Shown here: positions 1-64,000 of the stretch, one piece after another
Numbering within the stretch: the first letter of the stretch is position 1
Layout of the letters: every line of letters starts with the position of its first letter
NCBI RefSeq assembly: GCF_000316625.1
Contig: NC_019676.1
Coordinates: forward strand, 5,660,501 to 5,724,500
Direction of reading: 5' to 3'
From: Nostoc sp. PCC 7107
Lineage (GTDB): Bacteria; Cyanobacteriota; Cyanobacteriia; Cyanobacteriales; Nostocaceae
DNA length: 64,000 bases
Program-made: the position numbers and the translations under genes
Notes under the pieces: model-generated
Database searches by the model: none
Seen by the model: only the letters and a program-made list of their open reading frames with translations
Told to the model about the DNA's origin: nothing

Positions 1-563
1 AGTACGCGGCGATGATTAGTATTAATTTCGGAAAGACAACAATGACTCCAACGATGGGAACCATTGATGTGTACTCCGAAAACTTGCAGTAAACGGTTAT
101 CTAAATTAAAAAATCCTCTGGTTTCACAGCCTAATGCGGCTAAAGCAAAACTATTAGCTGGTAACTGCGTCGCTTCAAAGGCAATAAAATTCCCCAAACT
201 TTGTTGTAGTAACTCATTCAGGTTATCTTGGGCGGAACGGATAACTAAACGAACTTGAGGATTAAGCGATCGCGCCGCAAATGCTGCGGCTATATTCACG
301 CACTCATCACTTGTTACAATCAAAATAGCCCGACACTGTTTAATTCCGGCTTGTTCTAATATTTTTGGTTGGCGACAATCACCAGTGACTAATTTATCTA
401 TACAATCTGGTAATTCAGGAATTTCCCAAGTTTGAGTTTTGATCTCTTCAATAGCATTGACTTTAACGCCAAATTCCTTTAGCAAAGATACGCAATATTG
501 CCCTAAACTGCCCAGTCCACAAACCAAGAAAAAGTTCGTATCTATTGTTGTATTTTGTCCCAT
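1..563 (-). CDS. TrkA-N (NAD-binding, RCK-type) domain protein, partial
   Basis: The gene begins with ATG at 561-563 and runs off the left edge, so about 187 N-terminal residues are visible. The first 25 residues hold a Rossmann turn, CGLGSLGQYCV (GxGxxG), followed by an acidic residue at the end of the second strand (NAIEE). A GDCRQPKIL stretch and an ILIVTSDE strand follow, in the order found in TrkA-N/RCK domains that bind NAD(H) and gate potassium channels or Trk transporters. No membrane segment is visible in this part. Whether the missing C-terminus adds a TrkA-C or channel domain cannot be seen. The family call is firm, the exact role is not. Confidence 0.8.
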   Translation of the reverse strand, partial: MGQNTTIDTNFFLVCGLGSLGQYCVSLLKEFGVKVNAIEEIKTQTWEIPELPDCIDKLVTGDCRQPKILEQAGIKQCRAILIVTSDECVNIAAAFAARSLNPQVRLVIRSAQDNLNELLQQSLGNFIAFEATQLPANSFALAALGCETRGFFNLDNRLLQVFGVHINGSHRWSHCCLSEINTNHRRV

Positions 564-655
564 TATCCCAAACCAAATAGTTGAGAAATTACAGGTAATA
601 ATTTATTTCAATCTGTTATCAATTTGATGCTTAAAAAGTATTAGATACTTTGTTT

Positions 656-731
656 GATCCCCCCTATCCCCCCTTTTAAATTGGGAAATAATTCTTAAAG
701 TTCCCCTTTTGAAGGGGGATTTAGGGGGATC
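656..731. repeat. C-rich/G-rich palindromic intergenic repeat
   Basis: The left arm reads GATCCCCCCTATCCCCCC and the right arm GGGGGATTTAGGGGGATC, so the element can fold back on itself with an A/T-rich loop. Related copies occur at 20328-20400 and 42915-42957. It lies between the TrkA-N gene and the 3' end of the FAD oxidoreductase gene. This is a common style of interspersed repeat in Nostoc-type genomes. The rest of 564-862 shows nothing else. Confidence 0.7.
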
Positions 732-862
732 TATAAATCTTGTATACAATACCAACAACTTTTCAGACATCCTTTTAATAATTATTCCAACCCAAATAGC
801 TTATTTTCAAATAAGGACTGGAAATGAAAAAAATATCTTTCTCATTTCCCATCCTCAAGTAA

Positions 863-2908
863 CTATCGCCAATCTTCCCAGTTTTGATTAAATATTGAAG
901 TGTCAGGGAAGGCGGTAGGATTACCATTTTGCTCTAACAAGCGTTTCAATGCTTGCAGTTGTGGTTCTGGTTTGGGTAAATCATCCACTATTTGGTATGG
1001 TGCAATATTATTTTTTAAGGCGAAAGCTACTACAGTTCCCGCCGCAGCACCAGAAGACCATTCAAAGGAATGTACCCGATAAGCAGCCGCAGCAATATGA
1101 CTAGTAGCGATACTCTTACCACCAACGATTAAATTATCAATTTTTTGGGGAATCATTGCCCGTAGTGCAATTTGAAAAGGATAAGCTTGTCCCGCGCCGC
1201 GTCTTTCTCCAGGGCGTTCTTTGTTATCTGGGGTTTCTGGTGGACTTTGCACCATACAGGGGTGAAAGTCGATGGCGTAGTGACCGATACCTACTGCATC
1301 TGGGTAAATTGTCGAACGGCTGCGGCGTAATGCTTTATCTGGTGAGACTTGCCCAGTAATTACTGATGCGGCTTCTAAGCCTGCCAGTGTCGCTTTTAAC
1401 TGCCGATAAGTATCCGCCGTTAAAGTTTTGCGGTAGTACTCATCGTTGTAGTTGCGGCGAGAAATATCAACTTCCCAAATAGTAAAGCCTTGAGGCTGTC
1501 CCCAACTGGGGCGACCAATTATCCGCCTACCTTCTCGCATATAGGGATATTTTGATAAGCCGTGTACTGTTCCCATTGGCGATTTTAACCCGGTAAGTAA
1601 TCGATTTCGCGTTTGCGGTTCTTTCACACCCTTACCTAACTGAGAATCTGTGGTTCCAGCTACTAACCAGTAATAATATGCCAGGGCGTTTTCTTCACCT
1701 TTGCGGAGGGTTTCTGTTCTGAGTCCGCCCATCCAACCACCTGGTTTTAACTGTCCAGCCGCTTGCAGTTGTTGGCGAGTGTAAACTAAGTTATCTTTGG
1801 CGGTGCCTGGACGGTAATCGTTACCCCAAGTCCAGTTTTGCATGGAGATATCCCCTGGGGTGGGGGCGGTGAATCTCACGCCGTTGAATTGTGTGGGTTG
1901 CCCTGGGGTGGGGTTCCAGATGCGGCGGTAGGTAAAAACTAAACCAAAGTTGGCTAATCTTTTTAATTCATAGCTGAAATATGGTGAATACTGTAAATAG
2001 AATGGGGGCATTGTTTGGGGTTGTGGTTCCCTGGTAGCCTCCATTGCAAAGGTATAGGTAAAACCTTGAGTACAGTAAGGATCATTACTGGCGCTAGAAG
2101 AAGAGGGTTCAAGGAAAGAACGCCCATCAATACCCAGACGATAGGGAACATCTGCTAGGGCAATAATTTCGCCAGTTTCGCTTGCGTCAACAACATACCA
2201 CTGAGGAGATTTGCTGGTGGTTGATTTTTTGCTAACTTTGGGAACAAAGCGAATAATCTTTTTGCTCAAGCGAGATGAGTTTTGGTATTGGTAAGCATCT
2301 TTAATTGTTTGCGCTAGGGTAAAGGTGTTGAGGGGTGTTGCGCCTTTAGCTGCTTGATGTTGAATAGCGATCGCACTATCAATGATTTTCCCACTAGAAT
2401 TAATATTTACTTGCTTAATTACGGTATTAGGAAACCATTGCAACTTCCCTTTGCCCTTTTTTTCGGCATCTTTGAGCATCTGCTCCATAATTATGTGGGC
2501 ATCGCGGGGTAAAAAACAAGAGTCACTTACCCAGCACTCACCAGGGTTAAGTTTGCCGTAATGGCGTTGAATTCGGTTGCGTAATTCAGTATACCCGCGA
2601 GAATAGAATTGGCGATCGCGTTGGGTTGGTCTTTCATCTAACGCAGATGTCCCCTGAGAAGAAATTTGTCCCCCCAACCAATCGGTAATTTCTGTTAAAC
2701 ACACTGTTCGTCCTGCTAGTAACCCCTCGTAAGCTGTGGCTACCCCAGAAAGTCCACCACCGACTACTAACATCTCACAATTTACTGTTTGATCTGGGGT
2801 TCTCGGTGGTGCAGCAACAATAGTAGAGTTAGGTAAAAAAGATGTTGAGATTAAGCTAAGACTGAAGAGTGTTGCTTGAAAACCAGCTACTATGCGTCTG
2901 CGCTTCAT
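863..2908 (-). CDS. Secreted FAD-dependent oxidoreductase (FAD_oxidored family)
   Basis: This is a 681-residue protein. The N-terminus is a signal peptide: MKRRR, a hydrophobic stretch to about residue 32, then VAAPP. Next comes a dinucleotide-binding motif VVGGGLSG at about 48-55. GKSIATSHIAAAAYRVHS near residue 620 is the C-terminal FAD-binding stretch of the family. WLGGQISSQGTSAL after the Rossmann fold is typical of PF12831-type oxidoreductases. The substrate is unknown; family members are thiol- or Fe-S-independent flavoproteins of mostly uncharacterised function, and here export to the periplasm is predicted. The gene is divergent from the TPR protein gene at 3088, with a 179-bp shared promoter region. 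Confidence 0.85.
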   Translation of the reverse strand: MKRRRIVAGFQATLFSLSLISTSFLPNSTIVAAPPRTPDQTVNCEMLVVGGGLSGVATAYEGLLAGRTVCLTEITDWLGGQISSQGTSALDERPTQRDRQFYSRGYTELRNRIQRHYGKLNPGECWVSDSCFLPRDAHIIMEQMLKDAEKKGKGKLQWFPNTVIKQVNINSSGKIIDSAIAIQHQAAKGATPLNTFTLAQTIKDAYQYQNSSRLSKKIIRFVPKVSKKSTTSKSPQWYVVDASETGEIIALADVPYRLGIDGRSFLEPSSSSASNDPYCTQGFTYTFAMEATREPQPQTMPPFYLQYSPYFSYELKRLANFGLVFTYRRIWNPTPGQPTQFNGVRFTAPTPGDISMQNWTWGNDYRPGTAKDNLVYTRQQLQAAGQLKPGGWMGGLRTETLRKGEENALAYYYWLVAGTTDSQLGKGVKEPQTRNRLLTGLKSPMGTVHGLSKYPYMREGRRIIGRPSWGQPQGFTIWEVDISRRNYNDEYYRKTLTADTYRQLKATLAGLEAASVITGQVSPDKALRRSRSTIYPDAVGIGHYAIDFHPCMVQSPPETPDNKERPGERRGAGQAYPFQIALRAMIPQKIDNLIVGGKSIATSHIAAAAYRVHSFEWSSGAAAGTVVAFALKNNIAPYQIVDDLPKPEPQLQALKRLLEQNGNPTAFPDTSIFNQNWEDWR

Positions 2909-3087
2909 GATTTGAGAACTCTTTCAACTCCTGTGCCAACTTGTAGACGGTACCATTTCCGAAATGTTCACCACAAGTCACTGTAGATAGTTGTGCAGAG
3001 GGTGGACAAAAATTTGTTCGCCCTACAGCATCAACAACCGATAACGAAATTCTGTTATAGATTGGAAAAAGGCACAAACTCATCGAG

Positions 3088-5241
3088 ATGGTTGTGATGT
3101 ACAGCAAGAATCAATTTGTTTTAGCATTAGTCTTGAAAAGCGCGATCGCATTTTCACCCTTGCTGCTGTCTGCTGGTTTGGCTAGTGGACAAAGTATACC
3201 ACCCATCGTCAAAGCACAAACTGTAGCCCAAGTACTCTCTACTCCAGAACGGGAAGAACTAAACCAGCTGCGAAAGCAAGTTCCATCTAATGGGAATCAG
3301 ACAACTATCTTACTTAACGTCTGGTTAGTTATACTCAGTCTATTTCCTGTCGCGGTGATTGCTTTATTTTGGCTGTTACGTCGAGTCGCCATTCGAGAAA
3401 TTGTTGATAGAGCAATGGGACAACTACAAGGCATAGAAAAGTTACAAAATCAGATAACTATTGTTAAGCAAGAAGCCGAAAATTTGATTCAAGAAGTCAA
3501 AAAAATCAATCGAGAATTAGAAAATGAATCGGCAACTTTACAACAAAATATAAAACAAGAACAAGATAATTTATCTACTTTCTCTGCTGAATTAATACAA
3601 TCAAAAAATAGTATTTTATCTAGTTTAGAAATAGAAATTAATCACCTGCAAAAGCATATAGAAAATATAGAGGCTGAATTTAGTAGTCAATTACAACAAC
3701 TTCAATTAACGGCTGTACAAAAACGCGATACAAGTTTAGAAAATATCGGGAACTTAGAATCTGATTTTGCTTCGCACATTTCCGAAATCAAATTAGGCAC
3801 TGAAAAGCATAAACATTTAACTTGGGACTATTTAGAAAAGTCTAAAAATGATTTTATAGCGCAAATCACCAACTTACAATCTGATTTGCAACAGCAAAAA
3901 GATGTCTTAATTGAGGGTTTATTAAAAACTCAAGCAGACTTTATCTCAGAGTTGGCGGGAATTAGAGTAGATGCGGAACAACAAAGAGATAAAACTAAAA
4001 ACAATATTTCCGAATTAGAACAAAGCTTTAATTTACATATATCGGGATTAAGCTCTGATAGTCAGCAAAGCAAAGATAATTTACTAGAAGAATTAGGTAA
4101 AATTCAAACAGAATTTATCTCGGAGTTGGCGGGAATTAGAGTCAATGCAGAACAACAAAAAGATAGAACACTGCAAAATATCACCGAATTAGTCAATGGT
4201 ATGACATCTCAACTATCTGGTTTACCATCGGAGTATGAGCAACAAAAACAGGTTTTATTAGAAGATTTAGCAAAATTACAAGTAGCAGTACAATTAGATA
4301 TCCAAAACCAGAAAGATTTAATCATCGAAAATTTGGAAAAATCAGAGTTAGAGTTCGCTACACAATTTTCAGAGTTGCAGATAAATGCTCAAAAACAAAA
4401 GTTATTCATCCTTGAAAAACTCGAAAAATTAGAAACGGAATTTGTAGCGCAACTTTCAGAGCTACAATTAGATGCTCAACAACGCAAAGAGTTAATTCTG
4501 CAAGAAATTACCGAATCAAAAGAACAACAAACTCCAGAACCGCAGGTATCCGTAGAGGCTAATTTACAACAGGGTGATGATTTATTTGCCCAAAGGCAAT
4601 ATGAAGATGCGATCGCCTGCTACAATCAAGCAGTTAAAATCCAGCCGGAGAATGCAACTGCTTGGTTGAAACGTGGTTTAACTTTTGCTAGATTAAAGCG
4701 TTATCAAGATGCGATCGCCTCTTATGATCAGTCTATCAAGCTGCAACCAGATTACCATCAAGCGTGGTGCGATCGCGGCGTAGCTTTCGGTAATCTCCGC
4801 CAGCATAAGCAAGCCTTTGCTTGTTTTAATAAAGCGACGAAAATCAAACCCGATGATGCAACGGCTTGGTTAAATCGTGCCTTGTCTCTCATAGAATTGG
4901 ATGAATATGAAGAAGCATTAGCTTCATTTGAGCAAGCTTTAACATTCCAACCAGAATCTCCGAAACTGTGGGATAAACGCGGTTATACCCTGGTAAGATT
5001 AGGGCTAGACGATGATGCGATCGCGGCATTTAATCAAGCCATAGCCATTAAACCAGATTATGCGATCGCTTATTACAACAAAGCAGCTTGTTATGCACTG
5101 CAAAAACAAGCTGAATTAGCAATTGAATGTCTGCAACAAGCAATTGAAATTAATCCTAGATATAAAGAAGATGCAGCAGAGGATATTGATTTTGATGAAA
5201 TTGCCAATAATGAAAGATTTCAGCAGTTAATCACTAGCTAG
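3088..5241 (+). CDS. Membrane-anchored coiled-coil protein with C-terminal TPR repeats
   Basis: This 717-residue protein has an N-terminal hydrophobic signal (residues 8-36) and a second hydrophobic segment at about 75-97, followed by Arg (LLRRVAIRE), so it is probably an inner-membrane protein. Residues of about 105-490 are a long coiled coil built from related units: ISELAGIRVDAEQQRDK and ISELAGIRVNAEQQKDR occur twice almost unchanged. Residues of about 495-690 contain six TPR units (for example YEDAIACYNQAVKIQPENA), then a short acidic end. TPRs bind partner proteins and the coiled coil probably oligomerises. No enzymatic domain is seen. ATG at 3097 is an alternative start, and no strong ribosome site decides between them. 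Confidence 0.8.
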   Translation: MVVMYSKNQFVLALVLKSAIAFSPLLLSAGLASGQSIPPIVKAQTVAQVLSTPEREELNQLRKQVPSNGNQTTILLNVWLVILSLFPVAVIALFWLLRRVAIREIVDRAMGQLQGIEKLQNQITIVKQEAENLIQEVKKINRELENESATLQQNIKQEQDNLSTFSAELIQSKNSILSSLEIEINHLQKHIENIEAEFSSQLQQLQLTAVQKRDTSLENIGNLESDFASHISEIKLGTEKHKHLTWDYLEKSKNDFIAQITNLQSDLQQQKDVLIEGLLKTQADFISELAGIRVDAEQQRDKTKNNISELEQSFNLHISGLSSDSQQSKDNLLEELGKIQTEFISELAGIRVNAEQQKDRTLQNITELVNGMTSQLSGLPSEYEQQKQVLLEDLAKLQVAVQLDIQNQKDLIIENLEKSELEFATQFSELQINAQKQKLFILEKLEKLETEFVAQLSELQLDAQQRKELILQEITESKEQQTPEPQVSVEANLQQGDDLFAQRQYEDAIACYNQAVKIQPENATAWLKRGLTFARLKRYQDAIASYDQSIKLQPDYHQAWCDRGVAFGNLRQHKQAFACFNKATKIKPDDATAWLNRALSLIELDEYEEALASFEQALTFQPESPKLWDKRGYTLVRLGLDDDAIAAFNQAIAIKPDYAIAYYNKAACYALQKQAELAIECLQQAIEINPRYKEDAAEDIDFDEIANNERFQQLITS

Positions 5242-5246
5242 TTAGA

Positions 5247-6320
5247 CTAAATTTGTTGCCTCAACCAATTACGAAAACTTCCATGATAAAGACTATAATA
5301 TATTTCTGTGGCTATTGATTCCAAACAGAGAAACTCACGCCACTTATCTAAAATTACCTTGATTTCATATTCATCTGTATCTAATCTTGCGGCTATCATT
5401 GCTGTTGAGATTGATTCTTCTTGAACTAAGATATTTAACACCTGTAAAGCTATTGTTTGTTGGTTACTAGCTGCTAAATTCATCTTTTCTAAATGATTTT
5501 GATAATAGAGTTGTAAGTTCGGGGGGTAAATATCTTCCTTAGTTGCTGCTAAGATTTCGCTAACATACATAAAATTTGTTTCATCATGATCAAAACCTTG
5601 TTTTATCATGTTGAGCCAAACATCGCTGAGATGATGATTAGAATAGCTTGATTCATTTAAATAAGTTTTAATATATTCTTGGATATCAGCACGATTTTGT
5701 TCTAAGTAGACTGATAAATCTAAAGATTGGGAAGGGGTTTCAATCAATAAACCTGATTTATCTGTCAAAAAAGGACGACGAGTGAGGATAAAATAAACTT
5801 TTTCTGGGAGATAGCGGGGTAAATAGAAAATATTTGAGCCGCTTGGTTGATTGTTGATATCAATTCTATCGCAGCCATCGATTGTAATAATTAAGCGTTG
5901 TGGATAATGCAACTTGTCGCTGATTTGTTGCAGCAACAACGATAAAAAACTACTATCTTCTCTGGTATACTCAATCAAGTCCGCAGATATATTTTTTATC
6001 CCTTGATTTTGAGAAATTTCTATTAATTGAGTGCAAACCTTAGTCAGGAATTCTTCAACGCGACTTTTACCCAAAACCTCGACATTGTAATAAACAATTC
6101 CGGGATTTTGGCTGACATAATGAGCAATAATCGCACTCTTACCAATACCCGGCTCACCAATAATAGTAAAATAGCCCCGGTCATATTGATTAAGAAAGTT
6201 GTTGATAGCAGCAAAGACAAATTCACGCCCGACAAAGTTGTAATTTTTAGCGTTAATAATTTGCTGAAATTCTAGGGAATATCGAGGAATATTATTTGTA
6301 TTTTGGGTGATGTTATTCAC
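5247..6320 (-). CDS. Short STAND-type P-loop NTPase, paralogue of the 8688-10253 product
   Basis: This 357-residue protein starts with GTG, 3 bp after the stop of the WD40 gene. A GREFVF motif at about 31 precedes Walker A, GEPGIGKS, at 55-62. The Walker B strand LIITIDGCDR is at 143-152, with a sensor-like ILTRRP further on. The C-terminal part (DEYEIKVILDKW, YSLYHGSFRNWL) is the winged-helix region of NACHT/NB-ARC-like STAND NTPases. It aligns throughout with the NTPase encoded upstream, but it lacks that protein's 160-residue N-terminal domain. Its Walker B reads DGCDR where the paralogue has DALDE, so an acidic residue normally important for hydrolysis is an arginine. It is the last gene of a three-gene operon. 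A regulatory or nucleotide-locked partner role is inferred. Confidence 0.8.
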   Translation of the reverse strand: MNNITQNTNNIPRYSLEFQQIINAKNYNFVGREFVFAAINNFLNQYDRGYFTIIGEPGIGKSAIIAHYVSQNPGIVYYNVEVLGKSRVEEFLTKVCTQLIEISQNQGIKNISADLIEYTREDSSFLSLLLQQISDKLHYPQRLIITIDGCDRIDINNQPSGSNIFYLPRYLPEKVYFILTRRPFLTDKSGLLIETPSQSLDLSVYLEQNRADIQEYIKTYLNESSYSNHHLSDVWLNMIKQGFDHDETNFMYVSEILAATKEDIYPPNLQLYYQNHLEKMNLAASNQQTIALQVLNILVQEESISTAMIAARLDTDEYEIKVILDKWREFLCLESIATEIYYSLYHGSFRNWLRQQI

Positions 6321-6323
6321 GTT

Positions 6324-8687
6324 TTAATCACCTTCTAACACCAGAAAATGAACACGCCCGGATTGTTCTCCTGCAACAATTATCAAGCCATCTGGAGAAA
6401 CAGCACAACATACAATAGATGTATCACCAATAAAAGTAGAAATTTCCTTTCCTGTCTCTAAATCCCACAATTTTATCGTCTTATCATCGGAACTAGAAAC
6501 GGCTTTTTTGCCATCGGTAATGATAGCTACTGACCTGACCCAGTTTTGATGACCAGTCAAAGTAGAAATTTCCTTTCCTGTCTCTAAATCCCACAATTTT
6601 ATCGTCTTATCATCAGAACCAGAAAGAGCTTTTTTGCCATCTGGTGTAATTGCTACTGTTTTGACTCGATAAGTATGACCAGTGAGGGTAAAAATTTCCT
6701 GACTTGTTTCTAAATTCCATAGTTTTAGCGTGTTATCCCAAGAACCAGAGATAGCTTTTTTACCGTCAGGAGTAATAGCTAAAGACCAGATTGCACCTCT
6801 ATGACCTCTGAGGGTAGAGATTTCTTGACCTGTTTCTAAATCCCACAATTTCAGAGTGTTATCTTCTGAACCAGAAAGGGCTTGTTCACCGTTTGCAGTA
6901 ATAGCTACTGCCCATATTGAACCTTGATGACCTCTGAGGGTAGAGATTTCTTGACATGTTTCTAAATTCCACAATTTTAAGGTGTTATCGGATGCACTAG
7001 AAAGGGCTTTTTTGCTATCTGGGGTAATAGCTACTGCTGTTACCCAACCTTTATGACCTGTATTTGCATAAGCTTCTAAAGGAAGAGTAAAGATTTCCTT
7101 TCCTGTTCGTAAATCCCAGAGTTTCAAAGTTTTATCATCAGAACCAGAAACAGCTTTTTCACCGTTTGGAGTAATAGCTACTGCATTTACCCAGTCGTTA
7201 TGGCCTGTTTGGGTAGAGATTTCCTGGTCTGTTTCTAAATCCCACAGTTTCAGGGTTTTGTCATCTAAACCAGAAAGGGCTTTTTTGCCATCTGGGGTAA
7301 TGGCTACTGCATTTACCCATTCGTTATAACCAGTAAGGATAGAGATGGACTTTCCTATTGCTAAATCCCAAATTTTTACAGCTTTTTTGCCATCTGGAGT
7401 AATGTCTAATATATTTGCAGCGTCGTTATTAGAACGTTTCTCAGGAATAGTAGAAATTCCTTTTCCTATTTCTAAATCCCATATTTTTAGGGTTTTATCA
7501 TAAGAACCAGAAACGGCTTTTTTACCATCTGGGGTAATGGCTACAGTCCTTACCCAATTGTGATGACCAGTTAAAGTAAATATTTCTTGACTTGTATCTA
7601 AATCCCAGATTTTTAGAGTTTTATCATAAGAACCAGAAACGGCTTTTTTACCATCTGGGGTAATGGCTACAGTCCTTACCCAATTGTGATGACCTCTAAG
7701 AGTAAATATTTCTAATCCAGTTTCCAAGTCCCACACTTTTAAGTTGTGGTCATCAGAACCGGAAACAGCTTGTTGTCCATCTGGTGTAATTGCTACTGCA
7801 TTGACCCAATTGTCATGACCAATGAGAGTAAAGATTTCTAACCCAGTTTCCAAATCCCATAGTTTCAGGGTATGGTCATCAGAACCAGAAAGGGCTTTTT
7901 GTCCATCTGGTGTAATTGCTACTGCATTGACGCAGCTGTAATGACCAGTCAGGGTAGAGATTTCTTTACCTGTCTCTAAATTCCAGAGTTTCAGGGTATG
8001 GTCATCGGAACCAGAAATGGCGGTTTTGCCATCTGGTGTAATTGCTACCGTATTTACATAGCTGTAATGACCAGTGAAAGTAAAAATTTCTTTTCCTGTC
8101 TCTAAATCCCACAGTTTCAGGGTACTGTCATCAGCAGCAGAAATGGCTTTTTGACCATCTGGTGTAATTGCTACTGCACTTACCGAGTGATTATGTCCTG
8201 TGAGGGTACGCAGTAGTTTTCCGTCTGGAGTCGTTAAGCTGGCTGTAAGCGGACGGAATCGCGGAATTTCACTTTTACTTTGGACTGCATCTGCTAAAAT
8301 TTTCTGGATTTCTGACTGTGGGAAAGCCTGTAATCTTCCCCATAATTGCCCGACTAATTGGGTTTTATCTTGATTCAAAACATGGGCGGATAACTGTAAA
8401 GCACGTTTAATTAATTTCAGAGTTTTGATTTTTTCTGGATCTAGTTTCTCGTCTGCTTCTAAGTTCGCCAATATCTCTGGATCATCAATCAAATCATAAT
8501 CTCTAATGAGGGCTTCTACTCCAAAGTTTGGATATTGAATTTTGAGAGCAATAAAATCAAAATCTGTGAGAGTTTGATAATATGTTTCTGAGTTTCCTGC
8601 TTTTAATTGTTTTTCAGGGAATTGACCCATAAACAAGTTTTGAAATTCTGGTGATTTTGCAGCTAATTTAGTAGAAAGTTTACCCAT
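6324..8687 (-). CDS. WD40-repeat protein with STAND-type helical linker
   Basis: This is a 787-residue protein. Residues 1-155 are helical and include a segment (RALQLSAHVLNQDKTQLVGQ) resembling the linker that joins the NTPase and WD40 parts of single-chain cyanobacterial STAND proteins. About 15 units of 42 residues follow, with GH, AVAITPDGKKAVSGS and LKLWDLETG signatures, enough for two seven-bladed propellers. Unit 7 is shortened: the SGSDDKTL strand is missing. The last unit is divergent. The ATG directly abuts the TAA of the upstream NTPase gene (GCATAAATGGGT), so translational coupling is likely. It probably acts as the ligand- or partner-sensing arm of the flanking NTPases; that role is inferred. 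Confidence 0.85.
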   Translation of the reverse strand: MGKLSTKLAAKSPEFQNLFMGQFPEKQLKAGNSETYYQTLTDFDFIALKIQYPNFGVEALIRDYDLIDDPEILANLEADEKLDPEKIKTLKLIKRALQLSAHVLNQDKTQLVGQLWGRLQAFPQSEIQKILADAVQSKSEIPRFRPLTASLTTPDGKLLRTLTGHNHSVSAVAITPDGQKAISAADDSTLKLWDLETGKEIFTFTGHYSYVNTVAITPDGKTAISGSDDHTLKLWNLETGKEISTLTGHYSCVNAVAITPDGQKALSGSDDHTLKLWDLETGLEIFTLIGHDNWVNAVAITPDGQQAVSGSDDHNLKVWDLETGLEIFTLRGHHNWVRTVAITPDGKKAVSGSYDKTLKIWDLDTSQEIFTLTGHHNWVRTVAITPDGKKAVSGSYDKTLKIWDLEIGKGISTIPEKRSNNDAANILDITPDGKKAVKIWDLAIGKSISILTGYNEWVNAVAITPDGKKALSGLDDKTLKLWDLETDQEISTQTGHNDWVNAVAITPNGEKAVSGSDDKTLKLWDLRTGKEIFTLPLEAYANTGHKGWVTAVAITPDSKKALSSASDNTLKLWNLETCQEISTLRGHQGSIWAVAITANGEQALSGSEDNTLKLWDLETGQEISTLRGHRGAIWSLAITPDGKKAISGSWDNTLKLWNLETSQEIFTLTGHTYRVKTVAITPDGKKALSGSDDKTIKLWDLETGKEISTLTGHQNWVRSVAIITDGKKAVSSSDDKTIKLWDLETGKEISTFIGDTSIVCCAVSPDGLIIVAGEQSGRVHFLVLEGD

Positions 8688-10253
8688 TTATGCCATCTCG
8701 TTGAGCATATACTCAGCCATACTTTTATTAACTTCTCTAAACAGTTTGCGTCCTTTACCTAATTTATCTTGTCCTTTGAGAAACTCTAAGAAACTCCGAT
8801 GATAAATACTATAGTAAATTTTTCCTTCTTCTACATTGACTTTCGGTGTTACATATTCAACCCAATCATTTAACACCGATTTCACATCATATTCATCTTC
8901 ATCAAGAATTTCTGCAATCATTCTGAGAGATATTGCTTCACCTCTTTCTACCAAGATATAAAGTATTTTTACCTTTTGTGCATTAGATTCATTATCCATC
9001 CCCATCCGCTGCCAATGAGTTGTATAGTAATCTTGCAGACCTTGGGGTAATCCTTTTAAAGTTAAATCGTTATATTTACCTTCAGAAATTCCTGGTAATA
9101 GATAGCGTAAATATATGAAATTATTTTCACTCTTAACAGCTATTTCCTGAGTAAAAGTCTCTTCTGAAATATGGCGATCGCTAATCCAAGTTTTCAGTTG
9201 ATGATCATTCTGCAAAAAAAGTTGAATATACTCTTTGACATCTTCCTGACTCGCAGCTATATAATCACTTTTTGTTAAATCTAATTCATCCACAGGCGTA
9301 TCAGGAGACAACGTTAAACGTTTAGTTTCTTGAGTATAAGGTCGTCTAGTCAGGAAAAAATAAACCCCATCAGGGAGATTTTGAGGTAAATCTAAAAGAT
9401 TACTATTTCCTGCTTGTTCTACTTCATCCAGTGCATCAACAACAATGACAAGTTTTTGTCCTTTGAGTTCTTCACTAGCTTTTTGTAGTAAAGTTCTTAA
9501 ATCAGCGTTTTCTGAGTTTTGCAAAGCATACCGCTTAATCAATTGTTGACGGATGTTAGCTAAAAACTGTTCTGGTTTATTGCGTCCTTCGGCGAAGACA
9601 TTAAAATAACAAGGACATTTGAGCATCGAAATATATTTAGCCGCGATCGCACTTTTTCCCATCCCTGCATCCCCAATCACGGTAAAATAACCTTTGGGTT
9701 GAGTGGCGAAAAATTTATTCATCGCTTTGAAGACAAAATCACGCCCACAGAATAAGCGAGTTTTTTCAAAAATTAAGGCTTTAAACTCTTTGGGATAAAC
9801 ATCTAGATTCCAATCTGGATAAGGCTGATATTTAGAAGATTTAGTTTGTTTAGCAACTGCAATAAAAGTTTCCCCAAATTCTTCTAATTCTGCCGAAAAA
9901 TTAACTTTACTATGAATAATCTGTGTTTTTAGTTCGCTATTTTGATACAGAAATTTTTTGGTATTTTCTACAAACCCAAAGGCATTATTATTACTATAAG
10001 CATCCCAAAAAAAATCTTTAATTACTTTCTCTCTCAACAAATTTAAAATTGCTTCTGGCTTAAATACTCCATACTTTACCAGTGTGTAAGCATAAACAGT
10101 ATCAACGTCATCAATAATTTGAGTAGGATTGAGTTTTAATTCTTGTAAAACTTTGATAACAGCTTCGTTTTTCTGAGCTTGTTTAATAATTAGTTGACTA
10201 GCTTGAGGTGCATATTTCTTAATTACTGAAGTAATGACAGCAAACTCTATCAT
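8688..10253 (-). CDS. STAND-type (NACHT-like) P-loop NTPase with N-terminal helical domain
   Basis: This is a 521-residue protein. Residues 1-160 form a mostly helical N-terminal domain that I do not recognise; in STAND proteins this position holds an effector or adaptor. A CGRDFVF motif near 169 leads to Walker A, GDAGMGKS, at 194-201. Walker B, VIVVDALDE, is at 269-277, with a FFLTRRP sensor strand. The C-terminal winged-helix part ends with YYSIYHRSFLEFLKGQ, where single-chain relatives continue into sensor repeats. Here the sensor is the next gene. It is the first gene of the operon. Such NTPases act as signalling switches in immunity-like conflict systems; the ligand and effector of this one are unknown. 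Confidence 0.85.
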   Translation of the reverse strand: MIEFAVITSVIKKYAPQASQLIIKQAQKNEAVIKVLQELKLNPTQIIDDVDTVYAYTLVKYGVFKPEAILNLLREKVIKDFFWDAYSNNNAFGFVENTKKFLYQNSELKTQIIHSKVNFSAELEEFGETFIAVAKQTKSSKYQPYPDWNLDVYPKEFKALIFEKTRLFCGRDFVFKAMNKFFATQPKGYFTVIGDAGMGKSAIAAKYISMLKCPCYFNVFAEGRNKPEQFLANIRQQLIKRYALQNSENADLRTLLQKASEELKGQKLVIVVDALDEVEQAGNSNLLDLPQNLPDGVYFFLTRRPYTQETKRLTLSPDTPVDELDLTKSDYIAASQEDVKEYIQLFLQNDHQLKTWISDRHISEETFTQEIAVKSENNFIYLRYLLPGISEGKYNDLTLKGLPQGLQDYYTTHWQRMGMDNESNAQKVKILYILVERGEAISLRMIAEILDEDEYDVKSVLNDWVEYVTPKVNVEEGKIYYSIYHRSFLEFLKGQDKLGKGRKLFREVNKSMAEYMLNEMA

Positions 10254-10400
10254 AGTTTATACTTAAAGACTACTGACAAAAATAAACTAAACTATACAAT
10301 AACCCTTCTTGAACTAAGATTATACTTATATAAGTTTTTTGTATATAATTTAACATAACTAATGTATATTTTCTTCTCTGGAAGTCCCTTAATTGGATAG
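10254..10400. promoter_or_regulatory. Upstream region of the NTPase-WD40-NTPase operon
   Basis: This A/T-rich stretch (poly-A/T runs around 10270-10370) separates the operon start codon from the IS remnant. It must contain the operon promoter, but I cannot name a clear -10/-35 pair or operator. No ORF is supported here. Confidence 0.4.
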
Positions 10401-10541
10401 TTGCTTTGCATGAGTGTCAAGTATGGGTCGAAGAACTGGTCGGTTTCAGTCGCACGCTTATACAGTAAGCTCTTTAACGCCCTTATCGTCCCTTGAACTC
10501 TTTAAGAATCCCACGGCTAAAAGCCGTGGGGAGTATCAAGT
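10400..10541 (+). mobile_element. Right-end remnant of an IS200/IS605-type (TnpB) element
   Basis: The segment GGTCGAAGAACTGGTCGG...CGTCCCTTGA, followed by TTTAAGAATC, a hairpin (CCCACGGC at 10510-10517, GCCGTGGG at 10523-10530, loop TAAAA) and then GGGAGTATCAA, has the layout of the 3' end of cyanobacterial tnpB elements. In those elements this region also forms the scaffold of the guide (omega) RNA. No tnpA or tnpB coding sequence remains on either side. The short open frame over it (10414-10608) has no protein-like character. It is probably a decayed copy or a solo right end. The call rests on recognition of the conserved end, not on an alignment. Confidence 0.6.
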
Positions 10542-10611
10542 TAGGGCTACAGCTTCGTCTGTGGATAAAACGGTATTGGCAATACACCCACAATTGATCA
10601 ATGCTTAATTT

Positions 10612-11613
10612 CTAATGCTTTAAAACAATTCGATAACGAGCCTTCCCTGCTTCTAAATGAGCGATCGCTTCATTTATTTGGCTAAAATCAAAAGTTTCTG
10701 TAACAGGTTCAATGCCATGACGCGCAGCAAAATCGAGCATTTTTGCGATTGTTATCGGGCTACCTGTAGGGCTACCCGATATGGATTTTTGCCCAGCAAT
10801 TAAAGGAAACACATAGGCTTGAATTGGACTCGGTACGACTCCTACAAAATGTAATCGTCCTTTGGGACGCAGTGCATTAATGTATATTGCCCAATCTAAA
10901 TCAGCATTTACTGTTGAGAGAATCAAATCAAACGAGTTGGTAACAGACTCGAGCGCTTTGGCATCGCGGGAGTTTATGAAGTGATTTGCTCCTAACTCAC
11001 GGGCTTCAGACTCTTTATTTGGATTGGTTGAAAATGCCGTGACATCACATCCCCAAGCTTTTAGAAATCGTAGTGCCATGTGTCCAAGCCCCCCAATCCC
11101 AATTACACCAACTCTATCAGTTGGCTTGACATCGAATTGAACAATGGGGTTGAATACAGTAACACCTCCACAGAACAGCGGACCTACCTTAGCGGGATCA
11201 ACTGCTTCAGGCAGAGGAATCACCCATTCTTCATGGGCGCGTACCTTATCAGCAAATCCGCCATATCGACCGACAATCGTTTGCTCTAGGGTTAGGCATA
11301 AGTTGTGATCGCCGGACATACAATATTCGCAGTGCATACAAGAATGGGAAGACCACCCCAATCCAACACGCTGACCGACTTTGAGCGTGGTAACGCGATC
11401 GCCAACAGCTGCAATCATTCCCACAACTTCATGGCCAGGCACAAAGGGATATCGACTGATGCCCCAGTCATTTTTGAGCATACTTAGGTCGCTATGGCAA
11501 AGTCCGCAATATTCAACATTAATTTCCACTTCTTGGTCTTTCAGCACACCTGGATCGTATTCAAATGCTTCTAGTGCTGCACCTACTGTGTTGGCTGCAT
11601 AAGCATGAATCAT
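10612..11613 (-). CDS. Zinc-dependent NAD(P) alcohol dehydrogenase (CAD/YahK-like MDR family)
   Basis: The ATG at 11611-11613 is chosen because CAGGAGAA lies just upstream; a longer frame to 11640 lacks such a site. The product has 333 residues. Visible features are the catalytic-zinc region CGLCHSDL and PGHEVVG, four structural-zinc cysteines (CMHCEYC and a further C eight residues on), and the coenzyme Rossmann turn GIGGLGHMALR. These place it with medium-chain, cinnamyl-alcohol-dehydrogenase-like aldehyde reductases that use NADPH. The physiological substrate cannot be read from sequence. A truncated gene of a neighbouring ADH family lies directly upstream on the same strand. Confidence 0.88.
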   Translation of the reverse strand: MIHAYAANTVGAALEAFEYDPGVLKDQEVEINVEYCGLCHSDLSMLKNDWGISRYPFVPGHEVVGMIAAVGDRVTTLKVGQRVGLGWSSHSCMHCEYCMSGDHNLCLTLEQTIVGRYGGFADKVRAHEEWVIPLPEAVDPAKVGPLFCGGVTVFNPIVQFDVKPTDRVGVIGIGGLGHMALRFLKAWGCDVTAFSTNPNKESEARELGANHFINSRDAKALESVTNSFDLILSTVNADLDWAIYINALRPKGRLHFVGVVPSPIQAYVFPLIAGQKSISGSPTGSPITIAKMLDFAARHGIEPVTETFDFSQINEAIAHLEAGKARYRIVLKH

Positions 11614-11662
11614 GTTTAATTTCTCCTGTTCAAATATCAATTCTTGAAAGACTTAATCTGTA

Positions 11663-11977
11663 TTATTGTGCAAATCCTGTTAAAACTAACGTGCCGATCG
11701 CTCGTCCAGATTCTAAATGAGCATGAGCTTGGGCGAGATTGTCTGGAGTTGAAGCTCTTAGATTCTCTATCATGGTGTGTTGGATAATCTGTCGATCTAC
11801 CAATGTAGAAACTTCTTTCAACAAGTCATGTTGAGCCTGTATATCATCTGTTTCATACATCGGGCGAGTAAACATAGATTCCCAGACAAAGGTTACACTC
11901 TTGCTCTTGATTAAATTCATGTCCAAGGGATTTTCTGTTTCTACAATCGAGCAAATTTTAACAAAGTCGGGGTTCTT
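11663..11977 (-). pseudogene. 5'-truncated zinc-type alcohol dehydrogenase/quinone oxidoreductase fragment
   Basis: The open frame gives about 105 residues that match only the C-terminal third of zinc-binding alcohol dehydrogenases: KICSIVETENPLDMN, KSKSVTFVWESMFTR, then AHAHLESGRAIGTLVLTGF at the end. The family-like sequence continues upstream of any good start codon (TTG 11926, ATG 11920) until an in-frame TAA at 11978-11980. The N-terminal catalytic domain and the Rossmann core are absent. The break falls within a few bases of the end of the KTSC gene (11983), suggesting a deletion that joined the two. It is probably not functional. Confidence 0.75.
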
Positions 11978-11982
11978 TTAAT

Positions 11983-12417
11983 TCACGAATTATGTACTAC
12001 TATAGTTATATTATCTATGCGTTCCGACAGATATCTGCCTTTAATTTCTTCATTGAAAAACTCACCAACAGAGTCAGCCTCATGTAAATCTTCCCAAGTT
12101 TCAGGCTCAACTTCGGCATATTGATAAACTGCGCCGTTGTGAAACTCTACTTGTAAAATGCGATCGCTCTCATTATACCCAACTGCGATCGCCATTGATG
12201 AGCTAACTGGTAGCATCGCAATTGGTTCTTCCACAATAGGAAGTGTTGCTGTTTCTGCCACAATCTCACTCAAGTGTTGCAAACCTTCGTAAGCTTCTAT
12301 TGGTGCAGGAATTTCTAAAAATTCCAGTTCATCACCTCTATCAAGCAATAATTGCAAGTATCCCTCAGAATGAGCGATCGCCACTAAACTGCTCAAGTCT
12401 ACTTTCGATAGCTTCAT
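11983..12417 (-). CDS. KTSC domain protein
   Basis: The ATG at 12417 is preferred because CAGGAGAG precedes it; the longer frame to 12468 has no such site. The product has 144 residues. The C-terminal half (VSSSMAIAVGY, LQVEFHNGAVYQYAEVEPETW, then SVGEFFNEEIKGRY) is a KTSC domain, a small fold found next to RNA- or nucleic-acid-related proteins and named for its conserved residues. The N-terminal half (about 75 residues, with LLLDRGDELEFLEIPAP) is a small beta-rich region common in cyanobacterial versions. Its biochemical role is not established. Confidence 0.8.
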   Translation of the reverse strand: MKLSKVDLSSLVAIAHSEGYLQLLLDRGDELEFLEIPAPIEAYEGLQHLSEIVAETATLPIVEEPIAMLPVSSSMAIAVGYNESDRILQVEFHNGAVYQYAEVEPETWEDLHEADSVGEFFNEEIKGRYLSERIDNITIVVHNS

Positions 12418-12506
12418 TAACTTGGCTCTCCTGCTGGTGTAGTGGTGGAGTGTAATATATTTACACAATCAGCAAATTGATTAGTATATTTGTACTATAA
12501 AAATAT

Positions 12507-14291
12507 TTAATCGTCAAGTTTTTTTACCGTGTCTTCATGAATATGAGGAAGCAATGGTAACACCAAGGTAAAGCAAACCTCTCTGGTGCGTGATTCAACA
12601 AAAATAGAGCCACTTAAAAGTTCTACTAGTTTTTTCACCAAAGCCAATCCTAAACCAGTACCGCCAGCGCTTACATGTCCCATATTGGGGATGCGGTAGA
12701 ATTTGTCAAAAATGCGAGATAGTTCAACTTCAGGAATTTCTACACCAGAATTAACCACGCAAAGATGCAGCTGATTATCTTGTTGGTGAGCAGTGACTGT
12801 AATATTTTCGCCTGGAGGTGTATATTTACAGGCATTTTTGACTAACTCACGCAGAATCCGGCTCAAACTAGATATATCGGTAGTTAGTAATGGTAAATCA
12901 GGAGCCAATTGAATTTGCAAATTTTGGTGCTGTTGTTGAGATTGAATCATAAATACTTCGATTGTGTAGAGAATCCAATCAGACAAATTGATAGTTGTTA
13001 ATTGTAAGGGATAAAATTCAGCATTTAAATATTGCAAATCCAGTAAATCTTGAATTAGCTGGAGTTCGCCTGCTGACTCTTCATATAAAATTGCCAAATA
13101 CTGGGATATTTTGTGATTATGTTGCTTGAGGCTCGTTAATTCTGCTTCTAATAACTGGATAAATGATTGAATATTAGCAATAGGATTACGTAATTCATGA
13201 GAGATAGAACAGAGAAAATCATCTTTGAGTTGATTCAGTCGTTGTAACTCTTCAACCTGTGCTTGAGCAGCTTGATAAAGTCGAGCTTGACGGAGAGCGA
13301 TCGCACATTGATTTGCTAACTGTTTAACTAACCTTACTTCCAGTTCATCAAAGGCTTTTGTTACTGATTTAAACAACCACAAACTACCCAAAATTTTTTG
13401 ATCATCAAAAATTTGGCATAATAAAATAGCATATTTCCGTTCATTCTTATCCTCGCTATTGAGAAAATACCAGCAAAATTGAGTGCAGTGTTCTGTCCGC
13501 AATTTTGTAGGAAATCCCACCCAGCTTTTTACTTGTTTAATACAATTAATACCCCAATCAATATCACTATTATTTCTATACTCATGAGCAACAGCACAAG
13601 TTTTTAAATCATTATTGCAAATAGTTGCATAACAACAATCTAGTTCCAAGCCAACTACCAACTCTGCCACTGCTGCCTGCCAAATTTTTTCTTCATCCAA
13701 ACTGTCACGAACTGTATCTGTAATTCGTTTTAATCTTGCCTCAAATTCTAGAGATTTTTGTAATTCCTCAGTACGTTCGATAATTTGTTTTTCAAAACTC
13801 TTATTAAGTGCTTGCAAAGCTGCTTGTGCTTGTTGACGTTCTTGAATTTCTTGATGTAGTTGGTGGTTTTGAGTTATTAGTAATTGCCTCTGCCGATAAA
13901 TAATTAATTGATTTTGTACCCGTGCCAAAACTTCCAACTCTTGAAAAGGCTTAGTAATATAGTCGGCTCCTCCTAACTCAAAGGCTTTAATTTTATCTAT
14001 AGTTTGATCTAATGCACTAATAAAAATTATTGGAATATTAGCGGTTTTTTCTTGTGATTTTAATTGCTGACAAACTTCATAACCATTGAGTTCTGGCATA
14101 TTAATATCCAGTAAAATCAAATCAGGTGGTTCGATTTGTGCAGCCTGAATTGCTATTTTACCGCTAACGGTTTTTTTTACCTTAAATCCCTTAGACTCAA
14201 GTATCTTGGCTAACAAACGTAGATTATCTGGGGTATCATCAATCAGCAAAATTAAAGCAGAATGAATAGAAGATGATTTAAATAAGTCCAT
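12507..14291 (-). CDS. Hybrid response regulator/histidine kinase (REC-GAF-HisKA-HATPase)
   Basis: This is a 594-residue protein. An N-terminal receiver domain (residues 12-130) has acidic pocket IDDT and phospho-acceptor Asp62 in LLDINMPELNG. A coiled coil (about 140-185) and a GAF-like domain (about 190-340) follow. The kinase core has H-box ISHELRNP near residue 365 and the HATPase G-boxes GGTGLGLALVKKL near 560. There are no membrane segments, so it is cytoplasmic. It starts 54 bp after the phytochrome kinase and is almost certainly co-transcribed with it. Its N-terminal REC is therefore a plausible phospho-acceptor of the phytochrome, which is inferred. Confidence 0.88.
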   Translation of the reverse strand: MDLFKSSSIHSALILLIDDTPDNLRLLAKILESKGFKVKKTVSGKIAIQAAQIEPPDLILLDINMPELNGYEVCQQLKSQEKTANIPIIFISALDQTIDKIKAFELGGADYITKPFQELEVLARVQNQLIIYRQRQLLITQNHQLHQEIQERQQAQAALQALNKSFEKQIIERTEELQKSLEFEARLKRITDTVRDSLDEEKIWQAAVAELVVGLELDCCYATICNNDLKTCAVAHEYRNNSDIDWGINCIKQVKSWVGFPTKLRTEHCTQFCWYFLNSEDKNERKYAILLCQIFDDQKILGSLWLFKSVTKAFDELEVRLVKQLANQCAIALRQARLYQAAQAQVEELQRLNQLKDDFLCSISHELRNPIANIQSFIQLLEAELTSLKQHNHKISQYLAILYEESAGELQLIQDLLDLQYLNAEFYPLQLTTINLSDWILYTIEVFMIQSQQQHQNLQIQLAPDLPLLTTDISSLSRILRELVKNACKYTPPGENITVTAHQQDNQLHLCVVNSGVEIPEVELSRIFDKFYRIPNMGHVSAGGTGLGLALVKKLVELLSGSIFVESRTREVCFTLVLPLLPHIHEDTVKKLDD

Positions 14292-14345
14292 AATTTAAAA
14301 TTTTTGTCAAATGTAACTGAATAATGAAGAGAAGAATATCAAAAA

Positions 14346-17330
14346 TTAGTGCAAAATCTCTTTTGTCAAGTTAATAATAGTCTCTAGATGAAAGTTATCC
14401 ACTAAATCTTTTAATGCAGCAGCAAGCTGAAGCTTGTTTGCCGGAATTTCTTGGAAAAGTTGATAAAGTTTTTCATCATCTATCGTTAGTGCGGCTTCAT
14501 GAACTTGAACAATCCAATTTGTTGGCATATCTGCTAAATCAGATACAGTTAATTTTTGAGATTGGTGTTTTAATTCTGGCGAAGGTTTTTGCTGATTTTC
14601 GGCATAAATGTAACGCACACCAAGATACTGCGACATTTTGTCAAATAGAACAGTTTCGTCAAAAGGTTTGGCAACAAAATCATCACAGCCTACTTGCAAA
14701 ATTTCTTGTCTGTCTTCTTCAAAAGCACTCGCAGTTAAAGCGATGATTGCTAAAACTTTACTTTGAGTATGAGCGCGAATTTGCTTAGTTGCTTCATAAC
14801 CATTCATCACAGGCATTTGTATATCCATCCAAATGAGATGCGGTTGCCAAGCTTTGCAGATATCAACAGCTGTTAGACCATTCTCTGCTGCACACACCTC
14901 AAAACCAACAAACTTCAGTAGCTTTACCATCAACTGACGATTTTCTACAACATCCTCAACAATTAAAATGCGGTATTTAGGTTGACCAGGTTCTAAACCA
15001 ATGACTCGCCTGGTTAATTGTGTAGAAGGCAAAACATCCACTTTATCTACAACAGTCATCTGCACACTGCAAGTAAAGGTTGAGCCTTGACCTAAAACAC
15101 TCTGAGTGCGAATATCACCCCCCATTAATCTGGCAAACTGACGACTAATGGCTAGTCCTAAGCCAGTACCCTGCATAAACTGTCGTCCACCTTTAGCCTG
15201 TGCAAATGCTTCAAATATTAACTCTAAATCTTCAGCGGCAATTCCTAGTCCAGTATCTTCAATGGCAAATTCTACATTTATCTTGTCTGATTCTTTGGGA
15301 AATGAAGCATGATCAACATAAGATACTCGCAGTGCCACATAACCAACAATTGTAAATTTGATAGCATTGCCTAGCAGGTTAATCAGTATTTGTCTGAGCT
15401 TACCTTCATCACCACAAACATATTGATTTACTTCTGCACTCAAATCAGTAATGATATTTAATCCTTTATCTGAGGCTTTCAAAGCAAACATTTCTTGAAT
15501 TGAGTAAATCAAACGATACAAATCAAAACAACTTTCATTTAGGGTTATTTGACCGGCTTCAATTTTCGACATTTCTAAAACATCATTAATTAAAGCTAAT
15601 AAATGTTCACCACTACGGCTAATAATATCTAAATGCTCTTTATCACTTTGAGATAAAGAACTATTCCGGGTCATAATTTGGGTGAAACCTAAAATAGCAT
15701 TGAGTGGAGTACGCAATTCATGACTCATCTTCGCTAAGAATTGACTTTTAGCACGATTGGCAATTTCTGCTTGTTCAGCTGCTTGTTGAAGCGCTACATG
15801 GGAAAACTCCAGTGCTGCCAACATCAAGTTATTTTTCATTTCCTGTGCAACTTCAATTTCAAAGTTTTGCCAGGGATAAGATTTATCTTGAACTGTTTGT
15901 TTCCACCGTTCAAATGACTTGCGTGGCGTTAGACGCAAAGTTTTATTTGCAGCCACAGAAATTGATGTATGAGGATTACCAGCCCAATTAACCGTTTGCA
16001 CTTGCTCAGGTCGTAACCAAATAATATGGTAAGATCTTTGGTTAAGAAAAATTGAAATTGCCAGAATGCCACTAACTTTATCTTTGAATTGTTTAGCTGG
16101 GGGATAGAGTTGTGGTAAAGAATCAGTAGAAAAAATCTCTGGTGGTTTTTGCTCAGAAAGCCAATTTATTAGCTTTCTCATTTCTGTTTCAGTAGGAGTT
16201 TGACCAATCAATGTTAGTTGTTCTTCTAATAATATCGCAACCCCTTGAGCTTGGACTAAATTTAATAAATTGGACTCGTTGCGTTGAAAAACATTGCCGA
16301 TATATTCCAATTTTTTAGATAATGCTTGCCTAAGTTGTTCTTGAATTGCTTTAACTTGTTGGCGATAGGAATTCAATGCTCGTTCTTTCTGATTGAGTAA
16401 TTCAACCGAGGCAAACTGTCCAATAAATTCACAAATTTTGCGTGTTTCATAATCAATTTTTTTAGGTGTGTAATTATGACAAGCAATTAAACCCCAAAGC
16501 CTATTTTGATTGATCAGAGAGATACACATAGTTGCTGTAACTCCCATATTCTGCAAGTATTCTATATGCCAAGGTGAGACGCTTCTTAGTGTTGCTCTAC
16601 TCAGATCTAAGGATATATGGGGCGGAATTAATTGCACTGGTTGATAATTTATATCTGGAATTAGCCGCAACCATTTTTCGTAGTAAAGTTGTCTAGCTTG
16701 GGCTGGAATATCAGAAGCTGGATAGTGTAGTTCTAAATAACTTTCTAGATGGCTTTGCTTATCTTCGGCAATCACAACTCCGCTGTAGTCTGCTTCTAAT
16801 CTATAAAGCATGACCCGATCAAACTGAGTAATTCTTCTAACTTCTTCGACAATAATTTGAAATAGTTCTGAGGAGTTTTTAGCCCTAACTATCTGAGAAA
16901 CTGTTGTTTCTAAAAGATGATAATATCCCAGGAACAGACTACTTTTTGGATAGGAATGTGGTTCTAATTCTAAGATTAAAACATTGTGCGATCGCTTGAT
17001 AATTCCGAGAAAGACTTTCGGAGAATTTTCTCCACCAATGTTATGCAGTTCAGATTTTAATTCAAACAGATGAACAAATGTTAAAGTTTTTTGTTGGAGA
17101 TAATTACTAATTAACTGGATCTGCTCTAATGAAAAAAGGTAATTTAAATCTTTACCAATCAAATTTGCTGCGGTAATACCAAAATATTGAGTAGTATTGT
17201 CACTGGCTTGAATAATTTTTAGTTGTGTTTCTTCTAAGGCTAAAAGTACCCCATGTGGTTGGATATAACCAGGAATATGAATTGGCTCATGATTACAGTC
17301 AATAATATCAATTGTGTCTGAATTCAACAT
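14346..17330 (-). CDS. Biliverdin-type bacteriophytochrome hybrid histidine kinase
   Basis: This 994-residue protein has the full PAS-GAF-PHY photosensory module and a kinase-receiver output. The N-terminal Cys12 ([17 protein letters not shown]) sits where bacteriophytochromes attach biliverdin. At the GAF position used by Cph1-type phytochromes it has Trp ([10 protein letters not shown]) instead of Cys. The DIPAQAR motif and the ACHNYTP histidine are present. The PHY tongue has WAGNP and PRKSFERW. The kinase has H-box [12 protein letters not shown] and a HATPase with [12 protein letters not shown]; the receiver (about 785-905) has Asp in [11 protein letters not shown]. An 85-residue helical tail follows. 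It is a red/far-red light sensor, first gene of a pair with 12507-14291. Confidence 0.92.
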
Positions 17331-17480
17331 TTTGAAATTTATTTTTTGATATACTGCGATGATAAAAAATCTGATAATTGTGGCAATTCTGGTGTTATGT
17401 AATTTATTATCAATGCTTATATGATATTTTTCGTGAAAAAATACTTGAAATATGCGCCTAAACCGCCCTAATTTGATACT

Positions 17481-18644
17481 TTAAATCTTGAAAAAGCAAC
17501 GCCGACGATACATTCCATAAAGAATTGTCCACCAAAATAAAACCATGATTATGGCAAATATTAGTGAACCATTAAACGTCCCAGCCCACGGTCGAAATAG
17601 GTGTTCATAAATCCAGGTATAAGTTGTGCTGCTGCCAATTTTAGTTTTAAGTAAAATTCTGGTAAATATGCCAGAAGCCACAAACAAAAAGATGGCATTT
17701 AGTCCCATCACTTCTAATGGTAGTCCCCAGCGTCTAAAATGCCGGACTTCTATGAGTTCATAACATAAGGCTAAAGTGAGTAATGCCCAACCCGCAGTAA
17801 ATAAAACGTAAGAACTTGTCCATAGTTGTTTATTAATGGGGAATATAAATCCCCACAATTGCCCAATAATTAAAGTAATTAAGCCAAAGATTACTAAATT
17901 GATACTAGTACGGCTTTTAATTGGCTGAGTGCGTAACCAATCACCTGTAAAATAGCCTAAAAAGACGGTAACAACTGCTGGCAAAGTACTAAATAAACCT
18001 TCTGGGTCAAAAGAACCACTACGATAAATATGTTTACCGAGAATTATCCGGTCGATGTAGCCGCCAAGATTACCTTCAGGAGTGAGATTCCCTGCGCCAA
18101 AGCCGGGGACGGGGATAAATTGCATTGCTAACCAGTACCCAATGAGAATAACGGCTGCTAGTATCCATAACCCACGGCGGGAAAGGTTGAGAACTGCTAG
18201 TGCTGCAATTACATAAGCGAGGCTGATGCGCTGTAAGACTCCCATAATTCGCAGTGTGCTGAAATTGGGAGTTATACCTTTAATTAACCAATCGAGGGTT
18301 AATGTAAACAACGCCAGAAACAAGCCAAGGGCAAATAATATCAGTCCGCGGCGGAGAATGCGTTGATAGACAGTAGCCGTCGGGCGATTTTCTGGGGTGT
18401 ACTTGGCGAAAGAAAACGGCATTGCGACACCGACGATAAATAAAAAGAACGGGAAAACTAAGTCTGTCGGTGTGCAACCGTGCCATTCGGCGTGGTCGAG
18501 AGGCGGATAGATATAATCCCAACTACCGGGATTATTCACTAAAATCATAGAGGCGATCGCAATTCCCCGAAACACATCGAGGGAAACAAGGCGCGTAGAG
18601 GGTGTAGAGGAATTTTCCATAACGTTATAGTTTAATCTGTTCAA
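17481..18644 (-). CDS. Membrane acyltransferase-like protein (DUF5009/HGSNAT-like)
   Basis: This is a polytopic membrane protein of 387 residues with about ten hydrophobic segments. The N-terminal signature RLVSLDVFRGIAIASMILVNN and a WHGCTPTDLVFPFFLFIVG stretch mark the family related to heparan-alpha-glucosaminide N-acetyltransferase. Members transfer acetyl groups across a membrane to sugars; the acceptor here is unknown. The TTG at 18644 has GGAGG four bases upstream. ATG at 18620, giving MENSSTP, is the alternative and would leave more room for a promoter, because the divergent gene begins at 18663. Confidence 0.82.
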   Translation of the reverse strand: MNRLNYNVMENSSTPSTRLVSLDVFRGIAIASMILVNNPGSWDYIYPPLDHAEWHGCTPTDLVFPFFLFIVGVAMPFSFAKYTPENRPTATVYQRILRRGLILFALGLFLALFTLTLDWLIKGITPNFSTLRIMGVLQRISLAYVIAALAVLNLSRRGLWILAAVILIGYWLAMQFIPVPGFGAGNLTPEGNLGGYIDRIILGKHIYRSGSFDPEGLFSTLPAVVTVFLGYFTGDWLRTQPIKSRTSINLVIFGLITLIIGQLWGFIFPINKQLWTSSYVLFTAGWALLTLALCYELIEVRHFRRWGLPLEVMGLNAIFLFVASGIFTRILLKTKIGSSTTYTWIYEHLFRPWAGTFNGSLIFAIIMVLFWWTILYGMYRRRCFFKI

Positions 18645-18662
18645 CGCTCCTCCAAAATTTTT

Positions 18663-20294
18663 GTGAACATCAAAGACATTTTTCTTAGTGGATTTTTACG
18701 TATAGCGCAGCATCGGAAAAATCACCATCTAGTTAGAAACATCAAGTTTCTTCTTTACTTTCTCCTAGCTGTAGCCTTCTGTCTGCTTCCAGTCCAAATG
18801 GCTAACTCCTCAACTCAGCCAGTCGCTATCATCCCCCCATCACCCAGCAGAGAATTTCGGGGCGTTTGGGTTGCTAGTGTCGCTAATATTGACTGGCCTT
18901 CTAAACCGAGTTTAACCACCAGCCAACAACAAGCAGAGTTAATTACAATACTCGATCGCGCGGCCAAATTAAAACTCAATGCCGTAATTTTACAAGTCCG
19001 TCCTGGTTGTGATGCCTTATACCAATCTGCATTAGAACCTTGGTCAGAATTTTTAACTGGACAGATGGGTAAACCACCCGCGCCTTATTATGACCCCTTA
19101 GCTTTTGCAGTCACAGAAGCCCATAAACGTGGACTAGAATTACACGCTTGGTTTAATCCTTATCGCGCTCGTCATCCCCAAGCTAAATCAATTGTCGCAG
19201 CAAATCATATCAGCAAAACCCATCCAGAATTAGTCAAACATTACGGCAAATATCTCTGGTTAGACCCAGGTGAAAAAGCTGTCCAAGACTACACAGTTCA
19301 AGTAATTATGGATGTTGTGAATCGATATGATATCGATGGCGTTCACATTGATGATTACTTTTATCCCTATCCTGAAAAAGATAGGAGAAATAAAACTATT
19401 GATTTCCCAGATCAAATCAGTTGGCAAAAATATCAAAAATCAGGAGGTACAGAAAACCACAATGATTGGCGGCGAGAAAATGTCAACACATTAATTCAAC
19501 GGCTTTACCAAAGCATTAAAAGTACTAAACCTTGGGTGAAATTTGGGATTAGTCCTTTTGGAATATGGCAACCAGGATTTCCCAAACAAATCGGCAATGA
19601 CAAAGCCTTTAATGCTTATCAAGAACTATATGCAGATTCTCGCAAATGGTTAATGAATGGTTGGTTAGATTATCTCTCACCCCAACTTTATTGGAAAATT
19701 GAACAGGCACAACAAAGTTATCCTGTATTGTTGAACTGGTGGATAGAACAAAACACTCAATCTCGGCACATTTGGCCAGGAATTTTTACTAGCCGCATCG
19801 GTCAAAACAGTAGTACAGCTTGGCCAGCCAAAGAAATTGTCTATCAAATTAAAACCACTCAAGGACGTACTGGTTCAGATGGCAATATTCACTTTAGTAT
19901 GAAACCTCTGCTGCAAAATCGTGGCGGAATTGCCGATTTATTGCCACAAGATGTTTATCATCATTCGGCCTTAGTTCCTTCATCACCTTGGTTAGATAAT
20001 ACACCCCCAGAAAAACCCCAGGTGAGCTTAGAAAAAGATGTCACTGGTACTAAAACAGTTCTGAAATGGCAACCTACTGGTAAACAGCCTGTTTGGTTAT
20101 GGGTTGTGCAAACCAAAATAGGCCATGAATGGAACACCAATATTTTACCGACTGGGCAGAATTCAACTTTGTTAAATAATCATCAAGTTGAAGATGTCGC
20201 TATTTCTGCGGTGACTCGTTATGGTATTCAAGGGACAAGCGCTATTGTAGAAATACCACAATATCAGGCGAGAAACTCTAATAGAATGTTTTAA
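18663..20294 (+). CDS. Secreted glycoside hydrolase-like protein (GHL10/DUF187)
   Basis: This is a 543-residue protein. The GTG start is the only start codon in frame that keeps the hydrophobic signal segment (residues 27-46); the next is ATG at residue 46, after it. The catalytic region begins with REFRGVWVASVANIDWP near residue 64 and includes LNAVILQVRPGCDALY, ELHAWFNPYRARHP and DIDGVHIDDYFYPYP. These are the conserved strands of GH10-like TIM barrels acting on cell-wall or extracellular polysaccharide. A C-terminal beta-rich region of about 100 residues follows the barrel. It is probably periplasmic or surface-located. The gene is divergent from the acyltransferase gene with only 18 bp between the called starts. 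Confidence 0.85.
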   Translation: MNIKDIFLSGFLRIAQHRKNHHLVRNIKFLLYFLLAVAFCLLPVQMANSSTQPVAIIPPSPSREFRGVWVASVANIDWPSKPSLTTSQQQAELITILDRAAKLKLNAVILQVRPGCDALYQSALEPWSEFLTGQMGKPPAPYYDPLAFAVTEAHKRGLELHAWFNPYRARHPQAKSIVAANHISKTHPELVKHYGKYLWLDPGEKAVQDYTVQVIMDVVNRYDIDGVHIDDYFYPYPEKDRRNKTIDFPDQISWQKYQKSGGTENHNDWRRENVNTLIQRLYQSIKSTKPWVKFGISPFGIWQPGFPKQIGNDKAFNAYQELYADSRKWLMNGWLDYLSPQLYWKIEQAQQSYPVLLNWWIEQNTQSRHIWPGIFTSRIGQNSSTAWPAKEIVYQIKTTQGRTGSDGNIHFSMKPLLQNRGGIADLLPQDVYHHSALVPSSPWLDNTPPEKPQVSLEKDVTGTKTVLKWQPTGKQPVWLWVVQTKIGHEWNTNILPTGQNSTLLNNHQVEDVAISAVTRYGIQGTSAIVEIPQYQARNSNRMF

Positions 20295-20327
20295 AAGTCT
20301 GATTTTTGGTAGCCAAACATTTTATAT

Positions 20328-20400
20328 ACCCCTAAATCCCCCTTAAAAAGGGGGATTTAAAGAGACTCTTAGCCCTCATTTTTAAGGGGTTTGGGGGGAT
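20328..20400. repeat. Palindromic GGGGGATTT-type intergenic repeat
   Basis: ACCCCTAAATCCCCCTT and AAGGGGGATTTAA form one hairpin, and a further TTTTTAAGGGGTTTGGGGGG arm follows. The composition and sequence are like those of the copies at 656-731 and 42915-42957. It lies in the gap after the GH10-like gene. Confidence 0.7.
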
Positions 20401-20501
20401 TTTCAGAATTATTGTACATGGTTTTTGGTTTTACGCTTGTGCCTTATTTCGGGTAAATAAGGTAATCTTATTTGATTTGTAAAAATCTAGAGGCTCAGAT
20501 A

Positions 20502-20532
20502 CCAGACTTCTTTAATAAGTCTGGCATCTTTT
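20502..20532. terminator. Intrinsic terminator-like hairpin between convergent genes
   Basis: CCAGACTT (20502-20509) pairs with AAGTCTGG (20517-20524) around a short A/T loop, followed by CATCTTTT on the plus strand. It lies between the convergent GH10-like gene and the ABC exporter gene, so it may end transcripts from both sides. Confidence 0.6.
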
Positions 20533-20573
20533 AGTTCACGAATGATTTAGGATTACTTTATGTTGTAAAAATG

Positions 20574-22391
20574 TTATTCAGAAATACCGTAATGTTGTGC
20601 CTGCATATTCCACAAAGTTGTATATTCACCACCGCGCTGTAAAAGTTCCTGATGAGTGCCATCTTCAACTAAATGACCAGATTTGAGAACTAAAATTCGA
20701 TCAGCCATCCGTACAGAAGCGAGTCTATGAGTAATCAAAATTGTAGTTTTACCCTCCGCTAATTCAATAAAGCGTCGGTAGAGATGATATTCGCTACGAG
20801 GGTCGAGTGCCGCAGTCGGTTCATCTAATAGTAATAGTTGGGCTGATTGACGCACAAAAGCACGAGCTAAAGCTAATTTTTGCCACTGACCACCAGAAAG
20901 TTCTGTACCGCCAAATTGCTTTCCCAGTGGGGTATTTTCTCTGGTGGTAAAATCATCAACTAGTTTAGATATATCAGCTTTTTCTATTGCATATCTCAGA
21001 ACATCTGGATTTGTTAAAGCAGCTAAATTTCCCAAAGCAATATTTTCTCCCAGAGTCAGCGCATAATGCCCAAAGTCTTGAAAAACAACAGCAATTTGCT
21101 GCCGCCACTGTTCTAAATTTAAGTTTCTTAAATCTATTCCATCAACTAAAATACTTCCTTTTATTGGGTCGTATAATCTAGTCAAAAGTTTAACTAAAGT
21201 AGTTTTACCTGCGCCATTTTCTCCGACAATAGCAACTGTTTGTCCTGGGTAAATGGTAAAAGAAATATCTTGCAGAGCTAAACGATTATCTGGGTAATAA
21301 AATTCAACTTGCTCAAAAGTAATACCTGAACAAATAGGCGTAGGAACTTTCTCCCCAGGTATACTGATTTGCATTGGTATAGGACTGTCGATAAAATTGA
21401 AAAATTGCTGCATATAGAGAACATTTTCCAACAGATCTACCCAATTAGCGACAAACCTTTCGAGATTATTTTGAAAGTAAGTTAATGACTGTACAAATAA
21501 AAGTACACTACCAGGACTGAAATCGCCGCGAAAAGCTTTCTGTACTACCCAATAAAAAGCAAAACCATTTCCCAACGTACTAAGAATAGCTAAAGTAGAC
21601 GACCAAAATGCTTGCTTTCCCCGCAGATGTCGCATCGTTTGATGTAAAGACTGAAACGCTTGTAGGTAACGAGTGATAAAAAATGAACCTAGCTGAAACA
21701 ACCTAATTTCTTTCGCATAGGTATCAGTCAGCATCACCGAAGTGTAATATTGCATTCTCCGCGCTTCAGGGCTATGTTCAAATAAAGTTAGCCAAATCGT
21801 TTTGCCATAATGAGAAGAAACCACTATTTGGGGTATAGTGGCGATCGCAATTACTAATGGTATCCAAAAAGCTAGGGGAACTAAGAGCATGACTATCACT
21901 ATCAAAGTGACAAAAGAGCGACTTAATTCCACTAAATTCTCTAATAAACTCAGCGGTTTATAACCGATTTGTTGTTGCAGAAGTTGTAGCTCATCATAAA
22001 ACACAGAATCTTCAAAACGACTCAAATCTGCAAAACAATCAGTTTTACTCATTAATAATAAGCTAATGTGAGCCGTTAACTTGTCATTGAGATCTCCTTG
22101 AAGTGCAAATACCCAAGGATACAGCAATGTCTCTAGTAGCAAAGCTCCCACCCATCCTGTCACCAAAGGTACAAGCATTGCATACCCTAATTCTCTCCCA
22201 GATGTTAAGGCTGCTGCTACAGTATCTACTACTAATTTGGTAATCCAAACACTAATAGCCGGAAGAAACCCTTGCAATAAAGTAACAGCAATCAAAAATA
22301 TCATTTCTCTCGGCGCTGCTGTCCATAACAAAGGTAGAGAACGAAATAAAGCTTTAGTGTAGTCTACAAACCAAACTCTTAAATCGCTCAT
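20574..22391 (-). CDS. ABC exporter, fused permease-ATPase (RiPP export type)
   Basis: This protein of about 605 residues has an N-terminal membrane region with five to six hydrophobic segments (roughly 30-310) and a C-terminal ATPase. The ATPase has Walker A GENGAGKT, signature ELSGGQWQ, Walker B LLLLDEPTAALD and an H-loop ITHRLASV. The ATG at 22391 is taken; a TTG codon precedes it. There is no N-terminal C39 peptidase domain, so it does not itself cleave leaders. It is like lantibiotic and TOMM exporters. It is divergent from the Cys-rich precursor gene across a 610-bp gap, which supports a role in exporting the mature peptide; that link is inferred. Confidence 0.85.
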   Translation of the reverse strand: MSDLRVWFVDYTKALFRSLPLLWTAAPREMIFLIAVTLLQGFLPAISVWITKLVVDTVAAALTSGRELGYAMLVPLVTGWVGALLLETLLYPWVFALQGDLNDKLTAHISLLLMSKTDCFADLSRFEDSVFYDELQLLQQQIGYKPLSLLENLVELSRSFVTLIVIVMLLVPLAFWIPLVIAIATIPQIVVSSHYGKTIWLTLFEHSPEARRMQYYTSVMLTDTYAKEIRLFQLGSFFITRYLQAFQSLHQTMRHLRGKQAFWSSTLAILSTLGNGFAFYWVVQKAFRGDFSPGSVLLFVQSLTYFQNNLERFVANWVDLLENVLYMQQFFNFIDSPIPMQISIPGEKVPTPICSGITFEQVEFYYPDNRLALQDISFTIYPGQTVAIVGENGAGKTTLVKLLTRLYDPIKGSILVDGIDLRNLNLEQWRQQIAVVFQDFGHYALTLGENIALGNLAALTNPDVLRYAIEKADISKLVDDFTTRENTPLGKQFGGTELSGGQWQKLALARAFVRQSAQLLLLDEPTAALDPRSEYHLYRRFIELAEGKTTILITHRLASVRMADRILVLKSGHLVEDGTHQELLQRGGEYTTLWNMQAQHYGISE

Positions 22392-23001
22392 CAATTAAAC
22401 CTAATTATTTATTTGGTATGAAGTAAAAACCACCTGATCCCTGTTTTGTATTAATCTACATAGCCATATTCAAGCTAGGTGCTGCATAAGTATCTCAATG
22501 CAGCAAGTTATATTAGAGTCTATCTAAACGAAAAACCATCCTACTTAAGAAAGAGTAAGATGAAGATTCTGGGTAAAAACTATACTACTTAAGAAAGAAT
22601 AAAAAACTCTAGAAAAAGATAATGTTAGAGAAGTCAGATGATCAAAAAAAAGACAAGTAGTTTGCTAAAAATAGCAACCGTTTTATCAAAGACAAGGTTT
22701 TAGAGAAACTCAATTTTATCCATGAGTTTCCATCACTTATTTCACAGTGATTTTGACCATTTGTGGATTAGTAAAACTCTGAATAAAAGCTGAGCATTTT
22801 TGTTTAACTAGACCTGTATAGGTATATATAGTTAAGCATTAACCATTGTCTTAGTTTCTAGTCATCCTTTACATCTACCCGGTCTAATATCCATTCTTGA
22901 ATGAAAGCTAGTTGATATACAAACATCATCAAAGCTTTCATAAACTTGAATGCAGATTTGCTAATAGACTCATAAATTGAAATTAACAGGAGTAAGTTAC
23001 C
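22392..23001. promoter_or_regulatory. Divergent control region of the RiPP locus
   Basis: This is a 610-bp A/T-rich gap between the exporter and precursor start codons with no credible ORF. It contains two direct repeats at 22541-22558 and 22585-22602 (CTACTTAAGAAAGA followed by G/A TAA), with starts 44 bp apart, possibly operator sites. AGGAG at about 22989 is the ribosome site of the precursor gene. No clear -10/-35 box can be named. Confidence 0.5.
22541..22602. repeat. Pair of 18-bp direct repeats upstream of the RiPP precursor
   Basis: Copies at 22541-22558 and 22585-22602 differ at one base (CTACTTAAGAAAGAGTAA versus the same with ATAA at the end). Their spacing of 44 bp is about four helical turns, as expected for a cooperative regulator site. 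The regulator is unknown. Confidence 0.6.
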
Positions 23002-23352
23002 ATGCTTGCAGAAAAAACACTGACCCGACAAACAATAGATATGCGTTTAGAAGACAAAGCAGACAAATTAGAACAACTTTTGTTATCTGATGAAGAAATA
23101 GCAGCTTTAGAAAAATTGGCAATGCCAGGAATGTTGGAATCTGAGACTCAGCAAAGATGGTTTGCTAATTGCGGCGGATGTGGAGGCTGCGTTGGATGTC
23201 GAGGCTGCGTCGGATGTCGAGGCTGCGGATGTCGTGGATGTGGAGGATGTCGCGGATGTGGATGTCGTGGATGTGGAGGATGTAGAGTTAGTGAAACTGG
23301 CTCAATATCAAGCGTGCCAGATGACAGCGATGATTTCGGATTTGGATACTAA
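23002..23352 (+). CDS. TOMM RiPP precursor peptide with Cys/Gly/Arg repeat core
   Basis: This is a 116-residue precursor with a strong AGGAG ribosome site. Residues 1-56 are an acidic, helical leader (LEDKADKLEQLLLSDEEIAALEKL). The core at 57-95 carries 14 cysteines at positions 57, 60, 63, 66, 69, 72, 75, 77, 80, 83, 86, 88, 91 and 94, built from GGC, VGC and RGC units, with GC dipeptides at 77 and 88. A 21-residue acidic follower ends in DDFGFGY. The arrangement resembles heterocycloanthracin/sonorensin-type precursors, in which Cys become thiazoles. The enzymes encoded downstream (23568-26862) fit that chemistry. The leader cleavage site is not evident, and no protease gene is seen nearby. 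Confidence 0.88.
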   Translation: MLAEKTLTRQTIDMRLEDKADKLEQLLLSDEEIAALEKLAMPGMLESETQQRWFANCGGCGGCVGCRGCVGCRGCGCRGCGGCRGCGCRGCGGCRVSETGSISSVPDDSDDFGFGY

Positions 23353-23410
23353 ATAAGCAGGAGAGAAAATAACAATTCTATAGCATTCTTCAATCATTTG
23401 CTGAATACAG

Positions 23411-23443
23411 AGGTTCCCGAATTCTCAAAGAATTCGGGAACCT
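23411..23443 (+). terminator. Perfect 14-bp-stem hairpin between precursor and modification genes
   Basis: AGGTTCCCGAATTC (23411-23424) pairs perfectly with GAATTCGGGAACCT (23430-23443) around the loop TCAAA. No U-run follows, so it is more likely an attenuator, RNA-processing or 3'-end-stabilising element than a full terminator. It would let the precursor be made in excess over its enzymes. Confidence 0.75.
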
Positions 23444-23567
23444 GAACACCAGTAAATGTTCATAAAATTAAGATTGTTCTAGCTACGAAAACATAGAATT
23501 TTATTTTCTGAATTTTGCTGAATACAATCGATTTTTTATTTTTTTGTGGAGCTTTAACAATAAAATA

Positions 23568-24686
23568 ATGCTTATGAAATTAAATGATCATCAGCATCTG
23601 CGTCTACTAGAACACGTTGTAGTTCATGTTATGCCGCCAGATTGTCATGGCGAAGAAACAATGATATTCAATACGACGAGGCGAACCTTAACAGTTAAGG
23701 GTCAAGCACTGCACGATGTAGAAAGTATAGTATTGCCTTTACTAGATGGCTCCCGAACAATAGGAGAAATTCGGGCGGAAATTGGCGAAAAATTGACAGA
23801 TGCTTCACTCAATCAATGTTTAGAGTTTTTGATAGAAAATCGCTTAGTTGAGGAGCTTTTAGAAGAAACGATTGATTTAGATAATCGTGCTTATTTACTG
23901 CCACAAATTAGTCTTTATCATGAGTTAGGCTTTCAGCAAAAAGATGCTCAACAACACTTAGCCAATGCAAGGATTGCTGTTTTCGGACTTGGTGGTTCAG
24001 GGTTGATAGCAGCAATTAACCTGGCTAGTGCTGGTATTGGTTATCTGCGGTTGTGTGATGATATCTGCACAATTCCCTCCGATGTGATGATGATGTCAGG
24101 CTTAGTATTTAAGCAAATCGGTGCCTTGCGAGGTGTGGAAGCAGCAAGACAAATTCAGGCGATCGCAGAAATCACCGATACTGAGATTGTGATTGATAAT
24201 TTGATGGACGATGCCACAGTCAATACTTTGCTTGAAGATGTTGACCTTGTAATTGTCGCCACCGATGCTGTTTCTGTTAATCTCACCTATCGCCTCAACA
24301 GATTATGCCTGAAAATGCAGCGCCCATTGCTACCAGGTGGGGCGGCTGGTGTGGAAGGAACTTTTGGCCCCCTAGTCTTTGCTAAAGATGGCCCTTGTTA
24401 TCTCTGCTATCGGATGCGGTCGATAGCTTGCGCCAAACTACCAGAAGCGGAATTGGCAATTGAGCGATTTCTCGACCGAGAACGCCGTTCTCAACCAAGG
24501 TTGCAAGAAAATTTACCGATCGCTCAGATGTTGGTCGGAAGTTACTTGGCGCTGGATGCTATTAAGATGTTTCTCGGTCTACCTATTGTCACTGATGGCA
24601 AATTAGTGCATTTAGACTTACTCGGAACAAAACTAACTCACAACGTTGTGCTGAAAAAACCTGGTTGTCCTCATTGTTCACGATAG
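23568..24686 (+). CDS. TOMM cyclodehydratase partner (E1/ThiF-like C protein with RRE)
   Basis: A protein of about 372 residues; ATG 23568 (or 23574) is preferred over an upstream TTG. Residues of about 35-90 look like a RiPP recognition element (winged helix, ending in LNQCLEFLIENRLVEELL) that binds the precursor leader. The rest is a ThiF/E1-like fold with GLGGSG and a zinc site made by CYLC and CPHC. The usual E1 SNLxRQ segment is replaced by a Met-rich loop (SDVMMMSG), so adenylation by this chain is unlikely. In TOMM systems this protein presents the peptide to the YcaO enzyme, whose gene follows after 11 bp. Confidence 0.88.
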   Translation: MLMKLNDHQHLRLLEHVVVHVMPPDCHGEETMIFNTTRRTLTVKGQALHDVESIVLPLLDGSRTIGEIRAEIGEKLTDASLNQCLEFLIENRLVEELLEETIDLDNRAYLLPQISLYHELGFQQKDAQQHLANARIAVFGLGGSGLIAAINLASAGIGYLRLCDDICTIPSDVMMMSGLVFKQIGALRGVEAARQIQAIAEITDTEIVIDNLMDDATVNTLLEDVDLVIVATDAVSVNLTYRLNRLCLKMQRPLLPGGAAGVEGTFGPLVFAKDGPCYLCYRMRSIACAKLPEAELAIERFLDRERRSQPRLQENLPIAQMLVGSYLALDAIKMFLGLPIVTDGKLVHLDLLGTKLTHNVVLKKPGCPHCSR

Positions 24687-24697
24687 GAGAGAATATA

Positions 24698-26008
24698 GTG
24701 AATGTTGCGATCGCTAGTCCCCGTTGGCGCGATTTAGTTAGCCCCCATACAGGAATCATTCGCGCCATTGATAGATTTACTAAGCCTTATACAGAGTTTG
24801 ATTTTCCTGTTTTGTGGCAAGCTGAATTAGCAAATTTCCAACTTCGCAAACAGTCGGATGATTTACGTTACGGTGTAGGCAGGGGTATGACTGATGAACA
24901 AGCAATTTTTGGGGCAGTTGGCGAAGCCGTAGAGCGCTACTGCGGTAGCATTGTTGATTATCGGCAACTAATTGTGAGTAGTTACGCAGATTTAAGTCAT
25001 CCCGCCGTTCATCCGCCAACTTTTTTCTCGTTTTCTGACAACCAATATTCTGACTCATCCTTTCCCTTTCCGGCTTTTGATCAAGCAACGCAGACTTCAT
25101 GGATAACTGCCATATCTCTGACAAGTAACCAACAGGTGTTAGTCCCAGCCTTCATGGTTTATTTTGACTGGGATAGCAATGTACCAGGAGATTATATTTT
25201 ACCTGTCACCTCTAATGGTATGGCTAGTGGCCCTACTCTTGAATTTGCGGCTTATAGTGGCTTGTGCGAGTTGATTGAGCGTGATGCTTTTATCATTACA
25301 TGGTTAAATCGCCTACCTGCTCCCCGGATTTATTTCGCTCATCGTCCCGGAATTGAGACGGAGATTTTACGCCACTACACCCGATTTGGCATTGAGTTAG
25401 TTACCTTCTATTTGACTACAGATATTAACATCCCCGTTGTTATGGCAATGTTAATTGACCGTTCTGGCAGAACTCCAGTTGTGGCGACTGGTTTAGGATG
25501 TCATCTGGATGGGTCAACAGCACTGCGTAAGGCGATTTTTGAAGTTTGTCAAGCCCGCTTTGGTGACATAGAACGCAAAGCTAATGGCGCTGGGGCTAAT
25601 CTCAATCAATATGAAGATGTGCAGAATTTAGAGGATCACAGCGCTTTTTTCTACACAACCACTCGGCTAGGGGAGTTGGAATTTTTATTTGAGCATGAAA
25701 ATTACCTCACAGTTGAAGATTTACCAACTTACCCATCTTCAGCCGAGGTAGAAAAATTGCGAACTGTCATTACAAGGTTGCATTCCGTTGGTGCTGAACC
25801 CTATTTAGTAGAAATTACCACGCCTGATGTTGTATCGCTTGGTTTTCGCGTTGTGCGGACTTTAGCCAGTGAATTAGTCCCGATATATTTTGGTCATGGG
25901 CTAGAACCGTTGGGTACTCAGCGGTTATTCGAGGTACCAAAAAGGTTGGGTTATGGTGGACAACGTACAGTAAAAGACTTAAATCCCTGTCCACATCCTA
26001 TGGCGTAA
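24698..26008 (+). CDS. YcaO-type azoline-forming cyclodehydratase (D protein)
   Basis: GTG 24698 is chosen because AGGAGAG lies seven bases upstream; a TTG at 24665 would overlap the previous gene. The product has 436 residues. ATP-binding YcaO motifs are visible: AVGEAVERYCG, SNGMASGPTLEFAAYSGLCELIERDAF and the following basic segment. The last residues, PCPHPMA, contain the C-terminal PxPxP motif needed for activity in many TOMM YcaO proteins. It uses ATP to turn Cys, and possibly Ser/Thr, into thiazoline or oxazoline rings. It works with the E1-like partner encoded upstream. Confidence 0.93.
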   Translation: MNVAIASPRWRDLVSPHTGIIRAIDRFTKPYTEFDFPVLWQAELANFQLRKQSDDLRYGVGRGMTDEQAIFGAVGEAVERYCGSIVDYRQLIVSSYADLSHPAVHPPTFFSFSDNQYSDSSFPFPAFDQATQTSWITAISLTSNQQVLVPAFMVYFDWDSNVPGDYILPVTSNGMASGPTLEFAAYSGLCELIERDAFIITWLNRLPAPRIYFAHRPGIETEILRHYTRFGIELVTFYLTTDINIPVVMAMLIDRSGRTPVVATGLGCHLDGSTALRKAIFEVCQARFGDIERKANGAGANLNQYEDVQNLEDHSAFFYTTTRLGELEFLFEHENYLTVEDLPTYPSSAEVEKLRTVITRLHSVGAEPYLVEITTPDVVSLGFRVVRTLASELVPIYFGHGLEPLGTQRLFEVPKRLGYGGQRTVKDLNPCPHPMA

Positions 26009-26013
26009 AACAA

Positions 26014-26038
26014 TTTTGGATTTTGGATTTTGGATTTT
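26014..26038. repeat. Heptanucleotide tandem repeat (STRR)
   Basis: TTTTGGA is repeated three times, followed by TTTT. Such heptamer runs are typical of heterocyst-forming cyanobacterial genomes. It lies between the YcaO and SagB-like genes. Confidence 0.8.
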
Positions 26039-26130
26039 ATTACACCCCTATACCCATTTTCCGTTTAAGTATAACGGTGCAAATAAACCAAACTATGTAA
26101 CAAAAAGTAAAATTTCAGGAAATCAAAACT

Positions 26131-26862
26131 ATGTATACAGCCAACGAGCCACTAGAGTTAGCGCTGCTTTATCATTTGAATTCTCCAGTACCTAAAAGTT
26201 ATGTCAAACGTGTTCCCGCTACAGAAATGCGATATATGCCGGAGGCTCCTTTTTTGGAACTGCCAAAAGCACCACACGATAACTCGCTGAGTCAAATTTT
26301 AGCGCGACGGTCTTCAGTGCGATCATTTGCTGAGACAACTATGCCACTGATTCAATTAGCGCAGTTGCTGGATGCTGGATGTGGACTAAATGGGTTGCGT
26401 CAAATGGATGGTTACACCTATGAAGCGCGAAACTCACCATCTGCGGGAGGGCTTTATCCGTTGGAGGTTTTTGTTGCAACACAAGAGGTGGAAAATTTAG
26501 CTAATGGACTATATCACTATGAGCCACGCGGTCATGGCTTGCATCGGGTGAATGATACAGTACCAAACGATTTTGTCAAACCTTTATTGCAACAGGATTA
26601 TATAGTGAATTCTAATGCTTTGTTTGTGTTTACATCGGTTTTTATGCGATCGCTCTGCAAATACGGTGCGCGTGGTTATCGTTTTGCACTTTTAGAAGCT
26701 GGTCATCAAGCCGAAAACATCTGTCTGATGGCTGTGCAGTTGGGTTTGGATAGTCTTTGCATAGGCGGATTTTATGACATGAATTTAAATACCATGTTAG
26801 GTATCGATGGGAAACGTCATGCAGCACTTTACTGTGTTGCTGTCGGTACTGAGAGAAAGTAG
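26131..26862 (+). CDS. SagB-type FMN-dependent azoline oxidase (B protein)
   Basis: This is a 243-residue nitroreductase-like protein with ribosome site CAGGAA. ILARRSSVRSFAE (about 56-68) and NSPSAGGLYPLEVFV are the FMN-binding signatures of SagB/McbC dehydrogenases. GYRFALLEAGHQAENICLMA is the conserved helix near the active site. It oxidises thiazolines/oxazolines to aromatic thiazoles/oxazoles. With the partner and YcaO genes upstream it completes the BCD set of a TOMM synthetase. It ends 4 bp before the stop of the convergent LysR gene, so the RiPP locus probably ends here. Confidence 0.9.
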   Translation: MYTANEPLELALLYHLNSPVPKSYVKRVPATEMRYMPEAPFLELPKAPHDNSLSQILARRSSVRSFAETTMPLIQLAQLLDAGCGLNGLRQMDGYTYEARNSPSAGGLYPLEVFVATQEVENLANGLYHYEPRGHGLHRVNDTVPNDFVKPLLQQDYIVNSNALFVFTSVFMRSLCKYGARGYRFALLEAGHQAENICLMAVQLGLDSLCIGGFYDMNLNTMLGIDGKRHAALYCVAVGTERK

Positions 26863-26866
26863 AGAA

Positions 26867-27850
26867 TTAAGGTTTTACTTTTGTCTTATTTAGAGATTTT
26901 TCGGTAAAATTTATATTTGTATGCGATGCGATCAAAGTTTGTTCAAAGACTTTTGCTAGAGCCGTTTGAAACCGTTGGCGATGCTTGAGTTTAAAAAATG
27001 GTCGAACTATTTCTAAATCTTTAGTGCAATTTGCTTGGTAAGTGCAAACTCGAATTGCCCGTAAAGTTCCTAACTGAATTTCTTTTTTGACCATTAACTC
27101 AGAAATCCCAGTTGCACCTACACCACTTTCGACAGCAGCTTTGGCCATTTCGCCACTATTGAAAACCAAAATTATATTCAGTTCACTAATATTAATACCC
27201 CAATTTTTTAGAGCTTCTTCAAATTTTTGCTGGGTTCCAGAACCGGATTCTCTCATCACCCAATAAGTTTGAGTCAGTTCTGTAACAGTAATTTCTCCTA
27301 GCTCAAACCAAGGGTGAGTTTTGCCGACAACTATTTGTAAGCGATCGCTCCCAATTATTTCTCGTTCTAAAGTATTCTGTAAAGCTGGTTTAACATCACC
27401 TTCAACTAATCCTAAATCAAACTGACCCATTGCCGTTCCTTCACAAATTGTTTCGGCATTTGCCAAACAACAATCAACGGAAATTTGCGGATACTTGCTT
27501 TTAAATTCACTAATTTTACTTGGCAACCAATAGTTACCAATGGTTAAACTTGAGCCTAATTTTAATTCGCCGCGTTGCAGGTTGTTCAATTCCCTTAATC
27601 CTCGTTCTGTTAACGTCACTTGGTCGAGAATTTTCCGTGCTTCCACTTGTAATAACTTACCAGCTTCGGCAATCTCAATATGGCGACCAATCCGATGAAA
27701 CAGTTTGACTCCGTATTCTTGCTCTAAGTTGTGAATTGCTGCACTAACGGCTGGCTGAGTAATATAAAGCTCTTCAGCTGCACGCGTAAAGTGTAGATGC
27801 TCTGCTACAGCGAGAAAGATTCTTAGCTGCTCCAGTGTCATCCCTGCCAT
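26867..27850 (-). CDS. LysR-family transcription regulator
   Basis: This is a 327-residue protein. The N-terminal helix-turn-helix is clear (FTRAAEELYITQPAVSAAIHNLEQEYGVKLF, residues 20-51, with the helix covering AAEELYITQPAVS), followed by a LysR substrate-binding domain (about 90-295; LKLGSSLTIGNYWLP, VMRESGSGTQQKFE). ATG at residue 4 is an alternative start. Such proteins bind a small-molecule co-inducer and regulate nearby or divergent genes. Here the divergent neighbour is the DUF202 gene. The target cannot be read from sequence. Confidence 0.9.
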   Translation of the reverse strand: MAGMTLEQLRIFLAVAEHLHFTRAAEELYITQPAVSAAIHNLEQEYGVKLFHRIGRHIEIAEAGKLLQVEARKILDQVTLTERGLRELNNLQRGELKLGSSLTIGNYWLPSKISEFKSKYPQISVDCCLANAETICEGTAMGQFDLGLVEGDVKPALQNTLEREIIGSDRLQIVVGKTHPWFELGEITVTELTQTYWVMRESGSGTQQKFEEALKNWGINISELNIILVFNSGEMAKAAVESGVGATGISELMVKKEIQLGTLRAIRVCTYQANCTKDLEIVRPFFKLKHRQRFQTALAKVFEQTLIASHTNINFTEKSLNKTKVKP

Positions 27851-28176
27851 ACTAAACTATTCCTAAAAACCTGGATTTCCAAATTTAATCACTTATATTT
27901 ATAATTTTGACAAATAAAAACATTTGATTCCATTGATGAGATTAAATACAGTAGAAAATAACAATAATAAATACACACATTACTAATGTGCCTACTCAAA
28001 TATGCAAAAATTTAGTTAAGCGATCGCTATGAGCTAGATGAATTTCTAGAGTGAAAAATGAGCAGAATCAAGCATGATGCCAAAAAATACCCTGATTTTG
28101 GCTAATTGTTGGCAGTCATAATGTTATTCATGCTTGTGTTATTAAGATATCTGCATTAAAATAAATTTTGGCAAAA
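27851..28176. promoter_or_regulatory. Divergent intergenic region, LysR gene and DUF202 gene
   Basis: This is a 326-bp A/T-rich gap containing one HIP1 site near 28021. It should hold both promoters. LysR-type T-N11-A boxes are possible in such composition, but none stands out enough to place. Confidence 0.4.
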
Positions 28177-28725
28177 ATGTACAAGCAAATTAAATATTTT
28201 TTGCAAGTGCGATCGCCGCACAAGTGGCAAATTATCTGGAAAGAAATTTGCTATTATTTTGGCATTTTTTGGAGGGGAGCCTTTTGGGGTTTAAGGGTGT
28301 TATTGATGCAATTAGAGTCTAAGCCAACAGAAGAAAAGAAAAAACCAGGAAGGCTAAATCCATCACGAATTAGGGATCATTTAGCGAATGAACGCACTTA
28401 TCTTGCTTGGATGCGAACTGCGATCGCTCTTTTGGGCTTTGGAGTCGTTATCGTCCGTCTGCGAGCCTTTCAAGTCCCGCTGTTACCCACTCCTGGTAAT
28501 GGTTGGAAGTTGGGCTTAGTCTTTTCGCTAGTTGGGTTAGTTACGGTATGGCTGTCAACGGCACACTATTTTGCAGTGCGGCGTGATATTGAAGATGATA
28601 ATTATGAACCTACAGACCGCTGGGTAATTTTATTCAGTTTGGCGATTATGATTCTCGGCTCTGGAGTAATTTATTATGTGTTTACTACTCCCCTTAATCC
28701 TTTGAGTCCGCTTGTTCCTGATTAA
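28177..28725 (+). CDS. DUF202 family membrane protein
   Basis: ATG 28177 is used; a TTG lies nine bases upstream and an ATG near 28305 is also possible. The product has about 182 residues. The DUF202 part begins at about residue 62 with RDHLANERTYLAWMRTAIAL and has three hydrophobic helices with an acidic loop (RRDIEDDNYEPTDRW). The preceding 60 residues are basic and aromatic and may not be translated if the internal start is used. DUF202 proteins are small inner-membrane proteins of unclear function (YidH-like). Confidence 0.8.
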   Translation: MYKQIKYFLQVRSPHKWQIIWKEICYYFGIFWRGAFWGLRVLLMQLESKPTEEKKKPGRLNPSRIRDHLANERTYLAWMRTAIALLGFGVVIVRLRAFQVPLLPTPGNGWKLGLVFSLVGLVTVWLSTAHYFAVRRDIEDDNYEPTDRWVILFSLAIMILGSGVIYYVFTTPLNPLSPLVPD

Positions 28726-28743
28726 TGGTTAAATATTTCATCT

Positions 28744-29073
28744 TTAGGCTTGTTCGCTACTAGTGAATTCTTTCTGCTCGTAGTAACGACAACCTTGACA
28801 AGGGCCACAGGGATTCACAGCACAACGGATGTAACCAGAACGGGCGTTAAATTTGCAGCTAATGTCCCCAATAAGATAGCCTACTCCTTCCAGGTAGTAG
28901 CGATCGCCATCCATCGGTCTGATATTTTGTCTACCCCTTGTCCCAGAAAAATTCATGGCTGCTTGTCTCAGCTGCGTCCTTGTCCGTAATTGGGTTTTAC
29001 GGATTAACCATAAGGAAAACAGGGATGGTAAAAAACCAACGGCAATCACCAAAAGTGTCTTAATATTTAACAC
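28744..29073 (-). CDS. DUF6464-like small membrane protein
   Basis: GTG 29073 is chosen because it directly precedes the membrane helix and follows an A/G-rich AGGGG stretch; the longer frame to 29196 starts with TTG and its extra residues are not protein-like. The product has 109 residues: one N-terminal membrane helix (LLVIAVGFLPSLFSLWLI), a basic linker, and a C-terminal domain with DRYYLEGVGYLIGD. Cysteines follow in YIRCAVNPCGPCQGCRYYE. The Cys pattern (C-x4-C-x2-C-x2-C) could bind a metal. This is a cyanobacterial family of unknown function. Confidence 0.7.
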   Translation of the reverse strand: MLNIKTLLVIAVGFLPSLFSLWLIRKTQLRTRTQLRQAAMNFSGTRGRQNIRPMDGDRYYLEGVGYLIGDISCKFNARSGYIRCAVNPCGPCQGCRYYEQKEFTSSEQA

Positions 29074-29285
29074 CTTCTTTTTACCCCTTTTATGCGCTGA
29101 TTGATCTTCCCAGATATTACATTCTAGTTGTTGCCAAAATGCAAATATTAGGGCGTTTTGCTGGATTATAGCAGTGTGGCATCTAGTACTTAGCAAAAAA
29201 GTACTAATGCCACTTCAATCAGCATAACTGTTACAACTGATGAGGCGTACTACAATTCAATTTTCATAACTTTAAGATTTGTTGA

Positions 29286-29759
29286 TTAGCGCCCCAAGAA
29301 AAAAACTTTTGTCTCAGTATCAGCCTTTTCTGGGTTTTTTTTGTGTCGCTGTGCTGCTAATCTTTTGTTTTTATTTTGCTGTCTGAGTTTCTGCGCTAAT
29401 GATGCAGCTTCCCTTTCGGCTCGGAATAAATCAACTTTTCGCGTCGTCAAAATTAAGCACTCATCTGACTTTTGTTTCACCCAAGGAATGCTAACTGTAA
29501 AATACTGACAAACGCTTTTACGTGATTTAGCATTTTTTGACAAATAATTTCTTTGACTGTTGATAGCACTGGCGATCGCTTTTAACTCTAAAATCTCAGC
29601 TTCTAATTCTGCGGCCATTTGATTAATAGTTTGGGCTTGCGCCACTAAACGCTCCCAACCACTAATGATCTTTTCTTGTTGTGGCTGTAGGGGGATAATT
29701 GCAGACTCTGGTGAAGGGCGGAAGATGGAACTTTGGCTACTGTGTTCGATTTTTTTCAT
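29286..29759 (-). CDS. Hypothetical coiled-coil protein
   Basis: ATG 29759 is preferred because AGAGGAAGT precedes it; the frame extends to 29795. The product has about 157 residues and I do not recognise the family. It has a central coiled coil (INQMAAELEAEILELKAI), a basic C-terminus rich in Lys/Arg (NKNKRLAAQRHKKNPEK) and no membrane helix. The high charge suggests a nucleic-acid or surface association, which is only a guess. Confidence 0.6.
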   Translation of the reverse strand: MKKIEHSSQSSIFRPSPESAIIPLQPQQEKIISGWERLVAQAQTINQMAAELEAEILELKAIASAINSQRNYLSKNAKSRKSVCQYFTVSIPWVKQKSDECLILTTRKVDLFRAEREAASLAQKLRQQNKNKRLAAQRHKKNPEKADTETKVFFLGR

Positions 29760-29887
29760 ACTTCCTCTGCTAATATTACTGAGCTTGTTAGGCATTGTAG
29801 CAGTATTTTAGTACATTTGTACCAAATGGTTAGAGAATTCCGCAAAGATACGATCATTAAGTAGGCACTCTGCGGAAATTCATTATT

Positions 29888-31441
29888 ATGACTAGTTCAC
29901 TAACTGAAGAAATTCTGTCTCAACTTCCTGGTGATGCGTTGCGCGGGTTACGTCGCACTGATGATATCCTGACATCCATCAGAGAAAATACTGCACCAAT
30001 ACCAACGGTAGTTCAGGAAAGTCAGCAAGATTTAGATCATGTAGAATGGGATGCTGTTATTTGTGGCGGAACTTTAGGTATTTTAATTGGTTGTGCTTTA
30101 GCAGTGCGCGGGTTACGGGTGGCGTTAATTGAGCGGGGAATATTAAAAGGAAGAGAACAGGAATGGAATATTTCGCGCCCAGAATTAGCGGTATTTTCGC
30201 AATTAAACTTGCTGACTAATGAAGAATTAGAAACAGCGATCGCTACTCAATATAATCCAGCTAGAGTCAGTTTTCATGGCGGCACAGAAGTTTGGATCGA
30301 AAATGTCCTCAATATCGGCGTAGATCCTGTTTATTTACTCGCAACATTAAAAACCAAATTCCTCGCGGCTGGCGGAAAGTTATTAGAAAATACACCGTTT
30401 ATTGAAGCAGTTGTTCACCCAAACGGCGTGATAGTCAATAACCAATTTTCTGCTAAATTGCTCATCGATGCGATGGGACATCTTTCTCCCATCACCCAAC
30501 AAGCACGCCAAGGCAAAAAAGCAGATGCTTTGTGTTTAGTTGTAGGAAGTTGCGCCCAAGGTTTTCCGGAAAATCACTCCGGCGATTTGTTGTTATCCTT
30601 TACATCCTTGCAGAATCAGTGCCAATACTTCTGGGAAGCTTTTCCAGCCAAAGACGGTAGAACCACTTATTTATTTACCTACATGGATGCCCATCCACAA
30701 CGCCTGAGTTTAGAAAATTTATTTGCAGAATATCTCCGCCTGCTACCAAAATATCAGGGGGTGGAATTGTCGCAATTGCAATTTCAACGGGCGTTATTTG
30801 GTTTCTTTCCTACTTACCGCGATAGCCCACTCAAAACCCCTTGGAATCGGATTTTACCAGTGGGAGATAGTAGTGGTAGCCAATCGCCTTTAAGTTTTGG
30901 TGGTTTTGGCGCAATGGTGCGTCATTTACAGCGTTTAACTTTTGGGGTGGAAGCTGCACTACAAACCAATCAATTATCTGCACAGGCATTATCACTACTG
31001 CAACCATATCAACCAAATCTCAGTGTGACTTGGTTATTTCAAAAAGCTATGAGTGTAGGTGTAAATCAAAATATCCAGCCAGAGCAAATTAATCAGTTGC
31101 TTTCTGCAGTATTTGCAGAAATGCAAAAGCTAGGTAATCCCGTCCTCAAGCCATTTTTGCAAGATGTGGTGCAGTTTTCGGCATTAACACAAACATTAAT
31201 TAAAACTGGATTATCTCATCCACAATTAATTGCCAAGATAATTCCCCAAGTTGGTTTAGTTAACTTAGTTGATTGGCTAGTGCATTACGGAAATTTAGGT
31301 ATTTACACTGCCTTGTTTAATCTTAGCCCAGTGTTAGAAACATGGATTAAGAGCCTACCCATTCAACAACAATATTACTGGCATCGTTTAGTGGATGCGT
31401 GGAAGTATGGTTCTGGTGCTGATTACTGTGATGAAAGTTAA
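29888..31441 (+). CDS. cruP: CruP, lycopene-cyclase-like flavoprotein
   Basis: This is a 517-residue FAD protein with the dinucleotide-binding motif VICGGTLGILIG at about 57-68. Signature stretches found in cyanobacterial and plant CruP are present: RGREQEWNISR-like KGREQEWNISRPEL, YNPARVSFHGG, LLIDAMGHLSPI and SPLSFGGFGAMVRHLQRL. CruP is a paralogue of the lycopene cyclase CruA. In plants it has been linked to limiting reactive oxygen species rather than to bulk cyclisation. It is followed after 25 bp by a membrane protein gene on the same strand, so a two-gene operon is likely. Confidence 0.9.
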   Translation: MTSSLTEEILSQLPGDALRGLRRTDDILTSIRENTAPIPTVVQESQQDLDHVEWDAVICGGTLGILIGCALAVRGLRVALIERGILKGREQEWNISRPELAVFSQLNLLTNEELETAIATQYNPARVSFHGGTEVWIENVLNIGVDPVYLLATLKTKFLAAGGKLLENTPFIEAVVHPNGVIVNNQFSAKLLIDAMGHLSPITQQARQGKKADALCLVVGSCAQGFPENHSGDLLLSFTSLQNQCQYFWEAFPAKDGRTTYLFTYMDAHPQRLSLENLFAEYLRLLPKYQGVELSQLQFQRALFGFFPTYRDSPLKTPWNRILPVGDSSGSQSPLSFGGFGAMVRHLQRLTFGVEAALQTNQLSAQALSLLQPYQPNLSVTWLFQKAMSVGVNQNIQPEQINQLLSAVFAEMQKLGNPVLKPFLQDVVQFSALTQTLIKTGLSHPQLIAKIIPQVGLVNLVDWLVHYGNLGIYTALFNLSPVLETWIKSLPIQQQYYWHRLVDAWKYGSGADYCDES

Positions 31442-31466
31442 ATAATATGTGTGTGAGGATAACATA

Positions 31467-32168
31467 ATGGAACGGAAATCTAGCAGTATTAAATATTTTG
31501 CTATGTTAATTGGTTTACTGCGCGATCGCCAAGGTTTTTTAGATGAAGTCCGTCAAGGAATTAGAATCCCCAGTAAGATAATTTCTTTGCTAGTTTGTAG
31601 TTCTATTTTTATTGCCATTTATGGGGCAATTATTGGCTCTTCTCATAGTTGGATGCAGGCTATTTCTTCGGCGGTGAAACTACCAGCACTGTATTTAATT
31701 ACCTTGCTAATTTGTCTACCGACACTATTTTTCTCTAATATTATCTTTGGTTCCAAGCGGACTTTTGGACAGCATTTCATTTTAGTACTCACAGCCGTTG
31801 CTGTCACCAGCGTTCTGCTATTTAGTTTTGCACCAATCACGCTGTTTTTCTTGCTCACTACCAATAACTATCAATTTATCCTGGTATTAAATGTATTAAT
31901 CTTTGCCATCACCGGATTTATTGGGATTTCCGCTTTATACCAAGCAGCAAATATAGTTATTGAACAAGAGGATGATGGTAGTAAAACTCGCAAGCGAATT
32001 TTACAATCTTGGCTATTTCTTTATGCTTTTGTGGGTAGCCAATTAGGTTGGACTCTTAGACCATTTTTTGGTTCACCCATGCACCCCTTCCAACTGTTCC
32101 GCGAAAGAGAAGGTAATTTTTATTTAGGCGTAATGAAAGCTATCGGTTATCTGTTGGGATTAAATTAA
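31467..32168 (+). CDS. Polytopic membrane protein of unknown function
   Basis: ATG 31467 is chosen because GAGGAT lies six bases upstream. The product has 233 residues with about six hydrophobic segments (roughly 25-50, 60-80, 95-120, 125-145, 175-195 and near the C-terminus). It resembles Yip1-like cyanobacterial membrane proteins. SQLGWTLRPFFGSPMHPFQL near the C-terminus is a conserved-looking loop. It probably forms an operon with cruP. Its function is unknown. Confidence 0.7.
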   Translation: MERKSSSIKYFAMLIGLLRDRQGFLDEVRQGIRIPSKIISLLVCSSIFIAIYGAIIGSSHSWMQAISSAVKLPALYLITLLICLPTLFFSNIIFGSKRTFGQHFILVLTAVAVTSVLLFSFAPITLFFLLTTNNYQFILVLNVLIFAITGFIGISALYQAANIVIEQEDDGSKTRKRILQSWLFLYAFVGSQLGWTLRPFFGSPMHPFQLFREREGNFYLGVMKAIGYLLGLN

Positions 32169-32251
32169 TAGTTGATATAGTAATCCTCAATGATTTAAAA
32201 ACATCTTTCTCCCTTGTCCCTATTAAATAATTGAGAATCAAAACATTCGCA

Positions 32252-32279
32252 GTAGAGACGTTATATATAACGTCTCTAC
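32252..32279. repeat. Perfect 28-bp palindrome
   Basis: The half-site GTAGAGACGTTATA is followed by its exact complement with no loop. GTAGAGACGTT...AACGTCTCTAC palindromes recur between genes in Nostoc-type genomes. It lies between the convergent membrane-protein and protease genes and might also act as a terminator. Confidence 0.75.
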
Positions 32280-32385
32280 ATTTATTTTTATTTTGCACTA
32301 GTACAGGTTGGCGTAAATAAACAGACTATCGGGAATTGCTAAAAAGCTTGTGATATCACGATTCTTTCTTTTTCCTTTTTCCTTT

Positions 32386-33072
32386 TTACTTTTGCCTTGT
32401 TGCACTAGCGATCGCACTTTGGCATTCTTCTACAGAAGCACGCTGTTGCATAGCTTGAACTAAGGCTTCATAACTAGACCAATTTTCTTCTAAGAGAGTT
32501 TTTGCTTGGAGAACGTGAAACCTTTGTTTTTGCTGAAAAGCTGACTCCGAAAAACCGACGATTTTTAACACTCCTGCTAACTTAGCTTTATCGTCGCCGC
32601 CACCTTCAGCGCGATCAAATACCAACGCTTCCGCAGCCAAACCAGCCATCCACATTGTGCAGTAACGGTCTAGCATTTGGGCGCTAATGGTACCTTTTTC
32701 TAGTTGTGCAGCTAACTCAACGTCATTAAACGCTACACCACCTTGTCCCGGTTGTCCTTTTCGCCAAGCTTCCCAGGCGCTGAGGGTGTAACCAGTTACG
32801 GGAATACCCAGCAAAGAAGCTGCTAAAAAATGTCCCGCTTCATGACGGATAATGCGATCGCGGTGTTCACTCGAAAATCCCGCAATCCAATCTACTAGAA
32901 TAGTTCCACCCTTACCTTGCAAGCTAAAACTGTCTAAGGTGGCGATTCCTAAGATAGTGAAAGTGGCGAGTGCTGGTATTGTCGGCGATAAATTAATGAA
33001 TGGCCCCAACAATACCGAAAAAGTCATCAGAAAGATTGATATAGCTACTAAATTTAGGGCTGTTTGGCTCAT
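32386..33072 (-). CDS. Membrane M41/FtsH-like metalloprotease lacking an AAA domain
   Basis: This is a 228-residue protein. Two N-terminal hydrophobic segments (8-26 and 32-47) are followed by the zinc-site motif HEAGH at 77-81, after RIIR. A conserved downstream acidic stretch (AEGGGDDKAKL) may supply the third ligand. The region aligns with the peptidase M41 domain of FtsH, but no Walker motifs are present, so it would be an ATP-independent or partner-dependent membrane protease. Such short proteins are widespread in cyanobacteria and plastids. Its substrates are unknown. Confidence 0.8.
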   Translation of the reverse strand: MSQTALNLVAISIFLMTFSVLLGPFINLSPTIPALATFTILGIATLDSFSLQGKGGTILVDWIAGFSSEHRDRIIRHEAGHFLAASLLGIPVTGYTLSAWEAWRKGQPGQGGVAFNDVELAAQLEKGTISAQMLDRYCTMWMAGLAAEALVFDRAEGGGDDKAKLAGVLKIVGFSESAFQQKQRFHVLQAKTLLEENWSSYEALVQAMQQRASVEECQSAIASATRQK

Positions 33073-33158
33073 TTTGAGTTTTTAACCATAGCTTAATCTT
33101 TCTTAATTATGAGGCGATCACTCCATTTTTGAGTAGGATTTCTTTTAGCATACTTATA

Positions 33159-33300
33159 TCTTGTACCAAACGACTGAAGTCGCAGCTACACGAGCAAAAC
33201 CCGCCTGAGCGGGTTCCAAAACCTTGATTTTGTCTTAGTCCGCGCAGGCGGACTTAGTTTGTATAGCCACGAATTCCATTCGTTGGGGCTTGGTGCAAGA
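33159..33300. repeat. 142-bp MITE-like element
   Basis: The ends are near-perfect inverted repeats: TCTTGTACCAA at the left, and TTGGTGCAAGA at the right (10 of 11 match when inverted). Inside are further hairpins, including ACCCGCCTGAGCGGGT and GTCCGCGCAGGCGGAC. The style, with GACTGAAGTCG and CCATTCGTTGG-like motifs, matches interspersed repeats of Nostoc-type genomes. It holds no ORF. It lies upstream of the yjbQ gene. Confidence 0.7.
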
Positions 33301-33379
33301 TGTGAGCATAGACGAACTTAGTTTTTATCACTGTGACTTTCAGTCATTCAGTGTTTGAACATTATCTTAATTTCCCGAA

Positions 33380-33817
33380 ATGCCAATTATTCATCAGTTA
33401 ATCGAAATCGTCACTGAACCAGGAATTAATATTCACAACATCACCCCACACATCAAAGATTTAATTGCTAAAAGCTCAATAAAAAACGGACAAGTTTTAG
33501 TCTTTTCGCGACACACCACCACAGCCTTAGCGATTAATGAATATGAAGTGAGGTTATTAGAAGATATCAAGGTATTCTTCAGTAAACTAGCCCCTGCTTC
33601 AGACCGTTACTTACACAACGATTTGCATTTACGAGATGTTCCAGAGGATGAGCCAATGAATGCCCATTCTCATCTACTAGCAATGATGTTAAGTACCAGT
33701 GAAGTCATTCCCCTTGTCGATGGTGATTTAGCTTTAGGTACTTGGCAATCTGTACTATTTTTTGAATTAGATGGGCCACGTCAACGGACTATATCGGTGC
33801 AAATTTCCGGCGAGTGA
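33380..33817 (+). CDS. yjbQ: YjbQ/UPF0047 family protein
   Basis: This is a 145-residue single-domain protein of normal family length. Conserved stretches are VFSRHTTTALAINEYE near residue 43, NDLHLRD, NAHSHLLAMML and LGTWQSVLFFELDGPR at the end. These include the His residues of the proposed metal/phosphate-binding site. The family includes an E. coli protein with weak thiamine-phosphate synthase activity; its physiological role is uncertain. It appears monocistronic, downstream of a MITE-like element. Confidence 0.9.
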   Translation: MPIIHQLIEIVTEPGINIHNITPHIKDLIAKSSIKNGQVLVFSRHTTTALAINEYEVRLLEDIKVFFSKLAPASDRYLHNDLHLRDVPEDEPMNAHSHLLAMMLSTSEVIPLVDGDLALGTWQSVLFFELDGPRQRTISVQISGE

Positions 33818-33937
33818 AATCAAGACTTTAATAAAGATAAGAGGAATTGTATAGAGTGCGATCGCTCAAAACAAATCTTAGGTAATCTTTCTAAAAATCT
33901 TTTAAAATAATGGTTATCGCATTTGGATATAAAATTT

Positions 33938-34519
33938 ATGACTATTGCTCAAGCTAAACGTTTCACGCTAGAGGAATACCACCGATTTACGGAATTGGGA
34001 TTTTTTCATGAAGATGATCATATTGAATTAATCAATGGGGAAATTATTCAAATGGTAGCAAAGGGTACTGCTCATTCCACTTGTCTACGCAACTTACTAC
34101 GAGAATTACCCAAATTAGTAGGAAACAGAGCTACCCTACAATGTCAAGATCCAATTTCTATCCCACCTAATAGTGAACCCGAACCAGACTTTGCTATTTT
34201 GCATAACCGAGATGACAATTATCTATCGGCTCATCCTGTCCCTAATGATGTTTTGTTAGTCATGGAAGTTGCCGACTCTTCATTAAGTTATGACCAAGAT
34301 TTGAAAGTTCCTCTTTACGCTCAAGCGGGTATTTCTGATTATTGGATATTTAATTTGTTCGATAATTATTTAGAATGTTACAGCGAACCTTATCAAGATA
34401 ATCACGGGAAATATGGTTATTTAAACAAGCGCATTGTTTTACCTAATCAAATAGTAGCGTTACCCTGTTTCCCTGATTTTTTGCTAGAGTTAAGCAAGGT
34501 ATTTCCGAGTAAGAACTAA
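33938..34519 (+). CDS. Uma2 family (DUF820) endonuclease-like protein
   Basis: ATG 33938 is used in place of a TTG 15 bases upstream. The product has 193 residues. RFTLEEYHRFTELGFFHEDDHIELINGEI at the N-terminus (typical start, with the acidic E-L-I-N-G-E) and PEPDFAIL followed by DVLLVMEVADSSL are the PD-(D/E)xK-like active-site strands. Cyanobacteria carry many copies; they are thought to be restriction-like nucleases, but most have no known role. Confidence 0.88.
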   Translation: MTIAQAKRFTLEEYHRFTELGFFHEDDHIELINGEIIQMVAKGTAHSTCLRNLLRELPKLVGNRATLQCQDPISIPPNSEPEPDFAILHNRDDNYLSAHPVPNDVLLVMEVADSSLSYDQDLKVPLYAQAGISDYWIFNLFDNYLECYSEPYQDNHGKYGYLNKRIVLPNQIVALPCFPDFLLELSKVFPSKN

Positions 34520-34943
34520 TTACTTTAAGATTTCTTTATACAAAAAATACCAGTATGCACTTGACATTAAGGCAACTGTACGTGTTATTATTTCTTTCAT
34601 ACACAGCAATGAATCATCCAAAAGCTAAGTCTTAGGTTGGTGGTTACATAGGTTGTACTTTGTTATGCCTAGGTAGGCTTGTAGTCTGTGAGCTGGGTAG
34701 TTACGAATTAAAGTATTTAGCTAAATAATCAAAAGTTTTGGCTTAATACTTTGGTTCGTAGCTACTCAGGCGTTAGACTATTGGCTTTCCTGTTCATAAC
34801 AAAGTGCAAAGTTTGTAACTCTTAACTTAGAGGCTTTGTGTAGGTGTTTATTTATAAGATAAACATTCTATGCAGCTATTTGCTACAGCAAAGGCGATTT
34901 TTGAATGCTGTTGAGCAAAACTCACAATTCTTCAGGTAAGAAT
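34520..34943. other. Gene-free stretch holding a fold-back element
   Basis: This 424-bp gap between the Uma2 and NYN genes contains the 206-bp imperfect palindrome at 34625-34830. The remainder is A/T-rich with no supported ORF. Confidence 0.6.
34625..34830. repeat. 206-bp fold-back (imperfect inverted repeat) element
   Basis: The ends read CTAAGT and ACTTAG. Moving inward, TACTTTGTTATG pairs with CATAACAAAGTG. The centre pairs GTAGTTACGAATTAAAGTATT (34697-34717) with the 21-nt segment at 34745-34765, mostly through Watson-Crick and G-U pairs. The loop is about 27 nt. It may be a MITE-like element or a structured RNA; nothing in it codes for protein. Confidence 0.6.
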
Positions 34944-35399
34944 ATGTTTGAAAAAACAAGCTGGCAGCAACCTTTAGTTTCAATATATTGGGACTATCAA
35001 AATGTCTCGAACATAAAAATAGCTAAAGATTCGTTATTATTAGCTAATTCATTAGGTTGTATCAATAACCGAAAAGTTTATAGCAATTGGTGTAATGCTA
35101 GTAAACTTAAAAAAGTTTTAGAAAGTCTGGATTTTGACTGTATTCATGTAGGTAATAAGTTCAAAAATGCTGTGGACTTTAAAATTGCCATAGATTGTGT
35201 TCGGGATAATTCTGATATAGCTATTCTTATTTCTGGAGATAGTTATTGTGAAATATTAATTGATGATTTGCACCTAAAAAGTAAAAAAGTAGTAATTCTA
35301 GCTCAGGAAAAAAGTGTTAGAAACAGTCTGAAATTTATTGCTGATAAATTTTACTATACAAGCGAATTAAATAGTTTATTTAAAAACAGATTGGACTGA
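34944..35399 (+). CDS. NYN domain protein (LabA/DUF88-like)
   Basis: ATG 34944 is preferred because AGGTAAGA precedes it and the product then begins just before the domain; ATG 34905 in the same frame has no ribosome site. The product has 151 residues. The NYN (PIN-like) fold shows its acidic pocket: IYWDYQNVSN at the first strand, AVDFKIAIDC in the middle, and LISGDSYCEILIDDL. Members are predicted ribonucleases, and the family includes LabA of the cyanobacterial clock output; this copy is not obviously LabA. An intrinsic terminator follows the gene. Confidence 0.82.
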   Translation: MFEKTSWQQPLVSIYWDYQNVSNIKIAKDSLLLANSLGCINNRKVYSNWCNASKLKKVLESLDFDCIHVGNKFKNAVDFKIAIDCVRDNSDIAILISGDSYCEILIDDLHLKSKKVVILAQEKSVRNSLKFIADKFYYTSELNSLFKNRLD

Positions 35400-35413
35400 T
35401 TGAAAGATATTTT

Positions 35414-35442
35414 AAAACCCAGTTCAGGGAAAACTGGGTTTT
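35414..35442 (+). terminator. Intrinsic terminator of the NYN gene
   Basis: AAAACCCAGTT (35414-35424) pairs with AACTGGGTTTT (35432-35442) around CAGGGAA, and the stem ends in a T-run. It begins 15 bp after the stop codon. Confidence 0.85.
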
Positions 35443-35539
35443 ATGTAAACTACATCAATTTGGATTTTTTGCATATTTAGATGCAATCTAATCGCGGAGT
35501 TTTCTAAAAATCAATATTTGCAACTAAGTTAAAAATAAC

Positions 35540-36223
35540 ATGCACAAACTTCTAACATTTCGGAATGAAAAACTTTTGCGTCACGCGCTGACTCACCGTT
35601 CTTATGTTCATGAAAACCCAGGAGAAGGGGAACATAATGAACGCTTAGAATTTCTAGGTGATGCTATCCTCAACTTTTTAAGTGGTGAATATCTTTATCG
35701 CATTCATCCAGAAAAGGGAGAAGATGAATTAACTCGCCGACGTTCTGCATTAGTAGATGAAAAGCAACTAGCTAAGTTTGCTGAAGAGGTTGGTTTAGAT
35801 TTGAGAATGCGGTTAGGACGAGGAGCGATTTTAGATGGTGGTTTTCAAAATCCTAATTTGCAGAGTAGCACTTTTGAAGCTGTTATCGGAGCTTATTATT
35901 TAGACAATAATTGTGATATTGAAACAGTACGGGCTATTGTTGAACCATTGTTTGATTCTGTACCTGAACAAATTGTTGTAGCTCGCTCGAATGTAGACTC
36001 AAAAAACCGTTTTCAAGAATGGGTACAGCGTCATGTGACAACAAATCCGCCTGAATATATTACAAAGCAGGTAGGTGGTTTGTCTCACGCACCAATATTT
36101 ACTGCTAAAGTATTTGTTGATGGGAAAAAGTACGGCGAAGGAAAGGGACGCAATAAAAAAGATGCGGAAAAAGCTGCTGCTGAAAATGCACTGGCTGAGT
36201 TGAAACAAGAAGGTATGTTGTAG
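35540..36223 (+). CDS. rnc: Ribonuclease III
   Basis: This is a 227-residue protein of normal length. The RNase III signature NERLEFLGDAILNFL is near residue 33, and the second catalytic region (LQSSTFEAVIGAYY) supplies the metal-binding Glu. A C-terminal double-stranded-RNA-binding domain (about 153-223) ends with GRNKKDAEKAAAENALAEL. It cleaves double-stranded RNA in rRNA maturation and antisense regulation. Many cyanobacteria encode more than one RNase III, so this may be one of a set. Confidence 0.95.
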   Translation: MHKLLTFRNEKLLRHALTHRSYVHENPGEGEHNERLEFLGDAILNFLSGEYLYRIHPEKGEDELTRRRSALVDEKQLAKFAEEVGLDLRMRLGRGAILDGGFQNPNLQSSTFEAVIGAYYLDNNCDIETVRAIVEPLFDSVPEQIVVARSNVDSKNRFQEWVQRHVTTNPPEYITKQVGGLSHAPIFTAKVFVDGKKYGEGKGRNKKDAEKAAAENALAELKQEGML

Positions 36224-36238
36224 CGATTTATATAATTT

Positions 36239-36688
36239 CTAAGAGTGTGGAGAGGTTAGCCTTGGGTGCAATTTATGAATTTTTGGTTGTAGTTTCATCC
36301 ATTGAAAAGAAACTAAATTTAATAGCAAACCGATGAGGAATAAAATCACCATCAAGGTTATCTGATACCACAGAATTGGTTGCACAAATAAATCTGCAAT
36401 AATATGGAGAAAATTCATGACGCTGTAAAATACAGTTAAGCCAAAATGTAACATGCGGTAACGTTTAGATTCAGTAAAAGAAGTAGCAATTATCGCCAGT
36501 ATCGGTAATGTGAAAAATCCCAACATTAGCCACATAATTACAGAAATATCGCTTAGTTGTGAGGCGTGTTGAGATTCGGCTACTGATAAACCGTGAAATA
36601 GTGGCATTAATCCTAGTTGAGTGTGAAACAATGTCCCTAGGAGAAATGTTGTCCAAAGTGCAATGATTCTTTCTCTGTAATTCGCCAT
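36239..36688 (-). CDS. Small polytopic membrane protein, unknown
   Basis: ATG 36688 is used (AGGCTTGATA upstream) instead of a TTG at 36694. The product has 149 residues with four hydrophobic helices (about 10-30, 50-70, 85-105 and 108-130) and a basic C-terminal tail. I do not recognise the family. It is convergent with rnc, and downstream of the RsbRD-type kinase gene on the same strand, 90 bp apart, so co-transcription is possible. Confidence 0.65.
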   Translation of the reverse strand: MANYRERIIALWTTFLLGTLFHTQLGLMPLFHGLSVAESQHASQLSDISVIMWLMLGFFTLPILAIIATSFTESKRYRMLHFGLTVFYSVMNFLHIIADLFVQPILWYQITLMVILFLIGLLLNLVSFQWMKLQPKIHKLHPRLTSPHS

Positions 36689-36778
36689 TATCAAGCCTCA
36701 CAAGTTCCTGTTATGATTGCCTAGTTTTTAATTTAGCCAAAAAATCTGAGGAACTTGTGAAGGATGTAATTCGTTCTG

Positions 36779-37969
36779 TCAGATATTGATTTTTAAGGGA
36801 AAAGTGACAGTAAATGTGGAACCAACGCCTAGCTGAGATTTTAGATTGATTTCGCCTTGGAGTAATTTTACTAACCGAGAAACGATCGCCAGCCCTAATC
36901 CTGTACTATCGGGGAAGTAGGCGCGATCGCTTTTACTCACACGATAATAGGGTTCAAATATCCGTGCTTGGTTTTCTGGCGCTATCCCAATTCCTGTATC
37001 AGCAACCGCAAATGACCACTTGTCACCATCCAAGGTGTGACATACTATTCTCACAGCGCCTGACTCAGTATAGCGAATCGCATTACTGACAAGATTGGTA
37101 ATAATTTGTTGTAAATGAAACTCATCGGTTAGAACTTTTTGGGGACAGCGATCGCACTCTACAATCATTTGTAAATCTTTCTCTTCTGCTAACGGTTCTA
37201 ACATTTCACACACATTAATTACCAATTCTTGGACATTGCTGGGTGCAATTTGCAGTTGTACTTTACCTGCATCATATCTAGATAGTTCTAATACATCATT
37301 AATTAAGCGGAGTAAGTGTCTACCGTTACGTAACACGCGTTCAATATGTTCTAAATTAGGATAAGTATCTTTTATGTCAGAGTTACGTTTTTGTTGTCTT
37401 AAAAATAAATCTGAATAGCCAATAATTGATGTCAAAGGATGTTTTAGTTCGTGGGCGAGTTGAGAAAATGTGTCTTGATTGGCATTAATTAACCGTGTGA
37501 GTTCTTCATTATGCAGAGTTAATGATAAATGTAGATGCTTTAATTCTCGCAAACGCTCATCAACATAACTCTTAAAACATCGCGCGATCGCTTCATCTAT
37601 GACAGCATCAATTAAACGCATATAACGCACAATTTCTGCTGGGGTTCCTTGCAATAAAGCTGATTCTAAAGTATCAAATATTACTATCCGTAATAGACGA
37701 TATTCTCTAGCAATTTCTGTAGGATCAAACCCCTGTTCCGCCCGAAGTAATCCATGTTGCCAACTGGCTGTAAGTATCGACTTGATATCACTAACCTGAG
37801 TTTCTGCAAGTACACTAATCATTGCTTGAAAAATATCAGGAATATGATTCTTAATCGCTGTATAAGACAAGTCATCAGCACTTTCAATCTGTCTATCTTG
37901 ACGGACTGCTGCTATCCATTTCTCGATGATACTGTTAGTATTTTCAGCCAGCGTGAGACTAAAATCCAT
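36779..37969 (-). CDS. Cytoplasmic histidine kinase with RsbRD-like N-terminal domain
   Basis: This is a 396-residue protein. Residues 1-140 form a helical RsbRD-type sensor domain (IIEKWIAAVRQD near the start, GFDPTEIAREYRLLR near 95). A kinase core with H-box QLAHELKHPLTSI near residue 172 follows. The HATPase has N-box NLVSNAIRYT, G1 DTGIGI and G2 GLGLAIV. There are no membrane segments. RsbRD-type domains often sense via haem or stressosome-like contacts, but the input here is unknown. No response regulator gene is adjacent. Confidence 0.88.
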   Translation of the reverse strand: MDFSLTLAENTNSIIEKWIAAVRQDRQIESADDLSYTAIKNHIPDIFQAMISVLAETQVSDIKSILTASWQHGLLRAEQGFDPTEIAREYRLLRIVIFDTLESALLQGTPAEIVRYMRLIDAVIDEAIARCFKSYVDERLRELKHLHLSLTLHNEELTRLINANQDTFSQLAHELKHPLTSIIGYSDLFLRQQKRNSDIKDTYPNLEHIERVLRNGRHLLRLINDVLELSRYDAGKVQLQIAPSNVQELVINVCEMLEPLAEEKDLQMIVECDRCPQKVLTDEFHLQQIITNLVSNAIRYTESGAVRIVCHTLDGDKWSFAVADTGIGIAPENQARIFEPYYRVSKSDRAYFPDSTGLGLAIVSRLVKLLQGEINLKSQLGVGSTFTVTFPLKINI

Positions 37970-38330
37970 TACGTTAAATTTTGTATAGATTTAGTTAAGT
38001 AATTTTGATCTAGAACTAGTTTATCGAGAACAGAGTTTTTTTGTGCAAAATTAACGGAATAATCCAACTACATTAAGAAAGAGATAATCTAATCATAGAG
38101 ATAGATTTTAACTATTAGTTTTGAGTTTTTTGTAAATCTGGTTATCAGTACTAATCAAGTGCAAGGCTGCATCTGTGTTACACACTATTACTAACCCAAA
38201 CAGTGTCTAAGTTAGGTTGCATCATCAAATAGAATCTATCCTCAGAAGTTGTTTTTCCTAGACACCAATGTTATATTTCGCTATATTGTTGTCAATTAGA
38301 GTAAGTCAGCCTAATTCAGCGTGTCAAAGT
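37970..38330. promoter_or_regulatory. Divergent intergenic region before the first c-di-AMP riboswitch
   Basis: This region is A/T-rich without a supported ORF. It should carry the promoter of the kinase gene on one strand and that of the riboswitch-led ABC operon on the other. No individual promoter box can be assigned with confidence. Confidence 0.4.
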
Positions 38331-38505
38331 ACATAACGCTGAAGCGGAGGAACCAAATTTTGGGGCGTATCTTAATAGAAGTGAAAAGTAAAAAGTAAAA
38401 AGTTAGTCATAATCTAACTCAGCACTGATTACTCAGCACTCTAAAAAGAGGGGCATCTCTCAGCCCTAGCCCGTCAGCTAACTTCGTAGGCATTGAGAGG
38501 AGACT
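38331..38505 (+). ncRNA. ydaO-type (c-di-AMP) riboswitch, copy 1
   Basis: The 5' part has CGCTGAAGCGGAGGAACCAA followed by TTTTGGGGCGTATCTT. The 3' part has CAGCCCTAGCCCGTCAGCTA followed by ACTTCGTAGGC. These are the conserved blocks of the ydaO/yuaA aptamer in the correct order. ATCTCTCA and TGAGAGGAG around the 3' block can pair. A variable insertion of about 70 nt (with GTAAAAA tandem repeats and an AGTTAG/CTAACT hairpin) separates the halves. It lies about 90 nt upstream of the permease gene at 38597 and should control the transporter operon. The motif was recognised by eye, without a covariance model. Confidence 0.88.
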
Positions 38506-38596
38506 GAAGAGATAGCATTTGTGTTGATCTCATCAGTGTCCAAGGCTGGTACTGCTCATATTTTTGTACCTGTACTAAAACCTGCTGAGGTTAAAG

Positions 38597-39448
38597 ATGA
38601 TATTGCAATTAAATTTAGCAGCGATCGCGGCGATCGCGGGTAAAGCTGTATGGCAGAAAACAAAACCCGTCATCATTAAGGATGTCGTCTTTTTACCAAT
38701 CCTCGGTTTTTTAGGAATTATCTTGCTGTGGTGGATAGTTGCCTTAGCTAACCATAAATTAATGCCCACACCACCAGAAGCGTTAATTGCCAATTTAGAC
38801 TATATTTTGCATCCGTTTTATCAACGCGGGCCGGGTAACTTGGGCATTGGTTGGTTGTTAATTGCCAGTCTGCGCCGCGTTTTGATTGGTTTTTTGTTAG
38901 GTGCAGTCGTCGCTATTCCTTTGGGCCTTCTTATTGGAATGTCTAAGCCAGCAATGTTAGCCCTCAACCCCATCATTCAGATATTTAAACCCGTGTCGCC
39001 CTTGGCTTGGTTGCCAATTGCTTTATCAATCTTCAATTTGGCAGATCCCTCAGCCATTTTTGTAATTTTTATTACCTCCTTGTGGCCGACAATTATCAAC
39101 ACAGCCCTAGGAGTTGCCAGCGTTCCTAAAGATTATATAGATGTGGCACAAGTGTTAGAAATGCCTCGTTGGCGCAGAATCACCAAAATTATTTGGCCTG
39201 CCAGTTTGCCTTATATCTTCACAGGCTTGCGAATTAGTTTAGGAATAGCTTGGTTAGTTATCGTCGCCGTCGAAATGCTGACAGGTGGTATTGGTATCGG
39301 CTTCTTTGTGTGGGATGAATGGAGTCGGTTAAATCTCAGTTCTGTTTTTCTCGCTGTCTTTGTCATTGGCGTAACTGGACTAATTCTCGATTTCGCCGTG
39401 GGTAAACTCCAAGAATTTGTCACTCATCGCCCGACAACAGTTAGATAA
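38597..39448 (+). CDS. ABC transporter permease, nitrate/bicarbonate/sulfonate class
   Basis: This is a 283-residue protein with six or so hydrophobic helices and the inner-membrane permease EAA loop (VPKDYIDVAQVLEMPRWRR then WPASLPYIFTGLRI). It resembles NrtB, CmpB and SsuC. It is the first gene of a permease, binding-protein and ATPase operon under a c-di-AMP riboswitch. The class transports nitrate/nitrite, bicarbonate, taurine or sulfonates; the binding protein gives the best hint, but the substrate is not decided. GAGGTTAAAG precedes the ATG. Confidence 0.88.
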   Translation: MILQLNLAAIAAIAGKAVWQKTKPVIIKDVVFLPILGFLGIILLWWIVALANHKLMPTPPEALIANLDYILHPFYQRGPGNLGIGWLLIASLRRVLIGFLLGAVVAIPLGLLIGMSKPAMLALNPIIQIFKPVSPLAWLPIALSIFNLADPSAIFVIFITSLWPTIINTALGVASVPKDYIDVAQVLEMPRWRRITKIIWPASLPYIFTGLRISLGIAWLVIVAVEMLTGGIGIGFFVWDEWSRLNLSSVFLAVFVIGVTGLILDFAVGKLQEFVTHRPTTVR

Positions 39449-39539
39449 CATAACTCAGCAGCAATCAATACAGTCAGACGCATTATATCTTTGCGCCTCT
39501 GCGTGAAAAAAATAATTCATCACCTCTGGAGCTACAAAA

Positions 39540-40982
39540 ATGGGTGATAATAACTGGACTAGAAGAGACTTTCTCTTAGGAATTGGCACAACAACAGCTG
39601 GAATTGCCCTATCATCCTGTGGAATTTCCGCCGATAGATCCGCATCAGGAATGACAAAAGAAGCTTTAGCTGTTCAACCTGTAGTCAAATCTCAAGACTT
39701 AGAAAAACCGGATATTACTGTTGGTTACGTTCCTGTTAATGATTGTGCGCCATTTGCGATCGCCTGGAAAAAAGGTTTCTTTCGCAAGTATGGTTTAAAC
39801 GTCACACTCAACCGCGAAGCCAGTTGGGCAACTTCCCGCGACGGTTTAATTTTCGGTCGTTTAGATGCTTCCCCTGTTGTTTCTGGGGCTGTCACCAACG
39901 CCAGAATTGGGGCCGAAGGCGCACGTCACGCCTCTTTGTGTGCAGCCATGACCATTCACCGCCACGGTAACGCCATGACCATGAACAAAGCTATGTGGGA
40001 TTTTGGGCTACGTCCGTGGTATGAATATCAACAACAATATGGCGAAGGTGCATTAGCAGCCTTTGGTAAAGATTTCCGCGCCTACTTTGACAAACAACCA
40101 GCAGAAAATAAAGTTTGGGCAGTAGTCTTAAGTTCCGCGATTTACGAATACTTCGTGCGTTATATATCTGCGGCGGCTGGTGTCGATCCTCTCAAAGAAT
40201 TTCGCGTCATCATTGTTCCACCTCCCCAAATGGTGACAAACGTGCGAATTGGGGCAATGCAAGCTTATATGGTAGCCGAACCTTGGAATACTAGAGCAAT
40301 TACAGGTAACGAAGGTGTTGGCTTTACTTTTGCCCAAGGCAAAGAAGTTTGGTTAGGACATCCTGATAGATTATTGGGTGTGATGGAATCCTTCATCGAT
40401 AAATATCCCAAAACTTATCGTTCTCTGGTGAAGGCGATGATTGAAGCTTGCCAATATTGCAGTAAACCAGAAAATCGCCAAGAAGTCGCCGAACTACTTA
40501 CCGACCGTTCCTTTACTGGTGCGAGACCGAAAAATAAGAATGCCCCAATTACCAAATTTACAGCCCCAGGAATTTTAGGAAGTTACAACTATGGCGGGTT
40601 TGATGGCAAAGACCGCACCATCACATCTGCTGATACCACCATCTTCTACGATATTCCCGACAACTTGCCCAAACAGCCAAATGAACATTCGACATTTATG
40701 TGGAAGTCGAGAAGTATTTGGTTAATGACTCAAGCCGCCCGTTGGGGACAAATCAAAGAATTTCCCAAAAATGCCGAAAAACTAGCCGAACAAGGTTGGA
40801 GAACGGATTTATATCGAGAGATAGCCTCGGAAATGGGTATTAAGTGTCCCAACGATGATTACAAAGTCGAAGAAGCAGAAGTATTTATTGACAAAAAAGG
40901 CTTTGATCCTAGCAACCCTGTAGGTTATCTCAATAGTTTTGAAATTAGGGCAAATTCTCCCACGCGCTTTTTTATGTCTTAA
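39540..40982 (+). CDS. NrtA/CmpA-type solute-binding lipoprotein
   Basis: This 480-residue protein has a twin-arginine-like N-terminus (TRRDFLLGIGTT) and a lipobox ending at Cys (ALSSCG), so it is probably a membrane-anchored periplasmic protein. The mature part starts with ITVGYVPVNDCAPFAIAWKKGFF, the first strand of NrtA/CmpA/SsuA-type proteins. It has the length and VSGAVTNARIG, AEPWNTRAI segments of the nitrate/bicarbonate-binding subfamily (about 440 residues). The ligand residues of NrtA or CmpA cannot be verified without alignment. It is the middle gene of the operon. Confidence 0.88.
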   Translation: MGDNNWTRRDFLLGIGTTTAGIALSSCGISADRSASGMTKEALAVQPVVKSQDLEKPDITVGYVPVNDCAPFAIAWKKGFFRKYGLNVTLNREASWATSRDGLIFGRLDASPVVSGAVTNARIGAEGARHASLCAAMTIHRHGNAMTMNKAMWDFGLRPWYEYQQQYGEGALAAFGKDFRAYFDKQPAENKVWAVVLSSAIYEYFVRYISAAAGVDPLKEFRVIIVPPPQMVTNVRIGAMQAYMVAEPWNTRAITGNEGVGFTFAQGKEVWLGHPDRLLGVMESFIDKYPKTYRSLVKAMIEACQYCSKPENRQEVAELLTDRSFTGARPKNKNAPITKFTAPGILGSYNYGGFDGKDRTITSADTTIFYDIPDNLPKQPNEHSTFMWKSRSIWLMTQAARWGQIKEFPKNAEKLAEQGWRTDLYREIASEMGIKCPNDDYKVEEAEVFIDKKGFDPSNPVGYLNSFEIRANSPTRFFMS

Positions 40983-41036
40983 GTATCAACTCCCAAGATT
41001 GACTAACAAATAGTTAAAAGTTTTTAGGAGCATTCG

Positions 41037-41876
41037 ATGACTAAATATACACCCACATCAAGAGATACGGATCAACAATTTATGTCTCGGACTAACTTTT
41101 TAGAAATTGAAAATTTAGTTAAGTCATATCCGACACCAGATAAAAGTAATTTTGTGGTTCTGGATGGTGTTAATCTCAGCATTGGTGAAGACGAATTTAT
41201 TTCTGTAATTGGTCATTCTGGTTGTGGTAAATCAACTTTATTAAAAATTGTTGCTGGCTTAGAAACAGCAACTTCAGGGTCAGTGCGACTAGATGGAAAG
41301 GAAATTCGCAAGCCAGGTGCAGAAAGGATGATGGTCTTTCAAAATTATTCTTTATTACCTTGGTTAACCGTCAGAGAAAACATCCGTTTAGCCGTAGATG
41401 AAGTGTTAAAAAATGCAAATCGGGCTGAAAAAATTAGCATTGTTAACGAACACTTGGCAATGGTAAACTTAACCCCGGCAGCAGACAAGTATCCTGATGA
41501 AATCTCTGGAGGGATGAAACAACGAGTAGGCATTGCCAGGGCTTTAGCAATTCGTCCAAAAATGTTACTTATGGATGAACCTTTTGGAGCTTTAGACGCA
41601 TTAACTAGAGGAAAATTACAAAGACAAGTATTAGATATTTGGGAAAACAATCGCCAAGCCGTGATGATGATTACTCACGATGTTGATGAAGCTATTTATA
41701 TGAGCGATCGCATCGTCTTAATGACTAATGGCCCAGCCGCTAATATCGGGGAAATCTTACAAGTACCGTTCGATCATCCACGCGATAGATCTGCTATGCG
41801 GAATTCTCAAGAATATTTTGAATTGCGTAATTATGCCTTAAATTTTCTTGATAGATATTTCACTCAAAATGAGTAA
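41037..41876 (+). CDS. ABC transporter ATPase, NrtD/SsuB class
   Basis: This is a 279-residue protein with AGGAG ten bases upstream of ATG. Walker A GHSGCGKST, Q-loop MMVFQNYSLLPWLTV, signature ISGGMKQRVGIARAL, Walker B LLMDEPFGALD and the switch His in MITHDVDEA are all present, so it is an intact ATPase. ATG at residue 16 is an alternative start. There is no C-terminal regulatory domain of the NrtC type, so substrate control through this subunit is unlikely. It ends 53 bp before the second riboswitch. Confidence 0.93.
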   Translation: MTKYTPTSRDTDQQFMSRTNFLEIENLVKSYPTPDKSNFVVLDGVNLSIGEDEFISVIGHSGCGKSTLLKIVAGLETATSGSVRLDGKEIRKPGAERMMVFQNYSLLPWLTVRENIRLAVDEVLKNANRAEKISIVNEHLAMVNLTPAADKYPDEISGGMKQRVGIARALAIRPKMLLMDEPFGALDALTRGKLQRQVLDIWENNRQAVMMITHDVDEAIYMSDRIVLMTNGPAANIGEILQVPFDHPRDRSAMRNSQEYFELRNYALNFLDRYFTQNE

Positions 41877-41929
41877 ATTAGTTTATTATTTCTTTTAGCG
41901 GGTCGCCTAATTCAAATTCATCAACAATC

Positions 41930-42030
41930 ATGATTTGAAACGGAGGAACCAAATATATGGGGCTAATCTTTAAGAAAGACACCTTCCAGTCTTAGCCCGT
42001 CAGCTAACTCCGTCGGTAATGGAAGGAACT
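41930..42030 (+). ncRNA. ydaO-type (c-di-AMP) riboswitch, copy 2
   Basis: GAAACGGAGGAACCAA, then ATGGGGCTAATC, later CAGTCTTAGCCCGTCAGCTA and ACTCCGTCGGTAATGGAAGG follow in the same order as in copy 1 and the family. The insertion between halves is short. Pairing of CACCTTCCA with TGGAAGG closes the 3' block. It lies between the ABC ATPase gene and the universal-stress protein gene (GTG at 42214). A further hairpin, ATGAAATT (42119-42126) with AATTTCAT (42136-42143), sits in the leader and may be part of the expression platform. It was recognised by eye. Confidence 0.85.
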
Positions 42031-42213
42031 CCCAAAAATTTGGCTGTAATAGCAGTTGTTATTGGGGTTTCTTTAAAGAAAGGATCAAAAGTGAATTCTG
42101 AAGGATCAAGTCTCAAGGATGAAATTTCTAGTAGTAATTTCATACTTTACACTTCATAGTTCATTTACCCTGCTTCTCATTCGTCATTTATTTTCTTTCG
42201 GAGAAGTGAAACT

Positions 42214-42852
42214 GTGAACATTAAGCCAATGTTAGTGCGCCTCCAAAGCGCCATAGGTAGAAATGATTTAGTTGAGCAAATGGTATTGATACCAGAGCCA
42301 AAAAGACATTATTTGACAAATTCTCAAACAGCACAATCAGTTAACTTAATTGTTGCTTACAACGCTTCACCTAATAGTCATACCGCACTAGATATTGCTT
42401 TCTGGATTGCTCATCAAACGCGTTTAGCTACAAATCAGCAAGTTACAGTCCAAGCAGTTTATGTAGTAGAACAGAACCAGAGTGATAAGTATTTGAATCA
42501 AGTCAATTGGGAAAGTTATTTAACACCATGCGAATGTGGAGTAAGTGATGTATATCAATCTACAACATCGGTATTAACTCAACCAAAACTACAAGCACAA
42601 ATTGTAGCCCCTCTAGAAGAAGCAGACCGAATTATTTGGCAAGCACGAAGTTTAGCTGAAGAATGGCAAGGTTCTTTTAAATCGCATTTGCGGTTTGGTG
42701 ATGTTGCTACAGAACTGACAAAAGTTGTGGAATTAGAGGCGGCTAATGTTTTATTTATGGGGTGTAGATCCATTAATCATGCAATTATTCAGGCACTAGG
42801 TTTTGATTTTCCTTGTGCTATTTTAGGCATACCCAATGGCATTGATGAATAA
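42214..42852 (+). CDS. Universal-stress (UspA-like) domain protein
   Basis: GTG 42214 follows GGAGAAG by seven bases. The product has 212 residues. After an unusual 35-residue N-terminal extension, NLIVAYNASPNSHTALDIAFWIA opens a UspA-like alpha/beta fold, and ANVLFMGCRSINHAII near the end is the nucleotide-loop region. The usual GxxGxxx(S/T) ATP loop is altered, so ATP binding is uncertain. It is preceded by a c-di-AMP riboswitch and followed by a transporter gene on the same strand. In bacteria, USP domains often accompany ion transporters and osmotic control. Confidence 0.82.
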   Translation: MNIKPMLVRLQSAIGRNDLVEQMVLIPEPKRHYLTNSQTAQSVNLIVAYNASPNSHTALDIAFWIAHQTRLATNQQVTVQAVYVVEQNQSDKYLNQVNWESYLTPCECGVSDVYQSTTSVLTQPKLQAQIVAPLEEADRIIWQARSLAEEWQGSFKSHLRFGDVATELTKVVELEAANVLFMGCRSINHAIIQALGFDFPCAILGIPNGIDE

Positions 42853-42914
42853 CTGCCGTCGCAAATAGCAGTAATTTTTTAGAGGATGTCTGAGAAGTAT
42901 TAAATATTTAACCT

Positions 42915-42957
42915 AACCCCCTTATTTCTCCGAAACAAAGGGGGATTTGAGGGGATC
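42915..42957. repeat. Palindromic GGGGGATTT-type intergenic repeat
   Basis: AACCCCCTTATTTCTCC and CAAAGGGGGATTTGAGGGG form a fold-back pair. This is the third member of the repeat family at 656-731 and 20328-20400. It separates the stress-protein and transporter genes. Confidence 0.7.
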
Positions 42958-43090
42958 ACCAAATCTTAACATTACAAAACCAAAAATTTTCTAGCTATCC
43001 TTTTAGTTAAATAAGATTTATGGAAAGTCACCTATACTTTAGGGGGCTTTTTCTGTAGTATGCAATTAAGCACAAATCAAGAGGGACAAC

Positions 43091-44428
43091 GTGGAAAACT
43101 TGCAAGCTCTCCTGAGCATTTTCACATTTTTGGGTGTAATTATCCTAGTTATGACGGAATGGGTACATCTGACTATTGCAGCTTTATTGGGAGCATTGCT
43201 ACTAGTTTTCACCAACGTCATGACATTAAAAGAAGCCGTGGGTTACATCGGCAATAGTCATGGAACATTAGGCTTATTTTTTGGTGTTATGGTACTTGTG
43301 CGGGCATTTGAACCGACAAAAATATTTGATTATTTAGCCACTCAAATTGTCATTTTAGCTAAAGGCGACGGCAAGCGACTGTTATTGAGTATTGTGGGCA
43401 TTGTGACTCCTATTTGTGCAGTATTACCCAATGCCACAACAGTCATGTTATTAGCGCCTTTAATTCCCCCTATGGCAGAAGAAATAGGCATTAATTTTGT
43501 ACCATTACTAATATTAATGGTCTTTATAGCTAATAGTGCTGGTTTGTTAACTTTGGTGGGTGATCCTGCCACATTTATTGTTGGAGATGCTATTAATATC
43601 AGCTTTACAGAATATTTATGGCAATTAAGTTTAGGAGGAGTGATTGCAGTTGTTACAGTCGTAGCCACACTGCCATTTCTATTTCGGAAAATTTGGCATA
43701 CTAAACTTGATAATCTGGAAGAATTGCCACATCCCCAAATTAATCATCCACGAGTTTTAACTGTGGGGGCAGTGATTATAGCCTTTGTATTAGTCTTTTT
43801 TGTGATTGGTGAATCTTTACCAATTCCTATTTCGCCTGCTGCTGTAGCTTTATTGGGTGCGGCTTTGGCTTTGTTATTATCTCATCACAGCCGCATCGAT
43901 ACAGTTAATAATATTTTGCGGGATGTTGATTGGAGTACATTAATATTTTTTATGAGTATTTTTGTATTGATTGGCGGGTTGGAAAAAACAGGTGTAATTA
44001 ATGGTTTATCGGGAGTTTTAGCAATTATTTTAGGGAAAAATATTGTTCTCGGTTCCCTAGTTTTATTATTCTTGGTGGGGATATTATCTAGTGTCGTGCC
44101 GAATATTCCCTTAGTGGTGGCGATGGTTCCTTTAATTAAACAATATCTTGTCACTGTAGGATTAGCACCAGCCGAAGTGTTAGCACAAGACTTTCAAGGG
44201 CAATTTCCGGCGGAAGTTTTACCTTTGTTTTACGCCATGATGTTTGGTGCAACTTTGGGGGGTAACGGTACACTTGTCGGAGCATCTTCTAATATAGTTG
44301 CCGCGGGGATTTCCGAACAGCATGGTCGTCGCATTTCATTTAAAACTTTTCTGCACTACGGTATTCCTGTAATGTTTTTGCAATTGGTAACATCGGGATT
44401 ATATGTGTTAGTGCGATTTCTGATTTAA
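43091..44428 (+). CDS. SLC13/ArsB-like ion transporter (IT superfamily)
   Basis: This is a 445-residue protein with about eleven hydrophobic helices; the GTG start follows GAGGGAC. PNATTVMLLAPLIPP (about 117-131) and the second repeat's LGGNGTLVGASSNIVAAG (about 390-410) are the paired motifs of SLC13, NhaD and ArsB transporters. The family moves sodium with dicarboxylates or sulfate, arsenite, or sodium/proton. The substrate cannot be decided. It lies 240 bp after the stress-protein gene and may share its riboswitch-controlled transcript, though a repeat intervenes. Confidence 0.85.
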   Translation: MENLQALLSIFTFLGVIILVMTEWVHLTIAALLGALLLVFTNVMTLKEAVGYIGNSHGTLGLFFGVMVLVRAFEPTKIFDYLATQIVILAKGDGKRLLLSIVGIVTPICAVLPNATTVMLLAPLIPPMAEEIGINFVPLLILMVFIANSAGLLTLVGDPATFIVGDAINISFTEYLWQLSLGGVIAVVTVVATLPFLFRKIWHTKLDNLEELPHPQINHPRVLTVGAVIIAFVLVFFVIGESLPIPISPAAVALLGAALALLLSHHSRIDTVNNILRDVDWSTLIFFMSIFVLIGGLEKTGVINGLSGVLAIILGKNIVLGSLVLLFLVGILSSVVPNIPLVVAMVPLIKQYLVTVGLAPAEVLAQDFQGQFPAEVLPLFYAMMFGATLGGNGTLVGASSNIVAAGISEQHGRRISFKTFLHYGIPVMFLQLVTSGLYVLVRFLI

Positions 44429-44583
44429 AATAAACATAGCTCTATCATATTTACTCCTTAAGGAGGATGATCTTTCATAAGTGTATTTAAGGATACTTGC
44501 GTATATGGTTTTGCATAAGCGCTAAATGTAGCATCATAGGTATAAGAACAAAACCAAATTCAGCTTCAAGAAGGATCAAACTT

Positions 44584-45192
44584 ATGAACCCGCCTGAAGA
44601 ATATACCAATTACAATGCTGTAGAGCCAGGGCAAGGGGGGTCAAATCAAGTCAATAATAAACTGCAATTTAGTACTAACGGGATTGGTGAAACTAACAGC
44701 TTAGATAAAGTCAGAGATATTCTTTTTGGTAGTCAGATACGCGACGTTGACAAAAGATTTGCCCGTTTAGAAGACCGTTTAGTTTCTGAACTTGTGAACA
44801 TGCGGGATGAAACACGCAAACGTTTAGATGCTTTAGAAAGTTATGTGAGACAGGAGGTTGATTCTTTAACAGAACAGTTGAAAAAAGAGCAGCTAGAACG
44901 CGATGGGATGATGAGATCGCACTCTGAAGAGCAAAAAAATATTAACCTATCTTTAGAAAATAAAATTGCTCAAGTTGACGAACAAACTAGTAACCGTCAA
45001 CGGGAATTGCGCGAACAGATCCTGAACCAATCGAAAAATTTACAAGATGACCTTCAGCAAAAATATGAAGAAATTTTAACTGTGCTGAAACGAGAAACGC
45101 AAGAACTCCAAAAAGATAAAACAGACCGTTCTCATCTGGCAGCTTTGTTTTCAGAATTAGCAATTCGGCTAAATACAGACAATAAATCTTAA
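44584..45192 (+). CDS. Coiled-coil protein of the OmpA-GTPase-kinase cluster
   Basis: ATG 44584 is chosen because AAGGATCAAAC lies just upstream; the frame extends to 44497 with non-protein-like residues. The product has 202 residues. After a polar N-terminus (NPPEEYTNYNAVEPG) it is a long coiled coil from about residue 40 (LDKVRDILFGSQIRDVDKRF onwards) with heptad-like Leu and many charged residues. It has no membrane helix. It is the first gene of a same-strand cluster with an OmpA-domain protein, GTPase and kinase, so a scaffolding or assembly role is plausible but not shown. Confidence 0.75.
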   Translation: MNPPEEYTNYNAVEPGQGGSNQVNNKLQFSTNGIGETNSLDKVRDILFGSQIRDVDKRFARLEDRLVSELVNMRDETRKRLDALESYVRQEVDSLTEQLKKEQLERDGMMRSHSEEQKNINLSLENKIAQVDEQTSNRQRELREQILNQSKNLQDDLQQKYEEILTVLKRETQELQKDKTDRSHLAALFSELAIRLNTDNKS

Positions 45193-45393
45193 TTTTCCAG
45201 TTTTTTTCAGTGTATACAACATCAGGCTAATATTATCGCATTATTCCTGAATATTACTTCTTTATTCGCTTCCCTATCAAAGACTATTAATTTAGTAAGA
45301 CAACTATGCTAGAGACATTGTAAGTTAATTGTCTTGTTAGTTTATTCACGAGAATCCGACTGTATGTTAATTGTAAATTAAGGGATTTGGGTA

Positions 45394-47181
45394 ATGAATA
45401 ACTATCCCCCGAATCGAGTACCTCTAGAAGCTACAAGCCGCCATGGAGAATCTTCTAACTTAGATTCGTTCAATCAAGATGAACTGAATGTACTTCGCAG
45501 TGTCCTCCTTGGTGTTGAACCAAGTCAACTGAATAAACTTTACGAACGATTAAATAATCCGCAAATTCTACCAGAAGATATCAGTCATTTGCTTCCCGAA
45601 GCTGTGGTTTTGCGTTCCAAGCAAGATAAACAACTGGTAGAAGCAATAGTTTCAACGGTGGAAGAAGCAATTCAAGCTTCTGTTACTCAAGACGAAAATA
45701 TACTTTCAGAAGCATTTTTTCCCATAATCGGCCCAGCGGCGCGAAAAGCCATCGCTTCATCTTTAGATGAGATGATGCAATCGCTCAATCAAGCTCTAGA
45801 ACATAGTTTGTCCCTAGAAAGTGTCAAATGGAGGTTAGAAGCACGACGTACAGGGAAATCATTTGCGGAAATTGTGCTGCTGCGGACTTTAATTTACCGC
45901 GTCGAACAAATATTTCTGATCCACAAACAAACAGGATTATTGCTGCACCATGTAATGTTCCAGCAAATAGCTGTTCAAGATCCTGATTTAGTCGCGGCGA
46001 TGTTGACAGCAATTCAAGATTTTGTTAAAGATTCTTTTGGTATCCAGCAAGAAGATACATTACGTAGTTTGCGATTTGGCGAACTGACAATTTGGATTGA
46101 AGCCGGGCCACAAGCAATCATCGCTGGGATTGTTCGCGGTAAACCGCCGCAAGAATTACGCGAAGTTTTTCAAGCAGCCATTGAAAAAATTCATCTCAAA
46201 CTAAGCACAGAACTGCATAGTTTTGCAGGAGAAACAGAACCATTTCGAGCTAGTGAACCTTATTTAGAAAACTGTTTAGCCATTCAGTATAAAACTGCCT
46301 CTAGGCAAAATTATACTTATGCCTGGGCTTTTTTAGGTTTAATGGCGATCGCATCTGGCACTTGGGGCTTTTTTACTCTCAGAGAAAACATCCGTTGGCA
46401 AACTTATCTCCATAAACTCAACTCTCAGCCAGGAATTGTGGTGGTAAATACGCGCTATTACAACGGGAAGCATTTTATTTCGGGAATGCGTGATCCGTTG
46501 GCTGTAGATCCCAACACTCTCATACAACCTACAAATCTCAACCCTGACAAAGTAATTAGTAAGTGGCAATCTTATTTATCTTTGGAACCACAACTAATCA
46601 CTAAAAGAACAGCCAAACTACTGCAACCACCAAAAACTGTAGTGCTAGAAGTTGATCATAACGGCATTCTTTCTGTTATTGGCTATGCACCACGTAACTG
46701 GATTTTGGAAGCTCAGAAACTATGGCGTTTTATTCCAGGAGTAACCCAATTCCAAACTAAAAATCTTATGCCCAGTGAACTGAAAGAATTAGAGTCAGCT
46801 AAACAGCAAATTGAAGCAACAGTACTTTTATTTGAAGAAGGAAAAAATAATTTTATTCCCGGAGAGACTAACAAGATACCAGATTTACGTAATGTGCTAC
46901 AAAAGCTTTTCAACACAGCCAACTCTCTAGACAAAGATGTGCAAATTCAAATTAGAGGACATACTGATACTACGGGAACAGAACGACAAAATTTGTTTCT
47001 CAGTCAAACCCGTGCGAATAAAATCTTAGCTTATTTAAATTCTCCAGGAATTAACATCAATAAATTTAAACTTGTGGCTGTAGGTTCTAAACTACCTTAC
47101 CAGAGCGAAGTTATTTTAGATGCTAAACAGCTAAATCGCCGAGTATCTTTTCAGGTTTTTATAATTAATAAAACTCAATAA
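45394..47181 (+). CDS. Inner-membrane protein with C-terminal OmpA-like domain
   Basis: This is a 595-residue protein. Residues 1-305 are an unusual cytoplasmic region (QDELNVLRSVLLGVEP, then long helices) with no signal peptide. A single membrane helix near residue 308-326 (YAWAFLGLMAIASGTWGFF) follows, then a short beta-rich domain and the OmpA/MotB-type peptidoglycan-binding domain (QIQIRGHTDTTGTERQNLFLSQTRAN and LVAVGSKLP). The topology suggests an anchor linking the cell wall to cytoplasmic partners. The GTPase gene starts 2 bp after its stop, so the two are made together. Confidence 0.85.
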   Translation: MNNYPPNRVPLEATSRHGESSNLDSFNQDELNVLRSVLLGVEPSQLNKLYERLNNPQILPEDISHLLPEAVVLRSKQDKQLVEAIVSTVEEAIQASVTQDENILSEAFFPIIGPAARKAIASSLDEMMQSLNQALEHSLSLESVKWRLEARRTGKSFAEIVLLRTLIYRVEQIFLIHKQTGLLLHHVMFQQIAVQDPDLVAAMLTAIQDFVKDSFGIQQEDTLRSLRFGELTIWIEAGPQAIIAGIVRGKPPQELREVFQAAIEKIHLKLSTELHSFAGETEPFRASEPYLENCLAIQYKTASRQNYTYAWAFLGLMAIASGTWGFFTLRENIRWQTYLHKLNSQPGIVVVNTRYYNGKHFISGMRDPLAVDPNTLIQPTNLNPDKVISKWQSYLSLEPQLITKRTAKLLQPPKTVVLEVDHNGILSVIGYAPRNWILEAQKLWRFIPGVTQFQTKNLMPSELKELESAKQQIEATVLLFEEGKNNFIPGETNKIPDLRNVLQKLFNTANSLDKDVQIQIRGHTDTTGTERQNLFLSQTRANKILAYLNSPGININKFKLVAVGSKLPYQSEVILDAKQLNRRVSFQVFIINKTQ

Positions 47182-47183
47182 AT

Positions 47184-47681
47184 ATGCTTCAGAAAAAAGT
47201 TTGTATGGTAGGTGCATTTGCTACAGGTAAAACAAGTTTAATCTCAAGGTTTATCTACAGCATTTTTTCGGAAAAATATTACACTACTGTAGGCGTAAAA
47301 ATTGACAAAAAAACTCTAGAGTTTCAGGGAAATAATGTGAATTTAATCCTTTGGGATCTTTATGGTGAAGACGAATTTCAAAAAGTTCGGATGTCCTATC
47401 TCAGAGGTTCATCGGGTTATATATTAGTTGTAGATGGCACTCGGCATAATACCCTAGATAAAGCTTTTGAGCTACAAATTAAAGTAGAAGAAAGTATTGG
47501 CAAAGTTCCTTTTATCTTAGTATTTAACAAGTGGGATATGACCAATGAATGGGAAATTGAAACTCATGAGCTAGATGTGATTATCCAAAAAGGTTGGACT
47601 GTGATTAATACTAGTGCTAAAACTGGACAGGGTGTGGAAGAAGTTTTTCAAACTCTTACTAATAAAATCTTAAATGGATAA
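47184..47681 (+). CDS. Small Ras/Rab-like GTPase
   Basis: This 165-residue protein has all five G motifs: G1 GAFATGKTS (10-18), switch-I Thr in YYTTVGVK (33-38), G3 WDLYGED (57-63), G4 NKWD (115-118) and G5 SAK (144-146). In G3 the residue after Gly, which is the catalytic Gln in Ras/Rab, is Glu. Slow intrinsic hydrolysis, or dependence on a partner, is possible. Bacterial relatives include MglA-type polarity switches. It sits between the membrane OmpA-domain protein gene and the PAS-like gene, which begins at the next base after its stop. Confidence 0.9.
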   Translation: MLQKKVCMVGAFATGKTSLISRFIYSIFSEKYYTTVGVKIDKKTLEFQGNNVNLILWDLYGEDEFQKVRMSYLRGSSGYILVVDGTRHNTLDKAFELQIKVEESIGKVPFILVFNKWDMTNEWEIETHELDVIIQKGWTVINTSAKTGQGVEEVFQTLTNKILNG

Positions 47682-48071
47682 ATGGTAGATATTCCCCATG
47701 CTGTGATTTTATATCTTCTCAACTTTATTATAGAACAGCGATCGCTTGCCTATTTATTAGTCACAAAAGATGGTTATCTTGTAGCTTGGGGTGGGAAACT
47801 ATCTGAATATGGCATGATGAATCTCAATCAAGAAGTATCTGTATGTGAACAGTTTTTTTTCCTAGAAGGTTTACTACCTTTAGATGATAATCCTGTATTT
47901 TTACCCTTGATTAAAATGGAGGTTGGTATCTGTGCAGACATCCATATTTTTCCCTCAGAAGAAGGTGATTGGATATTATTTTTAAATAGCATTTTAGATG
48001 AAAAACATCTCTCTGCTATGCAACAAGAAGCAAATCTTTCCAATTTGTTACAAGAAAAATCTGATAAATAA
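47682..48071 (+). CDS. PAS-like sensor-domain protein of the GTPase cluster
   Basis: This is a 129-residue protein whose ATG directly follows the GTPase stop codon, so translational coupling is likely. It resembles the stand-alone PAS-like domain found at the N-terminus of some cyanobacterial adenylate cyclases and kinases: YLLVTKDGYLVAWGG, EQFFFLEGLLPLDDNP, ADIHIFPSEEGDWILFLNS and a QQEANLSNLLQ tail. It might act as the partner or regulator of the GTPase; that is inferred from gene order only. It is not a roadblock domain by visible sequence. Confidence 0.75.
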   Translation: MVDIPHAVILYLLNFIIEQRSLAYLLVTKDGYLVAWGGKLSEYGMMNLNQEVSVCEQFFFLEGLLPLDDNPVFLPLIKMEVGICADIHIFPSEEGDWILFLNSILDEKHLSAMQQEANLSNLLQEKSDK

Positions 48072-48121
48072 TTCAATCAGCCACCTAAAGAATAAATAAT
48101 TAAATTTTGTATATTTATGTT

Positions 48122-49246
48122 ATGAGCAAAACTCTATTATCTGACTTATTTTTATCTTTAAATATTTTAGTTTTAGAAAAAGTTGATATTGGATTATTTA
48201 GAGTTACGGCTCAACCACCTAATTGGTTGAGGCGTTTTTGTAGCCAGGAATTAAAATTTGGTATGAATATGTTAATTCCCCAAGAGGAATTTACTTTTTT
48301 AGAAAACTTTTTGTTTGATGCCGAAGATTTTTGGTCTAGCAATAGTATTGGCAAGCTAAGTTCTGGTATTTGGAGTCAAAAAAACTTAATCGGTTATGAA
48401 GAACAACTAGAAGCTTATACTTTGTGTGTACATGAGAGTAAAATTTTGTTAATTGAATTAGCCGAAGATAAATTTAAATATAAGCAACACTTAATCCAAG
48501 CAGGGAGAGAACAACAATTAAATTATCAGCAATTATTAAAAGATAATCAAAGAAAAGAAGTATTGATTAATTGTATTATCCATGATATAGCCGGGCAACT
48601 AAATGCAATTAATTGCTGTTTGGCTCTGCTAGAATTTGAAAATTTAACAGATAAAGGCAAAGAACATTTAGAAATTGCTCGTAAGCAATCAACCAAGCAA
48701 GAAATGTTAATTAGAAATATATTAGATGCTTTTTCGGCTGAGGTGCGATCGCTAGAAAGTTTTATCGTAGATATTGATACGTCTCCAGATATTTTAATGG
48801 CGATACAAGAAGTAATAGAGCTATTCCAAGCTACTTTTGCTCTGACTAATCAGCAGTTACAGCTTGCTGCCGACGTTGATATCACAGCAGATTGGAAAGT
48901 TATTGGTGAACAATCGCGCTTAGATCGGGTCATTACAAATCTTATGGAAAATGCTTATCGCCACAGTCCAGAAGATTCTACTGTAACTATAGGTTTACAA
49001 GCAGATGCAAAATATATTCTCTTCACTATCGATGATGAAGGTGAAGGTGTACCACCAGAAATGGTAGATAATTTATTTCAAAAATTTTCCCAAGGTCAAA
49101 ATCGTTCAGGTAGAGGCGGTATTGGTCTTTATTTTTGTCGTATGACGATTGAGCGTTGGGGAGGAAGTATCGGTTATTCCCCACGTCAAGAAGGCGGTTC
49201 CCGATTTTGGTTCCGCCTTCCCAAGGCTGGTGGTTTAGGGGTGTAA
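48122..49246 (+). CDS. Histidine kinase of the GTPase cluster
   Basis: ATG 48122 is chosen over ATG 48107. The product has 374 residues. Residues 1-140 form a sensor part with no membrane helix. The H-box is IIHDIAGQLNAI near 162 (His followed by Asp, not the usual Glu). The HATPase shows NLMENAYRHSPE, DDEGEGV and GGIGLYFCRMTIERWGG. It lies 50 bp after the PAS-like gene, on the same strand as the GTPase and OmpA genes. No response regulator gene is adjacent, so its output is unknown. Confidence 0.85.
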   Translation: MSKTLLSDLFLSLNILVLEKVDIGLFRVTAQPPNWLRRFCSQELKFGMNMLIPQEEFTFLENFLFDAEDFWSSNSIGKLSSGIWSQKNLIGYEEQLEAYTLCVHESKILLIELAEDKFKYKQHLIQAGREQQLNYQQLLKDNQRKEVLINCIIHDIAGQLNAINCCLALLEFENLTDKGKEHLEIARKQSTKQEMLIRNILDAFSAEVRSLESFIVDIDTSPDILMAIQEVIELFQATFALTNQQLQLAADVDITADWKVIGEQSRLDRVITNLMENAYRHSPEDSTVTIGLQADAKYILFTIDDEGEGVPPEMVDNLFQKFSQGQNRSGRGGIGLYFCRMTIERWGGSIGYSPRQEGGSRFWFRLPKAGGLGV

Positions 49247-49301
49247 GAGTGTAAGGGTGTAGGTAAGTAAAACTCTTACCCACATTTACTGTTCCCTAAA
49301 T

Positions 49302-49505
49302 TTAATAACCAATCAGATGTAATACATCGCGCAGAACGCTGTAACCTGCTAAATCCCAGAGTAAGTAAGCCACAAAACCAATCGTGGCTAAACGACCGTT
49401 CCATAGTTCAGCTTGGGGAGTCCAGCCAAACAGAAATTCATTGCGATCGCGGCCGTTATAAGCATTAGCAATCACGGGTAAATCAGTAGAGGAACGATTT
49501 TCCAT
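49302..49505 (-). CDS. High-light-inducible protein (HLIP/SCP)
   Basis: This is a 67-residue protein with the one-helix chlorophyll a/b-binding motif ELWNGRLATIGFVAYLLWD, where E and N-R provide chlorophyll ligands. It has a short polar N-terminus and a C-terminal VLHLIGY. These single-helix proteins bind chlorophyll and carotenoid in the thylakoid and protect photosystem assembly under stress. The copy ends with no fused domain. Confidence 0.93.
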   Translation of the reverse strand: MENRSSTDLPVIANAYNGRDRNEFLFGWTPQAELWNGRLATIGFVAYLLWDLAGYSVLRDVLHLIGY

Positions 49506-50022
49506 TGCTTGATTCCAAAATTATTTGTTACTTAACTTAACGTTAGCTATTTATTGCTAGACTGCTTTCTGTCTGTAGGTACAAACTCCACGCACTTCTT
49601 ATGGACGATTAAAAAAGCCTGAAAGTCTAAACATCTCCACCCTCAGAGGGTGATGAAAATCATATTTGTAAATAAGTGTAAATTACTATTAACTAAATAT
49701 TGCCTAAGCTTAAGATTAAAACATAGTAATTTATCTAGTTTTAATAAATAGCAATTAAACGCCTACAGTTGTTAATAAATGGGCATTTTGCTTTATTCAT
49801 TCAACAAATATCTCCAAAATTAAATCTCATGGATCAACAAACTTCTACCCGACGCTAGATATATTGTTCAAACTTCAGATGGATGCTGAAATCGCCTAAA
49901 TTACTGGATTCTGAGATTTACGAGAGTTAGGTATGGCGATAGTTACAGACATAAATTTCATAGTTGCTGCTCAAACCATTCTTAAATCCCTCCAAAGTTA
50001 AACTTTAAAAGAAGGAAATACA
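49506..50022. promoter_or_regulatory. Intergenic region between HLIP and the repeat membrane protein
   Basis: This 517-bp divergent gap has no supported ORF. It contains a small hairpin (CACCCTC/GAGGGTG near 49637-49652) and long A/T-rich runs. Promoters for both flanking genes are expected here. GAAGGAAA at about 50012 is the ribosome site of the downstream gene. Confidence 0.4.
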
Positions 50023-53000
50023 ATGATTCAAAGTACGGGAATTATGTTGGGACTCTACAAACCATTATTATGGGTAGCACAAATTTCTGTAGATCCCTCC
50101 AGCGTCACGCCAGCGCAAGCATCGGTGCTGACATCCGGGCCACGCTTTTTTGTCGCCTTAATCTCCGGCGTGATTCTCGCTTTTGCTTTTCAACTAGTGC
50201 TAACAAATCTCTCTGTTGCAGCGGGTATTTCCTACCTCGGACATTCATCCGATGCGGATGCAAATCATGGAGAAACTGGCAGTTTTGGCGGAACCATTCG
50301 CAAAATTGGCACGGCTGTTGGGATTTGGACATTAGTTACCGTTACCATCGCCTTATCAATCGCCAGTTTCTTAGCAGTAAAATTAAGCTTAGTGATCTTT
50401 GATCCCAGACTAGGAGCTATTCTCGGCTTAGTCATTTGGGGAGCATACTTCTTATTACTAGTATGGGTAAGTTCCACTACCGTAGGTTCCTTAATTGGTT
50501 CAGTGGTTAACACTGCTACCTCCGGTTTTCAAGCCATTATGGGAACTGCAACCGCCGCCCTTGGTGCTAAAGCCGTCAATCAGCAAGTGGTAGCCACCGC
50601 AGAAGCCGCCGCCGCCGCTGTACGCCGGGAATTAGGTAGTGCTATAGACCCCATCAGCATTCGGGAAAATGTCGAAGATTATTTAGAAAAGCTGCGTCCC
50701 CCGGAACTGGATGTATCAAGAATACGTGGTGAATTTGAAAAATTACTCAATGATCCGCAATTAAAAGCGATCTCCGGCAGTCTTGATTTACGCAACATCG
50801 ACCGCCAAAAATTTATTGATTTAGTCAGCAGCCGCACTGACCTTTCTAAACGGGACGTTAAGCGCATCGCAGATACACTGTATAGCGTTTGGCAACAAAC
50901 ATTAGGACAACATCAACCGACTCCAGACCGCCTGGGCGAATTAGTTGACTATCTCAAATCCCTACCCCCAGGACAAACCAGAACCGACGAACTGAACGCC
51001 AAACTAGAACAGTTAATTGCTGAAACTCGTTCCTCTAAAGAAACAACCCAAGAAACCGCCCCCGGAATCATTCAGCAGACACTCCAACAAGGAATAACAG
51101 CCCTGACTGGTATAGTTTTGGGACGTGCTGATTTATCAGAGATCGATGTAGAAAAAATCTGGCAATCCCTATCTACAGCTAAAGATAAAGCCACAGAACA
51201 AGCAGATAAACTAGGTCTTCCTACCCCATCCCAACCCTACAGCCCAATTCGCGCTGATGTTGAGAACTATCTGCATAACACTTACGCTTGGCAATTAAGT
51301 CAAGAAAAAATCGCCCAAGAATTCCGCGATGTTATCTATGACCCAGCCGCCGATCCTGGCATCATTAAAAGAGAATTAGAACGACTTTCGCGCAATGATT
51401 TTGTGAATATCCTGCAACAGCGAGGATTACTTACCCAAAGCGAAATTCAACGGATTGTAGATCACCTAGAAGCTGTGCGTCAATCAGTCTTAGTCACAGC
51501 CATAGCCGAAGAAGAAAGAGAAATTACTCAAGATTTGCAACGCCGAGTTGAAAGTTATCTGTTGGTAACATCAAAATCAGAGTTGAATGCTGAAGTAATT
51601 GAACGAAATTTCCCCGCTTTATTGTCAGACTCAGATGCAGATTTTGAAACTTTGTCACGCCGCCTAGCAGTGATTGACCGTGAGGAAATGCGGAAAATCC
51701 TCCTAGAACGCAATGATATTCAACTATATGAAGTTGAACCAATTCTAGATGAATTAGAAAAACAGCGCGATCGCGTTTTAGTTGAAGCGCAAGGTATAGT
51801 AGAACAGGCAAAATATCAAGCAGAAACCCTGTGGTTGAATGTGGAATCATATCTGCGGAACACAGGCAAAGCTGAATTAAACCCTGATGCGATTCGTGCC
51901 GATATCAAGCGATTATTAGAAGATCCCCAAGCTGGGATGAGTGCAATTCGGACAAGATTGTCGCGTTTTGACCGTGATACCTTAGTGCAGTTGTTAAGTC
52001 AGCGCCAAGATTTGAACGAAGACCAAGTTAACGACATTATAAATGTTGTGGAAGATTCTTGGCACAGTCTTCGCCATGCACCACAAGCTGTAGCCGACAG
52101 AGCCAAAGAGCAATATGATTCTGTAACAACCACAATTACAGATTATTTGCGGAACACTGGTAAAGCAGAACTCAACCCCGAAGGAATCCAACGAGATTTG
52201 AATCGTTTGTTTGAAAATCCCAAAGAAGGTGCAGTTGCATTGCGGCGGCGGTTATCACAGGTAGACCGAGATACCTTAGTCAAATTGTTGAGTCAGCGTC
52301 AAGACTTGAGTGAAGAACAAGTCAACGAAGTGATTGACTCTATGCAAACATCAATCCGCAATTTTGTGCGTGCGCCGCGGCGTTTGGCTACCCGCACACA
52401 GCAAAGAATGGACACATTCAAAGCCTATCTAGAAGAATATCTGCGCCAAACTGGTAAAGAAGAACTCAACCCCGAAGGTATTAAACGTGACTTGCAGTTA
52501 TTGTTGCATGATCCACGGGTAGGCGTGGAAAGTTTGAGCGATCGCTTGGCTCATTTTGACCGTTCCACCATCATCGCTTTGCTGAAGATTCGGGAAGATA
52601 TGAGCGATGAAGAAGCCGCCAGAATTGCCGATAATATGATTTCGGTACGCGATCAATTTGTTGAGCAAATACGGAGTATTCAACGACGTATACAAGATGT
52701 AGTTGACGGCGTTTTTGCCCGTATCCGCAACTATCTCAACTCTTTAGATCGCCCAGAACTTAACTATGATGGGGTTAAGCGGGATGTACGCCAGTTATTT
52801 GACGATCCCCAAGCGGGATTTGATGCCTTGCGCGATCGCTTATCTGCATTCAACCGTGATACTCTAGTTGCCATCATGAGTTCCCGTGAGGATATCTCTG
52901 AGGAAGATGCTAACCGGATTATTGATCAAGTAGAACGCGCCCGGAACACAGTCTTGCAACGAGCCGAACGCCTGCAACACGAAGCCCAACGCCGTTTAGA

Positions 53001-53145
53001 GGAAGTTAAGCATCAAGCCCAAAAGCAAGCCGAAGAAACCCGCAAAGCCGCAGCCTCAGCCGCTTGGTGGTTATTTACCACAGCCGTCGTTTCTGCAATT
53101 TTTGCTGCATTTGGTGGTGCGATCGCTGTTACTCCTATAGGCTAA
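50023..53145 (+). CDS. Large membrane protein with about eight internal repeats
   Basis: This is a 1040-residue protein. The first 165 residues hold three or four hydrophobic helices (about 40-65, 95-120 and 128-152). Residues of about 205-990 consist of repeats of 85-100 residues: four clear copies share YLRNTGKAELNP, a helix, LSRFDRDTLVQLLSQRQDL and a second helix ending in acidic I/V-x2-V. Four earlier copies are more divergent and one is degenerate. A charged helix precedes a C-terminal hydrophobic helix (AAWWLFTTAVVSAIFAAF). No enzymatic motif is visible. I do not know its function; repeats and two membrane anchors suggest a structural or tethering protein. Confidence 0.78.
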   Translation: MIQSTGIMLGLYKPLLWVAQISVDPSSVTPAQASVLTSGPRFFVALISGVILAFAFQLVLTNLSVAAGISYLGHSSDADANHGETGSFGGTIRKIGTAVGIWTLVTVTIALSIASFLAVKLSLVIFDPRLGAILGLVIWGAYFLLLVWVSSTTVGSLIGSVVNTATSGFQAIMGTATAALGAKAVNQQVVATAEAAAAAVRRELGSAIDPISIRENVEDYLEKLRPPELDVSRIRGEFEKLLNDPQLKAISGSLDLRNIDRQKFIDLVSSRTDLSKRDVKRIADTLYSVWQQTLGQHQPTPDRLGELVDYLKSLPPGQTRTDELNAKLEQLIAETRSSKETTQETAPGIIQQTLQQGITALTGIVLGRADLSEIDVEKIWQSLSTAKDKATEQADKLGLPTPSQPYSPIRADVENYLHNTYAWQLSQEKIAQEFRDVIYDPAADPGIIKRELERLSRNDFVNILQQRGLLTQSEIQRIVDHLEAVRQSVLVTAIAEEEREITQDLQRRVESYLLVTSKSELNAEVIERNFPALLSDSDADFETLSRRLAVIDREEMRKILLERNDIQLYEVEPILDELEKQRDRVLVEAQGIVEQAKYQAETLWLNVESYLRNTGKAELNPDAIRADIKRLLEDPQAGMSAIRTRLSRFDRDTLVQLLSQRQDLNEDQVNDIINVVEDSWHSLRHAPQAVADRAKEQYDSVTTTITDYLRNTGKAELNPEGIQRDLNRLFENPKEGAVALRRRLSQVDRDTLVKLLSQRQDLSEEQVNEVIDSMQTSIRNFVRAPRRLATRTQQRMDTFKAYLEEYLRQTGKEELNPEGIKRDLQLLLHDPRVGVESLSDRLAHFDRSTIIALLKIREDMSDEEAARIADNMISVRDQFVEQIRSIQRRIQDVVDGVFARIRNYLNSLDRPELNYDGVKRDVRQLFDDPQAGFDALRDRLSAFNRDTLVAIMSSREDISEEDANRIIDQVERARNTVLQRAERLQHEAQRRLEEVKHQAQKQAEETRKAAASAAWWLFTTAVVSAIFAAFGGAIAVTPIG

Positions 53146-53169
53146 CAAGTTGTCTCCGCTAAAATTTCA

Positions 53170-53194
53170 GCCTCCCATATTGGGAGGCTTTTTT
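53170..53194 (+). terminator. Intrinsic terminator of the repeat membrane protein gene
   Basis: CCTCCCA and TGGGAGG form a seven-pair stem (53171-53177 with 53181-53187) around TAT, extended by a G-C pair and followed by six T's. It lies 25 bp after the stop codon. Confidence 0.9.
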
Positions 53195-53205
53195 ATCAGT
53201 TTACA

Positions 53206-53239
53206 ATCCAAAATCCAAAGTCTAAAATCCAAAATTGAT
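53206..53239. repeat. Short tandem repeat of ATCCAAA type (STRR)
   Basis: The run contains ATCCAAA-like heptamers (ATCCAAAATCCAAAGTC, then AAAATCCAAAA) at the end of the fatty-acid-hydroxylase-like gene region. It is related in style to the TTTTGGA repeat at 26014. Confidence 0.7.
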
Positions 53240-53728
53240 ATAACGCAGACGTACTCTCAAAAGACGCAACCATCGCAACCAAACTTGTGCAGGTTGCTCA
53301 AAGAAAGTAAAAATATCCCCAAAACCCAGGTTAGTTTTATGATGGTGTAGCCAGTGTCTTTCAGGAGTTGTAATTAAGAGAAATTGGCACACAATATTCA
53401 CAATATTTGGAGTTTGCCAACCTAAAATACTCACGTGTCTCCACCATACATGAAACTGGCCTAATAGCAGTCCAGAAATTACACCAATGGGAGAGAAAGA
53501 CCAAAGCATAACTGCCATAATTAAATAAGGCAACGCTCCTAAAATACCATCTAAAAGTACCTGAAGATTTAACGTTAATATGGCATAGTGGCGAAAATCT
53601 TTCTTCCAAGAATGATGTGTTCTTAAGTGGAGGCTACCAAAAACATGCTCAGGTATGTGGTAAACAAATGTAGATAAAAAATCACCAAAAAACAATAATA
53701 GCCAAGCAACAACGATAGCCTCAAGCAT
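53222..53728 (-). CDS. Fatty-acid-hydroxylase-like membrane protein
   Basis: This is a 168-residue protein with a GAGGAG ribosome site. Three or four hydrophobic segments surround three His-rich stretches: YHIPEHVFGSLHLRTHHSW, QFHVWWRH and ERHWLHHHKTN. This is the eight-His di-iron arrangement of the sterol desaturase/fatty-acid hydroxylase superfamily. It would use O2 and two electrons to hydroxylate or desaturate a lipid in the membrane. The lipid is unknown. The gene is shorter than most relatives (about 200-300 residues), but the three His clusters are complete. Confidence 0.82.
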   Translation of the reverse strand: MLEAIVVAWLLLFFGDFLSTFVYHIPEHVFGSLHLRTHHSWKKDFRHYAILTLNLQVLLDGILGALPYLIMAVMLWSFSPIGVISGLLLGQFHVWWRHVSILGWQTPNIVNIVCQFLLITTPERHWLHHHKTNLGFGDIFTFFEQPAQVWLRWLRLLRVRLRYINFGF

Positions 53729-54104
53729 TTGTACTCCTCACGTTCAATCAAAAAATCCACACAAAAAATCCCAAGATGATGGTTGATGCTGGGCAGCATC
53801 TTGTCTTCTTCAGGTCTAGACTTCAGTATTTGAAAGTTTTATAAATGTGCGATTTTCAATTTATTCAACCGCATGAATAACTCCCATTTGACTTCTGTCC
53901 GAAATTGATTTGATTAATACTGCTAAAACTTGATAGATTTAGCGTATTTTATTTTTGTCACCTCATAATCTTCTGATGAATAGAGACAGTATGAGCAAAG
54001 GATGAGTTAAAATTAGTACAAATTTAGGTTAAGGTTTTTCGCAAAATTATTTAGAAAAAATTAACTGCCAACTTAAAAATAAAGCATGAGATGTAGTTAG
54101 CTCA
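53729..54104. other. Intergenic region between dnaG and the hydroxylase-like gene
   Basis: This is a 376-bp A/T-rich stretch with no supported ORF. It holds the promoter of the hydroxylase-like gene and the 3' end region of dnaG. I see no clear terminator or repeat. Confidence 0.45.
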
Positions 54105-56024
54105 CTAGAGCAAATCAGTGATTGAAAATTGTCGCTGGCGATCGAGTTCTTGAAGTTTGATTTTTTCGGTGTAGAATGCCTGATAATACGATCGCCATTT
54201 TTCTGGCTCTGTTTCTGGATCAGTTTCTTGCCACAGCTCTAAAAAGTAACGATAGCGCTTTTCGCGCAATACTCTCTCCATACAAGCAGTTGCAGCTTGC
54301 ACAACTTGCGGTGTACGTAAGATTTGTTTTTTCCCTGTCTCATTTAAATGAAACAGATGGGAGATTAATTCTATTTCTTCTGCTAATTCTAAGTATCTGT
54401 CTTGTAAACTTGAGATTAAATTAATTGGGTCGTTTGTTACATCTACAATCTGTCGCCACAACGAACGATGGTGAGACAGGCTAAAATCTAAATTTCGTTC
54501 TTCTAGTTCGTGAATAATTGCTGGTCGTTGTTCGGGACAATGGAGGTATATCCGCAGTAATAAACCTTCGGCGTGTTCTAAAAGACTGCGTTCTGTAGTG
54601 GGTATGGGAAAGGGAGATGTTTTTTTGCTACCCCATTCTCTTTTTGTGGATATTGGCTGAGAATAAGCAGCTGTGGCTGGTGCAATTTGAGTTAACAAAT
54701 TTTCTGCTCTTAAGGATATTAGGTTTGTATCACCCAAACTGAGAATTTCGGCACAACGACCCACATAATAGCTGCGCGTATCATTATTTGCAATATTTTT
54801 CAGTAATTTTACTATCTGCTGAGTTACCTGCTGAAAATCAGTCGCCTGTTTTAAGTCTCTGTCTTGAGTAACTTGCTGAATTTGCCAGTCTAACCAAAGT
54901 GGCGCATTTTTTAATAATTCTTGGTATTCTTCAGTACCGTGAGTGTGCAAGTATTCATCTGCATCTTTGCCATCAGGGATATTGAGAATCTTGAGTTGGA
55001 CTTCACCTTTATATGCTAAATCTGCAATTTCGCCGATCGCCCGTTCCGCTGCATTTATCCCGGCTTTATCCGCATCAAAGTTGAGAACTAACTGTTTAGA
55101 GTCGGTGTAACGTAATACCAAGCGGACTTGTTCTAAACTCAAGGCTGTACCGAGAGAAGCAACAGCGTTATTAATCCCCACAGCATGAAGGGCGATCGCA
55201 TCAAAATATCCTTCTACTACCACAGCTTGATCAAGTTGAGCAATCCCGGCTTTGGCTAAGTCGATGGCGAATAAGGTTTTACCTTTATTAAATAGTTCGG
55301 TTTCTGGGGAATTGAGATATTTTGGCTGTTCATCTGTCAGAGTTCGCCCACCGAAAGCAATTACGCGCCCTTGAATATCGCGGATGGGAATCATTAGGCG
55401 ATCGCGGAATACATCATAATAACCGCCGCCTTCTTTGCGCGGCTTAATCAATCCGGCTTTTTCTACCAACTGCACTGGGTAATGTTTATTTTCCACCAAA
55501 TAGCGGTACAGGGTTTCCCAACCTGCGGGGGCGTAACCCAAACCAAACTGCTGAATGGTTTCTTCTTTGAGTTGGCGCTGAGAAAGTAAATACTGCATCG
55601 CCTTTTGCGCCTGAGTTTGGCGCAGGGCGTGTTGATAAAAATTTGCTGTCGCCGCGAGAACTTCATACAACTGTTCACGCAACGACATTTGACGCTGTAA
55701 TTCTTGTCTTTGTTCAGGTTCTAGGGTTTGCACATTCACTTGATAGCGCCGCGCCAAATCCAGCACGACTTCCGTGAAAGACTGCTTACCCAAATCCATC
55801 AAAAACTTAATCGCATTTCCCCCAGCTTGACAGCCGAAGCAATAATACATTTGCTTACCCTGACTGACTGTGAAGCTAGGACTTTTCTCATTATGGAACG
55901 GACACAGCCCGACAAAATCTTTACCACGCTTGCGTAAAACTACGTGTTCTGAGACAACATCTACAATGTCAGCACGTTGTTTAATTTCCTCAATTGTGTC
56001 TGGGTGCAAGCGGGGAATATACAT
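54105..56024 (-). CDS. dnaG: DNA primase
   Basis: ATG 56024 gives the usual cyanobacterial start (MYIPRLHPDTI); ATG 56033 lies inside an STRR repeat and is less likely. The product has 639 residues. The N-terminal CHC2 zinc finger has CPFHNEKSPSF and YYCFGCQAGG. The Toprim core follows with VVVEGYFDAIAL and LNFDADKAGINA (acidic residues for metal binding). The C-terminal helicase-binding part is shorter. It makes RNA primers for DNA replication with the replicative helicase. No adjacent rpoD or rpsU, the genes often near dnaG, is seen. Confidence 0.95.
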   Translation of the reverse strand: MYIPRLHPDTIEEIKQRADIVDVVSEHVVLRKRGKDFVGLCPFHNEKSPSFTVSQGKQMYYCFGCQAGGNAIKFLMDLGKQSFTEVVLDLARRYQVNVQTLEPEQRQELQRQMSLREQLYEVLAATANFYQHALRQTQAQKAMQYLLSQRQLKEETIQQFGLGYAPAGWETLYRYLVENKHYPVQLVEKAGLIKPRKEGGGYYDVFRDRLMIPIRDIQGRVIAFGGRTLTDEQPKYLNSPETELFNKGKTLFAIDLAKAGIAQLDQAVVVEGYFDAIALHAVGINNAVASLGTALSLEQVRLVLRYTDSKQLVLNFDADKAGINAAERAIGEIADLAYKGEVQLKILNIPDGKDADEYLHTHGTEEYQELLKNAPLWLDWQIQQVTQDRDLKQATDFQQVTQQIVKLLKNIANNDTRSYYVGRCAEILSLGDTNLISLRAENLLTQIAPATAAYSQPISTKREWGSKKTSPFPIPTTERSLLEHAEGLLLRIYLHCPEQRPAIIHELEERNLDFSLSHHRSLWRQIVDVTNDPINLISSLQDRYLELAEEIELISHLFHLNETGKKQILRTPQVVQAATACMERVLREKRYRYFLELWQETDPETEPEKWRSYYQAFYTEKIKLQELDRQRQFSITDLL

Positions 56025-56097
56025 ATTAGTCATTTGTCAATAGTCATTAGTCATTGGTGATTGCAAAGAACAAAGGACAAATGACTAATGACAAAAT
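56025..56097. repeat. Heptamer repeats with inverted arms (STRR)
   Basis: TAGTCATT units at 56028-56055 and their complement AATGACTAATGAC at about 56080-56093 form inverted arms around a 20-nt middle. This is a typical cyanobacterial STRR. It overlaps the upstream edge of dnaG and blurs its start codon. Confidence 0.75.
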
Positions 56098-56186
56098 ACT
56101 TCTGATAACTATTATATTCTTGTGGCTAGGCGAAAAATTATGTATAAAATTGCTTACGCTTAATTTTTTAAGAGGAAATACTGAAG

Positions 56187-57539
56187 ATGGGGCGTATATT
56201 TATTTCGGCGGCGCACGGAGGCAAAGAAGCAGGAGGTATTGATCCAGGTTCCATCGCTGGGGGAACCACTGAAGCTAGAGAAATGATTCTGCTGCGAGAT
56301 TTAATTGTCACAGAACTGCGGGCGCGGACTTTTGAAATTTTGGCAGTTCCTGACGATTTAAGCGCGGCTGACTCCATTGCTTGGATAAATTCTCGTGGTC
56401 GTCGGGGTGATGTCGCCCTAGAAATTCATGCTGATTCCGCCAGTAGCCCAACTGTGCGTGGGGCGAGTGTCTTTTATATCGCCAATAATAATGAGCGTAA
56501 AAGTAATGGTGAATTGCTGTTAGTAGGTTTGTTACGCCGCATTCCTCAATTACCCAATCGTGGAGTTAAGCCAGATACAGATAGCGGCTTGGGACGTTTA
56601 GCCTTTTGTCGTCAAACCACACTGCCTTCATTATTAATGCAAGTGGGATTTCTCAGCAGCCCCGATGACCGCGCCTTGCTACAAAACCGTCGTCGGGATT
56701 TTGCGTTAGGTATTGCGGATGGATTAGCTTCTTGGAGTCGGGTAATTGACCCCACACCAGGAACCCCAACTGAACCAACTTATCCATCTATCAATATCAA
56801 CATCAACGGTCAGAATTACTCAGAACAAGGAATATTAGTCAATGGTAATGCTTATATTCCCATTGATTTAGTAGATCGGTTGCGGATTGACTTAACAACA
56901 GCACAGAATGTCAACCGGATTACCTACCGCAGAGTAGTGTATGTCAAAGCGGTTGAATTACGTGATTTTAATATTTCTGTTGCGTGGGATGGGGGAACGC
57001 GCACTGTTAACTTACGTTCCATTTTAGTAATTTGCAAAGGTCAAATGGATCAAATTATTTCCCGTGGAAATACCTCAGAAGTGCAGCTACAACTATTTTT
57101 GCGAAATAACAATGACAATGCTGTAGTCAAATTTCCAGACTTACCAAAACTTTATCGAGAAGAAGCCTCAATCGAAGGTGTCAACTATGATATTGCTTTT
57201 TGCCAAATGTGTTTAGAAACCGGATTTTTACGCTTTGGTGGTGATATTAGAGCAGAACAAAATAACTTTGCTGGACTTGGGAGTATTGGTGGTGGTGCAG
57301 CCGCAGCTGCGTTTGAAAATGCCAGAATTGGAGTTAGGGCGCATATTCAACATTTAAAAGCTTACGCCAGTTTAGAACCTTTGGTGAACGAAGTTGTTGA
57401 CCCCAGATTTCGCTTTGTGACTCGCGGAATTGCGCCGTTAATTAGTCAACTTTCTGGTCGTTGGTCAGCGGATTTAGACTATGGTGCGAAAATTATCGCT
57501 ATGTTGCAACGGTTATACGAATCAGCCGGATTAATGTAA
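56187..57539 (+). CDS. Peptidoglycan hydrolase: N-acetylmuramoyl-L-alanine amidase with glucosaminidase-like domain
   Basis: This is a 450-residue protein with AGAGGAAA upstream. Residues 1-190 form an Amidase_3 domain: zinc ligands are in SAAHGG, the following TTEAREM and ALEIHADS, with SLLMQVGFLSS near its end. Residues of about 200-310 are a beta-rich linker. Residues of about 330-445 resemble a glucosaminidase/lysozyme-like domain (QMCLETGFLRFGGD, NNFAGLG). The combination would cut both glycan and peptide bonds. There is no signal peptide at the called start, so export is not explained. Its last 9 bp overlap the convergent diguanylate cyclase gene. Confidence 0.85.
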   Translation: MGRIFISAAHGGKEAGGIDPGSIAGGTTEAREMILLRDLIVTELRARTFEILAVPDDLSAADSIAWINSRGRRGDVALEIHADSASSPTVRGASVFYIANNNERKSNGELLLVGLLRRIPQLPNRGVKPDTDSGLGRLAFCRQTTLPSLLMQVGFLSSPDDRALLQNRRRDFALGIADGLASWSRVIDPTPGTPTEPTYPSINININGQNYSEQGILVNGNAYIPIDLVDRLRIDLTTAQNVNRITYRRVVYVKAVELRDFNISVAWDGGTRTVNLRSILVICKGQMDQIISRGNTSEVQLQLFLRNNNDNAVVKFPDLPKLYREEASIEGVNYDIAFCQMCLETGFLRFGGDIRAEQNNFAGLGSIGGGAAAAAFENARIGVRAHIQHLKAYASLEPLVNEVVDPRFRFVTRGIAPLISQLSGRWSADLDYGAKIIAMLQRLYESAGLM

Positions 57540-59345
57540 TTGTGAGATATCCTCTGATACTGCTATAAAATAGCGATCGCGTCCCTGTTGTTTGGCATTA
57601 TACAGGGCTTGATCTGCTAAAGCGATGAGTATATCTGGCTTGATCTCCCAAGTGGGGATAAGAGAAGTAACCCCCAAACTCACAGTGACGATATTCTCGA
57701 CATCAGACTGTACATGAGGAATAGCCAGAACATGAATTGCTTGCTGAATACTTTGCGCTACGTTTATTGCTCCTGCTAAGTCAGTATTTGGGAGGAGTAT
57801 CGCAAATTCTTCTCCACCATAACGCGCTACAAGATCAGCAGGACGACGAACTGTCTGTTGAACAGTTTGCGCTACTCTGATGAGACAATCATCGCCTGCA
57901 AGATGACCATAGTAATCGTTGTAAAGTTTGAATTTATCAACATCAAATAATATCAGCGAGAGGGGTTGTTGTTCTCGTGTGAGAAGTTTCCATTCTGCTT
58001 GTAGTCGTCCATCTAAGCAGCGACGGTTAGCCACCTGAGTTAAACCATCTAGATTTACGAGTTTTTCTAGTTTCTGATTGGCATCTTCGGCTGTTTCTTT
58101 AGCAATTACTAACTCGGCGGTTCTCTCTTGTACTCGTTGTTCCAAAGTTGCCAAAGATGTTTGTAACTGAAGTGCCATATTATTAAATGATTTTGCCAGT
58201 TGACCGATTTCGTCTTTGGAGTTGACTTTGGCGCGGATATCTAAGTTACCTGCACTAAATTGGAAGACGATATTGGTAAGATAAATGATTGACTGTGTTA
58301 GCATTTGCCCAATCACAAAAGCAATAATTGTCACGATTGAAGCAATCAATGCAAATAAAAACATTGTGTCACGAATTTGCTTTTCTACAGGTGCTAAGGC
58401 AACAGCACGAGGTTGTGCGAATAATACAGACCAAGGTTTATATTTTAAATGCGCGATCGCAATCATATTAACCTGATTCCCTGTTGTTGACAGACCAGCA
58501 GTTAAATATAACTGTTGATTATCCAAAGCTTGCTTAAGTTTTAACTCATTAGTTGCCAATTTTGGAATAGGATCATTAGACAAACGCCCTTCAATTTGCA
58601 GTTGACTAACAACATCTAAAGGCAGCGGTACAATCGAGTGAAAAACTAGCTCTGGTGCAGTACTATGTGCTAAATAAATATTATTTTCATCTAAAAGAAT
58701 CGCCAAGGATTTATTCCCAGTCTGTTTAGTTTCTCTAGTTACCAACTGCTGAATGACTGTAGCATTGTATGAAACACGCAATACACCCAAGATGTCTCCC
58801 TTGGCATTGCGAACTGGACTACTAAAAAAGATGCTAACAAGGTCATGAATTTTTGGCGATCGCTTCATGCTAGAAACAAAAGGTAGTTTAGTTTGCAGTG
58901 GTTCCTTAAAATAATCTTGTTTTGATTCATCTGTACTAATGTCCAGTGTATTTGTTGTATTCAAAACATTTTTTCCGTTTAAGTCGAGCAAAGAGTATGA
59001 GAGAATATTGAGCAGATCTTTGCGACTGAGCCGGCTTAATGTTTCTGTTGCTAATTGCTTTTCGGGGCTATTATCTCGCTCTTTTGGAGTTAAGCTGAGG
59101 TAGCCTGCCAAGCCTGGTAAAAGTGCTTCTACACGCACAGCATTCAAATTTCTATCAATAAAAGCATCTATTCTGTTACTGGTTTGGTTGGCCGCCGCAG
59201 ATAGGGCTTGTTGAACGTTTTCAGTTAGGGCTTTTTCAGTTGTTTCTTTGTTGATAAATGCCAATAACAGCAGCGGAATCAAAGCAACAACAAGAAATGA
59301 GGCGATCAACTTTGGCCGGATGCTGCCCAAAAAAAAGTGCTGCAT
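57531..59345 (-). CDS. Membrane diguanylate cyclase (dCache-HAMP-GGDEF)
   Basis: This is a 604-residue protein. An N-terminal membrane helix (about 9-29), a large periplasmic dCache-like domain (about 30-325), a second helix (about 330-352), a HAMP region and a coiled coil (about 355-435) lead to a GGDEF domain. The active motif is GGEEF, with an RxxD inhibitory site (RPAD) five residues before it, so product feedback is likely. It makes c-di-GMP in response to a periplasmic signal. The solitary binding lipoprotein gene ends 9 bp before its start, suggesting a joint sensor. Confidence 0.9.
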   Translation of the reverse strand: MQHFFLGSIRPKLIASFLVVALIPLLLLAFINKETTEKALTENVQQALSAAANQTSNRIDAFIDRNLNAVRVEALLPGLAGYLSLTPKERDNSPEKQLATETLSRLSRKDLLNILSYSLLDLNGKNVLNTTNTLDISTDESKQDYFKEPLQTKLPFVSSMKRSPKIHDLVSIFFSSPVRNAKGDILGVLRVSYNATVIQQLVTRETKQTGNKSLAILLDENNIYLAHSTAPELVFHSIVPLPLDVVSQLQIEGRLSNDPIPKLATNELKLKQALDNQQLYLTAGLSTTGNQVNMIAIAHLKYKPWSVLFAQPRAVALAPVEKQIRDTMFLFALIASIVTIIAFVIGQMLTQSIIYLTNIVFQFSAGNLDIRAKVNSKDEIGQLAKSFNNMALQLQTSLATLEQRVQERTAELVIAKETAEDANQKLEKLVNLDGLTQVANRRCLDGRLQAEWKLLTREQQPLSLILFDVDKFKLYNDYYGHLAGDDCLIRVAQTVQQTVRRPADLVARYGGEEFAILLPNTDLAGAINVAQSIQQAIHVLAIPHVQSDVENIVTVSLGVTSLIPTWEIKPDILIALADQALYNAKQQGRDRYFIAVSEDISQLH

Positions 59346-59354
59346 GGCTCTAAA

Positions 59355-60344
59355 CTAGGAAGCAGGATTTAAAAAGGAAGAATTAAACAAACTTTTTAGC
59401 TCAGGAAGGCGCGTCATGCTGCCAGCACGAATAAAAAAATCTGCATATATTTTGGCAGTTTTGTATATAGAGTTAGGGCTACTAGATAGAAATAATTTTT
59501 CATTTGCACCTAAGTCACTTAGGTTTATTCCCGCTAGAGAGATTGTATTGTTAGGAATTTTTAACACACTGCTGATGATAGCATTTCCTTCCTGAACATT
59601 TGCTTTCCAGTAGTTTGATGCTTGCAACCATCCTTGCACAAATCCACGAATATCGTTAGGGCGATCGCGAATTATATCACCTCGAAAAACAATCATATCT
59701 AAAATTAAACCAGGGGTTTGTTTGCTGGTAAATAGAATATCTTCCCCTAATTTAATCGCTTCAGAAAGATGAGGTTCCCAAGTATGTCCAGCTTGAATAA
59801 TATTATTTTTTAGGTTTTGAGGAATGTCTAAAGCTTCTAATTGCACTAAGTTCACATCATCGCTGCTTAAGTTGGCACTTTTCAACATCTCGATCACGAA
59901 AACCTCGCTAAAACCGCCGAGATTTGCACCTAGTTTTTTCCCTCTTAAGTCAGCCACGCTTTTAATTTGTGGTTGAGCGACTACCACATCTGCACCTGTT
60001 GATTCATCTATCACAACAACGCCTTGTATATCTGGATTTGTGGCACTCAAGATGATAAAACTTCCTAAAGATAACGAAATACCATCATACTTACCCGCAC
60101 TGAAATTTGCTGCTTCTAATCGGGTGTATGGTTTAGAAATTAGTTCTACATCGACCCCTTGGGCTTTGAAGAATCCTTTTTCTTTAGCAATTATGCCTGG
60201 ATACTCTCCCACAAAAGAGCCAAATTGCACTTTCAAAGGAGGGCGTTTTAATTCAGTTGGTACTGAACCATGACAAGCAAATAGCAAACAAGCTGTAATC
60301 AGAAAAATACTCGCATATCTCAGCAGTTTAAACATAAAAGCCAT
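59355..60344 (-). CDS. Solitary SsuA/NMT1-type solute-binding lipoprotein
   Basis: ATG 60344 (or 60335) is chosen because it directly precedes a lipoprotein signal: FKLLRYASIFLITACLLFAC, with Cys at the end of LLFAC. The frame extends to 60458 only through an unrelated reading of the previous gene. The product has 329 residues. LKVQFGSFVGEYPGIIAKEKGFF is the first strand of SsuA/ThiY/NrtA-like binding proteins. No permease or ATPase gene is adjacent; the next gene, 9 bp on, is a membrane diguanylate cyclase. A sensory role with that enzyme is inferred. Confidence 0.8.
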   Translation of the reverse strand: MAFMFKLLRYASIFLITACLLFACHGSVPTELKRPPLKVQFGSFVGEYPGIIAKEKGFFKAQGVDVELISKPYTRLEAANFSAGKYDGISLSLGSFIILSATNPDIQGVVVIDESTGADVVVAQPQIKSVADLRGKKLGANLGGFSEVFVIEMLKSANLSSDDVNLVQLEALDIPQNLKNNIIQAGHTWEPHLSEAIKLGEDILFTSKQTPGLILDMIVFRGDIIRDRPNDIRGFVQGWLQASNYWKANVQEGNAIISSVLKIPNNTISLAGINLSDLGANEKLFLSSSPNSIYKTAKIYADFFIRAGSMTRLPELKSLFNSSFLNPAS

Positions 60345-60483
60345 CGAAATCGAGAGGTGACGATGCGCCTGTAGTATGGGCTGTAAAATTTGCGGCAATG
60401 ATTTTTTTTGCTTGTTCAACACTGCCATTGTCAAAGGCTTGGTAAAATTCCAGGGCAATGGCTTTGTTTTGTGCGGTAGACAT
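60328..60483 (-). pseudogene. Truncated SnoaL/NTF2-like ORF (N-terminal fragment)
   Basis: ATG 60483 opens a 51-residue frame: MSTAQNKAIALEFYQAFDNG, then the AANFTAHTTG and PLDFDGF segments. This is the N-terminus of SnoaL-like (ester cyclase) proteins, which normally have about 130 residues. It ends in TAA at 60328-60330, a few bases after the ATG codons (60344 and 60335) of the binding-lipoprotein gene. It is probably a deletion remnant joined to that gene, though it could act as a leader ORF coupling translation. Confidence 0.65.
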
Positions 60484-60554
60484 GGTTAGAGTCCTGACAG
60501 GATATTAAGCATTTAAATACCCTTATATTTACCCACAGTCAAGCGTAAATACTA

Positions 60555-62582
60555 TTAAAATCGCTGACCTATACCTAGATGCACTTTACTTTCTCCTTGG
60601 TCGTTAACGCCGTAGTCAGCCCGAATTAGTCCTAGTGGGGAATCTAAGCGCACACCTGCACCATAGCCAAAGCCGTAACCGGGTTTATCACGCGCACCAG
60701 CGGGGTCTCCTAAAACGGTGCTACCAGAACCTAAGTCTGAGCCGAAGTCGGCAAATAACACACCGCCAACTATGGGTAGGATGGGAAAGCGATATTCAGC
60801 GGAAGCTAAAACATAACTGCGTCCACTCCCAACTTTCCCGCCATCGTAACCGCGTATGGAGTTGGAACCACCTAAATTAAAGGCTTCGTAAGGTGGTAAA
60901 TCGCCAATGACTGTACCTGCTTGGACGTTTAAAGCGAATACTTGCGGTTGTTTACTGTCATATACCTTGACTGGTACATATTGGCTGAAATTGGCGGTGA
61001 CGCGGTTGAGGGAAATATTACCTTGACCGACGGGTATAGATTGTTCTGTACTCAATTTTAGTAAGGAACCTTGAGTGGGGTTGAGTGGGTTATTTCTGTT
61101 GTCTTTAGCAGCTGTGAAAGATACGGTAGTCAAGTCATCAATACCTGTACCACTGGCGGATAGGGGGTTATTTTGGGCATCGGTGGCGGTAACATTACCT
61201 TGGCGATCGCGGATTGTGGTTCTGGTATAATTCAATCCGAGAGAAGCATCCCAGCCGTCAATCGGTCTTTGCAAGCTGACACTCCCGCCAATTTGCCCTT
61301 CTCGCACTTTATCACCGTTAGCTAATTTGATGGTGTCGTCAAAGGTTTCAGAAAGTTCTTGGCGACGGAAGCCGTTAACGGTGTAACCTAAGCTGTCAGG
61401 ATTGTTGGGGCGATAAGGGTTGATTAATTTTCCATCTAATTGCAAATCACGGCTACTAACACCCACATTCAAATTTAAAATATTGTTTTTCCCGGCAACA
61501 TTTTGGTCTTGATAATTAACAGTACCAACAATTCCTTGATCGGCGTTATAACTCCCACCTAAGTTAATTGCCCGCGCGCCATTTTCTTTGAGTTCATAAA
61601 CTAAATTTAACTTAGTTGCATCGCCTTCTAAAGCAACATTCACGCTGGAAAATAAGCCTGTGCGATATAGTTGCTGAATATCTTGCTGAACTAATTTTTC
61701 TTGAAAGATTTGCCCAGATTTGAGTTGAATTTGCTGGCGTAAAAAGTCTGGTTTGGTGCGTCCACTTACAGGATTACCTTTGCTATCAACGGTTTGACCT
61801 TCGTCGTTGACAAAGCGAAATTTAATCTCACTTACCAAACCTTCAGCAACGTTAATGTTCAGAATTCCCTCACGGCTGGGTTTAATTGATAGCAACCGCG
61901 CCAAGTTATAACCGTTGTCGGTGTACCATTTGTTGGTCTGTTCCACAGCTTTTTGCAATCCGGCGGGACTGATGGCGCTGTTGAATTGGGGTTGGAATCG
62001 TTCAAGGACTACTGGATAAGTTAGTACTTTAGCACCGGAAAGTTGCAGCGATCGCACTATGACTGGTTGCACTTGATAAGTTACACTCAACCCTGTAGCG
62101 GTGGTACGGCTATTGACATTGGCCGTGGTAAATAAACCAGTTTCTAAAATTGCGGCGACATCTTGTTGTAATTGGTTTTGGCTGGTGTCTCCCCCAGACT
62201 GGGTTTTGATAACTCGGCGGACAATTTCTTGTAATTCGGGAGTTGCGCCTACTATTTGTACATCTGTCGCTGTGACGACTAAGTTATTGTCTGTTGGTAA
62301 AGATGGCGTAAGTTTCACGGTAGTATTACTCTGATTAACTGGAGTTAGTACTACTGGCGAATTTTTGTTAATACCTTTGGTATTTGAGGAAAACTGTGGC
62401 ACTATGACAGTCTCCGGTAATGAAATTGCTTCTACTCTTGTGGGGGTTTCTTCAATTACCGGAACCACTACATCTTTTTTAGTTTCGTTGGCTGAGGTAG
62501 TTGGTGCAGCTAGGGCTTGTTGTGTCACATTACTAGCCGCTAAAGTAGCTAAAGTTAAAATTGCTGTTTTAGAAATTTGCAT
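60555..62582 (-). CDS. Omp85/BamA family outer-membrane protein
   Basis: This is a 675-residue protein. A signal peptide is visible (residues 1-26, ending QQALAAP). A Pro/Thr/Val-rich linker to about residue 100 and POTRA domains (about 103-350; EIVRRVIKTQSGG, WYTDNGYNLARLLSI) follow. The C-terminal beta barrel (360-675) carries the lid-lock motif SIRGYDGG and ends with HLGIGQRF (C-terminal Phe). It inserts beta-barrel proteins into the outer membrane. It is divergent from the LpxB-related gene. STRR-type repeats lie in the 195-bp gap. Confidence 0.92.
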   Translation of the reverse strand: MQISKTAILTLATLAASNVTQQALAAPTTSANETKKDVVVPVIEETPTRVEAISLPETVIVPQFSSNTKGINKNSPVVLTPVNQSNTTVKLTPSLPTDNNLVVTATDVQIVGATPELQEIVRRVIKTQSGGDTSQNQLQQDVAAILETGLFTTANVNSRTTATGLSVTYQVQPVIVRSLQLSGAKVLTYPVVLERFQPQFNSAISPAGLQKAVEQTNKWYTDNGYNLARLLSIKPSREGILNINVAEGLVSEIKFRFVNDEGQTVDSKGNPVSGRTKPDFLRQQIQLKSGQIFQEKLVQQDIQQLYRTGLFSSVNVALEGDATKLNLVYELKENGARAINLGGSYNADQGIVGTVNYQDQNVAGKNNILNLNVGVSSRDLQLDGKLINPYRPNNPDSLGYTVNGFRRQELSETFDDTIKLANGDKVREGQIGGSVSLQRPIDGWDASLGLNYTRTTIRDRQGNVTATDAQNNPLSASGTGIDDLTTVSFTAAKDNRNNPLNPTQGSLLKLSTEQSIPVGQGNISLNRVTANFSQYVPVKVYDSKQPQVFALNVQAGTVIGDLPPYEAFNLGGSNSIRGYDGGKVGSGRSYVLASAEYRFPILPIVGGVLFADFGSDLGSGSTVLGDPAGARDKPGYGFGYGAGVRLDSPLGLIRADYGVNDQGESKVHLGIGQRF

Positions 62583-62777
62583 AACAAATAATTACTAATT
62601 CGTAATTCGTAATTAAAGGATGTAGGCTTACGCCACTGGCTGAGTAAAAATAGCCGTGGTTCCCTCAATTTATTGACGGAAGTAATAAGCTTTAAGCCCT
62701 TAGCTAACTTCTATGGGTTAATTACGAATTATCAATTACAAATTATCTTGACAGTTAATCTTGATGTTTTGTTTCTT
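62583..62777. repeat. Intergenic STRR region between Omp85 and the LpxB-related gene
   Basis: The gap contains AATTCGTAATTCGTAATT and later AATTACGAATTATCAATTAC-type heptamer-like repeats, plus a short hairpin-rich middle (GGCTGAGTAAAAATAGCC). Promoters for both genes must be here; none can be placed firmly. Confidence 0.6.
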
Positions 62778-64000
62778 ATGAGTCAGTCATCATCTACAAG
62801 TTCTCGGTTACGCTTACTGGTTTTAAGCAACGGTCATGGCGAAGATATAATTGCAGTGCGAATTTTGCAAGCATTTCAGGAACAATCAAACCCACCAGAA
62901 ATTTTTGCTTTACCGTTGGTGGGAGAAGGACACGCTTATCAAAATTTGGGTATTCCTTTGATTGGTTCAGTGCGGACGATGCCTTCTGGTGGTTTTATAT
63001 ATATGGATAACCGTCAACTGATGCGAGATGTGCGCGGTGGTTTAGTACAGTTGACTCTCAGCCAAATTCAAGCAATGCGGCGATGGGTGAGTTCTCAAAA
63101 AAAATCAGGTAAGCCAGTGGGGGTTTTAGCGGTAGGTGATATTGTCCCGCTTTTGTTTGCCTATTTTAGTGGCGCGAATTATGCTTTTGTCGGCACGGCG
63201 AAATCTGAGTATTATGTGCAAGATGAAACAGGATTGTTACCACGTAAATCAAAATCTGCGCGTTGGGAAAATTTTTCTGGTTCAATTTACCATCCTTGGG
63301 AACGTTGGTTGATGAGTCGTCGCCTTTGTCGGGCGGTGTTTCCCAGAGATGCTTTGACTACGGAGATATTAAAACAATGGCCGATTCCCGCGGTTGATGT
63401 GGGGAACCCAATGATGGATGGTTTAGTGCCAAGCTTTGGGATGCAACGATTTTATACTGCGGATACCCAACAAAAAGAACTTGCACGACCACTAGTTGTT
63501 ACCCTACTTCCTGGTTCTCGCCCGCCAGAAGCTTATCACAATTGGCAAGTAATTCTAGAAGCTGTATCTGCAATGCTGGCGAGTCTTCAAGAGCGTGATG
63601 CAGTCGGGCATAGTTCTGGTAATGTGGTGTTTTTAGCAGCGATCGCACCCAGTCTCGATACCAGTCAATTAACTTCTAGCTTACAGGTTCAAGGTTGGCA
63701 ACCCCACACGGAATCCCCAATTTCTCTACCTGATGTCAATACTTTAATCTTTAAGCAACGCAATGCCTATTTACTCATTTCTCAACAAGCTTATAACGAT
63801 TGTTTGCATTTGGGAGATGTGGCGATCGCAATGGCGGGGACAGCTACTGAACAATTTGTTGGTTTAGGCAAGCCAGCGATCGCTATTCCCGGTCAGGGGC
63901 CACAATATAATTATGCTTTTGCTGAAGCCCAAAGCCGTCTTTTAGGAGATTCTTTAATTTTAATTGAAAAGCCAGTCCAAGCAGCGAAGGTGATGCGATC
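62778..64000 (+). CDS. Lipid-A-disaccharide-synthase-related protein (LpxB-like), partial
   Basis: ATG 62778 opens a frame that runs off the right edge after 407 codons. The N-terminus RLLVLSNGHGEDIIAVRIL and later AVGDIVPLLFAYFSGANYAFVGTAKSEYYV resemble the glycosyltransferase-B fold of LpxB, with the donor-binding region PGSRPPEAY and AMAGTATEQFVGLGKPAIAIPG. It belongs to the cyanobacterial LpxB-related family, not LpxB itself. It may glycosylate an outer-membrane lipid, which fits its place beside Omp85. The C-terminus is not seen. Confidence 0.85.
   Translation, partial: MSQSSSTSSRLRLLVLSNGHGEDIIAVRILQAFQEQSNPPEIFALPLVGEGHAYQNLGIPLIGSVRTMPSGGFIYMDNRQLMRDVRGGLVQLTLSQIQAMRRWVSSQKKSGKPVGVLAVGDIVPLLFAYFSGANYAFVGTAKSEYYVQDETGLLPRKSKSARWENFSGSIYHPWERWLMSRRLCRAVFPRDALTTEILKQWPIPAVDVGNPMMDGLVPSFGMQRFYTADTQQKELARPLVVTLLPGSRPPEAYHNWQVILEAVSAMLASLQERDAVGHSSGNVVFLAAIAPSLDTSQLTSSLQVQGWQPHTESPISLPDVNTLIFKQRNAYLLISQQAYNDCLHLGDVAIAMAGTATEQFVGLGKPAIAIPGQGPQYNYAFAEAQSRLLGDSLILIEKPVQAAKVMR

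Follow-up and report, generated by a model that had tools for sequence, protein, structure and literature searches.

Microcin B17 is made by separate C, D and B proteins, with cyclisation of Ser as well as Cys and a protease encoded elsewhere (TldD/E). Cyanobactin precursors carry N- and C-terminal recognition segments and are processed by a fused cyclodehydratase and subtilisin-type proteases. In the genome survey of Cox, Doroghazi and Mitchell (2015, PMC4603692), heterocycloanthracins are defined by a fused C-D cyclodehydratase missing ~100 N-terminal residues together with an F protein, and their precursor gene (model TIGR03601) is often distant from the enzymes. The same survey names, from genomes, the anabaenasins, whose C and D proteins are discrete, whose precursors are rich in Gly and Cys, whose carriers include Anabaena and which have no known product. 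Nostatin A, an azole proteusin of Nostoc, is described with a nitrile-hydratase-type leader, an epimerase, a LanM-like enzyme and a Ser/Thr-rich core (PMC11583998).

The window analysed here is a 64,000-nucleotide stretch of the Nostoc sp. PCC 7107 genome (contig NC_019676.1). A five-gene TOMM/LAP cassette occupies positions 20574-26862, encoding an ABC exporter, a precursor, an E1-like partner, a YcaO protein and a SagB-type dehydrogenase, with the exporter gene (- strand) divergent from the other four (+ strand) and all five reading frames open. The first-pass annotation had described a complete TOMM RiPP locus with these limits; the coordinates are exact, all five genes are present, and the pattern holds across the family. 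The features are as follows.

20574..22394, - strand: ABC exporter, 606 aa, MsbA/ABCB-type permease-ATPase (Pfam PF00005 above cut-off)
22804..22835, + strand: putative promoter TTAACT-17-TATAGT inside the split inverted repeat TTAACTA-N18-TAGTTAA
22988..22992, + strand: Shine-Dalgarno sequence AGGAG ahead of the precursor gene, retained in most of the aligned upstream regions
23002..23352, + strand: precursor peptide gene, 116 aa, 14 Cys (37 precursors aligned)
23002..23169, + strand: leader, residues 1-56, conserved in the alignment
23170..23283, + strand: core, residues 57-94, bounded by its first and last Cys; it has 14 Cys and a net charge of +5 and lacks Ser, Thr, Asp and Glu
23284..23349, + strand: acidic C-terminal follower, residues 95-116 (22 aa), net charge -4, ending FGY
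23411..23443, no strand: perfect 15-bp hairpin between the precursor and E1 genes, a copy of a dispersed palindrome
23568..24686, + strand: E1-like partner (TOMM C protein), starting at ATG 23568 or 23574 (ThiF PF00899, TIGR03882)
24698..26008, + strand: discrete YcaO cyclodehydratase (TOMM D protein), 436 aa from GTG 24698, C-terminus PCPHPMA
26131..26862, + strand: SagB/McbC-type FMN dehydrogenase (TOMM B protein), 243 aa (TIGR03605)

Judged from its sequence, the cassette very probably makes and exports a small cationic peptide with sulfur-containing rings. We consider it highly probable that the pathway belongs to the anabaenasin group and yields a linear azole-containing peptide, predicted to be exported and to carry up to 13-14 thiazoles.

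Relation to described azole peptides

The group is very likely the anabaenasins, because of its architecture and the elimination of the alternatives: the cassette has a discrete cyclodehydratase, a Gly/Cys-rich precursor and Anabaena-type carriers, all in common with the group as outlined in the survey (PMC4603692). With heterocycloanthracin and sonorensin it shares a repeated Gly-Cys core, a YcaO and a B protein, and the earlier likening to that class stands for the look of the core. It does not extend to the class definition, since C and D are separate proteins here, about 370 and 436 aa long, no F protein was found, and the precursor is linked; the gene architecture thus rules out membership. 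Separate C, D and B proteins, an exporter and a presumably unlinked protease recall microcin B17, whose McbC aligns with the B protein, whereas the core here contains no Ser to be cyclised and is followed by a conserved acidic segment. Like cyanobactins, this is a cyanobacterial YcaO peptide with N- and C-terminal segments, and the YcaO aligns with LynD and TruD, but the cassette has discrete enzymes and is protease-free. Nostatin A is likewise an azole RiPP from a Nostoc strain, but its leader type, epimerase, LanM-like enzyme and Ser/Thr-rich core are, as far as its description goes, features of its own (PMC11583998). The precursor has no leader of the proteusin or Nif11 TOMM type: at E up to 1, neither Pfam nor NCBIfam gave a match to a nitrile-hydratase or Nif11 leader.

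A limited literature search found no product for the anabaenasin group, in line with the earlier view that the product is likely uncharacterised, although the group itself very likely already has a name. The word "follower" is absent from the main text of the 2015 survey (PMC4603692). Our analysis adds the full gene set, the follower, the protease-free cassette, a split inverted repeat where the putative promoter lies, and the strain-by-strain variation of the core. What was very likely a one-paragraph group in that survey thereby becomes a defined family, with a minimal gene set and an alignment of 37 precursors. Producing the peptide in a heterologous host is thus made straightforward, as is discovery guided by mass, and through the conserved follower the role of a C-terminal acidic tail in azole biosynthesis can be tested directly.

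Modification enzymes, exporter and candidate proteases

The E1 partner passes NCBIfam TIGR03882 (41.3 against a cut-off of 36.9 bits, residues 260-379 of the longer frame) and fails the SagC model TIGR03603 (40.1 against 187.65). Its PDB relatives are MoeB, MccB and PaaA, and CxxC pairs are invariant in 16 of 16 aligned E1 proteins. A family search of the N-terminal ~110 residues did not find an RRE (best PF21782, E 0.03, below cut-off); of the RRE/E1-like partner annotated earlier, the E1 part is therefore supported by TIGR03882 and PF00899, whereas the RRE is presumed. The YcaO passes TIGR03604 (327.6 against 219.25 bits); its PDB matches include TruD and the YcaO domain of LynD, the latter at E 1.6e-28. 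Its annotated PxPxP end is confirmed by the C-terminus PCPHPMA and recurs in 24 of 25 loci. SagB passes TIGR03605 (133.6 against 78.4 bits), with the putative nitroreductase 3eo7 as best PDB match (E 1.2e-35) and McbC also matched (E 2.7e-13), and a KY-x2-RGY motif is present in 24/24 SagB proteins. For the exporter, PF00005 is above its cut-off, the membrane domain PF00664 is below it, and the NCBIfam MsbA-like matches among the 25 listed all lie below their own cut-offs. The SagB-type oxidase and exporter proposed beside the precursor are thus borne out, and an exporter orthologue adjoins the precursor in all 23 loci with DNA reaching that far.

No peptidase domain was found among the Pfam matches of the exporter, and we recognised no peptidase family, including S8 (subtilisin-type), in the Pfam matches of 18 window proteins. 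Across 25 loci, a rough scan of 471 frames for motifs, insensitive enough to miss the C39 gene of one locus (L036), gave no S8 pattern. The earlier statement that no leader protease is nearby holds for the cassette; further out, peptidase-like frames occur in the window and in three of the other 24 loci. These are a HEAGH frame at 32386-33072, 5.5 kb past SagB and with no Pfam match, M16-like frames at 2.7 kb past SagB in L043 and at 5.9 kb in L049, and, in L042, a HExxH frame on the far side of the ABC gene at a distance of 3.5 kb; the remaining matches, a second in L049 and two in the window, look like chance. The C39 peptidase-ABC gene downstream of the cassette in L036 is, on our reading, separated from it by double-glycine peptides of its own and was counted as a separate bacteriocin cluster. 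The genome of the window also contains five PmbA/TldD-family frames.

Precursor family and distribution

We aligned 37 precursors from 36 genomes, leaving out those of eight loci whose genomes were already represented by another locus entry. All 37 have a conserved leader, a variable core and a conserved acidic follower ending FG[Y/N/H]. The cores are cationic, with 9-20 Cys; their 1537 residues include 547 Cys, only 8 Ser/Thr and no Asp/Glu. Gly, a common azole context before Cys, precedes 425 of the 547. The 14-Cys core of the window peptide (C57-C94) is as first annotated, but 14 thiazoles is an upper limit only, since cutting the leader directly before Cys57 would leave only 13 rings. The calculated monoisotopic mass of the whole precursor is 12198.42 Da unmodified and 11918.06 Da with all 14 Cys converted (14 x 20.026); the core alone would weigh 3127.78 Da with 14 rings or 3147.81 Da with 13, and 5445.78 Da with 14 rings and the follower attached. 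If fully cyclised, these cores would to our knowledge be among the most thiazole-dense peptides. The acidic follower noted earlier is likewise a family trait, with a net charge of -2 to -6 and invariant F and G before the last residue in 37/37. For 28 of the 37 sequences (378 pairs), the leader gave a dN/dS of 0.31 (JC), indicating purifying selection, and the last 11 follower codons gave 0.36 (JC), while no pair had identical cores. With the SagB KY and YcaO PxPxP motifs retained and the leader under purifying selection, the pathway looks functional. The locus is not a chance arrangement, because in 36 genomes the same E1 gene is preceded by this leader and follower. A search of the window's genome for further precursors found none, the next matches (E 0.83 and 1.03) lying in frames of 649 and 618 aa. 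Of the NCBIfam models, only GmtX (0.15) matched the precursor when E values up to 1 were allowed.

Close relatives of the cassette were found only in the window's own family (22/388 order genomes), and among 386 phylum genomes the 15 with a match to the leader model all belong to that family. E1 and YcaO are linked in 25/25 loci and SagB joins them in 24; the exception (L051) has no SagB in the cassette but a 75% identical copy elsewhere. The five genes stay together in the 23 loci reaching the ABC gene, save for SagB absent from one, while neighbours change. The 25 cassettes contain no further conserved gene, including no separate candidate immunity gene. Distance correlations between cassette genes would also be expected from plain vertical descent. 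Of the weak E1 matches L024-L030, L056 and L057, two (L027 and L028) were followed up, and no such cassette was present in the 3.7-3.9 kb examined. In 16 genomes of the genus holding three Dolichospermum loci of our set, seven of eight YcaOs are of the discrete type encoded in this cassette; the 386 phylum genomes contain 36 other YcaO matches (E 1e-20 or better), whose frames measure 745-809 aa, a length typical of fused enzymes. MacAB/HlyD-like genes, identified by reading, adjoin the cassette in 12 of 24 loci, the window not among them, and are taken for neighbours by descent.

Predicted pathway, alternatives and intergenic DNA

The sequences show the gene set, its conservation, selection on the leader and retention of the motifs; in the following scheme we infer how many rings form and that they do, where cleavage occurs, what the follower does, which protease acts and what is exported. 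The leader would be bound by the E1-like C protein, which would offer the core to the discrete YcaO; this would spend ATP closing each Cys onto the preceding carbonyl to give thiazolines, and the SagB enzyme with FMN would oxidise these to thiazoles. The product would be a cationic chain with up to 13-14 thiazoles among Gly, Arg and Val. The acidic follower may counterbalance the core charge, its FG[YNH] tail being recognised by the exporter or during trimming. Leader and follower would be removed by an unlinked protease, at a guess of TldD/PmbA type, and the ABC protein would export the product and shield the producer, with cores differing from strain to strain.

That the Cys are wholly or largely left as thiols, in a metal- or redox-binding protein, would fit the Cys-rich, metallothionein-like composition and the lack of a known product. 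It is nevertheless highly improbable, given the constant linkage of E1 and YcaO, near-constant linkage of SagB, and the frequency of Gly before Cys. Only slightly less improbable is a decaying or mobile cluster that makes nothing. The survey remarked that the Anabaena sp. 90 copy, with a transposase between the C and D genes, might be "mobile or inactive" (PMC4603692); our loci include none labelled with that strain. The patchy distribution and Cys-rich spurious frames between E1 and YcaO in L017 and L049, which resemble a simple-sequence array, point the same way. Against this stand purifying selection on leader and follower, the near-universal SagB and YcaO motifs and the fact that all five frames are open in the window. 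Arrival in a cyanobacterium of a genuine member of the heterocycloanthracin/sonorensin class would explain the similar Gly-Cys repeats, but can be all but dismissed: the cyclodehydratase is discrete, the C protein retains its N-terminal region, the cassette has no further conserved gene, the leader model is confined to the window's family in the phylum sample, and the F-protein model TIGR03693 and precursor model TIGR03601 are unmatched in the window's genome (in searches run without a positive control).

The biological role, which we infer, is most likely that of a strain-level antibacterial agent. In a rather unlikely alternative the polythiazole acts inside or between the producer's own cells as a signal or a nucleic-acid or surface binder. 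The lack of a separate conserved immunity gene would suit such a role; the constant exporter and the differing cores better fit inter-strain competition. On a more far-reaching reading, less likely than not, the FG[YNH] follower of this three-part precursor would be a working element (charge cap and export or trimming signal), the cationic polythiazole core would be diversified strain by strain like a competition weapon, and an unlinked regulator would read the split inverted repeat at the promoter.

Between the precursor and E1 genes, the hairpin folds at -29.6 against -14.6 for the lowest of 15 shuffles. It may act as an attenuator, though not a specific one, because the genome carries 32 dispersed copies of the palindrome, that of the window included (reversed control pattern, 0), and the hairpin beats all 15 shuffles in 16 of 24 loci but not in the other eight; a conserved attenuator was rejected on these grounds. 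A search of 20300-27000 at E up to 0.1 found no known RNA element. The promoter scan gave 13 sites in the region against 11.5 expected and is by itself no evidence. The split inverted repeat, a pattern drawn up after viewing the alignment and counted without a shuffled control, is present in 13 of 23 upstream regions and missing in ten, and in L044 both arms have changed together.

Organisation and distribution of the cassette

The first-pass annotation had proposed a complete TOMM locus at 20574-26862 of the window, which spans bases 5660501-5724500 of one 6,329,823-base contig. The claim is sound and the locus real: five genes were read there, three of which (E1-like partner, YcaO and SagB) each passed curated NCBIfam cut-offs for thiazole/oxazole peptide maturation. 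Against MoeB-type models the E1 protein scored higher, yet fell under those models' cut-offs. The probable start of E1 is the ATG at 23568 or 23574, and that of YcaO the GTG at 24698, preceded by AGGAG. YcaO alone matched PF02624 in the window's genome at E 0.001.

Features of the cassette and its intergenic regions (window positions)
20574-26862: ABC exporter (minus strand), divergent from the precursor, E1-like partner, YcaO and SagB genes (plus strand)
22531-22558 and 22575-22602: pair of 28-bp direct repeats with 89% similarity and an offset of 44, in the region separating the ABC gene from the precursor gene
22804: putative promoter TTAACT-17-TATAGT, from a promoter scan whose site count did not exceed shuffles
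Between the precursor and E1 genes: 15-bp hairpin, belonging to a dispersed palindrome with 32 copies

Of 388 genomes of the order, 22 gave E1 orthologues of at least 67% identity, and every one of the 22 falls within the window's own family, which accounts for 71 of the 388 by hand count; the best match by E-value after these was only 27% identical. A scan of named genomes, which overlaps this set in that several loci represent the same genome, gave 26 E1 loci: 24 have 69-89% identity and come from genera that we assign to the Nostocaceae; the remaining two are distant, at 23-24%. E1 and YcaO are present in 25/25 loci (the 24 named loci and the window), the precursor gene and SagB each in 24/25, and the ABC gene in all 23 loci whose DNA extends that far. 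The exception for the precursor is locus L045, where the contig stops before reaching the precursor position; the leader model found a match on another contig, apparently of the same genome. For the SagB-less locus, a copy of 75% identity lies elsewhere in the genome. Outside the five genes, every gene family is limited to at most six of the 25 loci, and the cassette is a unit. Pairwise-distance correlations of 0.88 for ABC with E1, 0.91 for E1 with YcaO and 0.70 for SagB with the leader (the lowest) would also be expected from common descent alone. At loci L052 and L054 the cassette is surrounded by genes that, read from their translations, resemble ammonium transporters.

Relation to the anabaenasin group

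Among ten groups described as having no explored product, Cox et al. 2015 (PMC4603692) name 'anabaenasin', with 11 species, a discrete cyclodehydratase and five precursors rich in Gly and Cys; the C and D genes of Anabaena sp. 90 are separated by a transposase. YcaO occurs in 8 of 16 genomes of the genus holding three named Dolichospermum loci, seven being the cassette's and one lying in a 772-aa frame. Across 386 genomes of the phylum, the 15 close YcaO orthologues are discrete, and the other 36 matches at E 1e-20 or better, a threshold that would miss weaker discrete YcaOs, lie in frames of 745-809 aa. The window cassette therefore very likely belongs to the anabaenasin group. The name was found only in Cox et al. 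2015, in literature covering few subscription journals. Within the accessible portions of the literature on YcaO, thiazole, linear azole or TOMM in Nostoc, Anabaena or cyanobacteria, no product for anabaenasin was found, and the accessible part of PMC4907049 mentions neither bacteriocin, thiazole, TOMM nor YcaO. The pathway is a functional-looking one of a known kind; new here are its definition as a family, the follower and the core diversity, the principle itself not being new.

Precursor architecture and core diversity

Alignment of 37 precursors from 36 genomes revealed a three-part peptide, with a conserved leader (56 residues in the window peptide), a core from the first to the last Cys, and a follower, carrying net charges of -5, +5 and -4, respectively, in the window peptide. 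Jukes-Cantor (JC) dN/dS was 0.31 for the leader and 0.36 for the last 11 codons (378 pairs of the 28 sequences with constant leader length). No two of these 28 sequences have identical cores. Core length differs in 24 of the 28 pairs having leaders at least 90% identical, for which mean identity was 0.94 in the leader, 0.81 in the aligned core and 0.77 in the last 11 residues. The follower end is therefore no more alike between close relatives than the core, and the core is distinguished by its length and unit order.

Each core contains 9-20 Cys and 4-8 Arg/Lys, built mainly from GGC, RGC, GC, VGC, FGC, GRC and RPC units; the 1537 core residues include eight Ser/Thr and no Asp/Glu. Follower net charge ranges from -2 to -6, being exactly -4 in 28/37, and Phe-Gly stands just before the final residue in 37/37. 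Because the charge is steady and the tail invariant, we suggest that the follower may serve as both charge cap and recognition tag. The leader model matched once in the window's genome and in 15 of the 386 phylum genomes, every one in the window's family.

L037 (Amazonocrinis nigriterrae) carries tandem precursor genes at 8767-9165 and 9321-9653; their leaders are almost the same, whereas the cores differ, with 20 Cys in one and 12 in the other. The L019, L020 and L052 precursors, the last two identical in sequence, form a sub-clade ending in FGN in which Tyr, His or Arg, not mostly Gly, precedes Cys (GGYC, RHRC), a natural test of YcaO tolerance. Overlapping HLSPVTC-type Cys-rich frames between the E1 and YcaO genes of L049 (11071-11410; same genome as L017) look as if derived from a simple-sequence array. 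Adjoining a distant E1 homologue, L031 has a 124-aa ORF (2760-3134, minus strand) with CCCCSCCCCC near its end, which may encode another TOMM precursor.

Enzymes, proposed pathway and intergenic elements

The alignment of YcaO with the LynD YcaO domain extends to the proline-rich end, and the PxPxP terminus noted in the first-pass annotation is kept in 24/25 loci. In SagB, Lys-Tyr-x2-Arg-Gly-Tyr is kept in 24/24, and this stretch aligns with McbC, the Lys-Tyr being the McbC catalytic pair; among solved structures, however, SagB matches a putative nitroreductase best. Solved relatives of the E1 protein are MoeB, MccB and PaaA, its CxxC pairs are invariant in 16/16 aligned proteins, and we infer an N-terminal RRE. 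From these motifs, the cassette enzymes look active.

In the proposed pathway, E1 would bind the leader, YcaO would close the rings in an ATP-driven reaction, SagB would perform the oxidation step, a protease encoded outside the cassette would trim the peptide, and the ABC protein would export the product. Microcin B17 is served by a PmbA/TldD-type protease; the window's genome holds five PmbA/TldD-family frames, and by analogy our guess is that such a protease might act here. A 228-aa frame at 32386-33072 (minus strand) contains a HEAGH motif, lacks any match in Pfam and perhaps encodes a membrane-bound metallopeptidase-like protein. Immediately downstream of the L036 cassette (13766-17222), small GG-motif frames followed by a C39 peptidase-ABC gene look like an independent bacteriocin cluster. 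The C39/HlyD bacteriocin clusters described in PMC3140520 are of another kind than the cassette here.

A split inverted repeat, TTTAACTA-N17-18-TAGTTA, spans the putative -35/-10. With a pattern composed post hoc from the alignment and no control, the repeat is seen in 13 of the 23 upstream regions; in L044 both arms are altered together. No regulator gene lies within the cassette. The palindrome CCCGA[AC]TTCT-N3-4-AGAA[GT]TCGGG occurs at 32 places in the window's genome, including 23416-23438 of the window (reversed control pattern, 0). Hairpins of similar sequence occupy the same position in the close relatives L034 and L036.
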